Shown in pieces: positions 1 to 39,444 of a stretch of DNA of 39,444 nt (positions within the stretch are counted from its first letter, which is position 1; each line of letters opens with the position of its first letter). The position numbers were made by a program, and so were the translations under genes. The notes beneath the pieces were generated by a model. It searched no databases. It saw only the letters and a program-made list of their open reading frames with translations, and was not told the DNA's origin. This DNA is from a virus, in IMG/VR virus record IMGVR_UViG_3300028908_000004, positions 1 through 39,444 of that record; one strand, 5' to 3'.

Positions 1-79
1 TGAAAACTTCCACCATTTCTCAGGTTCCCCAATATGTTTAGTAGCAATATTTTTCATATACCAAAACGGTAATTGTGGA
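1..79. repeat. 79-bp terminal direct repeat, left copy
   Basis: These 79 bases are identical to the last 79 of the window (39366-39444). They lie inside a reading frame that is uninterrupted across the joined ends, so the molecule is circular or circularly permuted. Counting the repeat once gives 39,365 bp. The odd length and position inside a gene fit a k-mer overlap left by the assembler better than a physical packaging repeat; that choice is inference. Confidence 0.9.
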
Positions 80-561
80 ACTATATCATTACCATTTACT
101 ACATTAATTAATTTTGTAAGATTTGTGTCACCACCATAAACTAATCTTAGTATAAACACATCACAACCACTCTTTTCTGCCAACACTCTCGGAGCACCAA
201 AGGTGTATGTGTGTATAGTCAAATCGGGATAATGGAATCGTAAGTCCTCATGAGCTAGAATACACAAAGCCCCGCCTAAACTATGTCCTACTAGCGTAAC
301 TTTCCTTGCTTTTTTGCACGTATCTAAAACTATATCCCGCACATTTTTATACTGGCTTAAAAATCCGCCGTGAACATAAAACGGCTGTTCCATATCTTTA
401 TATGGGATTACATAGAAGTTTAAAAGCCAATCTCTCCAATCCATACTGCCTTGAAAGGCAATTAAAATATTATCGTCGTTTTCTTCAATAGCATACTGAG
501 TCTCTCCTACGGATTGCCAATTTTGGTAAAGTGCTTTTTTAAGAGCTTGTATTAGGTTCAT
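1..561 (-). CDS. Class 3 lipase (alpha/beta hydrolase), 5' part of a junction-spanning gene
   Basis: This piece holds residues 1-187 of a 202-residue protein whose last codons lie at the right end of the window. It has the Lipase_3 hallmarks: nucleophile elbow GHSLGG (Ser94), FGAPRV at about 121-126, NGNDIVPQLP with the probable catalytic Asp159, and, in the right-end piece, HMPDSY with His191. The triad is therefore complete. There is no signal peptide or membrane segment. A GGAGG site precedes the ATG at 561. It lies 8 bp after the tail fibre gene and directly before the holin gene, so it may be a lysis enzyme acting on envelope lipid (compare mycobacteriophage LysB in role, not family) or a virion esterase. 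Family is confident; substrate unknown. Confidence 0.88.
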   Translation of the reverse strand, partial: MNLIQALKKALYQNWQSVGETQYAIEENDDNILIAFQGSMDWRDWLLNFYVIPYKDMEQPFYVHGGFLSQYKNVRDIVLDTCKKARKVTLVGHSLGGALCILAHEDLRFHYPDLTIHTYTFGAPRVLAEKSGCDVFILRLVYGGDTNLTKLINVVNGNDIVPQLPFWYMKNIATKHIGEPEKWWKFS

Positions 562-569
562 AAAGCCTC

Positions 570-2237
570 CTATTGTTTCTTTCTAACTGCTATTAGCCGT
601 ATTTCTAAAATGCCCAAATACGCAGATGCAATTGATGTTACAGTCCCACCACTGGCTTGATACAATTCAAATAGCACAGACTGCCCTTTTGTTAGATCAT
701 ATATTAAGCTGCCTTGCATATTACTACTCCCAAATGTTGATGCAATTAATTTTTCTCTGACTCCGTTTATATACAGATCCAGTTCCATCCCATAGGAAGT
801 ATCAAGTGCTAACCCTGCTCTGATTTCATACGTCCCAGATATAGGGACAGTGAAAGTTCCAGTAGTTGGGTCATAAGCGGAATGAGAATCAGTTATTTCA
901 TTAGCCCATTTAACTACAGTAAATACGCCACTACTAAATGTTTGCCCCCCACTATCTGTAGCAGATACAACAACAGTTCTAGCATCATGTTGCACTACTT
1001 GCCAGTTTCCATTAACTGATGCTAACTTAATTACCTCCCCGTCTCCTTCTAAATACCAGTTACTAGCGGGTTCGCCGTTTATTGTCTGTGCTCCTGTTCC
1101 GGGGTCATAGGTATTAAACAATACTTTCCCTGTTCCGCTTCCTGTTCTCCAATAAGTGCGTTCTGCCGTCTGCCCGTTAGCATCGGGAAGGTTTACCGTA
1201 ACATCAGTTGCATCTGTAATATTATATTTTGCTCTAATAGGCGCTAATTCGTTTAGCACATCTTCTACATTGTCATTCTTGAGTAGCCCTGCTGAATCTT
1301 CCACATATATTTTAGACGCCTCAAGTTTGCGCCAAGCTGTAGGTGATGTATCGGGCTGATTGCCAATGTTAGTATTAATTAGAGAAACATAAAATGTTCC
1401 GCCATATTGAACTATATCATTGATATTATAAGTTTCGTTTGATTGCCATACAGTACCGCCAGAAATATTAACTATCGCCCAATTTGTAGTATCTATTAGC
1501 GGATCATTACCTTTATTGTTATTAACAAGTGATTTATAGAAATTGCCTTGTCTAGTTACGACTTCATATTGATTATATGTTATGCCTTCTTGCCATTCAG
1601 TCCCAAATGAATTATAAATCTCCCACCACAATGGAGATGTGTCTGGTTGATTGCCTTGATTATTATTCTGTAGAGATTTGTATAAAACACCGTTCCATTG
1701 AGTAATCTCTCCCGCCGAATATGTATGAGCAGAAATCCACAATTTGGGAGGCGCAGTCGGATTAGTCTCGATATTTCCATCACTATCAAAATATAAATAA
1801 GTATTCGCTCGTACTGACTTTGTAGGCAAATCTAAAGACGCTGCATCGTCTGATATAGGAATTTTAACAGTTCTGCCTAATTCTTCTGCCAGTTGTTGCA
1901 CGCTCATAGTAACCTTATCTGTCATTTTTTCTAAGGTCTGTGCAGGGAACGGTTCATTATCTCTCAAATCTACCTCTTGGAGATAATCCATATTCCTAGC
2001 AATAGTAATCTTAGTTCCGGCTGGATAGGCGGTTGTAGTGACAACATTTAATCCAGAAATTGAATAGTCCACTCCCTCAGTCAAGACATTCTCTGCACCA
2101 GACAAATCAGTATATATTACTTTGATATATTTGGCATTCCCATCACTATCTAAAATTACATCAAAGGTAATTGGGAATGTGGTCTGAGAGCCATTACAAT
2201 TATATATAACTTTATTAGTACTGGAAGATATTGACAT
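570..2237 (-). CDS. Tail fibre with T7-type N-terminus, three CBM-like repeats and a C1q-like tip
   Basis: This 555-residue receptor-binding protein begins with a domain like the T7 gp17 virion-anchoring region (about residues 1-125). Three tandem modules of about 42 residues follow at about 166-207, 214-257 and 262-305. Each has a W, a Y/V-x-YGG or QGNFY-like strand and an ending of the type NNxGNxPDTSPxxW, as in chitin-binding CBM5/12 modules. The last 130 residues resemble a C1q/TNF-like trimeric jelly roll, common at fibre tips. The start at 2237 has a GGAGGTGG site and overlaps the upstream gene by 23 bp, suggesting translational coupling. The modules suggest a surface polysaccharide receptor (inference). 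Confidence 0.85.
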   Translation of the reverse strand: MSISSSTNKVIYNCNGSQTTFPITFDVILDSDGNAKYIKVIYTDLSGAENVLTEGVDYSISGLNVVTTTAYPAGTKITIARNMDYLQEVDLRDNEPFPAQTLEKMTDKVTMSVQQLAEELGRTVKIPISDDAASLDLPTKSVRANTYLYFDSDGNIETNPTAPPKLWISAHTYSAGEITQWNGVLYKSLQNNNQGNQPDTSPLWWEIYNSFGTEWQEGITYNQYEVVTRQGNFYKSLVNNNKGNDPLIDTTNWAIVNISGGTVWQSNETYNINDIVQYGGTFYVSLINTNIGNQPDTSPTAWRKLEASKIYVEDSAGLLKNDNVEDVLNELAPIRAKYNITDATDVTVNLPDANGQTAERTYWRTGSGTGKVLFNTYDPGTGAQTINGEPASNWYLEGDGEVIKLASVNGNWQVVQHDARTVVVSATDSGGQTFSSGVFTVVKWANEITDSHSAYDPTTGTFTVPISGTYEIRAGLALDTSYGMELDLYINGVREKLIASTFGSSNMQGSLIYDLTKGQSVLFELYQASGGTVTSIASAYLGILEIRLIAVRKKQ

Positions 2238-5200
2238 TTTCCACCTCCAAAGGAGTTTTTCTTATTCCAAACCCAAGCGAGTTTAAAAATGCTTCTAATT
2301 GTTCCTGCTCACCCATTACAAAACCTACCATATTTTGTAATGGGATTGGCTGCCATCCTATTAAAGAATGTATCACAAAAGCAGGGAATCTTGAATAATC
2401 TATAACACCAGTTTTAGCCCTAAAACTTACAGTAGCCCCTTCTTCTAATAGATCATTTAGAGTATTAAAGCCACGTCCAGCCCAATCTTCACCCGTTACC
2501 ATTTCTTGAAACGTCCTATAGAATACACCACCTTTTGCATGCATGAATCTAAACGGATTAAACACAGCCCTAAGTGGATCAACAAAATGACCTAAAATAG
2601 AATAGTAGTACTCATGCATCCCCTCATCGCCAAGTAATCTAAAAATCGGAGTAATATCTACCGATAATATCTTTGCGATATTGCCAGATTTTACTGCTAA
2701 TTCATATCTTCTAGCCATTTCTTTTACATCACCGCCAGCCATAGCAAAGTTTCCAAGTAACGTCAACCCTAATCCTCGAATCGCTATTCTCATCCAGAAT
2801 CGTCTGTAAACTTCGCCCTCTACTCCTTTTTTAAATGCTTTAAATACTGTACGTAGGTTCGATTCTGTCCAATCCGGAGCTAAAGCAAAGATTTTAAATA
2901 TATGTTGTAGTGTTGGGTTTCTGCCAATTCTTTGTAAATGTAGGCCTCCAAAATCATCATTCATCTCATTGGCTACTATCTCGGCCAACTCATTAATATT
3001 TTTGTCAGGATATTCTTTCATAAGTTTACTTAATTCTCTTACTGCTGCCATAATTTTAAGATTAGCTCCAAGCCCTTCAAATAGCCATGATTCATAAGCA
3101 TCTCTCATGCCCATAAGTGTTTTCTTTATTTCAGCTATTGGAGCAATCTTATCAACCAACTCTCCTAATTTAGTTCTCTGCTTTAAAAGCTCGGCATCCC
3201 ATTCTTGCTTTAATCCAAGCGTAAGTCCGTTACCGATTAAAGTTTTTACTGCGGGATGCATTGAGAGAATCATATCTTGACCAGCTTTATAAGATGCAAC
3301 CAAATTAACGTCATTTAAATCAATATTACCGCCAAGCAAGAATGATCTCAGGAATGCTTGAGCATGAAATAATGATGTAAACAAAATATTGTGTTTGAGC
3401 ATATTTTGTGCTTTATCTAGGGCTTGAATAATCTTCCCAGCAGTTCCCGGAATCTGTTTTAAGGCAGAAACACCGAAAATATTATTTAAATTATCCGCTA
3501 CTCTAGCTGGAGCATATACTTCTGTTTTCTTTAAAACTGCACCCTTATCTGTCACAATTACGTCTCGATCATAAATCGGCTTAAATGTAATTTGTTCTCT
3601 TTCCATGGCCTCAGTGGCAACATCTTTTACAACATTTTCAACCTCATCGCCTTTAGCTTGTCGTATCTTATTTATTGCACTTATCGCCTCATTTTCAGTA
3701 AATCCACGTGCAACTAGTGCATTTTTTACAATAGTTGCTAGCTTATCCAATTTAGATGCGCCAATAGTTGGTTTTACAGTCTCTTTTACTTTATTTAAAT
3801 CACGCATATCATTCATTAACTCGGCCAACGATACAGTATCAACGTATGTCCACACTTCAAAGTTAGGTATCTTGACCTTTTTATATCCTTCTTTATATCT
3901 TGTTGATAATAATTTCTCGCCATTTTCATCTCTAAGATGAGCTAAAGCATTAAGGAAGTTTTTATTCTCAATAATTTGAATAAGTGTGCGTCGCATTGTA
4001 TGCAACGCTTGTACCGGATCGGTTATCCTGAGTTTATATCCTTTAGCCCATCCTTCAACTATTGTTGAAAACTTTCGTTGTTTTAGATGTGGAGTAAAAG
4101 TAATAAACGGGTTATAATCTTTGTTTGTAATATTCTCTTTCTTTTTTACGTCCCAAAATCTAGGAAACCAATTATCCAAAGCATTCTGAACTATTTCAGC
4201 ATCAACGGCAGCCTGACTAATTTCATCTGCTTTAGATTTTAATTCATCAACAATCTCGTCAAATTCCGATGGGAGATCTCTAGCTATATCTATTATTTTT
4301 CGCTCATATTCGCCAACTTGAGGTCTATATAGTTCTAAATCGGCTTCTTTGGATTTGGCATCAATAGCAACAAGTAAAGCCAACTTCATATCTTCCTTTG
4401 TAACGCCTTTAGGAAGACCGATAGAATCAATAATCTTATTAATTCTGTCTGTCATCTTTTTAGCATAGACATCGTTTTCATATAACCTAGTGTCTCTTTT
4501 GTAGAAAAAAACTTTTTTATATCTGTCATAGGATTCTTCTATTGGAGTTTTTGCAGAAGAAGATCCTTTAAAATTTTGGGCTTCTTGCTGATACTCTTCA
4601 TATATTTCATGATCCGTCTTTTTCGGCTTAACTAGAATCACATCTTTCGGCTCAGAAAATTGTCCCGTTTCAGTAGTTGATACTTCATCGTTTATTGTTG
4701 TGACTTCAGGCTTCGATTCAACCTCTGCCTCTGTTAAAGTGCCTCGTGGAGAATCAACAGCAAAGCTCTCTTTTAAAGCTCTAATCGAATGACCCGGCAA
4801 TCCCGTTACAAAGAATACTCCGAGACTTTGTCTCATAGTTGCCATTAATTCCGAAATAGCAGCTTTGCCATCTAATTGGAAATCTGTATTATTAAATTTA
4901 TTTGCCACTAATTTGGCTGCATTATCGATGATTATATTTGTAAGATTTTGAAGTGTTTCCTGTGCTGTCTGTTCTGTAGTAAATAAAGCCTGTCGGCCTA
5001 AAAAACGCATAATCAAACTTCTATATTTATTGGATCTCAATGTCCGCAAAACAGCCTGCATCACAGATGATTCTAAACTCTTACCAACAACACTGCCAGC
5101 TAGCCATTTTAATTGGAATGACTCTAATGCAGTGTTAGCAATTCCCACAGTTAAAGCACCTAGTTTTTTAAGATAATCCGGTATAGGCTTGCCATTTTTA

Positions 5201-5895
5201 TCCTTTAGATTAGATAATCGTTCATATTCTCCGCCAAGTTCCATCTTGAAAATATCACTAAGCGTTACAGCTCCAGTACCAACACCCATTGCGGCCATAG
5301 CTAAAGCAGGGTTAGCAGTTAAAGCGCCAACTGCAATACCGGCAAGACCGCCAACAATACCGCCTTTTAAGAAGTTAACATACTGTTGACCAAACATTTC
5401 TGTGGCATTTTCTACCCAACCTAATGGCTGATTCCATTTGTATTTATTCCCCGGAATCTGTCTCATTTCTCTTTCTATTTCTTTTATCTTTTCATCAATT
5501 TGTTGTTCCTGTTCGCCGGTTAAATCCCTAGCCCATTTCTCATACCATAATAAGGCTTTTTGTCTGCTTAAAACTCCTCGTCTCCAAGCATTCTTAAGAT
5601 CACCCCAAAATGTCTGATGATTGGCGTGATTATCTCCAGTCCAGCTTTTTAAAATATCATCTACATGTCTATATGCCTCATCTTGTGGAATATGAAGAAC
5701 TTTAGAGAAAAATATCGAATTATTTATCTTTGCTTTTTCTGCATCAACATCTAAATCAGGCTCATAGGCTTTCTGTGCTTTTAGAATATTTTCGATCTTT
5801 TCATCTGCAAATGGCGGCACAAGAGGATTAGCAGTAATAACGCCATTAATATCAATTGTATGCGTCCCTGTGGGGAGAGGAAGAATGTCGCTCAT
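2215..5895 (-). CDS. Giant ejection / internal virion protein
   Basis: The product is 1226 residues. The start at 5895 (MSDILPLP) is chosen because GGGGAGGTGG lies just upstream and the ATG overlaps the previous stop as ATGA. A Gly/Ala-rich hydrophobic stretch lies at about 180-215. The rest is mostly helical and charged, with a Ser/Thr/Glu-rich linker near 385-430. The C-terminal half resembles the very large polyvalent proteins encoded next to tail genes in many podoviruses. Its place as last of three large genes between tail tube B and the fibre matches the T7 gp14-15-16 ejection set. No lytic transglycosylase motif was recognised. Role by context. Confidence 0.68.
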   Translation of the reverse strand: MSDILPLPTGTHTIDINGVITANPLVPPFADEKIENILKAQKAYEPDLDVDAEKAKINNSIFFSKVLHIPQDEAYRHVDDILKSWTGDNHANHQTFWGDLKNAWRRGVLSRQKALLWYEKWARDLTGEQEQQIDEKIKEIEREMRQIPGNKYKWNQPLGWVENATEMFGQQYVNFLKGGIVGGLAGIAVGALTANPALAMAAMGVGTGAVTLSDIFKMELGGEYERLSNLKDKNGKPIPDYLKKLGALTVGIANTALESFQLKWLAGSVVGKSLESSVMQAVLRTLRSNKYRSLIMRFLGRQALFTTEQTAQETLQNLTNIIIDNAAKLVANKFNNTDFQLDGKAAISELMATMRQSLGVFFVTGLPGHSIRALKESFAVDSPRGTLTEAEVESKPEVTTINDEVSTTETGQFSEPKDVILVKPKKTDHEIYEEYQQEAQNFKGSSSAKTPIEESYDRYKKVFFYKRDTRLYENDVYAKKMTDRINKIIDSIGLPKGVTKEDMKLALLVAIDAKSKEADLELYRPQVGEYERKIIDIARDLPSEFDEIVDELKSKADEISQAAVDAEIVQNALDNWFPRFWDVKKKENITNKDYNPFITFTPHLKQRKFSTIVEGWAKGYKLRITDPVQALHTMRRTLIQIIENKNFLNALAHLRDENGEKLLSTRYKEGYKKVKIPNFEVWTYVDTVSLAELMNDMRDLNKVKETVKPTIGASKLDKLATIVKNALVARGFTENEAISAINKIRQAKGDEVENVVKDVATEAMEREQITFKPIYDRDVIVTDKGAVLKKTEVYAPARVADNLNNIFGVSALKQIPGTAGKIIQALDKAQNMLKHNILFTSLFHAQAFLRSFLLGGNIDLNDVNLVASYKAGQDMILSMHPAVKTLIGNGLTLGLKQEWDAELLKQRTKLGELVDKIAPIAEIKKTLMGMRDAYESWLFEGLGANLKIMAAVRELSKLMKEYPDKNINELAEIVANEMNDDFGGLHLQRIGRNPTLQHIFKIFALAPDWTESNLRTVFKAFKKGVEGEVYRRFWMRIAIRGLGLTLLGNFAMAGGDVKEMARRYELAVKSGNIAKILSVDITPIFRLLGDEGMHEYYYSILGHFVDPLRAVFNPFRFMHAKGGVFYRTFQEMVTGEDWAGRGFNTLNDLLEEGATVSFRAKTGVIDYSRFPAFVIHSLIGWQPIPLQNMVGFVMGEQEQLEAFLNSLGFGIRKTPLEVENVNIFQY

Positions 5896-7901
5896 AATCC
5901 ACCTCCCCATGTGCCTAGGTCACTGAAAATGTCAGTAGTAGCTGCCGCTGATGGCGGTTCTGGTTTCTGAGGTTTTTGTTTCGCTCTCCTAACCGCCTTA
6001 TTGATGTTTTTCTTTTTGCCAATCGGAACTGTGGTAGTCTTATATTTTATTTGCCCCTGTGGAGTAAATCCAATTGCCTTAGTAGTCTTTTCTACCCATT
6101 CTCCATTCTGATATACATATCTTACTTGCATAATCTCGCCGGTATTAGCAATATAAGCAAACGTAGATGGCGGTTGCCATTCATCAAATGTGTCAATTAG
6201 TCCAGCTTTCTTGCCAGTTCCGTATGGAGTTACATGAATACTCCAATACTTACCATTTTTGCTCTGAAATACCGCTTCACCCCAAGGAGTTATAAAAAAT
6301 CCTCTAGTAGGATCAAATCCTCCGGTTAAATCTTCATAAACAGGATTAGTAGCAAACTTTTCAAATTGTTTCCATTGTTTGACTGCCAAATTTTTAAATA
6401 AAGGCTTGTATTTTTCAAACTCTTCTGCCGACAATCCGGCAAAACCATAATTAGAAATAAACTGTTCTAATTGTTCTATTTCATCTGCCTTTGTGGCATC
6501 TGATAAGTCAATGCCTTTATATTCCCCCTTTAGCCATTTACCTAAAAGTCCTCGTTTCTGTACCATACTAATAGTCACGTCACTCTGTTGTATAATAGAT
6601 TGAATTTCTGCATACGTAAACGGACGTATTTTACTAAAGGCTTTATTTAAAAGCTCAGTAATCGCCTGTTGATCAAGATTATAATTCCCATTCTTATCAA
6701 ACAACTGCTGTCTGTACATCTGTCTTGCTTCTTGAGCCACTCTATCTACAGTAAGTCTTGGAGCATATTTATAGGCAGATTGAATTCTTGCTTTTAACAT
6801 ACTTTCAAAAGCTGAGTTCTTATCAAAATCCTGTATTATCTGTCTTACGTGCATGAAGTTTGTTGCAGTAAATAGAGGGCGTCCATTCTCATCTGTTTTG
6901 CTAAAATATGGCTCTAAAGCTAAACTAATCTGATCCCAACTATATCCTTTTTGCCATAAAGAATAGGCTTTCATTAAAACCTGATTTTCAAATGCCAATC
7001 TCTTTGCTTCAATGCCTGTTCCAGTTACTTTTTCTTTAATCTCCCTCTCATAGGACTTAACCATATCAATTAAGATTTTATAATGACTTGGATTTGCTCG
7101 GCCTAGTCCTTGTCTTTGTAAATTAGCAATCTCTTGATACATTAAATCTGGAGACATGCGTTTTTCAATCGGAGCATTAAACATTGATAGCCCCTTAATA
7201 TAAAGGGCATTATCCATATCTTTAACTTTCTGAGTATATAATTGCTGAAATTGTTCTCGTTTATTTAAAGGAATATCCCTTGTCGTTCCGTCATAGTCCG
7301 TATAAGTCCAATTAGCAGGATTGGACATATATTTCATAGCCTCATCAAGATTCATTGTATCCAGTTGCAAGGCTTTTTCTCTAAGCGCTATATTTAAAAA
7401 GCCTTCAGATAATGTTTGCTCAGCTTCAACGTCAGATATAGTCCCAACCTGCTGGGCTGATTGTACTAGATTAATTAGCCCTTCTTTATCACCACGATCT
7501 ATATATGCCGATGCCTGTGTATTAAAATCATAACGCAATTTCGTTTTGTGAAGCTGTAAAGCCTGTTGAAATATGCGTTCTTGACTGTTTAGGACATCTT
7601 TTGTGAAATAATTTTCAAATGCTTCTTTGCCCTGTTTAGTAAGAAATTTGTCCGATATAAATTGCTTAAACGAATCAGATTGTTTATTAAAATCATCGAG
7701 GGCTTGCATATAATATGGCTGATTAGTTTCAGGATCAATTTTATACGGATTGGCTAAAAACTGATTAAACCAATCCATTTTAGCCTTAGACCACGCGTTT
7801 ATAGCATTATGATATTCCTGTACTGCGGTTTCCTGTTCGAGTTTCTGATAATATGTATTAGCAGCATTACTAAGCTGTGTTAGTAAATCCAAAAACTCCA
7901 T
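5892..7901 (-). CDS. Internal virion / ejection protein, 669 aa
   Basis: This is a long, mostly helical, Gln/Lys/Asp-rich protein ending in a Lys/Pro-rich segment and LGTWGGGL. A longer frame exists, but the start at 7901 (MEFLDLLTQL) has AGGAGAT at proper spacing. It sits between two other probable ejection proteins, overlapping the downstream start by 4 bp and leaving 4 bp upstream. No enzyme motif is recognisable. By order it corresponds to T7 gp15 (inference). Confidence 0.65.
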   Translation of the reverse strand: MEFLDLLTQLSNAANTYYQKLEQETAVQEYHNAINAWSKAKMDWFNQFLANPYKIDPETNQPYYMQALDDFNKQSDSFKQFISDKFLTKQGKEAFENYFTKDVLNSQERIFQQALQLHKTKLRYDFNTQASAYIDRGDKEGLINLVQSAQQVGTISDVEAEQTLSEGFLNIALREKALQLDTMNLDEAMKYMSNPANWTYTDYDGTTRDIPLNKREQFQQLYTQKVKDMDNALYIKGLSMFNAPIEKRMSPDLMYQEIANLQRQGLGRANPSHYKILIDMVKSYEREIKEKVTGTGIEAKRLAFENQVLMKAYSLWQKGYSWDQISLALEPYFSKTDENGRPLFTATNFMHVRQIIQDFDKNSAFESMLKARIQSAYKYAPRLTVDRVAQEARQMYRQQLFDKNGNYNLDQQAITELLNKAFSKIRPFTYAEIQSIIQQSDVTISMVQKRGLLGKWLKGEYKGIDLSDATKADEIEQLEQFISNYGFAGLSAEEFEKYKPLFKNLAVKQWKQFEKFATNPVYEDLTGGFDPTRGFFITPWGEAVFQSKNGKYWSIHVTPYGTGKKAGLIDTFDEWQPPSTFAYIANTGEIMQVRYVYQNGEWVEKTTKAIGFTPQGQIKYKTTTVPIGKKKNINKAVRRAKQKPQKPEPPSAAATTDIFSDLGTWGGGL

Positions 7902-7905
7902 CAGA

Positions 7906-8883
7906 TTATCTCCTATGTGCACCAAACCCACCACCCGGAGATGCGTTGCCAGATGCGGGTTCGTACTTGCTAACAATATTTTCTGCTATTTTCTTGAAAT
8001 CATCCATTGTTAAGTCTTTCTTCCCAGTTAAAGCCTGCCCAGCTTTTCTAAACAAACCACTTAACCCAAAGAATTGTTGATCTTGGAATTGTAAACTCAA
8101 CTCATATCCTTTATATAACCATTCCTGAACTAATCTTACTTTATCATCATGAGTTAAGTTTGCATCTTTTGTTACAGATTGAATGAAATCTTCCGAATGT
8201 TGATTCCATCGTTTAAATGCGTTATCTTGCCACGGCCAAGTACCATCACCTTGTTTGTAAGATACCCAATCTTTCATTTGATTTTCATACTTTCTGGCAG
8301 TATCCCTAGACACATTCTCTCTAGTATTCTGTCTTACAATATTAGCCTCTTGCGTTGCTTGTTCTAACTGTGTATTAATACTACTTGTATTTATATCATA
8401 CGTTGTCTGTATATTCCGCTCGGATTCTTCTTGCTGACTTTGAACCTGTTGCGTAAGAAATTCATAAGACGCTTGCGGACTCCCCTTGATTCCACTTGTT
8501 CCTACTGCAGCTTGAGCACTTCCTAGAAGCTGAGTACCTTTTAGTACCTGTTGCTCATGCTGAAACATCTGATTAGTATACCAATTGTTTAGTCGAGCAA
8601 TATTAATGTCATGCCACTGTTGAGCCGATTGTTCCATAAAATCTGCCCGTCTATATCCCTGCTTGCCTTCATATTTAACACCAATATCCCACACTCCAGT
8701 AAAAGGTTGCAATTGATACGGCTGAATCTGCCCTAATTGATTAGCTATCTGCCAAAACTGTAGAAAACTATTCACACCGCCAAGAATATTGGAAATTGCA
8801 GGATTATAACCAGTTGATGGCGGATTATACGCATAAGAGGTATCCGTGTAATATCCTGTATCCCCATATAAATATCCAGCCAT
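7906..8883 (-). CDS. Internal virion protein, gp14-like position
   Basis: The 325-residue product has a Tyr/Gly/Pro-rich N-terminus, a long Gln-rich helical middle (about 90-215) and a C-terminus ending GGGFGAHRR. The mix of a flexible N-terminus and Gln-rich helices is common in podoviral proteins that leave the capsid with the DNA. It follows tail tube protein B by 1 bp and precedes the 669-residue protein by 4 bp. No enzymatic motif is visible. Confidence 0.62.
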   Translation of the reverse strand: MAGYLYGDTGYYTDTSYAYNPPSTGYNPAISNILGGVNSFLQFWQIANQLGQIQPYQLQPFTGVWDIGVKYEGKQGYRRADFMEQSAQQWHDINIARLNNWYTNQMFQHEQQVLKGTQLLGSAQAAVGTSGIKGSPQASYEFLTQQVQSQQEESERNIQTTYDINTSSINTQLEQATQEANIVRQNTRENVSRDTARKYENQMKDWVSYKQGDGTWPWQDNAFKRWNQHSEDFIQSVTKDANLTHDDKVRLVQEWLYKGYELSLQFQDQQFFGLSGLFRKAGQALTGKKDLTMDDFKKIAENIVSKYEPASGNASPGGGFGAHRR

Positions 8884-8884
8884 A

Positions 8885-10885
8885 TCAGCCTCCTAATCCA
8901 TAAACACCCATATCAGGCATAATTGAAAGAATAGTCATTGGCAAAGGCTCGTCCTGTACAACATAAATCCATCCTTCTGTACTGTAGTTTCCGGCAAAAG
9001 AAATAAACTTATCTCCGGTTATATGAGATGGCGTAACGCCAAGATATTGTCTGTCATATAGTATTGGCGATAAGTGATTTAAATCATATCCTACTTTCCC
9101 GCCTAAAGTATTGAACATTCTAAACCTAACCTGATTGATTCGTTTTACCTTAGTCTGAGTAGTTCCAGTTGGTAAAGTAATCTCAATTCTCATTGGTCTT
9201 ACAACCGCATCTTTCCAAAGGCCGACATAAATCTTATTATAATAATTACTAAGCGTAATCTCACCACTACTTACGGTCTGGGGTTCTACTGAACCGCCAT
9301 CTGCGTTAATTTTAACCTCTTCGCCTTCCAGATGACTTAACCCAGTTACTTTAGCCGTCACCTTTTTAAAATTACCACCGCCAGAATATGTACCAAAAGA
9401 TGATGAATCTATAGAACTACCACCGTCTATTGTCCATAATTCAAATGTAGAACCAACCACATTTTTAACTTGATAAACATTGTCATTAACCTCGGTCATT
9501 CCTTCTACGTCTTGAATTTTAATTAAATCTCCATCACTTGGCGGAGTCCCTGAAGTTGTAACAACAGCAGGGTCGGCATTGGTAATATTCGTAATAGCCT
9601 GTGCTGAGCCGCCATCCCACAGGACAGTCGAATAAAGATAAGTAACGTTCTGAAGGGCAAACATATCAATAGGGTCAAAAACCTCTATATACTGTACATC
9701 ACTACCATTTATTGTTCTACTTACTGCTACATAAACATCATCGCCGTTTTCTCCCGGAATAACCGCTACGCTATTAAATTGACCATTACATGTAATTCTA
9801 CACCAACCCATCGTCTTAGCTTCTTTTTGCAGAACCAATAAAGCTAATTGCCCGTCCTGTCTAACAAACCAAATAATATTATACGGGTAGTTCTGATATG
9901 CAAACTCTTTAAATCCAGTAGAACCACCAATATGATCTGCTAAAAGAGTCAAATCAGGAGAAACATAAGATTGGAACTCATTGCTCCAATAGTAATTGAT
10001 TACTTTATTCCCATGTCGCTGAACAAAAATTACACTACCATCAATTAATTTCGCTTGAATATTATTAGACCCAAAATTAGAAGTGCGCTTAAATACAGCC
10101 CCTCCAACTAATGGGGTTATAATTCCATTTACTCCAACCAAATAAGCCTCTCCGCTGGCAGCACCAATAAGTAAATGCGAATAGACCGACAAAATCCACA
10201 TAATATGGGCATCTTTTAAAGCTAATAATTCAAATTCACATGGATCTTTAGAAGTAGGCGGACTAACAAGAGTAAAATTGTTATAAACACCAATTTCACT
10301 TAACCAAACATAATTCGGGTGATTATCTGTAGCGCCGAGAACTAGTCTATTTTCATGAATAGCTATAACAGCAGGATAATCGCCCGCTCCTCCATTTAAA
10401 TTAGATGGAGCCCCTGTAGCCAATGAATAAGCGCCAAATGTCCATGCAGTTGGAGAACCGCCATATACCAGACTTTGAATTGGATGATTGTGGTGTACAA
10501 TTAACATCTCTGTATTTGATAACATGACATATTTTAAATCAAATAACTCATCTGTAGTATAGGGTGTGGCAACTTCAACTGGAACCCCTGCCGACTGAAC
10601 CTGAATACGATTTTGATAGAACCTAATATATCCGGCTCCAAACTCGAGAACAAATGCCTCGTCTGCACTAACAATAAACGGTATTAATCTGACTGATCCC
10701 GCCTGTCTAGCTTCTGCAATATACCACGTCCCGGGTGATTTTGTTACTCCACCTTGAGGAAGCGGAATCATGTTTTCCAAGATAGAACAACCGCTATAAT
10801 ATTGCGGTAAATCAGTACGCCCATCAAGTTTATGAGACAATTCTCCACTCATGAAATTAGTAATGATAGGCGAAACCTTAAACAC
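8885..10885 (-). CDS. Tail tubular protein B-like (gp12-like) nozzle protein
   Basis: The 666-residue beta-rich protein opens with a signature seen in podoviral tail tube/nozzle proteins: FMSGELSHKLDGRTDLPQYY, then LENMIPLPQGG and SPGT. It continues with repeated beta-propeller-like strands (AYLVGVNGIITPL, VYVAVSRTING). It lies 10 bp after the tail tube A-like gene and 1 bp before the ejection genes, as in T7-like and BPP-1-like phages. The expected role is the tail nozzle contacting the fibres. Confidence 0.82.
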   Translation of the reverse strand: MFKVSPIITNFMSGELSHKLDGRTDLPQYYSGCSILENMIPLPQGGVTKSPGTWYIAEARQAGSVRLIPFIVSADEAFVLEFGAGYIRFYQNRIQVQSAGVPVEVATPYTTDELFDLKYVMLSNTEMLIVHHNHPIQSLVYGGSPTAWTFGAYSLATGAPSNLNGGAGDYPAVIAIHENRLVLGATDNHPNYVWLSEIGVYNNFTLVSPPTSKDPCEFELLALKDAHIMWILSVYSHLLIGAASGEAYLVGVNGIITPLVGGAVFKRTSNFGSNNIQAKLIDGSVIFVQRHGNKVINYYWSNEFQSYVSPDLTLLADHIGGSTGFKEFAYQNYPYNIIWFVRQDGQLALLVLQKEAKTMGWCRITCNGQFNSVAVIPGENGDDVYVAVSRTINGSDVQYIEVFDPIDMFALQNVTYLYSTVLWDGGSAQAITNITNADPAVVTTSGTPPSDGDLIKIQDVEGMTEVNDNVYQVKNVVGSTFELWTIDGGSSIDSSSFGTYSGGGNFKKVTAKVTGLSHLEGEEVKINADGGSVEPQTVSSGEITLSNYYNKIYVGLWKDAVVRPMRIEITLPTGTTQTKVKRINQVRFRMFNTLGGKVGYDLNHLSPILYDRQYLGVTPSHITGDKFISFAGNYSTEGWIYVVQDEPLPMTILSIMPDMGVYGLGG

Positions 10886-10895
10886 CCTTTCCTCC

Positions 10896-11483
10896 TTAAC
10901 CTAAGCTAGACCACCACACATCACCAACAGGTCTTTGACTTCGTTCTTGTCCGTCTTGATCAACAGCTCGCATTTTAAACATTTCATATTCATTCATTAA
11001 AGCCTGTTTTAATTGCACTGATTGTGCTATAGGAACCGCTAATTCTACTGCTAACCGCAAACTTATAGCCTCTACAAGCCCCGGATCATATTTCTTTGGA
11101 TCAGTCAATTGCTGAATATAGAGGATAACACAAGGATTATAATTGCAATATAGCGCTTCTCCTTCGACCATAAACTCCAGATACGGGTTAAACTCTCTTG
11201 TATCATTATCAATCAGCCCAAGAACTCTCAAACACTTTGGATCAGTAGGAAGCTGATAAACATAGGTATATTGAGTATTATTAGTAATATCCAACTCTGC
11301 CAAAGAGTCTCGTTTTAAGGCACATCTCCAAGGATAATCTCTTAAAGTCCAATCTCTAACCTGTGGGTATAATAGATTGCACATTTTAGCCTCAAGCGTA
11401 TTTTCGGATAAATCCGAAATACGCTGAGGACTAGCAACTTTAGCTAAAGCTAGATTACAAATTTCGACAACTGAATCAGCCAT
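10896..11483 (-). CDS. Tail tubular protein A-like (gp11-like) adaptor
   Basis: The 195-residue protein has the usual features of the podoviral gatekeeper/tail tube A family: VEICNLALAKVA at the start, LYPQVRDWTLRDYPWRCALKR at about 38-58 and a YQLPTDPKCLRVLGL block near 74-88. It is expected to bind the portal and tail nozzle. It is translated 4 bp downstream of a small gene and 10 bp before the tail tube B gene. Confidence 0.82.
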   Translation of the reverse strand: MADSVVEICNLALAKVASPQRISDLSENTLEAKMCNLLYPQVRDWTLRDYPWRCALKRDSLAELDITNNTQYTYVYQLPTDPKCLRVLGLIDNDTREFNPYLEFMVEGEALYCNYNPCVILYIQQLTDPKKYDPGLVEAISLRLAVELAVPIAQSVQLKQALMNEYEMFKMRAVDQDGQERSQRPVGDVWWSSLG

Positions 11484-11487
11484 TTAT

Positions 11488-11703
11488 TTATTCCTTTTTC
11501 TTGAGTTGTTTCTTGGGCTTTTTGGGGTTCTTTGATTCTTTAGACTCTCCAATTGGATTTGCGCTAATTGGGAATACCTTTTGCTCAGTTTCAATAATTT
11601 CAAAGTACGGAGAAGGAGGCTTTTCGCCTCCTTCATATATATCGCCACGATACCATCTGCGTTTCCAGAAATAGTCTCTCACGCAAACTGCTTTATAAAC
11701 CAT
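11488..11703 (-). CDS. Small structural-operon protein, 71 aa
   Basis: I chose the start at 11703 (MVYKAVCVRD) because GGAGG lies 6 bases upstream; frames starting farther up would put that site inside the gene. The N-terminal half has a compact WKRRWYRGDIYEGG motif. The last 20 residues are Lys/Pro-rich (NPKKPKKQLKKKE), as in small DNA- or capsid-associated proteins. It lies between the cement protein and tail adaptor genes. Function unknown. Confidence 0.65.
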   Translation of the reverse strand: MVYKAVCVRDYFWKRRWYRGDIYEGGEKPPSPYFEIIETEQKVFPISANPIGESKESKNPKKPKKQLKKKE

Positions 11704-11726
11704 CTTAGCCTCCATTATAGACTCCA

Positions 11727-12116
11727 TTAGCCTACATCAACCCACGCATTTACAGCCCCAGCAGTTGGATCTTCAACTCCGCATTCATAGAAAGCTCTTA
11801 CATAACGTTCGTGCTCATCCGGAAGAGCAAGTTTCACAAACTCAAAACCGGACGTCAATGCTGTTACAAGAAAAGCATCAGTCTCAGATAGAGTTCGCCA
11901 AGTAGAATTGTCCGCACTATCCTGAAGTTTTACCTGCACTGTGCCTGTAGAAGTTGCGCTAGCAAAATTTTCTGTAACAGTAACCCTCAGAAATAGTGGG
12001 CTACCAGCCCCCATATTAGGATCAGCTACCCCAAAATCTATCACATTGGTGCTAGCCGCATCCCCAGTTATAGCCTGATTTGTGCTAAGTCGAGATTTAT
12101 AATCAACAACAGCCAT
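11727..12116 (-). CDS. Bbp16-like capsid cement protein
   Basis: The 129-residue beta-rich protein contains GDAASTNVIDFGVADPNMG followed by PLFLRVTVTE. I recognise this pattern from the Bbp16 family, the cement protein placed directly after the major capsid gene in BPP-1-like phages. It follows the capsid gene by 26 bp with its own ribosome site. Its expected role is to stabilise the mature capsid lattice. Confidence 0.72.
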   Translation of the reverse strand: MAVVDYKSRLSTNQAITGDAASTNVIDFGVADPNMGAGSPLFLRVTVTENFASATSTGTVQVKLQDSADNSTWRTLSETDAFLVTALTSGFEFVKLALPDEHERYVRAFYECGVEDPTAGAVNAWVDVG

Positions 12117-12142
12117 AATTTACCTCCTATAAGTTAATCTGC

Positions 12143-13102
12143 CTAGCTAACAGCAGATTCGTTAATAATACCCTCAGCCAAATGTATAGGCATTGTCTGG
12201 AACATAGTTACAGGCCTACCAAAAATATCTTTGGCTGTATAAAACCCATTCTGCTTGTTCATTGCAGCAACAGCCAACTGAGCATAAACATCCCTGTTGA
12301 CATACATCACTGCACCACTCCCCATGTTCGGAAGCTTTGCCATTGCCTCAACCACTTTATCAATATCCAAAGGAGTAGTACCAGAAGTATCAATATTGGC
12401 AATTCTCTGAACTGCCCTATCATCTTCAACGGCAAGACCCCACCAAATCTTAAAGTGATTGACATAAGCCAACATTTCACCATTTCCATCAGGAGCATCA
12501 ACGAGTTTAACTCCCAAATCCTGATCCTCAATTCCAAGATTCTTGTTGCTCTTTGGATAGATCAGATATGCAGTCTCTTCGCCCCACTCGATTATCCATG
12601 CAGAAGTAAGATACGAACCACTCCCGCCGTTATCAGTAACATTATCAAGAGAAAGCGAGTTATATCTTGTAGCAAGACCGTCAATATAAACTGGATTGCT
12701 AGCACTGTTACCATAAAGCAAATCTGACATCATGGAATTAGAAAGACCAAGCAGAAATCCCTTAACTCTCTTAAATCGCTCTTTCTTTGGATTGGGCGAA
12801 ATATCAATCAGAGCCTTGTCAGCTTTAGCAAGCGCTTCTAACATCTCTATCGCCTCACGCTTGTTTTGAGATGTAGGTTCCTCATCACTTATTCCACCAT
12901 TAAACTGTCTTCGTGTCCCACTAGGCAAAGAAGTTCTTATCTGCACAACATGGGACATTGTATCATTCGCCTCAACCCAAGGCGCATCTTTCAAGAATGG
13001 GTTCTTTTTCTCAAGAACCTCTGCTATGGAAATAACATTCCCGCCTACAAGACCTTTGGCCTTTTCGACAAGAGTGTAATTGGTAGCTGTTAAAGTAGCC
13101 AT
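12143..13102 (-). CDS. Major capsid protein
   Basis: The 319-residue product has the expected size and position for a HK97-fold shell protein. Features include an early VEKAKGLVGGN/ISIAEVLEKKNPFLKDAPW segment, SLPSGTRRQFNGG, and a C-terminal strand with GRPVTMFQTMPI. It sits between the scaffold and cement genes and has a good GGAGG site 8 bases before the ATG. Assignment rests on family resemblance and gene order. Confidence 0.85.
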   Translation of the reverse strand: MATLTATNYTLVEKAKGLVGGNVISIAEVLEKKNPFLKDAPWVEANDTMSHVVQIRTSLPSGTRRQFNGGISDEEPTSQNKREAIEMLEALAKADKALIDISPNPKKERFKRVKGFLLGLSNSMMSDLLYGNSASNPVYIDGLATRYNSLSLDNVTDNGGSGSYLTSAWIIEWGEETAYLIYPKSNKNLGIEDQDLGVKLVDAPDGNGEMLAYVNHFKIWWGLAVEDDRAVQRIANIDTSGTTPLDIDKVVEAMAKLPNMGSGAVMYVNRDVYAQLAVAAMNKQNGFYTAKDIFGRPVTMFQTMPIHLAEGIINESAVS

Positions 13103-13127
13103 AATTTACCTCCAATTCTCTCAGAAT

Positions 13128-13931
13128 TTATTCCATTCCGGGAGTATTGGGGAAAGAATACCCTACATCATCCGACTTGTTAGAGGCAGATAATGCGCCT
13201 TCAAGTAATGTGTCTTCACCGACCTTTTCAATTAAACTATAAAGCATCCTATTGAATGGGACACTGTTATAAAACCCATTGTCTTTAGCCCATTTTAGAA
13301 ACTCCGGCATATCACCAAAAAGCTTCAATGCCAATTTTTCAACTTTCAGTTTGCGTTCCTTATACTGATCGCCCCACTCTTTCTCTAGCTCTTCAATCTG
13401 AGCTTGTTTAGCTTTTTCAGCATTAAGAGCATTTTCTTCAGCCATCTGAGTTAAAAATCTATCTACGAGACCAAGCACGTTTTCTGCCTGTTTAGAACTA
13501 AGACCGGCATCAAAAGCAATTTGTTTAAACTGACTAATAAACTCTTCAGGCAGAAACTTGCCATCTGGCAATTTATACTCATCAGGCGACTCGGGACGAC
13601 CAAGTTTTTTAAAGAACTCGTCCCATTCCTCCTTAGGCGCATCTTCGGCCGGAATCTTTAAATTAGATTTTTTGGCCGATTCTAACTGATCATACCATTC
13701 AATAGCCTTGCGAACAAATGTGCTTGGCTTAGTATGTTCAGTAACAAGCGGATGATTCTGTAAATCCTTTTCAAGTGCTGCACGCCATCCTAATGATGAC
13801 TGCTCATTTGTTTGTTCTTGTTTCTGTTCTTGACTCTGCTGATCCTTGTCAGACTCTTGAACATTCTGAACATTTTGAATGTCTTGTTCTTGAGTCTGTC
13901 GATCAGTGTCTTGAACATTAATATCACCCAT
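13128..13931 (-). CDS. Capsid scaffolding protein
   Basis: The 267-residue product has a Gln/Glu/Asp-rich disordered N-terminus (first 45 residues) and a helical middle with FFKKLGRPESPDEYKLPDG. A typical scaffold helix follows, with AEKAKQAQIEELEKEWGDQY at about 170-189. It lies 25 bp upstream of the capsid gene. It is expected to guide procapsid assembly and then leave. Confidence 0.83.
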   Translation of the reverse strand: MGDINVQDTDRQTQEQDIQNVQNVQESDKDQQSQEQKQEQTNEQSSLGWRAALEKDLQNHPLVTEHTKPSTFVRKAIEWYDQLESAKKSNLKIPAEDAPKEEWDEFFKKLGRPESPDEYKLPDGKFLPEEFISQFKQIAFDAGLSSKQAENVLGLVDRFLTQMAEENALNAEKAKQAQIEELEKEWGDQYKERKLKVEKLALKLFGDMPEFLKWAKDNGFYNSVPFNRMLYSLIEKVGEDTLLEGALSASNKSDDVGYSFPNTPGME

Positions 13932-13946
13932 ACCCCTTTACTCCTT

Positions 13947-14258
13947 TCATTCTATATTAGGTTGAACGCTCATTAAGCGATCAACTATATCCCAAATATG
14001 TGAAGCATCCCAAATGCCTAGCTTATATAAAAGCGTTTTAGCATAATTGCTTAACGCCTGCTCTTCAGGTGTTCCTATTTGCATTGAAAACATCTGAAGA
14101 TCATTTAAAATATCAGTTAATACTACTCGTCCCTCTGGAGTATCAAAAACCTTCCGGTAAAGAACTACCAGCTTCTGGCGTTCCTGTTTCGCCTCCGGGT
14201 TCGCCAACAAGTCCGGCAAGCCCTGAAACTCCTTGCGGGACGGTACCTTTTTGCTCAC
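13947..14258 (-). CDS. Bbp19-like protein with GTG start
   Basis: The chosen GTG start at 14258 is preceded by AAGGGGGG at 5-base spacing; an in-frame ATG 24 bases upstream has no such site. The 103-residue protein contains YRKVFDTPEGRVVLTDIL, characteristic of the Bbp19 family encoded between portal and scaffold in BPP-1-like phages. It overlaps the portal 3' end by 116 bp in another frame. Function is unproven; the context suggests head assembly. Confidence 0.7.
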   Translation of the reverse strand: MSKKVPSRKEFQGLPDLLANPEAKQERQKLVVLYRKVFDTPEGRVVLTDILNDLQMFSMQIGTPEEQALSNYAKTLLYKLGIWDASHIWDIVDRLMSVQPNIE

Positions 14259-15849
14259 GTTGCCCCCCTTGCATTTGCGCATTTTGTAACATTTGCATTG
14301 CTTTAGCTCGATTTTCTCTTATCTTGTCTATCTCAGCTTTTGGCCTAATCAAATCAATTGGCATCCCATTTCTTTCGGCCAAAGCTATAGCTAACTTATC
14401 ACTATCAATAACATCTAAAATATCAGGATAGAACTGCGTTAAAGGTAATAATTGATTAAGTCCTTCAGTAATCCCTTGCGTTCCCTGTAATCTCTTCTGT
14501 GCTTGTGCCATTGTTCCAATATAATCAATTCCTAATCCTTGCCCAATTAACCTAATATACTCTTTAGGAGGCGGAGGAATACGGCCAGCTCTAATTCCAA
14601 GAATTAAAGTTTTCTGCAATATCGGGTCTAAAAACTCACTATTAATTCTTCCCATTACCGTACCTAAAACGGCAGCCTTTTCGCCAGCTAATTCTATGAC
14701 CTCTCTAGCAGTCATTTCTGTCTTAGCCTGAGCTATCCTAGAAAGCAATAAGAAGAAATCAACCTTTAACTGTTCTCTAATACTATTTCTGAGATTCATT
14801 ACGATGTTTTCGGCTATAGGATACTGAACGCCTGTTAAAATAGGTTTAATCGTTCTAGCCGGATTCGTGTAAGGGATCATTCCGTTAGGCACTAAAGGAA
14901 GTTCAAATCTCATTTCAGCCGGATACTGCATAGGAGGCTTAACAGCAATTTGTCCAGCCTGCAAGAGGTCTTTCCCGATAGCATTTAACCGTATAATATC
15001 TGGCAAAGCATCCCATACATAAGACCGACCATATTCCTCCGATGTCGCAACTTTGAATCTCCAAACTACATACGGGAATTCATCATATCCGCTCTCTTTT
15101 AAAACCAAAGCCTTACCATCGGTTCCGCTAAAATCCAATAAGATATATAATGAAAGCCATGGTTTGTTCTTAGAATCAATTCGTTTTGGATCACGCAAGA
15201 TTCTAGGTTCCACAATATGAAGAACTTCATACTCTTCAAACGGAAATTCTTTAAGCCGCTTAAGTTGCTCCGAATTAAATGGCTTTTGGCCGAATTCCTC
15301 CAATAATTGTTTACCTGTCATGTAAAAATGTCTATAAACTGTATCTACTTTCCCATGTTTATTTGTAGCTATGTAAGCCTCTTTAGGATGTCTTGGCATA
15401 AAATTAAGTGCTTTAATGTCTTCATCTTCCTCAACATATAAAATAGTCGTTCCTATGCTAGACGCATCTGCAATACAAGTCGCAGCAGCATCATAGAAAT
15501 TAGATTGCTCTAGTTCTGCATAAATGCCTCTTTCTGCCTCATTAAGCCAAGACTTGACTGGTCTTTCGTCTTGAAGTCTATAATCATGAACAGTCAATCT
15601 AAACCATGGAGAAGCTCGTGAAATAATATATCCGGTAAAAGCATCAACCATGAGAGAGTGAGCGGACAAAGCGGTACTATCATAAATATTTTTTACCCTA
15701 ATTTCAGTCTTGTCATCAAAAGCATTCCGTCTAGGATAAACATATTGAGTAATTAAATCCCAGACCTCTTCATAGAATGTACGCTTTTCTTTGAGAGACT
15801 CATATTTTGTTAGATAAGCGTCTAAATCAATTTTAGTAGTTTGTGCCAT
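14143..15849 (-). CDS. Portal (head-tail connector) protein
   Basis: The 568-residue product matches podoviral connectors in length and layout. The N-terminus (YLTKYESLKEKRTFYEEVW) is followed by TQYVYPRR and DSTALSAHSLMVDAFTGYI. The core contains YVVWRFKVATSEEYGRSYV and ALPDIIRLN, and the long clip/wing region contains LLLSRIAQAKTEMTAREV. The tail is Gly/Gln/Pro-rich. Its expected role is the dodecameric portal through which the terminase packages DNA. Confidence 0.9.
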   Translation of the reverse strand: MAQTTKIDLDAYLTKYESLKEKRTFYEEVWDLITQYVYPRRNAFDDKTEIRVKNIYDSTALSAHSLMVDAFTGYIISRASPWFRLTVHDYRLQDERPVKSWLNEAERGIYAELEQSNFYDAAATCIADASSIGTTILYVEEDEDIKALNFMPRHPKEAYIATNKHGKVDTVYRHFYMTGKQLLEEFGQKPFNSEQLKRLKEFPFEEYEVLHIVEPRILRDPKRIDSKNKPWLSLYILLDFSGTDGKALVLKESGYDEFPYVVWRFKVATSEEYGRSYVWDALPDIIRLNAIGKDLLQAGQIAVKPPMQYPAEMRFELPLVPNGMIPYTNPARTIKPILTGVQYPIAENIVMNLRNSIREQLKVDFFLLLSRIAQAKTEMTAREVIELAGEKAAVLGTVMGRINSEFLDPILQKTLILGIRAGRIPPPPKEYIRLIGQGLGIDYIGTMAQAQKRLQGTQGITEGLNQLLPLTQFYPDILDVIDSDKLAIALAERNGMPIDLIRPKAEIDKIRENRAKAMQMLQNAQMQGGQREQKGTVPQGVSGLAGLVGEPGGETGTPEAGSSLPEGF

Positions 15850-16285
15850 TTGACATCATCCTAAATGCTTGTTCAAATTGGCTTGCAATCGGAAGTAAAT
15901 TAGGATAAGCATTAGCCGCTACCATTTTAGCCCTATCAGGATCATACGGAATCAACTTTTGCCCCATCTGAATCAAATCGTGCATGTCCATAGATGTGAT
16001 ATTCGTTTTTTCACTAAGCTGTTTCACAAAGTCATTAAAATCAACAACCTTCCCATCTATAACCACACCATATAGATTGCCAACAGAGTCCTCAACAACG
16101 GGAACTGGAGTATATCCAATATAGATCGTAGTTCTAGTAATTCTCTGCCCGCTTCCCGGAGCAACATACTTTCTCTTTTTCTCCTGATATGCTGAACCCA
16201 AAAACCCTTTTAAGAACTCTTTTTTCTCTTCGTCTGTCCACGGGATTAAATCATAAATCCCGCTGAAATCATTTTTACCAGACAT
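15833..16285 (-). CDS. Conserved-type protein upstream of the portal, 150 aa
   Basis: First gene of the portal operon, it starts just downstream of a strong promoter with a GGAGG site, and its end overlaps the portal start by 17 bp. The N-terminus is charged (PWTDEEKKEFLKGF), the middle beta-rich (TTIYIGYTPVPVVEDSVGN), and the C-terminus helical with DPDRAKMVAANAYPNLLPIA. I do not recognise the family. Position suggests a head or head-tail assembly factor. Confidence 0.7.
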   Translation of the reverse strand: MSGKNDFSGIYDLIPWTDEEKKEFLKGFLGSAYQEKKRKYVAPGSGQRITRTTIYIGYTPVPVVEDSVGNLYGVVIDGKVVDFNDFVKQLSEKTNITSMDMHDLIQMGQKLIPYDPDRAKMVAANAYPNLLPIASQFEQAFRMMSNGTNY

Positions 16286-16302
16286 ACTTACCTCCGATTT
16301 GT

Positions 16303-16331
16303 ATTATAACACAGATAAGAAATAAAATCAA
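16303..16331 (-). promoter_or_regulatory. Sigma70-type promoter for the portal operon
   Basis: On the minus strand, -35 TTGATT (16331-16326) and a perfect -10 TATAAT (16308-16303) are separated by 17 bp. It lies right after the terminator of the peptidase gene and just before the ribosome site of the 150-residue gene, so it would restart late transcription toward portal and capsid genes. Confidence 0.8.
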
Positions 16332-16357
16332 GAGTATATCTAATTGATAGTCATAAA

Positions 16358-16404
16358 TAAAAAAATAAAGCCTAGAAAGCCTACTTGAAAGTAGACTTTC
16401 TAGG
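16358..16404 (-). terminator. Intrinsic terminator after the membrane peptidase gene
   Basis: CCTAGAAAG (16371-16379) pairs with CTTTCTAGG (16396-16404), and after one mismatch CTACT pairs with AGTAG around a TGAA loop. On the minus strand the stem is followed by CTTTATTTTTTTAT. The peptidase stop codon (16383-16381) lies inside the stem, so the gene end and terminator are fused. Confidence 0.85.
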
Positions 16405-16926
16405 GAAGAGAGGAGTGGCTTCTTTAGATTTGCTTTTTGCGATTCCCAGAATAAAAGCAGAAAAAGCAAGAAGAACAGCCCATATCCCGGCGATAAATCT
16501 AGTCACATCACCACTGGCGCCATAATATTTGCTCAAATGAATAAAATCTTCGCCATGGTTAACATGTTTCAAAAAGATTGTAAAATATCCAGCTATAAAG
16601 GCAAAGATAAGCCTATATTTTAATTTTTGCTCGCGCTCAAACTTCTTCATGATTTTTATAAATAGGTAGGTTCCGGCCAAAAGTTCGAAATAATAGCCGC
16701 CTAAAGAGATAACAAAATCATTTCCGCCATAATAATAAACCGAGTCCCAGCTATGAAACCAAGCCTTTCCATTCGTAAAAAATGCGGCTAGAATATGGCC
16801 TAATTCATGGATTGGTGCAAGCAAATTGAGATCGCTTGACCAACCGCCAATAAAAAGGACTACTATAAACCAAAAAATGTTTTCAATTTTCTTATCTAAT
16901 TTATCTGACTTATCTAATCTATTCAT
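16381..16926 (-). CDS. Membrane-embedded HELGH zinc peptidase-like protein, moron-like
   Basis: The 181-residue protein has several hydrophobic helices (about 17-34, 72-92, 108-120 and 146-163). HExxH appears as HELGH at residues 40-44 beside the first helix, as in membrane zinc peptidases related to M50. A possible third metal ligand is not obvious; later polar motifs include NHGEDF. It lies between terminase and portal with its own promoter, GGAGG site and terminator, the usual arrangement of a moron expressed apart from phage structural genes. It could process a host membrane protein or alter the envelope (inference). Confidence 0.72.
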   Translation of the reverse strand: MNRLDKSDKLDKKIENIFWFIVVLFIGGWSSDLNLLAPIHELGHILAAFFTNGKAWFHSWDSVYYYGGNDFVISLGGYYFELLAGTYLFIKIMKKFEREQKLKYRLIFAFIAGYFTIFLKHVNHGEDFIHLSKYYGASGDVTRFIAGIWAVLLAFSAFILGIAKSKSKEATPLFPRKSTFK

Positions 16927-16943
16927 GGCATCCTCCTAATCAT

Positions 16944-16972
16944 AGGATACCGCGCTAATAGAGATTTGTCAA
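16944..16972 (-). promoter_or_regulatory. Promoter of the membrane peptidase gene
   Basis: A consensus -35 TTGACA (16972-16967) and -10 TATCCT (16949-16944) lie 17 bp apart on the minus strand. Transcription would start about ten bases before the AGGAGG site of the peptidase gene. Confidence 0.75.
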
Positions 16973-16988
16973 GATATTTTTATTATTT

Positions 16989-17642
16989 TCACAAAAAATC
17001 GTAAGGATTCCAATCACTAGACTGTTGGGGTTCAGCTATACTAATGGGCTTATCAATTCTTTCTGCGTACCATAGGGCTATACCAACAGAGAGAACTAAG
17101 TCGTCATGAATGGCATCTCTAGCCGCTTCCATTGTAAGATTCCCCTTGGCAGTCATTTCATACTTAAAATTTTGGAGTTCCTTTAAAAAATGGTCAGCTA
17201 ATCTGAGCTTCTTTGATACTTTATAAAGCCCATTTTGTAATAATATTTGTAAAACTGCAATAATATCCAATTTTGGGACATTAAATCCGGTTTCTGTAGT
17301 TCGGTACTCTAGGCCTGAAGTAAGTTTAATCAGAACAGGATTCAAGCCTTCTTCAACAAACATTTCGGCAACGGCTTCACCAACACCTGTGGCATCAATT
17401 ACTAAAGCCGATTGGCCTTTTAGAACGTGGCTATTTAGGAAATTAACCATGAACTGGACTATATCATGATATGAAGTATCAAGAGGCGGTCTATAAAGGT
17501 ATCTAGTAAGGTATAAAACCTTTTCTGGATAAAGATCATCTTGGAGCTTAGCCTCTTCTGGGTAAATAATTTTTCTCTCTGTTACAGAGATTGCTGTATA
17601 ATCATGTTTTTTGCCTAAATCAACACCAACAAAATACTTCAT
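16989..17642 (-). CDS. Large terminase subunit, nuclease half (separate gene)
   Basis: The 217-residue protein is an RNase H-fold terminase nuclease: FVGVDLGKKHDY (Asp8), LVIDATGVGEAV (Asp83) and AIHDDLVLSVGIALW (Asp180/181) supply the three acidic metal-binding positions. It lacks any ATPase motif. Its ATG overlaps the stop of the ATPase gene as ATGA, so the two halves of a normal terminase are made as separate coupled proteins. It cuts concatemeric DNA during packaging. Confidence 0.88.
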   Translation of the reverse strand: MKYFVGVDLGKKHDYTAISVTERKIIYPEEAKLQDDLYPEKVLYLTRYLYRPPLDTSYHDIVQFMVNFLNSHVLKGQSALVIDATGVGEAVAEMFVEEGLNPVLIKLTSGLEYRTTETGFNVPKLDIIAVLQILLQNGLYKVSKKLRLADHFLKELQNFKYEMTAKGNLTMEAARDAIHDDLVLSVGIALWYAERIDKPISIAEPQQSSDWNPYDFL

Positions 17643-18616
17643 ACCTTGTACTCCTCCAATATCCCTTCTACATCTTCGCCGACATCTTCTACATCTACGT
17701 CTTGATCAAACAAAGCCTCAATGTCAGTAAAAGCATTTTCTAATTGTTCATAGCTAAAAACGGAATCCTCTGTCTCTACAAACTCACACAGGTACTCTTG
17801 CCTAAACCATAGTTCCCCGAGTGAAGCTAGCTCTTCTTCTAAAAACTTCTTTGTATGCCTTGGGCTGAAAAAACAGGTAACATTAGGAAACATCTCTTCA
17901 AGCTCTTCTTTGGTGAGCTCAATAAGTCTGCCATTTACTAGTTTAAAAGGCGGTCGTACAACAACCTTATTCCAATTGATGCCATTTGTCCATTCATTAT
18001 AAAAGAATCCGCGCTTACCAAATGGCGTTGACATCAGAATTAATTCCGTATCAGCACCAACCATCATTGGCCTTACCGCTTTATAAGAGGCATCCTCCAC
18101 CCTAGACGCCTCATCAATTATAATCATATCTGGCGCAGAATAAGACCTAACACTCCTTTCTGTTCCGGGCAACGCCACGATCCTAGAACCATTAACAAAC
18201 TCCTTCTCAAATACAGTATCGTGTACTAAAGGCGGAAGGTCTTTGTCCAATCTCATAAATCCTTCCATTTTTTTCATTAGCTCGACTGACTGTGGCTGAC
18301 TCGGACAAAGGATAAGAATCAAAGCCCCCGGATGATATTTGGCTCTTTTTATTGCTTTAGAACTAATGATTGTTGATTTACCTGATTGTCTGGCACTTAA
18401 TAGAATCGTTCGCTTGTGCGTTTCGTCTAGAACGTATTCCTGCCAATCGAACGGATCAAATCCGAGAGATTTAAGGTAATCGACAGGGTCTAGAGCATCG
18501 GCCAAAGTCTTTTGAATCATGGCTTCAAGGCCATAGACACCGATTGCGTCATTGAGTTCAATTGTTTGATCTGGCTCGGCCAGTCTATTTAATCTATCTA
18601 ATCGTTTTGATGGCAT
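17639..18616 (-). CDS. Large terminase subunit, ATPase half (separate gene)
   Basis: The 325-residue protein has a Q-motif-like DWQEYVLDE, Walker A SARQSGKST (74-82), Walker B MIIIDE (164-169) and coupling motif LMSTP (194-198). It ends with an acidic tail instead of continuing into the nuclease domain. The start overlaps the small terminase gene by 23 bp. This is the packaging motor; the nuclease is the next gene, overlapping by 4 bp. Confidence 0.9.
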   Translation of the reverse strand: MPSKRLDRLNRLAEPDQTIELNDAIGVYGLEAMIQKTLADALDPVDYLKSLGFDPFDWQEYVLDETHKRTILLSARQSGKSTIISSKAIKRAKYHPGALILILCPSQPQSVELMKKMEGFMRLDKDLPPLVHDTVFEKEFVNGSRIVALPGTERSVRSYSAPDMIIIDEASRVEDASYKAVRPMMVGADTELILMSTPFGKRGFFYNEWTNGINWNKVVVRPPFKLVNGRLIELTKEELEEMFPNVTCFFSPRHTKKFLEEELASLGELWFRQEYLCEFVETEDSVFSYEQLENAFTDIEALFDQDVDVEDVGEDVEGILEEYKV

Positions 18617-19250
18617 GGGCTATCTTTTTCCTCACTTCAGGTACGTCTTTAGTTGCTTCAAGAATTGCATGTTGAAACTTAAGAAATGTAGGATTGTTCA
18701 TAATATTGATTTGAATCGATTTAATCTGCCCCTGAATTTTGGCCAAAAGCTCTAATTGATTGGTCAAAACTTTGGCAGTATCTAAGAGAACTTTTTTAAT
18801 ATCCGTAGTCTTGATTTCGATGTTATTAAGAGGGATGTCATTTTGTACTAGATCAATTAGCTCTTGTAAAGTAGCTCTTGCACTTTTGCGTCTTCCCGTA
18901 GCAGGATCGATTGTTTCATAGATTACTCTGATTTCTCCGGCTCTTGGGTCTAAAGTGTACTTACTCGGGTCTTCAGGATCGGTCAAGTATTCGTCGCAAG
19001 CATCATACAATTTTTTAGCCCGCTCTGTAATCGAAACAATAGCATTCCAGAGCTTATCAGCATCTCTAAGATCAGCCAAATCATGGGCGTTTTTAAGCCT
19101 GACTGGGAGCTTGTCGTCTCGATACTTAATAATACTTGCTTTTCTAATATGGTACTTTCTAGCGATTTCAGATACAGGAACACCTTTAATCAGGTCTTCT
19201 TCTATCTGTAATCGGTTTGGGTGTTTTTCAACTGCATACGGCCTGCTCAT
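18594..19250 (-). CDS. Small terminase subunit-like DNA-binding protein
   Basis: The start at 19250 (MSRPYAVEKH) is chosen because GGAGGTGA lies just upstream. The 218-residue protein has an N-terminal helix-turn-helix (about 13-45: EEDLIKGVPVSEIARKYHI) followed by long helices, typical of terminase small subunits that recognise the packaging site. It is encoded directly before the terminase ATPase. Assignment is by domain layout and position. Confidence 0.78.
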   Translation of the reverse strand: MSRPYAVEKHPNRLQIEEDLIKGVPVSEIARKYHIRKASIIKYRDDKLPVRLKNAHDLADLRDADKLWNAIVSITERAKKLYDACDEYLTDPEDPSKYTLDPRAGEIRVIYETIDPATGRRKSARATLQELIDLVQNDIPLNNIEIKTTDIKKVLLDTAKVLTNQLELLAKIQGQIKSIQINIMNNPTFLKFQHAILEATKDVPEVRKKIAHAIKTIR

Positions 19251-19285
19251 CGTCACCTCCAAAATTCCAATCTTCCGGCAAAAAA

Positions 19286-19537
19286 TTAGAGGGAATTTAT
19301 CAACCCTATAATCTCATCATCTAACTCATACTCACTCAACTTAACTATAAGCTGTGTTAAAGTATTATCAGGTCTACACCTCAATGTATCCCCTACTCTG
19401 TAAATATACATCCTCCTAGGAGCACCAACCATCTTCAAATACTTAGCCGGAATCGATAAGTAGTATAACCCATTAGCTTTATTATAGTTTACAGCATACT
19501 TTCCATATACTTCAATTAGGTCATTTTTTAGCCTCAT
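19286..19537 (-). CDS. AbrB/MazE-like small DNA-binding protein, probably leaderless
   Basis: The 83-residue protein has a swapped-hairpin-like pattern: YNKANGLYYLSIPAKYLKMV then VGDTLRCRP, as in AbrB-type regulators. It begins the minus-strand late operon. A TTGATT/TATACT promoter ends 6 bases before the ATG, and no Shine-Dalgarno site is present, so the mRNA is probably leaderless. It could regulate the adjoining early/late boundary. Confidence 0.65.
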   Translation of the reverse strand: MRLKNDLIEVYGKYAVNYNKANGLYYLSIPAKYLKMVGAPRRMYIYRVGDTLRCRPDNTLTQLIVKLSEYELDDEIIGLINSL

Positions 19538-19543
19538 AGTAAT

Positions 19544-19572
19544 AGTATATCACATAAGGAATTATTAATCAA
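19544..19572 (-). promoter_or_regulatory. Late operon promoter
   Basis: Minus-strand -35 TTGATT (19572-19567), 17-bp spacer and -10 TATACT (19549-19544). The predicted +1 falls on or next to the A of the ATG at 19537. Confidence 0.75.
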
Positions 19573-19603
19573 GCGTAGATGTTTGTAAAACCTTAATAAA
19601 ATC

Positions 19604-19609
19604 TTGACA
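19604..19609 (+). promoter_or_regulatory. Isolated TTGACA -35-like box
   Basis: A consensus TTGACA lies just before the GC-rich island. The best downstream hexamer, TAGAAA, is at a short 15-bp spacing, so a plus-strand promoter here is only possible. Confidence 0.25.
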
Positions 19610-19630
19610 AAGCGGGTTAGGGCATAGAAA

Positions 19631-19760
19631 TTGCACGAGTGGGGAGAGATGGGTGGGTTTCCACCCCCAGTGCGTCCAACTAGCCTCCCGCCCGGTCTTC
19701 CTCCATCGTCCTAGGCCGGAAATTTTCCGGCAAATCTTGTTTCCATTGGCGCCATGGGCT
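19631..19760. other. GC-rich palindromic island, possible second structured RNA
   Basis: GCAC (19633-19636) pairs with GTGC (19670-19673), enclosing GGGTGG (19651-19656) paired with CCACCC (19661-19666). GCCGGAA (19715-19721) pairs with TTCCGGC (19725-19731) around a 3-base loop. The palindrome TGGCGCCA follows near 19747. Its G+C content is far above the flanks. Transcription strand is unknown. Confidence 0.45.
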
Positions 19761-19790
19761 ACGTGAATATGGAAGAATATACGGTTCCCC

Positions 19791-19856
19791 GTATAAATAT
19801 GCACAAAAATGCTTCGAAATCCCGACCGGATAAAAAACCGGGAGTATAAATATGCA
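19791..19856. repeat. Two direct copies of a 13-bp GTATAAATATGCA element
   Basis: GTATAAATATGCA occurs at 19791-19803 and 19844-19856, start to start 53 bp. Each is followed by an A-rich run. The first is entered by ATACGG/CCGTAT hairpin arms; the second follows CCCG/CGGG arms. Possible binding sites or promoter elements. Confidence 0.6.
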
Positions 19857-20243
19857 AAAATAGCTCAAAATAGCCTAGAATGGCCTAAATTGCACACGGA
19901 TTGCCTAGGAATTGCACATAAAACACGCCTAAACACATCTAAACACACCTACTTCCTATACTCTCTACCAAAAACCATACCTACAACCACTTAAAAACTG
20001 TCCGAAATCACACCCAAAATCTCTCCCAGATGCACGAGAAACGCCCTAGAACGCATTTTCTAGGCTAGAGTAGTATAAACACACCACCAACCCGATAAAA
20101 ATGCTCTATGCGAAGATATTTACGTGTGAGAGTAGGGAAGAAACAAGCACAAATAAGTTGTAAACAAAGCTGAATAAAAACTGCACACAATAATAGTAGA
20201 CACGGGGAATACCCGGTACGCTTACTTGCAACAAAAACGCCGA

Positions 20244-20292
20244 ATAAATGCAAGTAAATGCAGGATTTTGGCCGAGTAAATGCGGGTAAACG
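20244..20292. repeat. Iteron-like GTAAATGC repeats
   Basis: Related units ATAAATGCAA (20244), GTAAATGCAGG (20254), GTAAATGCGGG (20276) and GTAAACG (20286) lie within 49 bp. Such short imperfect direct repeats are typical binding sites for a replication initiator. The partner could be the initiator encoded at 27156-28196 (inference). Confidence 0.5.
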
Positions 20293-20387
20293 TACCAAAA
20301 CCGAAAATAGGCGTACACCGATACATCTTTCCCGTTCCCGCTACGATTTCGCTATTTCCACACACTTAAGACACCACGATAAAATAG

Positions 20388-20409
20388 GGTGTATAAAAAA
20401 GTATACACC
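20388..20409. repeat. 8-bp inverted repeat
   Basis: GGTGTATA pairs perfectly with TATACACC around AAAAAG. There is no T tract on either side, so it is more likely a protein-binding or origin element than a terminator. Confidence 0.5.
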
Positions 20410-20449
20410 TACGATGATATTCTGAAAAGCAAACCAATTTGCACTATCT

Positions 20450-20488
20450 AAACCAGACTACACTAAACCAACTAGATTAACCAGACTA
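20450..20488. repeat. AACCAGACTA direct repeats
   Basis: AACCAGACTA occurs twice, about 29 bp apart, with a related AACCAACTAG between the copies. It is part of the A/C-rich strand-biased stretch. Confidence 0.45.
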
Positions 20489-20671
20489 ATCAAGCTATAT
20501 TAAACATACTCTAGTCTACTACATTGAAACAATAGTGTAAGAAATGAATACAAAGGAATACTCTTTCTTTTTGCCGACAAGGAGCAATTTTCAATTTTGG
20601 CCGACAACTAAAAACTTGTTAAGTAAAAGAAACCTAATCTACGAATATTTTTTTAAAAAAATAAAAAAATA

Positions 20672-20700
20672 TTGACAACATAAATAACATGTAGTATAGT
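20672..20700 (+). promoter_or_regulatory. Strong early promoter
   Basis: Consensus -35 TTGACA (20672-20677), 17-bp spacer and -10 TATAGT (20695-20700), preceded by an A/T tract resembling an UP element. Predicted start is about 20706. It drives the structured RNA and the whole hairpin-rich operon. Confidence 0.88.
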
Positions 20701-20705
20701 ATGGA

Positions 20706-21008
20706 TAGAAAAGGGAAGGGGAAGAGAGGCTGGAGGCCAGAAGGCCAAGAGCAAACCTTCCCCGGACAAGAGAAGGGCGCCCCGAGGGGCAGAGGAAGCA
20801 CAGCGACCCCGCAAGGGATCACCGTTGTGTGGAGTGGCTCTGTCGTGGTAGGGGCTGAAATAAAAGGGGAGGAGGCTAGTAGGCCGATTGAAGGGCTTTC
20901 GTGGAGAGCTCTTCAACCCGCCTATTAGTCCTGCCTTGGCTCCGGAAGTTGGATGCAATGTCCAGTCCCGGGCTTCCGGAGCTACTGCCGCACCGGGACA
21001 AAATTTTT
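20706..21008 (+). ncRNA. GC-rich structured RNA / long leader of the early operon
   Basis: About 300 nt, starting at the promoter, fold into consecutive helices. GGGAAGG (20713-20719) pairs with CCTTCCC (20756-20762), CAGAG (20790-20794) with CTCTG (20838-20842) and CACAGCG (20799-20805) with CGTTGTG (20823-20829). GCTAGTAGGC (20875-20884) pairs with GCCTATTAGT (20920-20929), enclosing TTGAAGGGCT (20888-20897) with AGCTCTTCAA (20907-20916). GCTCCGGAAG (20939-20948) pairs with CTTCCGGAGC (20973-20982). GTCCCGG (20965-20971), in that loop, can pair with CCGGGAC (20993-20999), making a pseudoknot or a terminator before AAAATTTTT. The open frame across it has no ribosome site. I match it to no RNA class I know. 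Confidence 0.75.
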
Positions 21009-21029
21009 AGAGGAGGAAGGAGGACGAGG

Positions 21030-21197
21030 ATGAGAAAATATAAAGAAGTAACTTTTTGCCCGCATTGCGGGCGAGAGACAGAATGCCATTGGGTATCCGG
21101 TGAATCTTACCATGAAGAGTGCCTCTACGAGGTACTCGTATGCTCCGTCTGCGGGGAGGAGGTGCCGCAGAGTTTTAGGTGGAAAGGAGGGGAATAA
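21030..21197 (+). CDS. Zinc-knuckle protein, 55 aa
   Basis: The first protein of the early operon begins at the ATG after AGGAGGAAGGAGG. It has two CxxC pairs (CPHC at 10-13, CSVC at 38-41) and an HEEC between them, consistent with a treble-clef or zinc-ribbon fold. The message is self-complementary: GCCCGC/GCGGGC at 21058-21072, GAGTGCCTC/GAGGTACTC at 21117-21137 and TCTGCGG/CCGCAGA at 21148-21171. Function unknown; possibly nucleic-acid binding or a host-takeover factor. Confidence 0.75.
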   Translation: MRKYKEVTFCPHCGRETECHWVSGESYHEECLYEVLVCSVCGEEVPQSFRWKGGE

Positions 21198-21198
21198 A

Positions 21199-21651
21199 AT
21201 GTATAAAGAAAGTATTTTCTCTCTTCAGGGCCTAGACAAGGCCCTTAGGAGTTTGTCCACGTCAACCGACGTGGACGTTATCTTTTCCTCCACCCTCTAT
21301 AGGGTGGAGGGGAGGAATGGGTTCCACGGCACACTTGCCGTGGAAGAGCTGAAGGGGGGGGAGATACCATCCCTCCACGCAATGGTAATCAGAAACTATC
21401 GGTGGGCACTTTTGCTCACCGATAGTGAGGTAGGCCCTGAATGGGCCGTGATCACCCCACCACCATGGTGGGGAGAGAGGGTAGTCAAGCTAATCCCGAC
21501 TACTCTCCCTATGTTTATCCAGAATCGTTTCTGGGACAAGGGACGACTTGTCCCAGAATCTAAGGTAATCATCACTCGTAAGAGAGTGGTGGTTACCTTT
21601 CCAGATGGGGGTGAATATGAACTTACCCCCATCGGGGGCCCCGACGAGTAG
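21199..21651 (+). CDS. Unknown 150-aa protein whose message is a chain of hairpins
   Basis: It starts 1 bp after the preceding stop with AAGGAGGGG upstream; longer in-frame starts lie inside the zinc-knuckle gene. The predicted protein looks beta-rich (VDVIFSSTLYRVEG, WAVITPPPWWGERVVKLIP, KVIITRKRVVVTFPDGG) and belongs to no family I recognise. Almost every base lies in a local stem (see the hairpin array). The stop codon lies inside the terminator loop. Ribosome site, length and amino-acid mix support real translation, but RNA function may be equally selected. Confidence 0.72.
   Translation: MYKESIFSLQGLDKALRSLSTSTDVDVIFSSTLYRVEGRNGFHGTLAVEELKGGEIPSLHAMVIRNYRWALLLTDSEVGPEWAVITPPPWWGERVVKLIPTTLPMFIQNRFWDKGRLVPESKVIITRKRVVVTFPDGGEYELTPIGGPDE
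21227..21633 (+). repeat. Array of twelve consecutive hairpins inside a coding sequence
   Basis: Stems in order: 21227-21245 (6 bp), 21255-21276 (9 bp, loop AACC), 21287-21310 (10 bp, loop CTAT), 21322-21345 (10 bp, loop CACT), 21365-21387 (6 bp), 21395-21426 (14 bp, loop CTTT), 21433-21447 (5 bp), 21455-21473 (8 bp), 21477-21507 (10 bp), 21529-21558 (12 bp), 21562-21599 (16 bp with two G-U), 21604-21633 (11 bp). A thirteenth is the terminator. Arms are different sequences, so this is not a tandem repeat but a series of unrelated inverted repeats. Confidence 0.9.
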
Positions 21652-21670
21652 GGCCCCTATATCTTTTTTT
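21635..21670 (+). terminator. Intrinsic terminator overlapping a stop codon
   Basis: GGGGCCC (21635-21641) pairs with GGGCCCC (21651-21657), followed by TATATCTTTTTTT. The TAG stop at 21649-21651 lies at the loop/stem boundary. Confidence 0.8.
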
Positions 21671-21730
21671 GCGCTATAGCGTACAGTACGCTACAGTACG
21701 TTATAGTGCGTTACAGTACGTTGTACTGTT
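21671..21730. repeat. Six-unit, 10-bp phased repeat with TACAGTACG core
   Basis: The block divides into six units of exactly 10 bp, with consensus TTACAGTACG and variants such as TTATAGTGCG. The last two units form the palindrome ACAGTAC-GTT-GTACTGT. One-turn helical phasing suggests cooperative protein binding on one DNA face; it could also fold as RNA. It sits between a terminator and the next small gene. Confidence 0.85.
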
Positions 21731-21759
21731 AAAAAACCTTAAACAAATAGGAGGATAAA

Positions 21760-21855
21760 ATGAAAACTATAACACAAATTGGAATAACAAATCTCGGTCG
21801 GCCAGTATTTATTCTGGCTACCAAGAACAGAGTGCATATACTGAGGGATAAGTAG
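21760..21855 (+). CDS. 31-aa peptide gene
   Basis: An ATG with AGGAGG six bases upstream opens a short frame encoding MKTITQIGITNLGRPVFILA and eleven more residues ending HILRDK. GCCAG/CTGGC arms (21801-21818) form a hairpin inside it. It lies just after the 10-bp repeat array. It may be a small regulator or a leader peptide for the hairpins that follow. Confidence 0.5.
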   Translation: MKTITQIGITNLGRPVFILATKNRVHILRDK

Positions 21856-21905
21856 GTTAAGCGGGGTGCAACTCCCCGCTATCCCTATAGGTTGCGTCGC
21901 AACCT
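21845..21905 (+). other. Intergenic double hairpin
   Basis: GGGAT (21845-21849) pairs with ATCCC (21881-21885), enclosing AGCGGGG (21860-21866) with CCCCGCT (21874-21880). AGGTTGC (21889-21895) then pairs with GCAACCT (21899-21905). The next gene's ribosome site follows 15 bases later. It may control read-through or mRNA stability. Confidence 0.6.
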
Positions 21906-21935
21906 TGATAAAAACTTTAGTACGGAGGTACAAAA

Positions 21936-22367
21936 ATGGATCTTGAAAGAGCATTGAAAAACCTAGAAGAGCGGAAAAGGTTAACAGAGAAGGGGAAGAA
22001 AGAGCTAGAACAGGTCTTTTCTCTTCTCCAGAAAAAACTCTCTGGAGAAAATCTTACTCTTCTTTCCAACAAACATGTGCCCCTAAAATGGGCACACTGG
22101 ACTGGAGAAACCCATATTTATGGGGATACTTCACACCCGGACAGCCCGGGTGTAAAAATAGGTACTATCGACGGCGTCGTAGGCCTATGGGAACCGTCCG
22201 ACTACTACGGCATGGATCGGTTTATCCCGACCTACGAAATTACTTACATTTCTTGGCCGAGATTAGCTGAATCACTTCAGGATTTTATCGATCAGCTTGC
22301 CAATCTTCCTCTTCCTACTGAGGAAGTGAACAAGCTAGAACAGATTAGAAAAATCCTAGAAAAGTAG
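21936..22367 (+). CDS. Unknown 143-aa protein with hairpin-rich message
   Basis: A helical N-terminus (DLERALKNLEERKRLTEKGK) leads to a beta-rich middle with HIYGDTSHPDSPGVKIGTID and a helical end. The start has ACGGAGG. Hairpins within the gene include TTCTCCAGA/TCTGGAGAA (22024-22049), TGTGCCC/GGGCACA (22076-22096), ACACCCGG/CCGGGTGT (22133-22153), CTGAA/TTCAG (22267-22280) and CTTCCT/AGGAAG (22311-22326). The family is not recognised. Confidence 0.72.
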   Translation: MDLERALKNLEERKRLTEKGKKELEQVFSLLQKKLSGENLTLLSNKHVPLKWAHWTGETHIYGDTSHPDSPGVKIGTIDGVVGLWEPSDYYGMDRFIPTYEITYISWPRLAESLQDFIDQLANLPLPTEEVNKLEQIRKILEK

Positions 22368-22389
22368 GGGCTGTGCCCCTACTTTTTAT
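22362..22389 (+). terminator. Intrinsic terminator
   Basis: AAGTAGGGGC pairs with GCCCCTACTT in a perfect 10-bp stem around TGT, followed by TTTAT. The TAG stop of the preceding gene lies within the stem. Confidence 0.85.
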
Positions 22390-22407
22390 TCTACCTATGA
22401 GGAATTT

Positions 22408-22437
22408 TACAGTACGTTTCAGTACGTTGTACTGTCA
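22408..22437. repeat. Second 10-bp phased array with TACAGTACG core
   Basis: TTACAGTACG, TTTCAGTACG and TTGTACTGTC follow each other without gaps, ending in a partial copy of the same palindrome as the first array. As at 21671, the array stands between a terminator and the ribosome site of a short gene, so both mark the head of a module. Confidence 0.85.
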
Positions 22438-22466
22438 AATGAAACTAAATAAACAAGAGGGAGAAA

Positions 22467-22565
22467 ATGCAAATACAAAATTTTAACAGAGCATTAGCCA
22501 TAGAAGTATTAGGCGTATTTAACGGGGTATATATGTACCGGCAAGTTCCGTCGGGGAAGTCGTAA
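22467..22565 (+). CDS. 32-aa peptide, truncated module start
   Basis: GAGGGAG precedes an ATG encoding FNRALAIEVLGVFNGVYMYR and a short tail. The segment resembles the N-terminus of the 25133 product (KAQNILCAFQGIYM) and an internal stretch of the 22565 product (KIKAVCSIFGDVYM). Its TAA overlaps the next ATG as TAATG. It looks like a remnant of a module broken by recombination, or a coupled leader peptide. Confidence 0.5.
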   Translation: MQIQNFNRALAIEVLGVFNGVYMYRQVPSGKS

Positions 22566-23212
22566 TGCAAAATCCAATAAATGCTCTAAAATATATGTAC
22601 GGTTCAGGGGAAATTACTCCCGAACTAAACTACACAAGAAAATATGGGATCATTCCCCCAGCAAACATAGAAATAGGGGTGGACGAAAACGAGTGGGTAG
22701 TAGCTTATACTTCCCATTCTGGGAAGCTTTATGTTATCCGCCAACTCGACCCTAACAACTTTCAAATTATATACCCAGTTAATTCGTCTGTAGCGGGTGG
22801 AATAGAAGATGCAGTAAAGAAATGGGAAAATGTAAACTGGGAAAAAGTAAAAGTTGCCATTTCCAAAATCAAAGCAGTATGTTCTATTTTTGGGGACGTA
22901 TATATGCTACTTGTTGCACGCTACTTAGCGGGCTGGGAAAGTTTAGAGCAAGCTCACAACATGGCATTACGCAAAACACGAGCTTGTGAAGAGCCATACG
23001 GTGCATACACGGGAGAACTCCCGCAAAATGCACAGAAAGAGATTATAAATAGTCTTCATTTGCCTATAAAAGATGGGGAAGACTTTATCATCTATTATGC
23101 GTATGGAGACTATTTTATATTACGTATGGTAAACCATAATACCTTGGAATTTATATATAAAGTAAGATATTCAGAACTATCTGAGGAAATAAGAAAAATG
23201 GCAAAAGAATAA
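22565..23212 (+). CDS. Unknown 215-aa protein of duplicated modules
   Basis: Residues about 38-77 (ENEWVVAYTSHSGKLYVIRQ, then FQIIYPVNSSVAGG) match the C-terminus of the 25133 product. Residues about 97-203 repeat the whole module (helix KIKAVCSIFGDVYM, AHNMALRKTR, AYTGEL, LPIKDGEDFIIYYAYGDYFI). It is thus one and a half modules. Hairpins CTTCCCA/TGGGAAG (22710-22726) and CGGGA/TCCCG near 23010 are present. The start overlaps the preceding stop. Function unknown. Confidence 0.72.
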   Translation: MQNPINALKYMYGSGEITPELNYTRKYGIIPPANIEIGVDENEWVVAYTSHSGKLYVIRQLDPNNFQIIYPVNSSVAGGIEDAVKKWENVNWEKVKVAISKIKAVCSIFGDVYMLLVARYLAGWESLEQAHNMALRKTRACEEPYGAYTGELPQNAQKEIINSLHLPIKDGEDFIIYYAYGDYFILRMVNHNTLEFIYKVRYSELSEEIRKMAKE

Positions 23213-23226
23213 AATAACAAAACTTA

Positions 23227-23245
23227 GCCCGCTTTTATAGCGGGC
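23227..23245 (+). terminator. Intergenic 7-bp hairpin
   Basis: GCCCGCT pairs with AGCGGGC around TTTAT. The following bases are A/T-rich but not a clean T tract, so it may be a weak terminator or an mRNA-stabilising hairpin. Confidence 0.45.
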
Positions 23246-23268
23246 ATATAAAAATAAGGAGAACCAAA

Positions 23269-24027
23269 ATGGAAATAACAAGAGAAATAAAGAAAAATTA
23301 TCCTTATACACTGGAAGTTGTAGCAAAAGAGGGAACCATGCTTGAAACCTTTTGCTATGAAAAAACTTTTATAGGCTCAGAAATAGAGCCTATAAAAATA
23401 TATGAACTTAATACAGAATATGAGAGGTCGATGTTTTCCGACCTTATTACTAGAAAAGGATGGCTGGTGGCTCAAGAAGGACAATACATCGTAATTGAAA
23501 CAGCCGAGAAGAATAGGAAAAACAGAGACTTTGAAAATGAAACAGAAAAATGGTGGAGTGCATATACTCTTGAACCCCTCAAAGAAGAAATGCAAAAAAA
23601 TGGCAAATATTCATTATCACTCCTTTCAGGCAACTTCACAGAATGGGAAACCCCAAAAGAAATTTCTATAGGCTCAGAAATAGAACCTATAAAATTCTAT
23701 GAGAATGAGTTCCAAAGATACCCATACGTAGAATGGGGCGACGGGTGGACATATATAGTCCAAAGGGACTATGGATATATAATCCGCCAAAACGAAGTAT
23801 ACTATATAATAGTACAAATAAGAAAAGAAGAACCTCCAACAGAATATAGAAAACCGGAATACTCTTACTCTATAGTATTCTGTGAATTAACTATGTTCTC
23901 AAAACTTAGAGACAAAGAAGCTAAAATAGAATTTTTCAAAGTAAAACACAGATATGGGGAAATCTTTTCCAAAAAACTATTAAGAACCCCTAAGCATTTA
24001 ATAGGGGAAAGGATAAAATACCTTTAA
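23269..24027 (+). CDS. Unknown 252-aa protein with two GSEIEPIK repeats
   Basis: Two related halves each contain a YPYTLEV/YSLSLL strand, a GSEIEPIK-(I/F)-YE motif (about residues 36-45 and 137-146) and a GW/Y-rich strand with QEGQYIVIE or RQNEVYYIIV. It is a paralogue of the 24372 product. Each motif is encoded by a hairpin with a 7-base loop: 12 bp at 23367-23397 and 9 bp with one mismatch at 23667-23691. GGAG precedes the ATG. No known family; predicted all-beta. Confidence 0.75.
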   Translation: MEITREIKKNYPYTLEVVAKEGTMLETFCYEKTFIGSEIEPIKIYELNTEYERSMFSDLITRKGWLVAQEGQYIVIETAEKNRKNRDFENETEKWWSAYTLEPLKEEMQKNGKYSLSLLSGNFTEWETPKEISIGSEIEPIKFYENEFQRYPYVEWGDGWTYIVQRDYGYIIRQNEVYYIIVQIRKEEPPTEYRKPEYSYSIVFCELTMFSKLRDKEAKIEFFKVKHRYGEIFSKKLLRTPKHLIGERIKYL

Positions 24028-24040
24028 TCAGGAGGACAAT

Positions 24041-24361
24041 ATGAGTAGAATTATTAATCTTACACCACACGAAGTAAATATTTTCGTTAAGGGGCAACGT
24101 GCCTTAGTTCTGCCGGCAAGTAACGATCCAGTACGTTTAAGCGAGAAAATAGAACAAGTCGGGGAGATTAACGGAATTCCTCTTTATAGGGTACAGTACG
24201 TTTTAGACAGGCCGCTTCCCGAACGACAACCGGATACTTTTTATGTTGTCAGCCGGCTGGTAAAGGATCACGCCCCTGACAGAGACGACTTTATTGTCCC
24301 GTTCCAACTGGAGCGGGCTTTAAATGGAGCCGTAATAGGCTCTAAATCATTTGCTTTATAG
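24041..24361 (+). CDS. NLTPH-type conserved protein, 106 aa
   Basis: It begins SRIINLTPHEVNIFV, then ends YVVSRLVKDHAPDRDDFIVP and IGSKSF, the pattern of a widespread small protein family of unknown function found in phages and plasmids. AGGAGG precedes the ATG. The message carries hairpins such as CCCGTTCC/GGAGCGGG near 24298-24317 and GAGCC/GGCTC near 24330-24344. Two TACAGTACG-like words lie inside the gene. Confidence 0.72.
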   Translation: MSRIINLTPHEVNIFVKGQRALVLPASNDPVRLSEKIEQVGEINGIPLYRVQYVLDRPLPERQPDTFYVVSRLVKDHAPDRDDFIVPFQLERALNGAVIGSKSFAL

Positions 24362-24368
24362 GAGGAAT
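24336..24368. repeat. Duplicated gene-junction sequence
   Basis: The junction AATAGGCTCTAA...GCTTTATAGGAGGAA recurs with few changes at 25540-25567. Both copies place the ribosome site of the next gene at the same distance, marking module duplication within the operon. Confidence 0.65.
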
Positions 24369-24371
24369 AGG

Positions 24372-25136
24372 ATGGAAATAACAAGAACAATAGAAAAGAA
24401 CTATCCATACACGTTAAAAGTTATAACAGAAGAAAGCACGGATATAGAAACATACTACCTCGAAAAAACGCTTATTGGCTCAGATATAGAGCCAATAAAA
24501 ATATATGAAGCCATAGAAAAAGATGAAGGGGCTTTATATTCCGACTCAATCACCCGACAAGGATGGTTAATTTCCCAAAAAGGGAAATACATCCTTGTTG
24601 AAACCAAAGAACTGGACAGAATTGACAGAGACTTTCCTGACAGAACCGAAAAGTGGTGGCATGCCTATACAGTCGACATTATGACAAATCCAAGCTCCAG
24701 CCCAATCGTAGAATTTTTTACTGAAGGAACATGGGATAGACAATACAAATATTCACTAGAGGTACTTGCTGGAGAAAAAAAGGAAGCCCAATACTTTGAA
24801 GACGGATATTATGAAGAAGCAAAAGCCCCTCAAAAGCTTTTTGTTGGTTCGGAGCTAGAACCAATAGAAGTATATACGTATAAATATGAGGGATTCCCAT
24901 ATATATATGAAGGAGACAAAGACACATACACCGCAGAAAAAACCAGTGGTTATGTAATAAAACAAAAAAGAGAATATTACTTTATTCTCGCAAGGCAAGT
25001 GGGGGATAGGTATTGTAAAATAGAAGCCCCAGAAGATTGCCGGTGGGAATATGACTACTGGTTTGAGGCTTGCAAATTGAACTATCTCTCAGACTTTAGC
25101 GGGGAAATAAAAATAGAATGGGGAGGAATAAAATGA
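24372..25136 (+). CDS. Paralogue of the 23269 product, 254 aa
   Basis: The start at 24372 (MEITRTIEKNYPYT) follows GGAGGAATAGG; an upstream in-frame ATG overlaps the preceding gene's end. The layout matches the 23269 product: GSDIEPIKIYE near residue 36 and GSELEPIEVY near 159, each in a YPYTLKV/YSLEVLAG half. The codons form 10-bp (24472-24498) and 9-bp (24842-24866) hairpins with 7-base loops whose stems covary with the paralogue. Function unknown. Confidence 0.75.
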   Translation: MEITRTIEKNYPYTLKVITEESTDIETYYLEKTLIGSDIEPIKIYEAIEKDEGALYSDSITRQGWLISQKGKYILVETKELDRIDRDFPDRTEKWWHAYTVDIMTNPSSSPIVEFFTEGTWDRQYKYSLEVLAGEKKEAQYFEDGYYEEAKAPQKLFVGSELEPIEVYTYKYEGFPYIYEGDKDTYTAEKTSGYVIKQKREYYFILARQVGDRYCKIEAPEDCRWEYDYWFEACKLNYLSDFSGEIKIEWGGIK

Positions 25137-25543
25137 CGTGGAACATTCTAAATTTTAGAAGAGAGAAAGCACAAAACATTTTGTGCGCATTCCAAGGCAT
25201 ATATATGTGTATTCTCGGAGCAGAAATTAGAAATGGCAAAACACTTCGGGATGCACACAAAGTTGCCATGGTAGGAGTAGAGTATGCGAACGAAAAGAAA
25301 GAATGGTGGAATGCTTGCGCGCAGGGTGAATATGCTGGAAGTGGCGGGAAAAGAGAAGAAGAAGCGAGGATAGAATACCTAACTCTATTCTCTTTACCAC
25401 TTAGAGAAGATGAAGAATTTATTGCTTACACTTCCCATTCCAGAAAGCTGTATATTATTCATCAAATTGGAGAAGATACTTTTCAGATTATGTATCCGCC
25501 AAATTCTTCCGTGGCATCTGCCATGGAGAAAGAAGCACAATAG
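25133..25543 (+). CDS. Single-module paralogue of the 22565 product, 136 aa
   Basis: The start at 25133 overlaps the previous stop as ATGA and has GGGGAGG upstream. It contains one full module: KAQNILCAFQGIYM, a DAHKVAM helix, LPLREDEEFIAYTSHSRKLY and TFQIMYPPNSSVAS. Hairpins GCACAAAA/TTTTGTGC (around 25167-25186) and TTCTAA/TTAGAA lie near the start. The hairpin seen at the SHSGKL codons of the paralogue is not preserved here. Confidence 0.72.
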   Translation: MTWNILNFRREKAQNILCAFQGIYMCILGAEIRNGKTLRDAHKVAMVGVEYANEKKEWWNACAQGEYAGSGGKREEEARIEYLTLFSLPLREDEEFIAYTSHSRKLYIIHQIGEDTFQIMYPPNSSVASAMEKEAQ

Positions 25544-25571
25544 GCTCTAATTCGCTTTATAGGAGGAAATT

Positions 25572-25883
25572 ATGACAAACAAACAGTACGTTCAAATCAA
25601 GAAAGCTATTCAAGATTTTACAAAAAGAAGTACAGATGCTTCAGTTAACCTTTCAGCTGTAAGTGAAGCAATTAAGGGGACACCATCAGAGAATTACTTA
25701 AGCATAATATTAAATTATGTTTCTGATGGGACGGGTATAGCAATGGCTAGAATCTTCGCCTTACTAGAACCATTTGTCCCAACAGAAATCCTACGCCAAC
25801 TTGTCATAGGTGTGTGCATGGCCGTAAACCTAGCCGCAACTGACATCCCGGAATCTTTTATCACCGACATTAATTCCAACTAA
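25572..25883 (+). CDS. Last gene of the early operon, 103 aa, unknown
   Basis: A helical protein with a hydrophobic C-terminal half (PTEILRQLVIGVCMAVNLAA). It has a perfect AGGAGG site and an in-gene ACAGTACGTT word near its start. It ends against a bidirectional terminator shared with the convergent helicase gene. Few hairpins are visible, unlike the rest of the operon. Confidence 0.65.
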   Translation: MTNKQYVQIKKAIQDFTKRSTDASVNLSAVSEAIKGTPSENYLSIILNYVSDGTGIAMARIFALLEPFVPTEILRQLVIGVCMAVNLAATDIPESFITDINSN

Positions 25884-27163
25884 GCCCCGGAAGGGGCTTT
25901 TTCTTTGTCTTCAAACCTCTGGTATTCTTTATTAAACTCCACATTAATCATCTTTGTTGCCCCATCTCGATTTTTGTCTAAACATAAAAACCACTCATTC
26001 AATTTATACTCTCCCGGTTCAGAGCCCTCTTTTTTCATGTTATAAATCAAAATTGCTACATCTGCGTCTTTTTCTATCTGAGAACTTTCTTGAAAATCGC
26101 TTAGTCTCGGCCTGCGTCCATCCGCATCTCTTCTAAGCTGTGCCGTCGCTACAATAGGGATATTAAACCGCCTAGCATAATCTTTAAGGGTCTTAGAAAT
26201 ATAGGCAACCTCTTCTCTTCTCTCTAGGCCTAAATGAGGAGCATAAATAAGCTGTAGGTAGTCTATCATTATGATATCACAGTGCAGTACGGTTACAAAA
26301 TACCGGATTTTGCTAAGGACCTGATTTAAAATAAGGTTAGGCTCATCGTAGAAATATATTTTTAGTTCTGCCAGCCGGTTAGAAGTCGCCATTAGTTTAT
26401 CGAGTGATTGCTTGCCTAAAATCCCGCCAAAAATATAACCTGCTTGAATATTCCCGGAAAACGAGAGAATCCGCATCATAAGCTCTTTAATTCCGCTTTC
26501 TAAAGAAATAATCCCTATAGTACGTCCAAGTTTTGCCTGATGTATGGCAATGTTTAAAAGGAGAGTTGTCTTCCCCTCACTTGGCCGACCGCCTATATAA
26601 TACAGTCTTTGTCTAGCATCTCCAATTAAATATTTATCCAGCCCATTAATTCCGGTCTTCATTTCGAGAGTCTCTCTATCCTTTAAAACTCTAACCTCGA
26701 TTTCTTCAACAGTCTCTAATAGTGCCTCTCTAATGCTCTGCACTTTATAGATATTTGTCTCTGTCTGAATATCTTCAAGACCATGATAGACCTCTTGAAT
26801 CAATGTTGAAAGCTCACTTGACCTTAATTTAGTCTGAATCTTAGCCATTAAGTTTTCAAACTGTTTAAAGTTATAATAAGTAATAAGGTGTTGTTGATAA
26901 TATTCAAAATTGGCGTCGGTCGGAATAGAGGTAATTTTCGCAAGATAAGCGGAATATCGGCTTCCAGTACGTTCATTTAAAATTATAAGATTAGGCTCTA
27001 AGCCATCGTTCACAATTTCTATCACTGCCTTAAAGATTTCTTTGTGTAAGTCTTTGGTAAAATGTACTGCATCCAGTTTACTTTTTGCCAAAAGATCAGG
27101 ATTGTTGATTATCTGTCCTAACAGAACAGCTTCATATTCATGTAATGTCTTAATGTCAATCAT
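25880..27163 (-). CDS. dnaB: DnaB-type replicative helicase
   Basis: The 427-residue protein has the DnaB N-terminal helical domain (about 1-105), a linker, and a RecA-like core with Walker A GRPSEGKT (192-199), Walker B IIMIDYLQ (Asp301) and QLRRDADGRRPRLSDFQESSQIE. It unwinds DNA ahead of the host replisome. Its ATG overlaps the initiator gene by 8 bp, so the pair is translationally coupled. The C-terminus runs into the terminator. Confidence 0.93.
   Translation of the reverse strand: MIDIKTLHEYEAVLLGQIINNPDLLAKSKLDAVHFTKDLHKEIFKAVIEIVNDGLEPNLIILNERTGSRYSAYLAKITSIPTDANFEYYQQHLITYYNFKQFENLMAKIQTKLRSSELSTLIQEVYHGLEDIQTETNIYKVQSIREALLETVEEIEVRVLKDRETLEMKTGINGLDKYLIGDARQRLYYIGGRPSEGKTTLLLNIAIHQAKLGRTIGIISLESGIKELMMRILSFSGNIQAGYIFGGILGKQSLDKLMATSNRLAELKIYFYDEPNLILNQVLSKIRYFVTVLHCDIIMIDYLQLIYAPHLGLERREEVAYISKTLKDYARRFNIPIVATAQLRRDADGRRPRLSDFQESSQIEKDADVAILIYNMKKEGSEPGEYKLNEWFLCLDKNRDGATKMINVEFNKEYQRFEDKEKAPSGA
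25882..25903. terminator. Bidirectional terminator between convergent operons
   Basis: AAGCCCC pairs with GGGGCTT around a GGAA loop, followed by TTTCTTT on the plus strand. It ends the early operon. The minus-strand helicase frame runs through it to a TAG at 25882-25880, so the same stem lies in the last codons of that gene. Confidence 0.85.
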
Positions 27164-28196
27164 TCGCCTCTTTTAGCTCCTTCCACTTTAGAATTAGTTT
27201 ATAATAGGCATCAGGACTGCGTTCGAATATATCCCAATCCTCGGCTAACTCAACCCGTCCCTCCGGGGGCAATAAAGTAGGATCAGGAAGGAACTTCCCA
27301 TGCTCATAAGTTCCTATTACCATTCCGCCTTTAACTACTTCGTTTGGCGCATGAGTTTCAGCTTCCATTTCTTCAATTACTCTAGGCCAAATGCCCTGTG
27401 AGTTGAGGATTGATGGCAAAAGAGGCTGTTTTTGCCAAAAAGCACTGGATTTGTGAAGTTTCACAAAGGTATCAATAATCCGTTTAATGTATTTCTTGCA
27501 TCTCTCTAAAATCTCTTCATATTCCTTACTATTTTTGTCAGGAATAGGTGTCACTGGCTTACAGGCCTTAATCGTACGATCTACCAACTTCGATATATGG
27601 CTACCCTCCTTCTTGTAGCTACTTCCTTTGTCAAAGTCACCGTATAGCTTCAAGAAGGTGAGTTTGATAAAGGAAGTTAGGTCTTTTCTTAGAGAGAGTA
27701 AGTTTTCAGCCTGAGGTACATTCTGTGAATGTGCCTCAACTTTGTTTCTATCCCCTATATCTCTTATTATATTCTCTATATATATATTACTCTGTTTCGT
27801 ATTTTCCGAATACCCCCCCTTCGTATTTTCCGAATACCCTATCCGTGAATCCCGTATATATCTATATGCTACATGCAATATTCGTTGTTTTGTTTGCCCA
27901 TTTTCTTTGATATAGCTTGCATTTAAATATTGTTTTTTAATTAAAGAATTGATTATTTCACTGCATCTACTTGGGGAAAGCCTAAATAATTTAGAAAAGA
28001 ATTTATTAGACGCATAACATCCGTTGTCATTATCTAATGCGTTAATTTCGGCCAAAAAGATTTTTTCCATCCAAGTTAAATCTTCTGCTAGCCATATTTC
28101 TTTTGGAATCCACACTCCCTTAAAAGCATATTGTGGATTTTCATTCATCTGTTCTGTATCGAGTATTTCCATTTGGTGAATAAAATACTTTGCCAT
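27156..28196 (-). CDS. Replication initiator / helicase loader with winged helix
   Basis: The 346-residue protein has an N-terminal winged-helix domain (about 25-110: LTWMEKIFLAEINAL, then SKLFRLSPSRCSEIINSLI), typical of phage replisome organisers. A charged middle and a C-terminal helical part follow. It is coupled to dnaB, which it probably recruits to the origin. AAGGAGG precedes the ATG. Its expression is probably controlled by the structured leader upstream. Confidence 0.78.
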   Translation of the reverse strand: MAKYFIHQMEILDTEQMNENPQYAFKGVWIPKEIWLAEDLTWMEKIFLAEINALDNDNGCYASNKFFSKLFRLSPSRCSEIINSLIKKQYLNASYIKENGQTKQRILHVAYRYIRDSRIGYSENTKGGYSENTKQSNIYIENIIRDIGDRNKVEAHSQNVPQAENLLSLRKDLTSFIKLTFLKLYGDFDKGSSYKKEGSHISKLVDRTIKACKPVTPIPDKNSKEYEEILERCKKYIKRIIDTFVKLHKSSAFWQKQPLLPSILNSQGIWPRVIEEMEAETHAPNEVVKGGMVIGTYEHGKFLPDPTLLPPEGRVELAEDWDIFERSPDAYYKLILKWKELKEAND

Positions 28197-28211
28197 AATA
28201 TCCTCCTTAAC

Positions 28212-28330
28212 AAAAAACCCTACATAGGCAGGCGTTCTTGGGGAACGGGCGGAGGCAAGGAAAACCGCCCTTACCTGCCTACATAGGGCTTCTTACATTG
28301 ACCCTTGCCTTTTTTATTTTCGTTCCCCAA
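28212..28330 (-). promoter_or_regulatory. Attenuator-like RNA switch before the replication initiator
   Basis: In the minus-strand transcript CCCTATGTAGGCAGG (28288-28274) pairs with CCTGCCTATGTAGGG (28232-28218) over 15 bp, two of them G-U, followed by six U: a terminator. It encloses GGGCGG/CCGCCC (28270-28265 with 28252-28247). A competing fold pairs TTGGGGAACG (28330-28321) with CGTTCCCCAA (28247-28238) and AGGCAAGG with CCTTGCCT (28310-28303 with 28260-28253). The second fold cannot coexist with the terminator except as a pseudoknot. The initiator ribosome site follows 8 bases after the U tract. Confidence 0.75.
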
Positions 28331-28334
28331 ATCT

Positions 28335-28363
28335 ATTATACTATAAAAACCGGCCAAAAACAA
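28335..28363 (-). promoter_or_regulatory. Promoter of the replication operon
   Basis: A perfect -10 TATAAT (28340-28335) has a weak -35 TTGTTT (28363-28358) at 17 bp on the minus strand. Its start would place the first bases of the leader at the 5' arm of the antiterminator fold. Confidence 0.65.
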
Positions 28364-28386
28364 GCCAGTCAAGCTGTTGGAGTCGT

Positions 28387-28451
28387 TGAAGCGAACGGGA
28401 TTTGAACCCGTGTCTTTTGGCATTAGGCCAAAATCGAACCATTTTCGCCCC
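28387..28451 (-). ncRNA. tmRNA tRNA-like domain without the mRNA domain
   Basis: The 65-nt RNA has a 7-bp acceptor GGGGCGA/TCGCTTC with G2-U71 and G3-U70, the latter the alanine identity pair. No D stem is present; instead there is an 11-nt D-loop region containing GGTTCGA, as in tmRNA. A 7-bp TTTTGGC/GCCAAAA helix replaces the anticodon arm and is closed by CTAAT. GAC then precedes T arm ACGGG-TTCAAAT-CCCGT, and the discriminator is A. GACnCGGGTTCAA and GGnTTCGA match the two ends of bacterial tmRNA. CCA is not encoded. The preceding gene's last ten codons and TAA lie within it. Confidence 0.72.
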
Positions 28452-28998
28452 TTATAGGATAGTACCGATTTTTCTTGCGATATATCTTATCATGCTTAAT
28501 CAAAACTCTCAAATCGAACCGGACTACATGATTCTTACTGTCTACTTTTTCATACAGCTTAAGAACTTTTGGCAAGTTTAAAAGCTCATGTACCATAAGG
28601 CCGGGGTTTTCTCTAACTATTTCTAATAGCCCGGCTCTTCTATTATGTACTTCTTCTACATCGCCAAAAGTCTCTTTTAGTTTCAATTTATAGCCTGTTG
28701 GATAAAAATGGTGTTTATAGCTGTAGATTTTTCCAGAGTCTAGTAATTCCTCGGTATAATATCTTACGTTATTCTCTGAAATATGGAGTATTTGTGCGAT
28801 TTTGGGATTGGTAATTCCCGGCCGAGAACAAATAAGTTCATATATTTTCTTAAATCTATGGTTTTCATTTATTCTTTTTTTGCCGGGATAATGAACTTCA
28901 GGTTTGATTCCGTAATAAAACTTATAGGAATCACCTGTAATTTTCTGAGGTGGATCATAAAAGCCGGCATATCTATAGTCAATTATTGCTGGAATCAT
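28423..28998 (-). CDS. Double winged-helix protein whose stop lies in the tmRNA-like RNA
   Basis: The 191-residue protein carries two winged-helix-like domains: about 50-100 (ICSRPGITNPKIAQILHISE, NNVRYYTEELLDSGKIY) and about 120-180 (LLEIVRENPGLMVHELLNLP). It is probably a DNA-binding regulator. AAGGAGAT precedes the ATG, which overlaps the upstream gene. The C-terminus GENGSILA is read from the acceptor strand, D loop and P2 of the tRNA-like domain, so RNase P cleavage would leave a message without a stop. Confidence 0.75.
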   Translation of the reverse strand: MIPAIIDYRYAGFYDPPQKITGDSYKFYYGIKPEVHYPGKKRINENHRFKKIYELICSRPGITNPKIAQILHISENNVRYYTEELLDSGKIYSYKHHFYPTGYKLKLKETFGDVEEVHNRRAGLLEIVRENPGLMVHELLNLPKVLKLYEKVDSKNHVVRFDLRVLIKHDKIYRKKNRYYPIRGENGSILA

Positions 28999-29110
28999 GG
29001 CTATCTCCTTGTTTAAAAATAAAACATGAAAGAAGCCAAAAGAGCGAAATAGAAATAGGAAGTAGTAAAATAAAGGTTATGATTACACCGATAACCAGTT
29101 TAAGTATCAT
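28979..29110 (-). CDS. 43-aa single-span membrane protein
   Basis: GAGGAGG stands before an ATG encoding a peptide that is one long hydrophobic helix (LVIGVIITFILLL, then SISLFWLLSCFIF) with a polar tail GDSHDSSNN. It overlaps the next gene start by 20 bp. Such peptides are often inner-membrane effectors, superinfection-exclusion factors or toxins; no function can be assigned. Confidence 0.65.
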   Translation of the reverse strand: MILKLVIGVIITFILLLPISISLFWLLSCFIFKQGDSHDSSNN

Positions 29111-29180
29111 AATAAGACCTCCTCTACTCGTTTCTTTCAACTATAATTCTAATTTAAAAACTTTTTATATTTTGATTTTT

Positions 29181-29417
29181 CTAAATAGCCTTAATATAAT
29201 TTTCAATTTCATTTTCAATATCATCTAATGTGGTAATATTAGTTCCTTTAATATATAAATAATATAAAAAATTAAGCACCGCTGTTTTTATATCAGGTTG
29301 AAAATCATCTTCTTCACAAAAAGTCTGTTCCCAACCCTTTTCACAATGTTTTAAATCTGCTCTATAATTTTTACATACTAAACAATATTCAGTTGGTTCA
29401 AAATACATATAAGACAT
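29181..29417 (-). CDS. Cys-containing 78-aa protein
   Basis: The N-terminal half has CxxC (CLVC, residues 12-15) and further Cys at about 25 and 34 (HCEKGWEQTFC), consistent with a small metal site. The C-terminal half is helical and acidic. A weak GGAG site is present. Part of a run of small early genes on the minus strand. Unknown function. Confidence 0.65.
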   Translation of the reverse strand: MSYMYFEPTEYCLVCKNYRADLKHCEKGWEQTFCEEDDFQPDIKTAVLNFLYYLYIKGTNITTLDDIENEIENYIKAI

Positions 29418-29445
29418 TTATTTCACTCCTCTTTTTTCATTTATT

Positions 29446-29691
29446 TTAATCACCCTTAGCCTCCTCCTTTTTTATCCATTCCTCTAAACACTTAAAAGAG
29501 CAAAAATGAAGCTCATCTTCAAAAGTAATAAAGTGACTATTTGTGTTGGCCGTACCATCTTTGTTTCTGCCTTTAGTATATGTAACTTTAAACTCGCAAT
29601 TCCCAAAAGTAAAAATAATCCACCCGTATTTATCATAGTAATCATCAGCTAATTCCCCACAATTCTCACATATATAAATCGTTTTCCTCAT
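29446..29691 (-). CDS. Zinc-ribbon-like 81-aa protein
   Basis: The start at 29691 (MRKTIYICENCGE) follows GGAGGAGG; longer frames run back into the preceding gene. CENC at residues 8-11 and CSFKC near 66-70 form a split metal site, with beta strands between. The ATG overlaps the upstream stop by 4 bp. Unknown function. Confidence 0.68.
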   Translation of the reverse strand: MRKTIYICENCGELADDYYDKYGWIIFTFGNCEFKVTYTKGRNKDGTANTNSHFITFEDELHFCSFKCLEEWIKKEEAKGD

Positions 29692-30056
29692 ATTTTTACC
29701 TCCTCCAATAATTTTACTTGTTCCCACATTTCTGTGCCTGTAGGCCAATCATCTCCAAAAAATGGTAAATGAAAATAACTTTTCTGCACAAAAGCAATTC
29801 CTCGTTTCCCCCTTAAAGGCGTTTTATTTAAGACTTCGCATCGGAAGATTTTCATAGTTTTCCTATTAATTTTTCTAGCATATCTTTTTGCATTTTCTAA
29901 AGAATCAAATACTAACAAATGATATTGCTCTTTTCGCAAATACGTTGGAGCTGTTACAAACTCCCCAATTTTATATGTTACCTTTGCAGAATATTTCGCA
30001 AAAGCCGATGTATAACCTTTTTTTGTTTTCTTGACTACTTTATATCTGATTGGCAT
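29688..30056 (-). CDS. Unknown 122-aa protein
   Basis: A basic beta-rich protein (MPIRYKVVKKTKKGYTSA, AKVTYKIGEFVTAPTYL) with a motif LLVFDSLENAKRYARKIN, seen in small conserved phage proteins of unknown role. It overlaps the zinc-finger gene upstream by 22 bp and the next gene by 4 bp. Confidence 0.65.
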   Translation of the reverse strand: MPIRYKVVKKTKKGYTSAFAKYSAKVTYKIGEFVTAPTYLRKEQYHLLVFDSLENAKRYARKINRKTMKIFRCEVLNKTPLRGKRGIAFVQKSYFHLPFFGDDWPTGTEMWEQVKLLEEVKI

Positions 30057-30385
30057 TTATTTGCCCTCCATTCTTCAATAGCTTTATGACAACAAAGCGG
30101 TTGCCCTAATTCCGCATCAGGGTCATTCGGGTCTTCGTTAACTTCCCAAGTTCGCCTACAATAACTACAAACTTCTTCTGTATCACAGTCAAGATACACA
30201 TTGCCAACGTCATCAATGTGACGTTTTATTTGTTCCATGATATCCTCACACATTGCTTTATAACGAGCTTCTCGTTTTTCTTCATCTGGTTCAATTGCAT
30301 AATCAGAAATAGAAGCTATCCCGAAATTACCTAATCCACGAGGTTCTACTACTACTCGCCAATTAAATTGTTTTGTTATTTTCAT
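30035..30385 (-). CDS. Putative zinc-finger protein, 116 aa
   Basis: The C-terminal half has CSYC (about 73-76) and CCHKAIEEW (about 97-105), a possible treble-clef metal site. The N-terminus is beta-rich with an ISDYAIEPDEEKREARYKAM helix. It starts directly after the preceding stop with GGGGG nearby. Function unknown. Confidence 0.65.
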   Translation of the reverse strand: MKITKQFNWRVVVEPRGLGNFGIASISDYAIEPDEEKREARYKAMCEDIMEQIKRHIDDVGNVYLDCDTEEVCSYCRRTWEVNEDPNDPDAELGQPLCCHKAIEEWRANKCQSDIK

Positions 30386-30577
30386 CTATCCCCCCTCCGC
30401 ATTTAGCCATGGCTTCAGTTTCAACAAAAGGCTATGATTATCTTCATGGTTTGGTAGTTCATTCCGCAAACAGCCATAATAAAGCCCATTATACTTGAAA
30501 AATATGAGTGCCTTGACAGGCGCGTCTCCAGGAAAAGCACGCACCACCATTTCTTTCGGTTCTACCTCTAATATCAT
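30386..30577 (-). CDS. Small 63-aa protein
   Basis: AAGGAGG precedes the ATG. Sequence features are modest: a beta-like FKYNGLYYGCLRNELP stretch in the middle and a polar end. It follows the tRNA-like RNA by 45 bp and overlaps nothing. Unrecognised. Confidence 0.6.
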   Translation of the reverse strand: MILEVEPKEMVVRAFPGDAPVKALIFFKYNGLYYGCLRNELPNHEDNHSLLLKLKPWLNAEGG

Positions 30578-30621
30578 TTGTTCCTCCTTAATTGTACTGC
30601 ATTTATGATTACTGGGATATT

Positions 30622-30731
30622 TGCCAGCGGCGAGGACTCGAACCTCGCATGGTATCCTTTATTTGCGGCCACTCGGGACAACATTTGAAGGATACCAGCC
30701 CCGCTTGCGTCTCCCTCTCCGCCACACTGGC
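30622..30731 (-). tRNA. Leu-like tRNA mimic with enlarged helix instead of anticodon arm
   Basis: The 110-nt RNA has acceptor GCCAGTG/CGCTGGC (7 bp), T8-G9, D arm GCG...CGC with a Leu-type GAGAGGGAGA loop, T arm CGAGG-TTCGAGT-CCTCG and discriminator A. A normal 5-bp anticodon stem with a 7-base loop is absent. Instead TGGTATCCTT pairs with AAGGATACCA (10 bp) around a 28-base loop; GCGG before it can also pair with CCGC in the loop, giving a possible pseudoknot. It is about 20 nt longer than usual type II tRNAs. CCA is not encoded. tRNA identity is low confidence. Confidence 0.6.
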
Positions 30732-30737
30732 ACAATT

Positions 30738-31049
30738 TTATTCCATTAATTTGTTAACATATTTTGCAAATTTTTTTAACTGCATAGCTTCTGTAGCAAG
30801 TTGTTCATTTAGTTGTGTTTTTATTTCTTCAAACAAATGTAAAATTATATTATAAATTGCGCCTTTGAAAAGTTGTTTAAATTCGTCTATATTTTGAGCT
30901 AATGTTATGCTTAATTCTATTTTATTGTCTTGTACTTTTATTTTATATGTATCACTGCGGTAATATGTATCATTAATGCATCTATTGATTTCTTTTATTA
31001 GATGTTGTAATTTTTCTAATCTTTCTAAATGTTGTATTATTTGACTCAT
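30738..31049 (-). CDS. Helical 103-aa protein
   Basis: The product is almost entirely helical (HLERLEKLQHLIKEINRCIN; EEIKTQLNEQLATEAMQLKK), with a possible coiled coil. GAGGAGG precedes the ATG. Its stop lies 6 bp before the tRNA-like RNA begins. Unknown function. Confidence 0.65.
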   Translation of the reverse strand: MSQIIQHLERLEKLQHLIKEINRCINDTYYRSDTYKIKVQDNKIELSITLAQNIDEFKQLFKGAIYNIILHLFEEIKTQLNEQLATEAMQLKKFAKYVNKLME

Positions 31050-31070
31050 TTATTTTCCTCCTCTTGTCAT

Positions 31071-31328
31071 TTATAATCTTTTCAGTAAACATTGTTCTAA
31101 TCTCATTGTCCAATGAGCTTGCGCTTTATTTTTGCCATCTTCTAGAGATTTGCATCCAAGGTGTTGTTCATTGTAATACTCATCAAATTCATATCCCCAA
31201 TACCATTGATTCTCATGCTTGTAAATTTTATATTCTCCAAAAGGAGTCATTGCTATATATTCTTCTCCAAGTCCTTTTATCCATTTTAAGGGTTTAATCA
31301 TATAAACTGTTTCTTTTCTTTTATACAT
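31071..31328 (-). CDS. Small conserved-type phage protein, 85 aa
   Basis: It contains LKWIKGLGEEYIAMTPFGEY and CKSLEDGKNKAQAHW, the pattern of small phage proteins in which a beta hairpin with TPFG precedes a D-K-Q-x-H helix. Function unknown. AGGAG lies upstream of the ATG. Confidence 0.68.
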   Translation of the reverse strand: MYKRKETVYMIKPLKWIKGLGEEYIAMTPFGEYKIYKHENQWYWGYEFDEYYNEQHLGCKSLEDGKNKAQAHWTMRLEQCLLKRL

Positions 31329-31350
31329 TGCTTACTTTCTCCTAATAATT

Positions 31351-31533
31351 TTATTCAATTTTATTATATTCTATTTCTAAAGACCAAAGTAAAAATTCAA
31401 ATATCACACACCATTTATAAGTTGTTGATTCGCTTCCAAGTAATAAGTCTATACTAGGAATAATCCCAATCATTGAATAATCCTTATACATATTCCTAGC
31501 TGTAATTACTGTCTTGCCTAGTCTTAATTGCAT
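31351..31533 (-). CDS. 60-aa protein of unknown function
   Basis: AAGGAAG precedes the ATG, and the start overlaps the end of the upstream membrane protein gene by 10 bp. The C-terminal stretch YKWCVIFEFLLWSLEIEY is strongly aromatic/hydrophobic and may pack on a membrane. Unrecognised. Confidence 0.6.
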   Translation of the reverse strand: MQLRLGKTVITARNMYKDYSMIGIIPSIDLLLGSESTTYKWCVIFEFLLWSLEIEYNKIE

Positions 31534-32000
31534 AGTTGCTTCCTTAACCAGTTTTTTTTAAATTGTTCAATAATTTGATTTAGATCGTCTATACAGTTAG
31601 AAACCCCGTCGATATAGCCACTATTGCGATAAGGTATGGACGGGTCTTTTGCTATTTGACTGATTTCTTCATCCCATTTAGATATTAGAGTTTCTAGTTT
31701 AGTTATTAAAACATCCCTGTTGGCCGAGATATGAGAATTAATATGATTAAAAAGTGCAACGTAAGTATTTAATTTGCCTTGAAGGGTTTCTAAGGATTCG
31801 GTTAAATAATAGTTTCTTTCAACTAAGGCGATGTTTTCTTCTTTAATTTCTTGATTAACTTTATCAAGCATTCTTTTACGCCAGGAAAGGAAGGAATTAA
31901 GGTAGCCAAAACCGTAGCCGACTAAGAAGATTAAAAGCGTTATTCCACCGGCCAAGATAAAATAACGTTGGGAATAAATAAATCTCCATAAATCAATCAT
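31524..32000 (-). CDS. Membrane-anchored coiled-coil protein, 158 aa
   Basis: One N-terminal transmembrane helix (about 13-34, YFILAGGITLLIFLVGYGFG) is followed by a long charged coiled coil (about 45-90) and a helical end. AGGAGG precedes the ATG. It is the first gene of the minus-strand early block, directly after a promoter. The topology resembles Rz-like or exclusion proteins, but it is far from the lysis cassette. Confidence 0.7.
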   Translation of the reverse strand: MIDLWRFIYSQRYFILAGGITLLIFLVGYGFGYLNSFLSWRKRMLDKVNQEIKEENIALVERNYYLTESLETLQGKLNTYVALFNHINSHISANRDVLITKLETLISKWDEEISQIAKDPSIPYRNSGYIDGVSNCIDDLNQIIEQFKKNWLRKQLCN

Positions 32001-32019
32001 TTTATCCTCCTGATTCTAT

Positions 32020-32046
32020 GTTATATCATTAAAAATGATTTGTCAA
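32020..32046 (-). promoter_or_regulatory. Extended -10 promoter for the minus-strand early block
   Basis: TTGACA (32046-32041) and TGATATAAC, an extended -10 with TATAAC at 32025-32020, on a short 15-bp spacer. The spacer contains the inverted repeat ATCATT-AAA-AATGAT, a possible operator. Confidence 0.6.
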
Positions 32047-32074
32047 TATTTTTTTCTATTTTTTCTTAAAATAC

Positions 32075-32103
32075 TTGATTTCTTTCTTTTTTTGTATTAT
32101 TGT
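32075..32103 (+). promoter_or_regulatory. Promoter of the recombination operon
   Basis: TTGATT (32075-32080), 17-bp spacer, TATTGT (32098-32103) on the plus strand, ending 8 bases before AGGAGG. Divergent from the promoter at 32020-32046, about 30 bp away. Confidence 0.7.
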
Positions 32104-32121
32104 ATGGTCAAGGAGGTAGCA

Positions 32122-32775
32122 ATGAAATACGACAAAGAATTCTTAAATGCTTTAAAAGAATTATGGGAAGACCTAAAGAACCCCATAGCCAACGAGACTA
32201 ATCCTTACTACGACTCCAAGTATACCCCATTGCCCGATCTTCTGGATTATATTAAGCCAATCCTTTTAAAACATGGCTTTGTATTAATCCAGAAATTTGG
32301 CACGCCGTCAGAAAAATTCATTAATATCGTAACAGAGCTTATTCATCAAGACGGCCAAATAGAAACATCTCTTTTAGTTCCAATTGAAGGGGCAACACCA
32401 CAGAAACTTGGCCAAGCCATTACTTATGGAAGGCGATACAGTATCCAAACCATCCTAGGAATTGCGTCCGACTTTGATGATGATGCAAATGTTTTTGAAC
32501 AACCTTCTTCTAAGTTATCTAAACCAAAAAGAACAGAAGAGGAATCTCAAGCCAACCCTGCACTTATAGAAGCGGCCAAGTTATTCGCAGAAATTGTTGG
32601 AATTGTGAACAAAAAGAAACTTCAGGCTAGAGAAAAGGCTAAAATTATGGATAGGGTAAGAAGTAATAAGGAAAACGCAGAAGAGCTTAAAAAAATCTTA
32701 AATGAATTAAAAGGAGAAAAGAATGAAACCGGAACTAAGACAGGAAGTACAACCGGCAATGTTGACCTCTTCTGA
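32122..32775 (+). CDS. erf: ERF-family single-strand annealing protein
   Basis: The start at 32122 (MKYDKEFLNAL) follows AAGGAGG; upstream in-frame sequence is low-complexity Phe/Leu. The 217-residue protein has the ERF core: NPYYDSKYTPLPDLLDYIKP, VTELIHQDGQIE and LGQAITYGRRYSIQTILGI followed by the acidic DFDDDAN. It anneals complementary single strands in phage recombination and pairs with the nuclease two genes downstream. Confidence 0.9.
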   Translation: MKYDKEFLNALKELWEDLKNPIANETNPYYDSKYTPLPDLLDYIKPILLKHGFVLIQKFGTPSEKFINIVTELIHQDGQIETSLLVPIEGATPQKLGQAITYGRRYSIQTILGIASDFDDDANVFEQPSSKLSKPKRTEEESQANPALIEAAKLFAEIVGIVNKKKLQAREKAKIMDRVRSNKENAEELKKILNELKGEKNETGTKTGSTTGNVDLF

Positions 32776-33280
32776 TATAGAAAAAAAAGTTTTAAACCTA
32801 GTTATCGATGACCCGACTGATTTAAATATTGCTTATGGGTTGTTGTCAGAAATTAAGGCCGAAATTGAAATAAGAAAAGAATATTTTAAGCCTAAAAGAC
32901 AAAAAGCCAAACAAGTTCATGATGATTGGGTTGCGGCAGAAAAAAAGGCCTGTCAAAACCTAGAACAGGCCAAGAGTATTTTAATAGCCAAAATGAAAGC
33001 TTTTATAGAAACAACAAAGAAGATGCTTGAAGAACAATATCAGAAAGCCTTAGTTCAGGCTAAAGAAGAAGGGCTAAATCCAGCTTTAGTACCAAGGCCA
33101 GAATTGAGAACATCAGTAAAGACTAGAAAAATTTATAAAGCTGTTGTAAAAGATTTTTCTAAACTTCCCGATGAATATAAGCTTCCTGATATGACAAAAC
33201 TTAATAAACTGGCTAGAGATTTAAAAGATCAATTAAATATTCCCGGAGTGGAGGTTGAAATTGACTTCACAATCATTTAA
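32723..33280 (+). CDS. Coiled-coil recombination-operon protein, 185 aa
   Basis: A long Lys/Glu-rich coiled coil (about 45-115) is flanked by a short N-terminal domain and a C-terminal basic/beta segment (RTSVKTRKIYKAVVKDFSKL). Such proteins lie beside ERF or RecT genes and are variably compared with Gam-like or DUF1351 proteins. AAGGAG precedes the ATG, which overlaps ERF by 53 bp. Confidence 0.65.
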   Translation: MKPELRQEVQPAMLTSSDIEKKVLNLVIDDPTDLNIAYGLLSEIKAEIEIRKEYFKPKRQKAKQVHDDWVAAEKKACQNLEQAKSILIAKMKAFIETTKKMLEEQYQKALVQAKEEGLNPALVPRPELRTSVKTRKIYKAVVKDFSKLPDEYKLPDMTKLNKLARDLKDQLNIPGVEVEIDFTII

Positions 33281-33869
33281 ATTATCTGAATTGCTCGAAT
33301 TATCTAAGTTAGCAAATGATATAACATTTAATGCCGAGAATCACATCTATAGTATTAATGGATCAGTTTTACCATCTGTTACAACAATGCTTTTGGATTT
33401 AGGATTAATCAATACTAAATATTTTAAACAAACTGATGCAGAAAAAGGCCATCGGATTCATCATTTATTAGAATTATTAGACCAAGATAAGCTAGATTGG
33501 GAAAGTTTAACTGATCCTGAACTTATTCATGTTCAAAACTGGAATACATTCAAATTAGATTATGGAGTAGACATTCTAATGATTGAACAACCTATCTATC
33601 ATCCAATATATTTATACGCAGGAACAATTGACAGATTTGCGCTAGTTAAAGGCAAATTAGCTGTTATTGATATTAAGAGCGGATATCCAATGACTTGGCA
33701 CCAGTTACAACTTGGGCTTTATGGCATGATCGTTGAATACGTATTAAAGCAAGAAATTGAAATGTATGATGTGTATACAAAAAGATATACTGTAAGAAAA
33801 GTTCCAAGAGAGATTTATAATGTTTGTGAAGCAGTTTTAACGTTGTGGAGATGGAAGTATGAAGTTTGA
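33261..33869 (+). CDS. PD-(D/E)XK nuclease, RecB/Cas4-like, TTG start
   Basis: No ATG fits; TTG at 33261 has GGAGG at 6-base spacing (TTG at 33255 is an alternative). The 202-residue protein has AEKGHRIHH, EQPIY, AGTIDRF, VIDIKSG and WHQLQLGLYG: the G-x-x-x-H, E, D, D-x-K and Q-x-x-x-Y signature of RecB/Cas4-type exonucleases. It is expected to resect ends to give single strands for ERF. It overlaps the coiled-coil gene by 20 bp. Confidence 0.88.
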   Translation: MTSQSFKLSELLELSKLANDITFNAENHIYSINGSVLPSVTTMLLDLGLINTKYFKQTDAEKGHRIHHLLELLDQDKLDWESLTDPELIHVQNWNTFKLDYGVDILMIEQPIYHPIYLYAGTIDRFALVKGKLAVIDIKSGYPMTWHQLQLGLYGMIVEYVLKQEIEMYDVYTKRYTVRKVPREIYNVCEAVLTLWRWKYEV

Positions 33870-34365
33870 TAAAGTCTTTTTCAAAGGCAAGGTTATCAAA
33901 CGTAAAGATTTTCTGGCCTACCCGGAGAAATACCCAACTGTAATCTGCCTAGAGGTAGATACAGACTGGTGGTATCCTGTTATTAACTTTGGTAAAATGG
34001 GGGAATTGGATAACCTTGCCATTAAAATAGAACGCTGGGAGGAGGGCTTTAAAGAACAAGCTAGGCGATTCTACTTTGCTGTTAGGGATCGCCTAACTGA
34101 AGCTATGGGAGATACTTCCAGACATCACAAAGATCATCTTCATAAGGAGGCAAAAAAAGAATGTGGATTATACCACGATAATGGAACTTTAAAGAGCTTT
34201 AATGAATTAAACAAACGTGAAGTATGGCTATTAACTGAGGTCATGCTTAGATGGGCTGAAGAAGCAGGAGCATATATAGATGACTTGGTTCCAATGCACA
34301 GATATCTAGGCCATATTGGAGGAGTACATGGGGAAGAAAACGAGAAAAACAAAAAAAACAGCTAG
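33859..34365 (+). CDS. Unknown 168-aa protein in the recombination operon
   Basis: A basic beta-rich N-terminus is followed by ARRFYFAVRDRLTEAMGDTS and HHKDHLHKEAKKECG, then a helix EVWLLTEVMLRWAEEAGAYI. The His/Lys-rich centre suggests nucleic-acid or metal binding. Position between nuclease and NinG resembles lambda ninB, but I see no clear NinB motif. Overlaps its neighbours by 11 and 38 bp. Confidence 0.65.
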   Translation: MKFDKVFFKGKVIKRKDFLAYPEKYPTVICLEVDTDWWYPVINFGKMGELDNLAIKIERWEEGFKEQARRFYFAVRDRLTEAMGDTSRHHKDHLHKEAKKECGLYHDNGTLKSFNELNKREVWLLTEVMLRWAEEAGAYIDDLVPMHRYLGHIGGVHGEENEKNKKNS

Positions 34366-34744
34366 ACAAAGAGCAATAAAAAAAGCTGATGATGCTTTTA
34401 GTCTTTATATTAGAACACGAGACAAAAGATGCGTTTTGTGCGGCAAAGAAACAGAACTTACCGCAGGACATCTAATAACTCGTAGCAGGTGGAGTGTTAG
34501 ATACGATGAGGATAATGTATTTTGCCAATGTACATCATGTAATCTGAAACATGAATATTATCCTGAGATTTTTACAGCTTGGTATATATCCAGATTTGGA
34601 GAAAAAAAGTATGAAGAACTTGTAATAAAATCACAACAGCCTAAAAAGTATACAACACAAGAACTTTTGGAACTGGCAGAATATTACAAAGAAAAAACTA
34701 GAAAACTTTTACAAGGAGGCAACGATGGTCAGAATCAAAGTTAA
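34328..34744 (+). CDS. NinG/Rap-like HNH recombination nuclease
   Basis: The start at 34328 (MGKKTRKTKK) follows GGAGGAG. The 138-residue protein has a basic N-terminus, CVLC (35-38), AGHLITR (46-52) and DNVFCQCTSCN (62-72), the Cys/His/Asn pattern of lambda NinG endonucleases that cut branched DNA. Encoded with ERF and a RecB-like nuclease, it probably resolves recombination intermediates. Confidence 0.83.
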   Translation: MGKKTRKTKKTARQRAIKKADDAFSLYIRTRDKRCVLCGKETELTAGHLITRSRWSVRYDEDNVFCQCTSCNLKHEYYPEIFTAWYISRFGEKKYEELVIKSQQPKKYTTQELLELAEYYKEKTRKLLQGGNDGQNQS

Positions 34745-34913
34745 GTCTTACAAAGTACAGAGGCATGGAGCAAGAGGGACAATTGTTACAATACCCAAGT
34801 TTTGGCTTGATAATAATGGATTAAAACCCGGCGATCTTCTTGATATGTATATTCGTGAAGATGGTGTAATCGAAATAGAACCGCCTAAGTTTAAGGAGGG
34901 TACGAATGACTAA
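34725..34913 (+). CDS. AbrB/MazE-type DNA-binding protein
   Basis: The 62-residue protein has the swapped-hairpin AbrB pattern: YKVQRHGARGTIVTIPKFWL, NNGLKPGDLLDMYIREDG, VIEIEPPKF. It may bind operators as a dimer and is a candidate regulator of the phage early operons. AAGGAGG precedes the ATG, overlapping the nuclease gene by 20 bp. Confidence 0.8.
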   Translation: MVRIKVKSYKVQRHGARGTIVTIPKFWLDNNGLKPGDLLDMYIREDGVIEIEPPKFKEGTND

Positions 34914-35112
34914 AATAGGTGCATTATGGATTAAACAGTCAAGTAAAGGTGATAAGTTCCTAAGCGGGCAGTTAGAACTAAACAATAGAAAAATTAGAGT
35001 ACTAGTATTCAAAAATAAACGCAAGAATCAAGGAAAATCACCAGATTATTACATTTATCTTGGCTCAGATAGAAATCAGGCTGATGATTTTCAAGACGAT
35101 ATCCCGTTCTAA
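34906..35112 (+). CDS. Small ssDNA-binding-like protein with SSB-type tail
   Basis: The 68-residue protein starts with MTKIGALWIKQSSKGDKFLS and a basic strand pair (KIRVLVFKNKRK), as in small OB-like or DUF736-like proteins. It ends ADDFQDDIPF, matching the acidic C-terminal tip by which bacterial SSB recruits repair enzymes. In a recombination operon without another SSB gene it may be a minimal SSB or an SSB mimic (inference). AAGGAGGG lies upstream. Confidence 0.7.
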   Translation: MTKIGALWIKQSSKGDKFLSGQLELNNRKIRVLVFKNKRKNQGKSPDYYIYLGSDRNQADDFQDDIPF

Positions 35113-35114
35113 TT

Positions 35115-35321
35115 ATGTATTGCCGAGCAATCGGTAAAAATATAGTTTTTGAGTTTGACGCTCGTGGATTGACTGAGGCAGAAAGATACGTACGTAAAGC
35201 TAGACGATTATACCATCTATTCAGAGAAGACCACGAGGTTAAAATAGAAGTATACACGCCTAATGCCGGAATAAAGACTAAGAGCGTTTTCTTTTCCGTA
35301 CCTTCTGCCAATAAATCTTAG
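35115..35321 (+). CDS. Unknown 68-aa protein at the end of the recombination operon
   Basis: It starts 2 bp after the SSB-like stop without a clear ribosome site, so it may rely on coupling. A beta-strand pair and a basic helix (EAERYVRKARRLYHLFRED) are predicted. The last 44 bp overlap the convergent minus-strand gene. Unrecognised. Confidence 0.5.
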   Translation: MYCRAIGKNIVFEFDARGLTEAERYVRKARRLYHLFREDHEVKIEVYTPNAGIKTKSVFFSVPSANKS

Positions 35322-35469
35322 CCGCTACTTTTCGTCCTATCTCTGCTGAACCATACCTTTTAGCAGCCTTACGAGCTATCTTGGCAAAATTACCTGTCTT
35401 ATAATTTCTGCCAAGCCGTTTTACAGCAGCTCTGCCTCTAGCCCCTTTGGGTTTCATTTTCCTAGCCAC
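35278..35469 (-). CDS. Highly basic 63-aa protein, GTG start
   Basis: A GTG at 35469 has GGAGGAGG upstream. The protein contains MKPKGARGRAAVKRLGRNYK and GNFAKIARKAAKRYGSAEIG and ends QKVRKRKRS, a composition seen in small basic phage proteins near structural genes. It probably binds DNA or RNA. It overlaps the upstream 42-residue gene by 8 bp and converges on the recombination operon. Confidence 0.7.
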   Translation of the reverse strand: MARKMKPKGARGRAAVKRLGRNYKTGNFAKIARKAAKRYGSAEIGRKVAAKIYWQKVRKRKRS

Positions 35470-35590
35470 GTTTCCTCCTCCTTCTTCCCGCCCCCCGTTT
35501 TGGCAATTCGGAGATTTTATGCTTTCTCCAATTCTTGCCAAAGTGTCTCTTTAGTCTTTCTAAATCACTTCTTGGCCTGCCATTTGGCAT
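35462..35590 (-). CDS. 42-aa basic protein
   Basis: GGAGGATATT precedes an ATG encoding MPNGRPRSDLERLKRHFG and an Arg/Lys-rich tail (GAGRRRRKRG). It lies 11 bp after the LamG adhesin gene and overlaps the next gene. Probably nucleic-acid binding; unrecognised. Confidence 0.62.
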   Translation of the reverse strand: MPNGRPRSDLERLKRHFGKNWRKHKISELPKRGAGRRRRKRG

Positions 35591-35601
35591 AATATCCTCC
35601 T

Positions 35602-36828
35602 TTATGCTTCTTTAACCCATGTTGCCATACTTCCGGGGTAATCTATTTGATAATGGAAATCAAATTCCATTAAATAAACACCATCATTTAAAGTATCTTC
35701 ATTTGCACCTCCATCTCTAAATAGCCTACATATTATAATACTACTTATTTTCTTTCCTCGTCCATCAATTCTAACAATATCCGTTGCCATGTGAATATCT
35801 TGTCCCCAAACCGGAGCAGATACTCTAGCTATTGTTGTGTTATTAAAAGAAGAACCAACATTGGCCCAAGTATATTCTAGCCCCCATACTACATTCCCTG
35901 TTTCATTAGACGGATTAATCCAATGAATATGCGCTTCTATAGCAGTTCCTTCTTTATAACTATGCGGAAGTTGCCTTGAGAAAAAGAGTTCATTCGTGAC
36001 ATTTTTATTAAACTTCCAAACAACAACTCCAAAACTTGAGGAAGAATCATTGATCAATCCTGCGACCCATGTAGGAGAATTATAAAGAGTCATATCATAC
36101 CCAGTACCAAGTGTACACCTATTGTCTACAGTTGACCCGGAACCTTCATTGAACAGAAAATTAGCCACTACATCAGTTGTCTCTGTTATGCTTGTTGGCA
36201 AAGAAGTAGAACCGTGTCCATTATTATATCGTTCCGCTACTTGATCTGCGGATAACGTTACATTATAAATGGTAATATTGTCTATTATTCCTTGATAATA
36301 TTGCCCATCTCCATCATAGCCTATATAAAACGGAGATGTGCTTGCTCCTAAAGTATATCCCCATAGTTTACGCCTGATCTTTTTAATTCCATTCACATAA
36401 ATAATAACAATACTGTTGCTCCCAGATAGCTTAACAGTAACTACGATGTGTGTTGTAGCGTTGTTAAGTAGAGCATTGCTTACCCATATATCCCAACTGT
36501 TAGCAATAGAAACTACTAGAGAATTGTTTTGTTTGCTAATTTCAAAATATCCGTCTCGATATAACATCATACCTAAAGACCCTTCTGGTTTCGTCCAAAA
36601 TTCAATAGAATAATTCCCAGGAGAAGTGTCTAAATTGTCATAGTCTAAAACTTCACCATACTGGGTACTTCCGTTTAACTGGATGGCATAAGAAGAACCA
36701 CTAGAACCATCCGTTTTATAAATCACTCTTTCAGGGCTTCTGGCTCCAATTTCTGAAACGTTAGCCGGATTGACTCTTAAATCGTCCCATACTTCAGCCC
36801 ATTCTGGCGTTAAATATCTTCTTTTCAT
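35602..36828 (-). CDS. LamG-domain adhesin
   Basis: The 408-residue protein starts MKRRYLTPEWAEVWDDLRVN, a head often found on phage structural proteins. A LamG/concanavalin-like lectin domain follows at about 45-205 (YSIEFWTKPEG, HIVVTVKLSG, FYIGYDGDGQYYQGIIDNIT). A C-terminal beta domain contains HIHWINPSNETGNVVWGLEY. It is probably a surface-binding virion protein separate from the main fibre. It overlaps the upstream gene by 4 bp. Confidence 0.78.
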   Translation of the reverse strand: MKRRYLTPEWAEVWDDLRVNPANVSEIGARSPERVIYKTDGSSGSSYAIQLNGSTQYGEVLDYDNLDTSPGNYSIEFWTKPEGSLGMMLYRDGYFEISKQNNSLVVSIANSWDIWVSNALLNNATTHIVVTVKLSGSNSIVIIYVNGIKKIRRKLWGYTLGASTSPFYIGYDGDGQYYQGIIDNITIYNVTLSADQVAERYNNGHGSTSLPTSITETTDVVANFLFNEGSGSTVDNRCTLGTGYDMTLYNSPTWVAGLINDSSSSFGVVVWKFNKNVTNELFFSRQLPHSYKEGTAIEAHIHWINPSNETGNVVWGLEYTWANVGSSFNNTTIARVSAPVWGQDIHMATDIVRIDGRGKKISSIIICRLFRDGGANEDTLNDGVYLMEFDFHYQIDYPGSMATWVKEA

Positions 36829-37124
36829 GTTTCCTCCTCAAAAATAATGGCTCTAAGCAAAAGGAGGTAATTAATTACATCTGCAATTCTGCCATCTATA
36901 TCTTTATAATTCTTGTTTTTTATAGCCCAATTAATTGAATCCCAATGTTTCGTAGCATAAACCATTGCCACGATTTCTGGCGTTGTTCCTGTTTGTTTGG
37001 CAATCCTTTTAAAATTGTCCAATCTGTCCGAACTATTAGCATATTCTCTGCCTTTCCCTTCACCCATTTTTAAAGTGTCATCCATAAACTTTCTAGTAAT
37101 TAAGTCATATTCTTTAAAAGTCAT
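36825..37124 (-). CDS. Small helical protein of the Nmad1/DUF1599 type
   Basis: The 99-residue sequence has GKGREYANSSDRLDNFKRIA, VYATKHWDSIN and DGRIADVINYLLLLRA. This resembles the DUF1599 (nucleotide-modification-associated domain 1) or all-alpha NTP pyrophosphohydrolase-like pattern found in phages. A nucleotide-related role is possible, but catalytic acidic residues are not clearly visible. It overlaps the LamG gene by 4 bp. Confidence 0.62.
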   Translation of the reverse strand: MTFKEYDLITRKFMDDTLKMGEGKGREYANSSDRLDNFKRIAKQTGTTPEIVAMVYATKHWDSINWAIKNKNYKDIDGRIADVINYLLLLRAIIFEEET

Positions 37125-37132
37125 ATTCCCCC

Positions 37133-37981
37133 CTAAGAGAAAATAAACTGTGTTTTAAGTTGTTTGTTATGAAAATCATGTTTTATAAATACACCTCCCG
37201 CCGATTGTATCCGTCTTAATTGTTGTTCGCCAAAATTATATCTATAGCCTGTGTTAGAGTCTGTCTGGTCAAACTCTTTTAGATAACATCCAGTTACAAT
37301 ACCTCTGCGTTTTTTTATAACTATTTTATCTGATTTATTCAAAGATATTATATCGGCAGAACCATCAAATTGGTAATTGTGTATATGAGCTAGCCATATT
37401 AAATTGGCATCTATATATACCTTGCGCCTGTTTAAAGAAATCATTCCTCCTGTAACCTCACCTCCTGAACCAGTTCCGTGATTATACCAGATTATATACG
37501 TTCTGGTAGATCGATGTGAACCATATCTAAAAACCTGTTTTATAAAACCGCTATATCCTGCATGTCTTATCAGGCCATATTTGTTAACATCTCGTTCACT
37601 GTTTAATAGATAAATCAGCCATTGTATGGGATCTGTACCTGAATGTTTGATTATAGCTGTTTCATGATTACCTACACCAATTAAGTCTATATGATTGGCA
37701 TAAGGTCTTAAGATTTCAAAGGCTTCTTGGATATTGTCGTCTATAATTTGTTTCCCCGGTTTGTCTTCGGCTTTCGTATAACGCCTTAGATCTCGTGTCG
37801 TAATCAAACGCATTACGTCGCCATTAATGTAAATTCTTGCATTTAATCTAACAGCTTCGTCAAAATCTTGTTTAAATCTATCTATATCAAATAGCCTATC
37901 TCCTATATGTAAATCAGAGGCCAAAAGGAACCAAAATTCTTTTTGCTCTGAATAGTCAAAATCAAACGTATTAACATCCAA
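37133..37981 (-). CDS. Calcineurin-like metallophosphoesterase
   Basis: The 282-residue enzyme has the metal-binding motifs in order: SDLHIGD (Asp23, His25), NGDV (Asp55), GNHE (104-107), NHG (167-169) and HIH (199-201). It belongs to the calcineurin-like phosphoesterase superfamily and is likely a nuclease or nucleotide phosphatase. It lies within the late operon downstream of the lysis genes. Confidence 0.9.
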   Translation of the reverse strand: MDVNTFDFDYSEQKEFWFLLASDLHIGDRLFDIDRFKQDFDEAVRLNARIYINGDVMRLITTRDLRRYTKAEDKPGKQIIDDNIQEAFEILRPYANHIDLIGVGNHETAIIKHSGTDPIQWLIYLLNSERDVNKYGLIRHAGYSGFIKQVFRYGSHRSTRTYIIWYNHGTGSGGEVTGGMISLNRRKVYIDANLIWLAHIHNYQFDGSADIISLNKSDKIVIKKRRGIVTGCYLKEFDQTDSNTGYRYNFGEQQLRRIQSAGGVFIKHDFHNKQLKTQFIFS

Positions 37982-37983
37982 TA

Positions 37984-38157
37984 TTATACCTCCTCACTAA
38001 TAACTTGTAACATCTCTGCGCCACAGAATGGGCAGTAGTAAATCTCTTGATACCATAGGTCTCTATTCGATAAAACTACAACTTTAAAAACTGTATTACA
38101 ATATAAACATTTATATTTGACTACCTCTTCATCATCATTTATCATGATCGTCTTCAT
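37984..38157 (-). CDS. Zinc-ribbon protein, about 57 aa
   Basis: Two CxxC knuckles (CLYC and CPFC) are spaced as in a zinc ribbon, with an acidic N-terminus. I take the ATG at 38157; a TTG at 38166 overlapping the upstream gene is possible. The end abuts the phosphoesterase start. Could be a nucleic-acid- or protein-binding ribbon. Confidence 0.62.
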   Translation of the reverse strand: MKTIMINDDEEVVKYKCLYCNTVFKVVVLSNRDLWYQEIYYCPFCGAEMLQVISEEV

Positions 38158-38159
38158 TC

Positions 38160-38591
38160 CTAACAACCGATAGTTTCGAGCAATTTAAAAATCCTCTTAC
38201 TATGTAATTTCCCATACCTAACAGTTCTACTGCATCCCATCGGGTCATAGGTAACAACCCCTTGACCATTCCCCGCGACAAAGTGCCTAATCCCATCATA
38301 TCTCCATTCTAATATTTCGAACTCATTTCTCTGACATTTATAATCAGGCGGGTCATGTCTGTCGTGATAAATAACTGGCATTTTTAAGAATTCAAAAATA
38401 GCTTGTGGATTTAATATTTCGCATTCTTCATTTATATATCCAGCCAATAAAAGCTTATCATAAATCCCATTAATAATATCAGGCGATACAGGCAGATTGG
38501 TAAACTTGTTCACAAACCAAAAGATTGACATCAGATAACATCCCCATTCTTGTATTTCTTTTCGCAGTCTTGGGTCTTTTTGAAGAATCAT
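38160..38591 (-). CDS. DUF261-type cysteine-peptidase-like protein, candidate endolysin
   Basis: The 143-residue protein begins LQKDPRLRKEIQEWGCYLMS, with Cys18 at the start of a helix, then RHFVAGNGQGVVTYDPMGCS with His and Asp. This order (Cys in a helix, His on a strand, Asn/Asp) is that of C39/NlpC-like papain folds, and I recognise the N-terminal motif from DUF261 proteins. It follows the holin and coiled-coil membrane genes, so it is the best candidate for the cell-wall lytic enzyme; no other lysozyme or amidase is seen. Catalysis is inferred. Confidence 0.6.
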   Translation of the reverse strand: MILQKDPRLRKEIQEWGCYLMSIFWFVNKFTNLPVSPDIINGIYDKLLLAGYINEECEILNPQAIFEFLKMPVIYHDRHDPPDYKCQRNEFEILEWRYDGIRHFVAGNGQGVVTYDPMGCSRTVRYGKLHSKRIFKLLETIGC

Positions 38592-38603
38592 GACAACCTC
38601 CGT

Positions 38604-38891
38604 TTAAAAAAACATCTTTTTTACAAGTATGCCTAATATGATTACATAAAACCCAAATAGGATCCCAACTTGCCACTGAATTTTATCCAGCCTCAGGCCA
38701 AAACCATTAAATACTTTCCGTTCCACCTGTTGCAGTCGCTCATCTAGTTTTTGTGCTTTGTTCTTATTCTCTGATATTTGGCCGGTCAAACGCTCTTCGA
38801 TTTCTCGTGCCACCTCTTTAGCTATTTTTTTAGCAATTAGTTCAATATAAGATTCCTGATACTTAGTTAGAGTGGGTTGTTCATTGTTCAT
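38604..38891 (-). CDS. XhlA-like coiled-coil membrane protein
   Basis: The 95-residue protein has a coiled coil (about 20-65) and a single C-terminal transmembrane helix (about 74-92, VGILFGFYVIILGILV). This matches XhlA-type accessory holins or hemolysin-like lysis proteins. It overlaps the holin gene by 4 bp. Confidence 0.72.
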   Translation of the reverse strand: MNNEQPTLTKYQESYIELIAKKIAKEVAREIEERLTGQISENKNKAQKLDERLQQVERKVFNGFGLRLDKIQWQVGILFGFYVIILGILVKKMFF

Positions 38892-39316
38892 TTCTTGCCT
38901 CCATTTTTAATAGACATTACTTTCTCTACTGTTCGGCCGCCTATATAGCCTGTAACGCCAAGGGTTAATAGCCACCAAAACTGGGACGGAATATTTTTAA
39001 CTGTTTCGATTGTTTCTTTTGGGATTACCCCAAAAAAAATGAGATTAATTATTACTGCAAAGTCTACCATTAACAATGGCCTCCACATTCTCTGAAGCCA
39101 TGATTTGCCTTGAATTTCAGATGTAACAGTCTGAGCCTGATATTGGAGGAGCGTGTTAATAATATCCATAGCCTTACTTAACAAGTCAGCCCTTTTCTCA
39201 GGCGGGATATCTCCAGTAATTGCAGTTCGTACATCTTTGATTAAATCCCCCACGCCACTTGTAGCGTCTTTTACTGTTTTGCCAACATCAGGCTTTAACC
39301 AATCAAAAAACCCCAT
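38888..39316 (-). CDS. Holin (three-TM, gene-transfer-release type)
   Basis: The 142-residue protein has a charged N-terminal half ending KSWLQRMWRPLLM, then hydrophobic segments at about 82-102 and 112-130 (FWWLLTLGVTGYIGG). This order matches holins of the 3TM family associated with gene-transfer release. It lies 1 bp after the lipase stop and before the XhlA-like gene. It should form the membrane lesion that starts lysis. Confidence 0.78.
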   Translation of the reverse strand: MGFFDWLKPDVGKTVKDATSGVGDLIKDVRTAITGDIPPEKRADLLSKAMDIINTLLQYQAQTVTSEIQGKSWLQRMWRPLLMVDFAVIINLIFFGVIPKETIETVKNIPSQFWWLLTLGVTGYIGGRTVEKVMSIKNGGKK

Positions 39317-39317
39317 T

Positions 39318-39444
39318 TTAAGCCTCCAATGATTTAAAATAACTATCAGGCATGTGCTGCTTTATTGAAAACTTCCACCATTTCTCAGGTTCCCCAATAT
39401 GTTTAGTAGCAATATTTTTCATATACCAAAACGGTAATTGTGGA
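39318..39444 (-). CDS. Class 3 lipase, 3' part of the junction-spanning gene
   Basis: This piece continues the lipase gene that starts at 561; its first 79 bases repeat the window start. New sequence is residues 188-202, including the HMPDSY motif with the catalytic His191, and a TAA at 39320-39318. The stop is followed 1 bp later by the holin ATG; GGAGG of the holin ribosome site lies in the last codons of the lipase. Confidence 0.88.
   Translation of the reverse strand, partial: PQLPFWYMKNIATKHIGEPEKWWKFSIKQHMPDSYFKSLEA
39366..39444. repeat. 79-bp terminal direct repeat, right copy
   Basis: Exact copy of positions 1-79; see the left copy. Joining the two restores the lipase frame. Confidence 0.9.

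Follow-up and report, generated by a model that had tools for sequence, protein, structure and literature searches.

The question raised by this locus is what kind of RNA is made from a near-consensus promoter that lies directly ahead of a GC-rich stretch in a phage genome, and what such an RNA might do. The window, i.e. the whole stretch of DNA analysed, corresponds to the entire viral record IMGVR_UViG_3300028908_000004 (39,444 bases) and carries a 79-base direct repeat at its ends (1-79 and 39366-39444), so that the genome is probably complete, and either circular or terminally redundant. Its gene set includes a terminase (Terminase_6N) as well as portal-like and capsid-like proteins whose relatives occur in other phages; by these matches the virus is a dsDNA tailed phage. 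The structural genes run leftward, and the promoter at 20672-20700 opens a rightward operon. The ATPase and nuclease-like parts of the terminase are encoded by two genes (17639-18616 and 16989-17642, minus strand), as is also the case in L003. A tRNA-like Rfam match (28387-28451, minus strand; 33.3 bits, above the gathering score) was not called by ARAGORN and overlaps the end of an open reading frame (ORF) at 28423-28998. Among 299 genomes, all from one phylum, no match to a host was found. The nearest phage terminase comes from a Thermus phage, but a thermophilic host was discarded as an idea when amino-acid composition, a rough index, pointed to about 37 C. Neither the DnaB-like helicase nor the protein of ORF 24041-24361 had relatives in viral contigs.

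The promoter is of the sigma70 type and is formed by TTGACA (20672-20677), a 17-bp spacer and TATAGT (20695-20700), on the plus strand. It scores 11 of 12, which makes it the best site within 19400-26000; sites this good number three in the whole window against 1.3 expected, and thus the consensus match on its own lends modest support, to which a similar promoter in a second phage (see below) can be added. The sequence that follows has a GC content of 59.7% (20701-21000) compared with 37.6% genome-wide, which confirms the original prediction of a GC-rich RNA directly behind this promoter. Transcription is expected to start at about 20707. A frame of 75 amino acids (20701-20928) crosses the region, but its ATG lies upstream of the expected start, so that the frame could not begin at that ATG on this transcript, and it has no ribosome site, as had been claimed. 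A conserved protein in this frame, named beforehand as one of two findings that would speak against this view of the RNA, did not emerge, there being no Pfam match.

The RNA of about 323 nt that would begin at this promoter (20707-21029, plus strand) is predicted to be highly structured, with z values from -4.1 to -5.2 depending on the limits chosen. The segment 20703-21010 has a minimum free energy of -138.3 kcal/mol (z -5.2), a stability equalled by none of 100 shuffled sequences, and 20707-21029 one of -137.5 (z -4.1); the energy differs from that of shuffled sequence by about 18%, and the minus strand of the same region gives z -3.5. In the predicted fold, a first hairpin of 7+3+4 bp (20718-20763) contains the helices 20718-20724/20757-20763 and 20735-20738/20743-20746, and is followed by a small helix (20779-20782/20787-20790) and by a hairpin of short helices (20802-20839). 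The remainder forms a domain (20841-21000) whose closing stem (20841-20855/20987-21000) holds two long arms, one at 20866-20936 (helices 20875-20884/20920-20929 and 20888-20900/20904-20916) and the other at 20938-20983 (20938-20950/20971-20983). The helices originally proposed from the letters alone recur at their places in this fold; at 20939-20982 the 10-bp stem pairs exactly, and it reaches 13 pairs when G-U is counted. An H-type pseudoknot or a terminator had also been proposed here. The complementarity on which the former depends is present, since the loop GTCCCGG (20965-20971) can pair with CCGGGAC (20993-20999), a 7-nt match found in 1.7% of shuffles. In the minimum-energy fold, CCGGGAC is instead paired with 20841-20849, so that this pairing and the pseudoknot are alternatives, and the pseudoknot is a possible structure; the terminator was not borne out, as the end of the stretch is not listed by a terminator scan.

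The RNA could not be assigned to a known class. A search of the whole window against Rfam 15, which includes GOLLD, ROOL, OLE, tmRNA, 6S, RNase P and the known riboswitches, gave no match to this stretch at gathering score; at E values up to 5, the region 20500-22000 gave weak matches only, far under gathering scores, and no Rfam aptamer was found in the RNA. A fold that beats all 100 shuffles, and the lack of a match to any Rfam family, including those large phage RNAs that had been suggested for comparison, support the description of the RNA from this promoter as structured and unclassified. The comparative search in related phages was less productive: no DNA relatives were found in phages or plasmids, the exact degenerate pseudoknot pattern did not occur in viral contigs, and a covariance model of 20841-21000 (R1) recovered nothing but its own sequence in 746 kb, made up of the window and related loci, and in 15 records. 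Without relatives, no covariation stands behind the particular fold of this RNA. Short matches to an intergenic hairpin of the second phage were rejected, because they did not exceed those of shuffled sequences (65 of 300).

Whether this is a free RNA or a leader had been left undecided. No terminator was listed by the scan at the end of the stretch, and a strong Shine-Dalgarno and an ORF of 55 amino acids (21030-21197) follow directly, so that a leader is the simplest reading; judged by this arrangement, the RNA at about 20707-21029 is most likely the untranslated leader, of about 320 nt, of a phage message. That the RNA acts on its own, as a free, structured non-coding RNA or as a riboswitch-like switch, is unlikely: the compact predicted domain at 20841-21000, the two alternative partners of CCGGGAC and the lack of a protein frame would suit it, while the missing terminator, the ribosome site and ORF immediately downstream, the failure to find relatives and the existence of a second phage that does without the leader all argue against it. 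The original prediction had further set the RNA apart from a hairpin-rich operon that it might tune. The evidence suggests rather a single property common to leader and operon, since a structural excess, stronger than that of the leader and absent from that account, runs on into the downstream coding sequences.

This excess was measured by exchanging codons among synonymous positions within each gene, which separates RNA structure from protein sequence and codon usage; the operon genes were tested at two span settings and two lengths, and the z values vary somewhat between them. The first gene (21030-21197), zinc-ribbon-like (Zn_Ribbon_1, E 1.8e-5, just under the cut-off), has a synonymous z of -1.8. 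The second (21199-21651; 150 amino acids, no known product) has a z of -10.3 and consists of near-continuous hairpins, about a dozen in a row, with stems of up to 16 bp; with dinucleotide shuffling, 21199-21672 gives z -13.6 and an energy about 57% from that of shuffled sequence. Its protein has a single match of 34 residues (in L004), which is chance-like. Past this gene the excess is weaker and continues for 2-4 kb, through ORFs at 21936-22367 (143 amino acids, hairpin-rich; z -6.1) and 22565-23212 (215 amino acids, moderately hairpin-rich; z -3.1), both without known product, and through two paralogues with an IGSEIEPIK motif, at 23269-24027 (252 amino acids; z -4.8; motif hairpins 23365-23399 and 23664-23694) and 24375-25136 (z -5.2; motif hairpins 24472-24498 and 24839-24869). 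All of these genes lie on the plus strand. Structure predictions for two of the operon proteins were of low confidence (pLDDT 57 and 38). Units of the CAGTACGTT type with small palindromes are repeated in two intergenic gaps of the operon (21677-21729 and 22410-22436).

In a scan of the whole genome, kilobase 21-22 has a mean z of -3.5 and most of the genome lies near -0.3, so that the excess is found mainly within 20.7-25.1 kb. The other genes of the window are mostly within 2 standard deviations in the synonymous shuffle, with a few weaker excesses. Among leftward genes, weaker values occur at 13947-14282 (z -3.7) and 12143-13102 (z -2.8) of the window and at 19783-20724 (L157:5783-6724; z -3.6) of the second phage, all on the minus strand, and include the capsid-like gene of both phages. 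Long stems number 34 in 11 genes, whereas 40 synonymous shuffles give 7.8 +/- 2.8 and never more than 14. The paired probability is 0.31-0.32 at start codons and 0.58-0.60 in gene bodies; mRNAs often show little pairing at their start codons, and this contrast is weak support for the main reading (see below).

Two hairpins on the plus strand of the operon resemble terminators: GGGGCCC-9-GGGCCCC, with seven T after 6 nt (21635-21672), which is absent from the scan list because its loop and the position of its T run fall outside the rule, and a 12-bp hairpin with a T-rich tail where ORF 21936-22367 ends (22360-22392). These hairpins make it attractive to regard the leader as a processive antitermination RNA, comparable to put of phage HK022, that would fold immediately behind the polymerase and modify it to read through them. 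The position just downstream of an early-type promoter would agree with this, as putL of HK022 is located directly behind PL and needs no phage protein for its action (PMC9378689). But put RNAs are of about 70 nt with two stem-loops (PMC9378689), whereas about 323 nt and more domains are present here, and in the second phage a stronger terminator-like hairpin occurs with no such leader; a put-like role is improbable. That hairpin (L155:4296-4440, in the rightward operon of the second phage) is very strong, with about 30 bp in two parts, eight T at its end and z -9.9.

The second phage was found with a profile of the two paralogous operon proteins, which led to one further phage, G010 (IMGVR_UViG_3300028908_000019). 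Shared between the two are an operon gene of 82% DNA identity, a portion of a tail gene and a few small genes; the protein of ORF 23269-24027 is 78% identical to its counterpart, the second operon gene of G010 encodes a distant relative of the IGSEIEPIK family, and no matches to the window's operon proteins were found for the other three of the first four operon genes of G010. No match to the window terminase was found in G010. A stretch in the tail-fibre-like gene is 89% identical between the two (window 1-1806, G010 6403-8208) despite terminases without detectable relationship, which suggests that they have a common host. The rightward operon of G010 opens with TTGACA-17-TATACT just ahead of hairpin-rich genes and lacks a long leader; in the order of transcription, its first four genes give synonymous z values of -5.2, -9.4, -3.3 and -6.6. 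In both phages, the excess becomes weaker the farther a gene lies from the start site (Spearman 0.88, p 0.0016 with 9 genes; 0.75, p 0.005 with 12 genes). In a survey of related loci, in which 1161 of 2091 randomly ordered genes were covered, z never fell below -5, and the excess per base always stayed short of that seen in the five strongest operon genes; as only 14 shuffles were made per gene, these z values are rough, and it is fairer to compare the excess per base.

Sequence changes within the hairpins give a mixed picture. Seven alignable copies of the IGS(E/D)(I/L)EP motif are present across the two phages, and the cells of its hairpin are 90.5% paired; three pairs are changed on both sides (e.g. 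ATA..CCT vs ATT..CCA) with the protein unchanged. In the control, 92 of 500 shuffles reach the observed number of double-changed pairs, on perfect pairs alone three of the seven copies are no better than synonymous chance, and an eighth, diverged copy has its hairpin in another register. Between the orthologues 23269-24027 and L155:6001-6831, 20-31 predicted pairs are broken and 2-4 are doubly compensated, so that in this weaker gene most of the individual pairs that vary are not conserved. Selection thus seems to maintain hairpins as such more than individual pairs.

Watson-Crick pairing in the stems is mostly perfect, and for this reason the opposite strand folds with nearly as low an energy. 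This would be expected if the palindromes mattered as DNA, e.g. as extruded or single-stranded hairpins near an origin or at DNA entry, with the RNA structure a by-product, and the wobble pairs do not tell RNA from DNA (17 G-U to 14 A-C, compared with 201:268 in shuffles, p 0.20). Against such a role, which is assigned a low likelihood, the hairpin sequences are all different and thus offer no common protein site, translation starts are less paired, and in both phages the excess starts at the promoter and fades along the direction of transcription. The same gradient, with the perfect stems, could also fit a mutational process without function, in which template switching, perhaps linked to transcription near the promoter, perfects quasi-palindromes and makes double changes in one event. 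Such a process would have to be confined to one operon in two phages with reading frames and ribosome sites left intact; we know of none that makes quasi-palindromes at such density, and this explanation is very improbable.

The main reading, to which a probability of roughly 0.4 is given, is that the operon yields an early transcript selected for consecutive hairpins, that the leader is its non-coding 5' part, and that this folding protects the message. It draws on the excess in the leader, the excess over synonymous shuffles, its repetition in a second phage, the gradient that starts at the promoter and, in one repeated coding hairpin, double compensatory changes. The first 1-2 kb next to the promoter, leader and coding sequence alike, would be selected to fold into local hairpins as they are made. 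Folding during emergence would leave little single-stranded RNA for host RNases, RNA-cleaving defence systems or Rho, and protection would be needed most by the part of the transcript made first; the message would meanwhile still be translated, its start codons being more open than its gene bodies. Selection would then act on RNA rather than on DNA, the operon would be early, and the benefit would be that the message made first is spared by nucleases specific for single strands, by RNA-targeting defence or by Rho-dependent termination. Both the weakening of the excess away from the promoter and the open start codons agree with protection, as they do with other readings. A broader and more doubtful proposal, put forward tentatively, is that in some dsDNA phages synonymous choices turn the early genes nearest the promoter into near-continuous arrays of RNA hairpins. 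These would armour the transcript against decay or RNA-targeting immunity, less so with distance from the promoter, and the leader would be the non-coding front plate of this armour. If true, the message itself, beyond the proteins that it encodes, would be part of phage survival in the first minutes in the cell, and counter-defence could be sought at synonymous sites. A structure scan based on synonymous shuffling can reveal signs of function in genes without known protein relatives.

No earlier report of such a hairpin operon was found in the open-access literature, which is weak evidence of novelty. The leader resembles GOLLD, ROOL and OLE (PMC12286853) in being a large structured RNA of bacteria or their phages, and differs from them in having no Rfam match and in looking like the leader of a coding transcript. 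Compared by description with HK022 put, it is likewise a structured RNA just behind an early phage promoter and before terminator-like signals, but is four to five times longer and is followed by coding sequence that is structured too. Stem-loops at the 5' end are able to stabilise bacterial mRNAs, as in the papA and aprE leaders (cited in PMC3997798), in which, as here, structure precedes the ribosome site; unlike those leaders, which are single stem-loops, structure here runs on through whole genes. For natural phage genomes, a published set gives a median departure from shuffled energy of about 3% (0.0324, PMC11409064), compared with about 57% (21199-21672) and about 18% (leader) here, the methods being different. 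By analogy, the nearest known kind is GORS, summarised from a 2004 description by later papers as pervasive folding above shuffled controls through coding sequence (cited in PMC11409064 and PMC6563262). As in GORS, the folding energy of the operon is below that of controls shuffled in sequence order; unlike GORS, which is genome-wide and belongs to viruses with RNA genomes, the excess is found in a dsDNA phage, is limited mainly to one operon at 20.7-25.1 kb, is strongest next to the promoter and takes the form of short consecutive hairpins. With neither an RNA genome nor a genome-wide extent, the hairpin operon is not GORS, but it may work in a GORS-like way.

Follow-up and report, generated by a model that had tools for sequence, protein, structure and literature searches.

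The window, by which we mean the whole stretch of DNA analysed, is an entire IMG/VR virus record of 39,444 bases with a podovirus-like organization. Its gene set is that of a DNA phage and includes a portal, a head protein, a DnaB-like helicase, an Erf annealing protein and an exonuclease. A podovirus head-tail connector is present (PF12236, E 7e-121), and the major head protein is epsilon15/BPP-1-like (phrog_212 match and tblastn hits). The structural genes occupy the minus strand up to about 19.5 kb, and a plus-strand operon runs from a promoter at 20672-20700 to 25.9 kb. We call this operon early because of its layout, and the promoter and gene arrangement together suggest that it is expressed early. 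The hairpins considered here lie at the boundary between these divergent operons, where the following features can be recognized.

20646-20677, no strand assigned: probable operator, an AT-rich inverted repeat that overlaps the early promoter at its -35 box (from sequence and folding z)
20672-20700, plus: TTGACA-17-TATAGT, the early-operon promoter (agrees with the consensus at 11 of 12 positions)
20701-21029, plus: structured 5' leader (-138.3 kcal/mol, z -3.5)
21030-21197, plus: 55-aa zinc-ribbon-like ORF (Zn_Ribbon_1, E 2e-5, slightly below the curated cut-off)
21199-21651, plus: 150-aa orphan gene filled with hairpins (z -10.5, ten stems)
21671-21729, no strand assigned: spacer of 10-bp tandem repeats (TACAGTACGT-like; repeat families D2 and D3) that folds into two hairpins
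21936-22367, plus: 143-aa orphan gene with hairpins (z -5.9; stems 22024-22049, 22076-22096, 22130-22156 and 22305-22326)
22360-22386, plus: terminator-like element where the 143-aa gene ends, a perfect 12-bp hairpin with T-rich sequence after it
22565-23212, plus: 215-aa orphan gene, moderately structured (z -4.9)
23269-24027, plus: 252-aa gene, paralogue of 24351-25136, barely structured (z -1.2 to -1.5)
23367-23397, plus: IGSEIEPI hairpin copy 1, in the 252-aa gene (stem; silent-site covariation)
23664-23694, plus: IGSEIEPI hairpin copy 2, in the 252-aa gene (stem; silent-site covariation)
24041-24361, plus: 106-aa gene of the PADLOC Unk_01 family (E 2.3e-24; z about -2)
24351-25136, plus: 261-aa gene, moderately structured (z -3.7); a paralogue of 23269-24027 that carries IGSEIEPI hairpin copies 3 (24472-24498) and 4 (24839-24869)

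The ORFs of the hairpin region look real because AGGAGG-type ribosome sites precede them and because the annotated frame has the best codon score for the 150- and 143-aa genes; the 55-aa ORF fails the codon-score test. No usable relative of the 150-, 143- or 215-aa proteins was found among the phages, plasmids and IMG/VR records searched, and the same collections yielded no homologue of the 55-aa protein and no relative of the hairpin genes close enough to show block changes. The one IMG/VR match to the 150-aa protein (L001) was rejected as chance, since its 34 matched residues form a short stretch of an ORF that lies with structural genes. The 150- and 143-aa proteins gave unusable single-sequence AlphaFold models (pLDDT 38 and 45).

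Several other features of the window were noted. A related copy of the 10-bp tandem repeats of the 21671-21729 spacer occurs at 22407-22435, and additional TACAGTACGT-like copies lie within the gene at 24041-24361; the repeats between early genes are possibly repressor operators or origin iterons. The plus-strand stretch 22467-22564, before the 215-aa gene, reads MQIQNFNRALAIEVLGVFNGVYMYRQVPSGKS, which resembles the start of the 25118-25543 product, and it may be a shuffled or split duplicate. Each of the plus-strand paralogues 23269-24027 and 24351-25136 contains an internal duplication around the IGSEIEPI motif. The terminase large subunit apparently occupies two minus-strand ORFs of 222 and 325 aa (17639-19262, plus 16989-17642), an arrangement shared by a terminase relative (L024). 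A 65-nt tRNA-like structure on the minus strand at 28387-28451 scores 33.3 bits against RF00005, which exceeds the gathering score. Its T arm and acceptor stem are clear, its D arm is shortened, ARAGORN gives no call, and it is a candidate tRNA remnant, attachment site or decoy.

The preliminary description portrayed 21030-22384 as early mRNA composed of consecutive hairpins inside coding sequences, and the whole-genome folding analysis it called for bears this out. When 150-nt sliding windows on both strands are compared with dinucleotide shuffles, 15 of the 20 most extreme windows fall in 20626-22425, and the most extreme of the entire scan is 20626-20775 (z -10.3/-8.9). The mean z of the 21-22 kb interval is -5.1 on the plus strand and -4.5 on the minus strand, versus values near 0 for the late genes. 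A stricter test permutes synonymous codons while keeping the protein and its codon counts (200 shuffles). By this measure the 150-aa gene folds at -239.9 kcal/mol versus a shuffle mean of -164.9 (sd 7.1), and the 143-aa gene at -136.1 versus -103.4 (sd 5.5); none of the 200 shuffles was as low in either case. The 215- and 261-aa genes also depart from their codon shuffles, the remaining downstream genes of the operon range from z -1.1 to -2.2, and the late-strand genes range from -2.5 to +2.0, in agreement with the earlier impression that the structural genes lack similar folding. The proposal of three adjacent structured genes thus stands for the 150- and 143-aa genes, fails for the 55-aa gene (z -0.5, not significant), and was too narrow in that significant genes continue downstream. 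Overall, the hairpins begin past the promoter and the signal weakens along the operon, fading within about 3 kb.

Counts of explicit stems give the same picture. In 20.68-22.40 kb there are eight perfect Watson-Crick stems of 9 bp or more with loops of 3-12 nt, versus 0.055 expected from shuffles, and six occur in the rest of the window. The 150-aa gene holds ten non-overlapping stems (mean 2.1 in codon shuffles), which take up 287 of its 453 nt. The claim for this gene had been five or more perfect stems, each of at least 9 bp and with a loop of 3-8 nt; strictly perfect ones number four, and another three depend on G-U pairs. A supposed preference for 4-base loops is not borne out, as loops of 3-4 nt make up 0.38 of the total versus 0.34 in codon shuffles. 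The arms do differ among stems as described, the only repeated hairpin being the IGSEIEPI element in duplicated protein segments, and the two hairpins in 21671-21729 confirm that spacers are structured too. The in-gene hairpin feature is, in our judgment, real beyond reasonable doubt. Base composition or protein sequence might have produced such folding as a by-product, since G+C is 47% in the hairpin region versus about 37-38% over most of the genome, and this account holds for the 55-aa gene. For the 150- and 143-aa genes and their counterparts in the two other phages described below it is refuted, because protein- and codon-preserving shuffles do not recreate the folding, and as a general explanation it has almost no remaining likelihood.

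An alignment of the 23269-24027 and 24351-25136 paralogues led to a second phage with the same trait (L095; IMGVR_UViG_3300028908_000019, 42,288 bases). Its copy of gene 23269-24027 is 78% identical, and two other genes are 81-84% identical. The four genes directly after a TTGACA-17-TATACT promoter at about 5510-5538 have codon-shuffle z values of -5.7, -8.7, -3.1 and -6.0, those upstream of the promoter range from -0.1 to -1.2, and 22 stems lie in 5450-7300. A 29-bp inverted repeat at 5451-5517 occupies the position equivalent to the 20646-20677 repeat of the window. Both records were scanned whole, and each has one folding peak with the remainder near 0. None of the four hairpin genes has significant similarity to the 55-, 150-, 143- or 215-aa proteins of the window, so that hairpin genes have been replaced quickly between relatives that elsewhere share genes of 78-84% identity. 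One of them, at 5969-6298, belongs to the family of the window's barely structured gene 23269-24027, so members of one protein family can be encoded by genes that carry an array and by genes that lack one. This family has three members in the second phage (5969-6298, 7280-7969 and 8004-8834). A structured spacer between its hairpin genes (6300-6440) has a terminator-like CCTGCTATTTTTTTT stem at its end and matches no Rfam family at the gathering score.

A third phage emerged from a stem-density scan of roughly 80 podovirus loci gathered by head-protein similarity (1.15 Mb; background 0.196 stems/kb). The single further cluster, with 11 stems/kb, belongs to L011 (IMGVR_UViG_3300002966_000089), which is the nearest head-protein relative of the window (42%). 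Its hairpin genes again follow a TTGACA promoter. One, of 116 aa, has z -6.0; a second encodes a 278-aa AAA+ ATPase (Pfam AAA_5, E 7e-15) and has z -10.1 and -5.5 for its two parts; the last is long, has no Pfam match and gives z -8.0, -3.6, -1.9 and -2.3. By about 3 kb downstream the signal has disappeared, and z stays close to 0 in the divergent late genes. The ATPase gene is crossed by fifteen stems, including one at the sequence coding for PGRPVVVCLD, a segment that reaches into Walker B.

In all three phages the hairpins start directly 3' of the early promoter, and related phages retain them at the equivalent place while the proteins encoded there change. Because the hairpin genes differ among the three, the trait is tied to place and not to one protein. 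The early regions share no meaningful nucleotide similarity, and the earlier idea of a protein-coding RNA scaffold, taken as one common to the phages, is therefore not supported.

Comparable arrays are absent from the remainder of the roughly 80 podovirus loci, and from ten named phages and three further IMG/VR records (0.16 stems/kb). No hairpin-rich early region was found in the terminase relatives L024 and L091, and portal-protein scans of viral and genome contigs gave no matches. In the densest control, Thermobifida phage P318, 5 stems fall within 1 kb, most of them in a gap between genes. The 616 control ORFs average z -0.6, and a small-sample scan puts three of them below -5; two of the three match no annotated gene, and the third reaches -3.7 on a fuller rerun. 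Right-end genes of the same P318 (L108, 43731-46447), an unrelated siphovirus, form a contiguous run with z values of -4.2, -4.3, -2.2, -3.2 and -2.8 that is possibly a milder version of the trait.

Predicted start regions are mostly more open than gene bodies, and the mean openness of hairpin genes is not clearly below that of late genes. The median cost of opening a 30-nt window in the 150-aa gene rises from 10.9 in codon shuffles to 17.0 kcal/mol. Across the hairpin genes this median lies about 1-6 kcal/mol above the shuffles and is hardly raised in late genes; the most open 30-nt windows of the hairpin genes are not consistently closed. Stems inside genes with mostly open start regions could slow or pace ribosomes, lowering output or aiding the folding of early proteins. 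Such a role in translation is improbable, given that the leader and spacers are structured as well and that the affected proteins are very different across the three phages.

Whether selection acts on RNA or on DNA can be addressed from the composition of the stems. The three regions contain 690 Watson-Crick, 25 G-U and 7 A-C stem pairs, and the G-U to A-C ratio of 25:7 (p = 0.002) departs from the near 1:1 predicted by composition. In L011 the sense z is below the antisense z in all eight early segments that have an excess. The IGSEIEPI hairpin, known from seven gene copies in two phages, remains 90% paired and has double changes at three pairs linking silent codon positions. Its covariation score is 0.202 versus 0.114 in shuffles, a value reached by 6 of 500, and slid versions score at most 0.106; the seven copies are related, and these counts are consequently not independent. 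The G-U excess, the sense excess in L011 and the silent-site covariation favor selection on the transcript, and we consider it probable, if short of proven, that the early hairpins are selected at the RNA level.

The same data bear on a purely mutational origin, in which template switching during replication creates and repairs perfect inverted repeats that the proteins tolerate and no RNA selection is needed. Template switching can produce perfect stems in one event, a mechanism established for RNA genes (PMC8794818). It would account for stems that are almost purely Watson-Crick with arms that differ everywhere, for the quick turnover of hairpin genes, and for the finding that codon registers easing synonymous pairing are not preferred. 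In the second phage and in the 150- and 143-aa genes, moreover, sense and antisense fold about equally well, and strand-biased C-to-T mutation could also generate the G-U excess. Template switching stays a serious rival for these reasons: the strands are often equal, the pairs are nearly all Watson-Crick, and a C-to-T bias could raise G-U. It does not readily explain the 25:7 ratio, the consistent sense excess in L011 or the abrupt start at the early promoter, and unselected rearrangement should damage a recognizable AAA+ ATPase gene that the hairpins instead cross. On balance we think it unlikely, at roughly one chance in five. If it is nevertheless correct, nature has preserved in this region a record of how template switching acts on protein genes.

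A function in DNA is less probable still. Inverted repeats might act as cruciforms or single-strand hairpins, for example at a replication origin or during DNA entry. In many places the stem symmetry holds for both strands, spacers contain 10-bp tandem repeats, and the region separates divergent operons. The G-U bias and sense excess speak against this possibility, as do the restriction of the arrays to the transcribed direction, their extension over a series of genes and the lack of a shared motif.

The position of the hairpins in the first early genes, their stability and their independence of gene content fit a need of the first mRNA itself, and point to an early message that is protected or specially handled. 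We tentatively propose that selection at the RNA level favors strong self-contained hairpins in the initial 1.5-2 kb of the early transcript, beside its coding function. Stems would be placed by silent codon choice and tolerated amino-acid changes, and start codons would tend to remain open so that the message could be translated. The hairpins may then shield the first mRNA before phage counter-measures build up, the attackers being RNA-guided immunity (type III or VI CRISPR) or single-strand-specific RNases. In vitro, type III detection is weakened by structure in the target RNA (PMC8682760). Protection from RNA-guided defence or RNases, raised as a possibility in the preliminary description, is the reading we favor over the others. 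We give the combined reading, in which stable local hairpins are selected and serve most probably as a shield, somewhat less than an even chance; shielding from RNA-targeting attack itself is viewed with the same reserve, at about half the probability of selection on the RNA. The broader notion that DNA phages armour their first mRNA by recoding promoter-proximal genes of any content as hairpin arrays, so that RNA-guided or RNase-based immunity acts poorly before inhibitors are made, is more doubtful. Many phages do without a hairpin-packed early mRNA.

The 106-aa Unk_01 gene may provide a faint link between the hairpins and type III systems through its presence in the operon. PADLOC annotates this family as a small protein that is at times fused to CARF domains. 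Homologues of the 106-aa protein occur in Thermobifida, Paenibacillus, Microcystis and archaeal viruses, and the family is found in unrelated phages too.

A role in transcription ranks second to shielding. Nascent RNA structure limits backtracking and Rho loading, and the hairpins could prevent RNA polymerase from backtracking, block R-loops or exclude Rho. In favor of this role, they are local, start at the promoter, fade with distance and are independent of the encoded products. The longer late operons lack hairpins, however, and no termination or antitermination element was recognized in the region, which leaves this explanation unlikely, on a par with template switching. If the shielding interpretation is instead correct, synonymous codon choice alone could suffice for phages to resist RNA-targeting immunity, and a counter-defence borne by codon choice and not by protein would be missed by searches for anti-CRISPR proteins.

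Several known systems resemble these arrays in part. Positive-strand RNA viruses with genome-scale ordered RNA structure (GORS), and ssRNA phages with their structured genomes, also have coding RNA paired far beyond the needs of codon use, and a link between GORS and evasion of host RNA sensing has been suggested. A folding excess over sequence-order controls is likewise found here, with codon shuffles in three phages. GORS involves an RNA genome structured throughout, whereas here the structure forms a single peak in the first 1.5-2 kb of the early operon of a double-stranded DNA phage. Rickettsia palindromic elements are hairpin-forming copies of a repeat family inserted in protein genes, and they similarly place hairpin sequence inside ORFs. 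The phage arms differ from stem to stem, however, and a repeat search of 20.4-26 kb found no dispersed palindromic family. GOLLD/ROOL-type phage RNAs are also long, structured and phage-borne, but they are large non-coding RNAs of conserved architecture, unlike the hairpin genes. Rfam gives no match at E <= 1 in 20.7-22.4 kb and only sub-threshold, chance-level matches in the relatives. Genome-wide selection on mRNA folding in coding regions also shifts folding energy by synonymous choice; it is usually a weak average trend, whereas single genes here reach z -6 to -10 and have explicit stems.

We know of no described system in which gene-independent arrays of coding hairpins start the early operon of a DNA phage. 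Searches of open-access papers turned up no account of hairpin arrays inside the genes of phage early mRNA, a result that supports novelty weakly. Hairpins formed by template switching (PMC8794818) share perfect stems and differing arms with the phage arrays, and perfect reverse-complement arms are present in all three regions. That mechanism was described for RNA genes such as rRNA and by itself leaves the confinement to early genes and the G-U bias unexplained. The arrays depart from the closest known kinds in defining properties, and the novelty concerns the phenomenon and not its mechanism. What sets these arrays apart is the size of the departure from codon shuffles of the same gene, 6 to 10 standard deviations for individual genes, and its recurrence at a single defined position in three phages that carry different genes there.

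Follow-up and report, generated by a model that had tools for sequence, protein, structure and literature searches.

The window analysed here is the whole 39,444-base record of an uncultivated virus, whose two ends share an identical 79 bases and whose portal resembles portals of tailed phages with genomes of about 34-43 kb. On its minus strand, a gene for a replication initiator is followed by a DnaB-like helicase gene and preceded by a structured leader, with the following features at the locus:

28335-28363, minus: promoter-like site of sigma-70 type by consensus scoring, TTGTTT-17-TATAAT, with the -10 element at 28340-28335
28328-28212, minus: leader, between this promoter-like site and the initiator gene
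28321-28330, minus: 5' arm a, the predicted first transcribed bases, pairing with a' (28247-28238)
28303-28310, minus: K segment b, whose complement is the inner-hairpin loop segment 28260-28253
28274-28288, minus: terminator 5' arm (T5)
28247-28270, minus: inner hairpin SL2, stem 28270-28265 / 28252-28247, with a 12-nt loop (28264-28253) containing K'
28238-28247, minus: a', the complement of the 5' end
28218-28232, minus: terminator 3' arm (T3)
28212-28217, minus: U tract (U6)
28201-28208, minus: Shine-Dalgarno sequence AAGGAGGA of the initiator gene
27156-28196, minus: replication initiator gene (346 aa, HTH_36, phrog_270), start codon at 28196, the proposed controlled gene
25880-27163, minus: DnaB-like helicase gene, overlapping the 3' end of the initiator gene
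28253-28320, plus: TTTTTTATTTT behind a stem of 28253-28260 with 28303-28310, possibly the terminator of an antisense transcript; an inner K:K' pair is present as well

Several other features of the window deserve mention. The initiator gene contains an exact 20-nt direct repeat in two copies 24 apart (27796-27839), which lie beside an AT-rich stretch and encode a repeated YSENTK; these are likely origin iterons, and SENT motifs recur in distant initiators. A tRNA-like structure at 28451-28387 (minus), which scores 33.3 bits with the Rfam tRNA model, is negative in ARAGORN and is without a D arm, resembles the tRNA-like domain of tmRNA (GGGGCGA ... UGGUUCGA), with a G3-U70 pair and A73 that we take to be alanine identity elements. 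The last part of an HTH gene (28998-28423) makes up the 5' half of this structure, and a terminator-like hairpin (28370-28348, minus) follows it. The large terminase (16989-18616, minus) is apparently split into two genes, an ATPase part (17639-18616), nearest to those of Thermus and Meiothermus phages, and a part judged nuclease-like by eye (16989-17642). On the plus strand, 23360-24877 carries four copies of a 46-nt repeat coding for GSEIEPIK-like motifs in two neighbouring proteins.

The promoter-like site predicts a transcript start near G28328, so that eight of the 10 bp of the outer helix described below are certainly transcribed, provided this start is right. No promoter fits between the U tract and the initiator gene, and the U tract ends only a few bases from the Shine-Dalgarno sequence; the initiator mRNA would therefore have to come from read-through of the leader.

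The original prediction held that this leader can form either a 15-bp terminator stem with six U or two nested helices between the interior of the terminator and the 5' end of the RNA, and every arm is indeed present on the minus strand. The terminator stem pairs 28288-28274 with 28232-28218 over 15 bp, two of them G-U, and runs into U6; the 10-bp helix a:a' joins 28330-28321 to 28247-28238, and the 8-bp helix b:b', nested within it, joins 28310-28303 to 28260-28253, both exactly. When the 5' segment was shuffled by mononucleotides 20,000 times, no shuffle gave such nested exact helices, nor did any of 20 shuffled windows; singly, a 10-bp run appeared in 45 and an 8-bp run to the inner loop in 636 of 20,000 shuffles. 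By a weaker test, the duplex energy between the 5' segment and the interior was matched by 20 of 2,000 dinucleotide shuffles and by 14 of 3,000 38-mers of the window. The folding energy of the leader is -50.5 kcal/mol, whereas dinucleotide shuffles give -36.1 (z -3.98; none of 200 equals it), and its 5' domain alone (28328-28240) reaches a z of -3.52 (1 of 200 as good).

When the growing transcript is folded, a three-way junction that the 5' end closes is predicted ahead of the terminator. At lengths of 88 to 108 nt the junction is the best fold, at -37.4 once nt 92 is reached, and at 112 nt and beyond the terminator takes over (-44.2); at full length, the terminator (-49.8) leads the junction (-47.0) by 2.8 kcal/mol in the folding model. 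The originally proposed role of the 5' end as the competing arm is supported. The exact alternative fold needs revision: its helices are real, but a:a' together with b:b' (-33.2) is weaker than the three-way junction (-37.4) at equal length, in which a:a' closes the structure and b' pairs with the terminator 5' arm. The junction is closed by the 5' end GGGGAACG with CGUUCCCC, and its two arms hold both halves of T5. The 8-bp helix is better seen as a pairing of the eight bases of K segment b with the inner-hairpin loop, a feature common to relatives.

Searches for a close relative of the phage gave none, whether with the initiator, helicase or portal singly in the viral contig collection, with a terminator-arm pattern, or with alignments of the terminase or of the portal (best 80 of 591 all 32-34% identical). 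When the 12 records behind the portal and terminase loci were searched for the initiator or the portal, 0 and 3 of 12 matched, and blastn of the leader against phage records gave no match. Upstream regions were taken from the best 80 of 562 confirmed loci in the initiator alignment and scored for a layout consisting of K, a terminator arm, an inner hairpin whose K' loop is complementary to K, a second terminator arm, a U tract and the start codon. Of the 51 distinct upstream regions among the matches listed, 29 show the layout and 22 are without it, while only 2 of 204 block-shuffled sequences score; the 29 are not independent and represent about six leader types by eye. The original prediction had named conservation in related phages as a check, and this conservation exists at the level of layout. 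The closest full-length initiator relative among the matches listed (L177; 34% over residues 16-278) carries its K, GGGTTGACA, at the start of the predicted transcript. As in the window, its terminator comes second: of the lengths sampled, 50-62 favour the K:K' hairpin and those from 68 the terminator. Full pairing of K:K' together with the terminator looks sterically excluded in L177, since K lies very close to the terminator arm.

The letters of K and K' change together in the initiator leaders of other phages, covariance in relatives being a check that the original prediction had named. A pattern search for the commonest leader family, GAGT-N7-ACTC, with K left open and K' ignored, returned at least 119 matches, 118 with K' downstream among the matches listed, the sole exception among them (L271) looking like chance. 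Across 45 distinct leaders of this kind, three K sequences occur among the matches listed, each matched by its K'. Pairs of leaders that agree at all 32 linker and terminator positions can still carry different K, with 1, 3 or 4 of the 7 positions changed according to which two K are compared, and K' matches in each case. In 16 aligned leaders, 240 of 240 stem cells are paired and three pairs have changed on both sides. Double-changed stem cells number 12 against 3.7 expected, and stem covariation lies above every one of the 500 shuffles and of the slid controls. As many double-changed pairs arose in 20 of 500 shuffles, however, and as many further pair types (observed 4, mean 4.5) in 500 of 500. 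Pseudoknot pairs were counted over six chosen 7-nt classes only. Permutation tests of K:K' classes gave 1 of 200,000 with nine classes and 0 of 200,000 with 13, but these are partly circular because most classes were picked for having K:K', and our case is not rested on them. All of this co-variation comes from other phages' leaders; with no close relative of the phage found, it does not extend to the window's own arms. A model of the GAGT-N7-ACTC family (R1) did not hit the window even with E-values of up to 1 allowed; the window is tied to this family by layout and gene context only.

Beyond these alignments, the layout is spread over several gene contexts. The background of a strict scan was low: over both strands of 2.39 Mb of other phage DNA it yielded three hits, counting the plus strand of the window itself, and none in 0.62 Mb of shuffled DNA; it missed the window's minus strand because the inner loop there is 12 nt long. 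Many of the 39 non-GAGT hits of a relaxed scan look like chance. Near-identical leaders precede unrelated initiators (phrog_270, phrog_2562, phrog_6251 and DnaD-like types, one of them, L321, a weak match) and one methyltransferase-like gene. In L213 the layout is seen ahead of a KilAC antirepressor and in L342 ahead of an HNH gene, and a Caballeronia genome contig (L415, about 550-690) has a 21-bp terminator and a 9-nt K/K' before an AntA antirepressor. Two contigs each hold two devices with different K (TTCTCGG and ATTGGCC in L213; GTACCAG and GTCGGAT in L342). A TAnnTTTG element, presumably the Bacteroidetes promoter form, precedes many leaders. Among isolates, the Polaribacter phages P12002L and P12002S, identical over the 119 bases compared, carry the layout before a gene annotated 'replication protein'. 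These are the two with the layout among 12 isolate records at the initiator hit; nine are without it (L086-L088, L090, L091, L439-L442), and one, L089, starts at the gene. In most of the nine, the initiator abuts or overlaps the previous gene. Before initiators in cellular genomes, 4 of 65 regions scored for layout against 3 of 195 shuffled ones; L411, L421 and L422 were set aside, and L416 alone was judged convincing. Model R1 matched 0 of 8 and 0 of 395 host genomes. A conserved leader peptide was also considered and dropped, since the start codon is not kept (for example in L269 and L273). The window leader itself contains start-stop pairs at the approximate positions 28302-28297 (AUGUAA), 28284-28279 (AUGUAG) and 28225-28220 (AUGUAG), all minus, two of them in terminator arms; these were not seen conserved.

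The K:K' layout is thus common to many phage initiator leaders, its letters co-varying. By computation, a predicted intrinsic terminator lies between the promoter and the gene in the window, with a competing fold that forms earlier, and we consider it probable that the leader is a transcription attenuator, based on K:K' pairing, that gates the initiator and the helicase behind it. In the mechanism we propose, RNA polymerase would start near G28328, and the emerging 5' end would pair with the interior of the future terminator, through a:a' and a rearranged hairpin of the first terminator arm with b', delaying the terminator. After the 3' arm has emerged, the terminator, being more stable, could displace this early fold and stop transcription at 28217-28212; read-through would yield initiator mRNA. 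The working part would be the base pairing of the 5' segment (K) with the terminator loop or interior (K'). Termination at the leader is predicted by the folding model. To judge by the folds of the window and L177, K:K' would oppose termination and not promote it, with an RNA-RNA or kinetic signal, not a metabolite, presumably setting the balance. For the kissing-loop classes, K:K' and the terminator are not necessarily exclusive, so K:K' could also favour termination there, possibly by docking onto the formed terminator.

By analogy, the window leader is best read as functionally similar to P4 CI and P1 C4 control, the known systems closest in logic. In P4, replication genes are reported to be shut off by premature termination, the CI RNA pairing with seqA and seqC (PMC4825925), and in P1, full repression of the antirepressor is reported to need C4 RNA (PMC8198154). 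Like P4 CI, P1 C4 and Gifsy-1 IsrK (Rfam RF01695, RF01394 and RF03163), the device is a phage leader with internal complementary segments and early termination, here predicted. P4 CI acts ahead of replication genes and P1 C4 ahead of antirepressors, and both kinds of gene follow devices here: predicted terminator leaders with complementary segments were found before initiators and before AntA and KilAC antirepressors. However, the C4 RNA is built on a conserved fold of its own, with two target segments, whereas K' here sits in an apical loop inside one intrinsic terminator. Membership of the C4/CI/IsrK group fails where tested: the Rfam C4, isrK and c4-a1b1 models have no match in the window or the tested leader loci, while the P4 positive control scored 74.9 bits with C4 and 60.8 with isrK. 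Across Rfam 15 at gathering score, searched for leader loci from 20 and 8 sources (L415 also at E up to 1), no family matched the window's leader or the tested leader loci, save a skipping-rope RNA (RF02924, 56 bits) upstream at 670-745 of L229, a contig whose initiator is without the device. In the open-access literature searched, by title and start of abstract, we found no description of such leaders before phage initiators, and a prior report may exist elsewhere.

The P4 precedent also allows K:K' to work in trans, a terminated leader of the same or another phage pairing with nascent leaders, as CI RNA does, and thereby reporting copy number or causing co-infection incompatibility. Leaders that agree over 32 other positions yet differ at 3-4 of 7 in K fit this, as do the contigs holding two devices with different K, but class differences alone prove little, since the layout was selected by K:K' complementarity. 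Moreover, cis pairing should outrun trans pairing, and a tyrosine integrase is absent from 20 of 20 leader-bearing records and from the window, making prophage immunity unlikely for them. We hold action in trans to be unlikely.

In the Rep attenuators of plasmids pT181 and pIP501, competing terminator and pre-emptor folds in the leader gate the initiator, and an antisense RNA from the other strand is required. The window shares initiator gating by competing leader folds, and its plus strand offers a stem followed by TTTTTTATTTT that scored in the strict scan, so that both strands look like terminator devices. Yet plus-strand promoter matches are weak (best 8/12), the plus-strand fold is not dominated by this terminator, and by eye the A-rich stretch behind it is not seen in the L177, L213 and L244 leaders. 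Antisense control with a regulator from the plus strand appears quite improbable, and no antisense RNA is supported in the window. The attenuator of B. subtilis pyrG, in which the transcript 5' end is the antiterminator arm and works via extra G residues added at the start, shares that use of the 5' end with the preferred K:K' attenuator, but the window's arm is fixed.

The original prediction spoke of an attenuator or a riboswitch, and only the former, as a computed prediction, is supported. A metabolite- or protein-binding riboswitch could use the stable 89-nt three-way junction, with its A-rich joining strand, as a pocket. This suggestion of a ligand site is disfavoured, as only the window has the junction and the leader classes share layout but no sequence core of the kind a conserved ligand binder would show; with no Rfam match either, such a riboswitch is even harder to credit. 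Least credible of all are DNA-level operators or origin elements, or an ordinary terminator with chance repeats: inverted repeats are common before replication genes and CCTACATAGG is present twice, but the likely iterons sit within the initiator gene, the nested helices exceed chance, and the G-U pairs of the terminator stem and the RNA layout kept in relatives favour RNA over DNA pairing, as originally proposed. A direct-repeat operator was considered and dropped; CCTANNTAGG has no further exact copy.

More speculatively, and with low probability, the K:K' attenuator may be a portable phage RNA device of several host groups, in which a kissing or pseudoknot pair between a first hairpin and the loop of the transcript's own terminator gates replication, and whose letters are swapped as a unit, giving orthogonal specificities by which co-infecting genomes or copy number are sensed. 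ColE1 RNA I and RNA II interact through kissing loops, and the commonest leader class here likewise has 7-nt fully complementary loops; in contrast to ColE1, both loops lie in one transcript, one of them inside the terminator.

How the start of replication is timed in phages without a known repressor is mostly an open question, which a compact RNA device makes testable. Many unrelated initiators have the device immediately ahead of them, isolated Polaribacter phages carry it too, and the coupled switching of K and K' provides a natural set of apparently orthogonal RNA pairs. If the broader reading is true, the device would be a phage counterpart of plasmid incompatibility RNAs.
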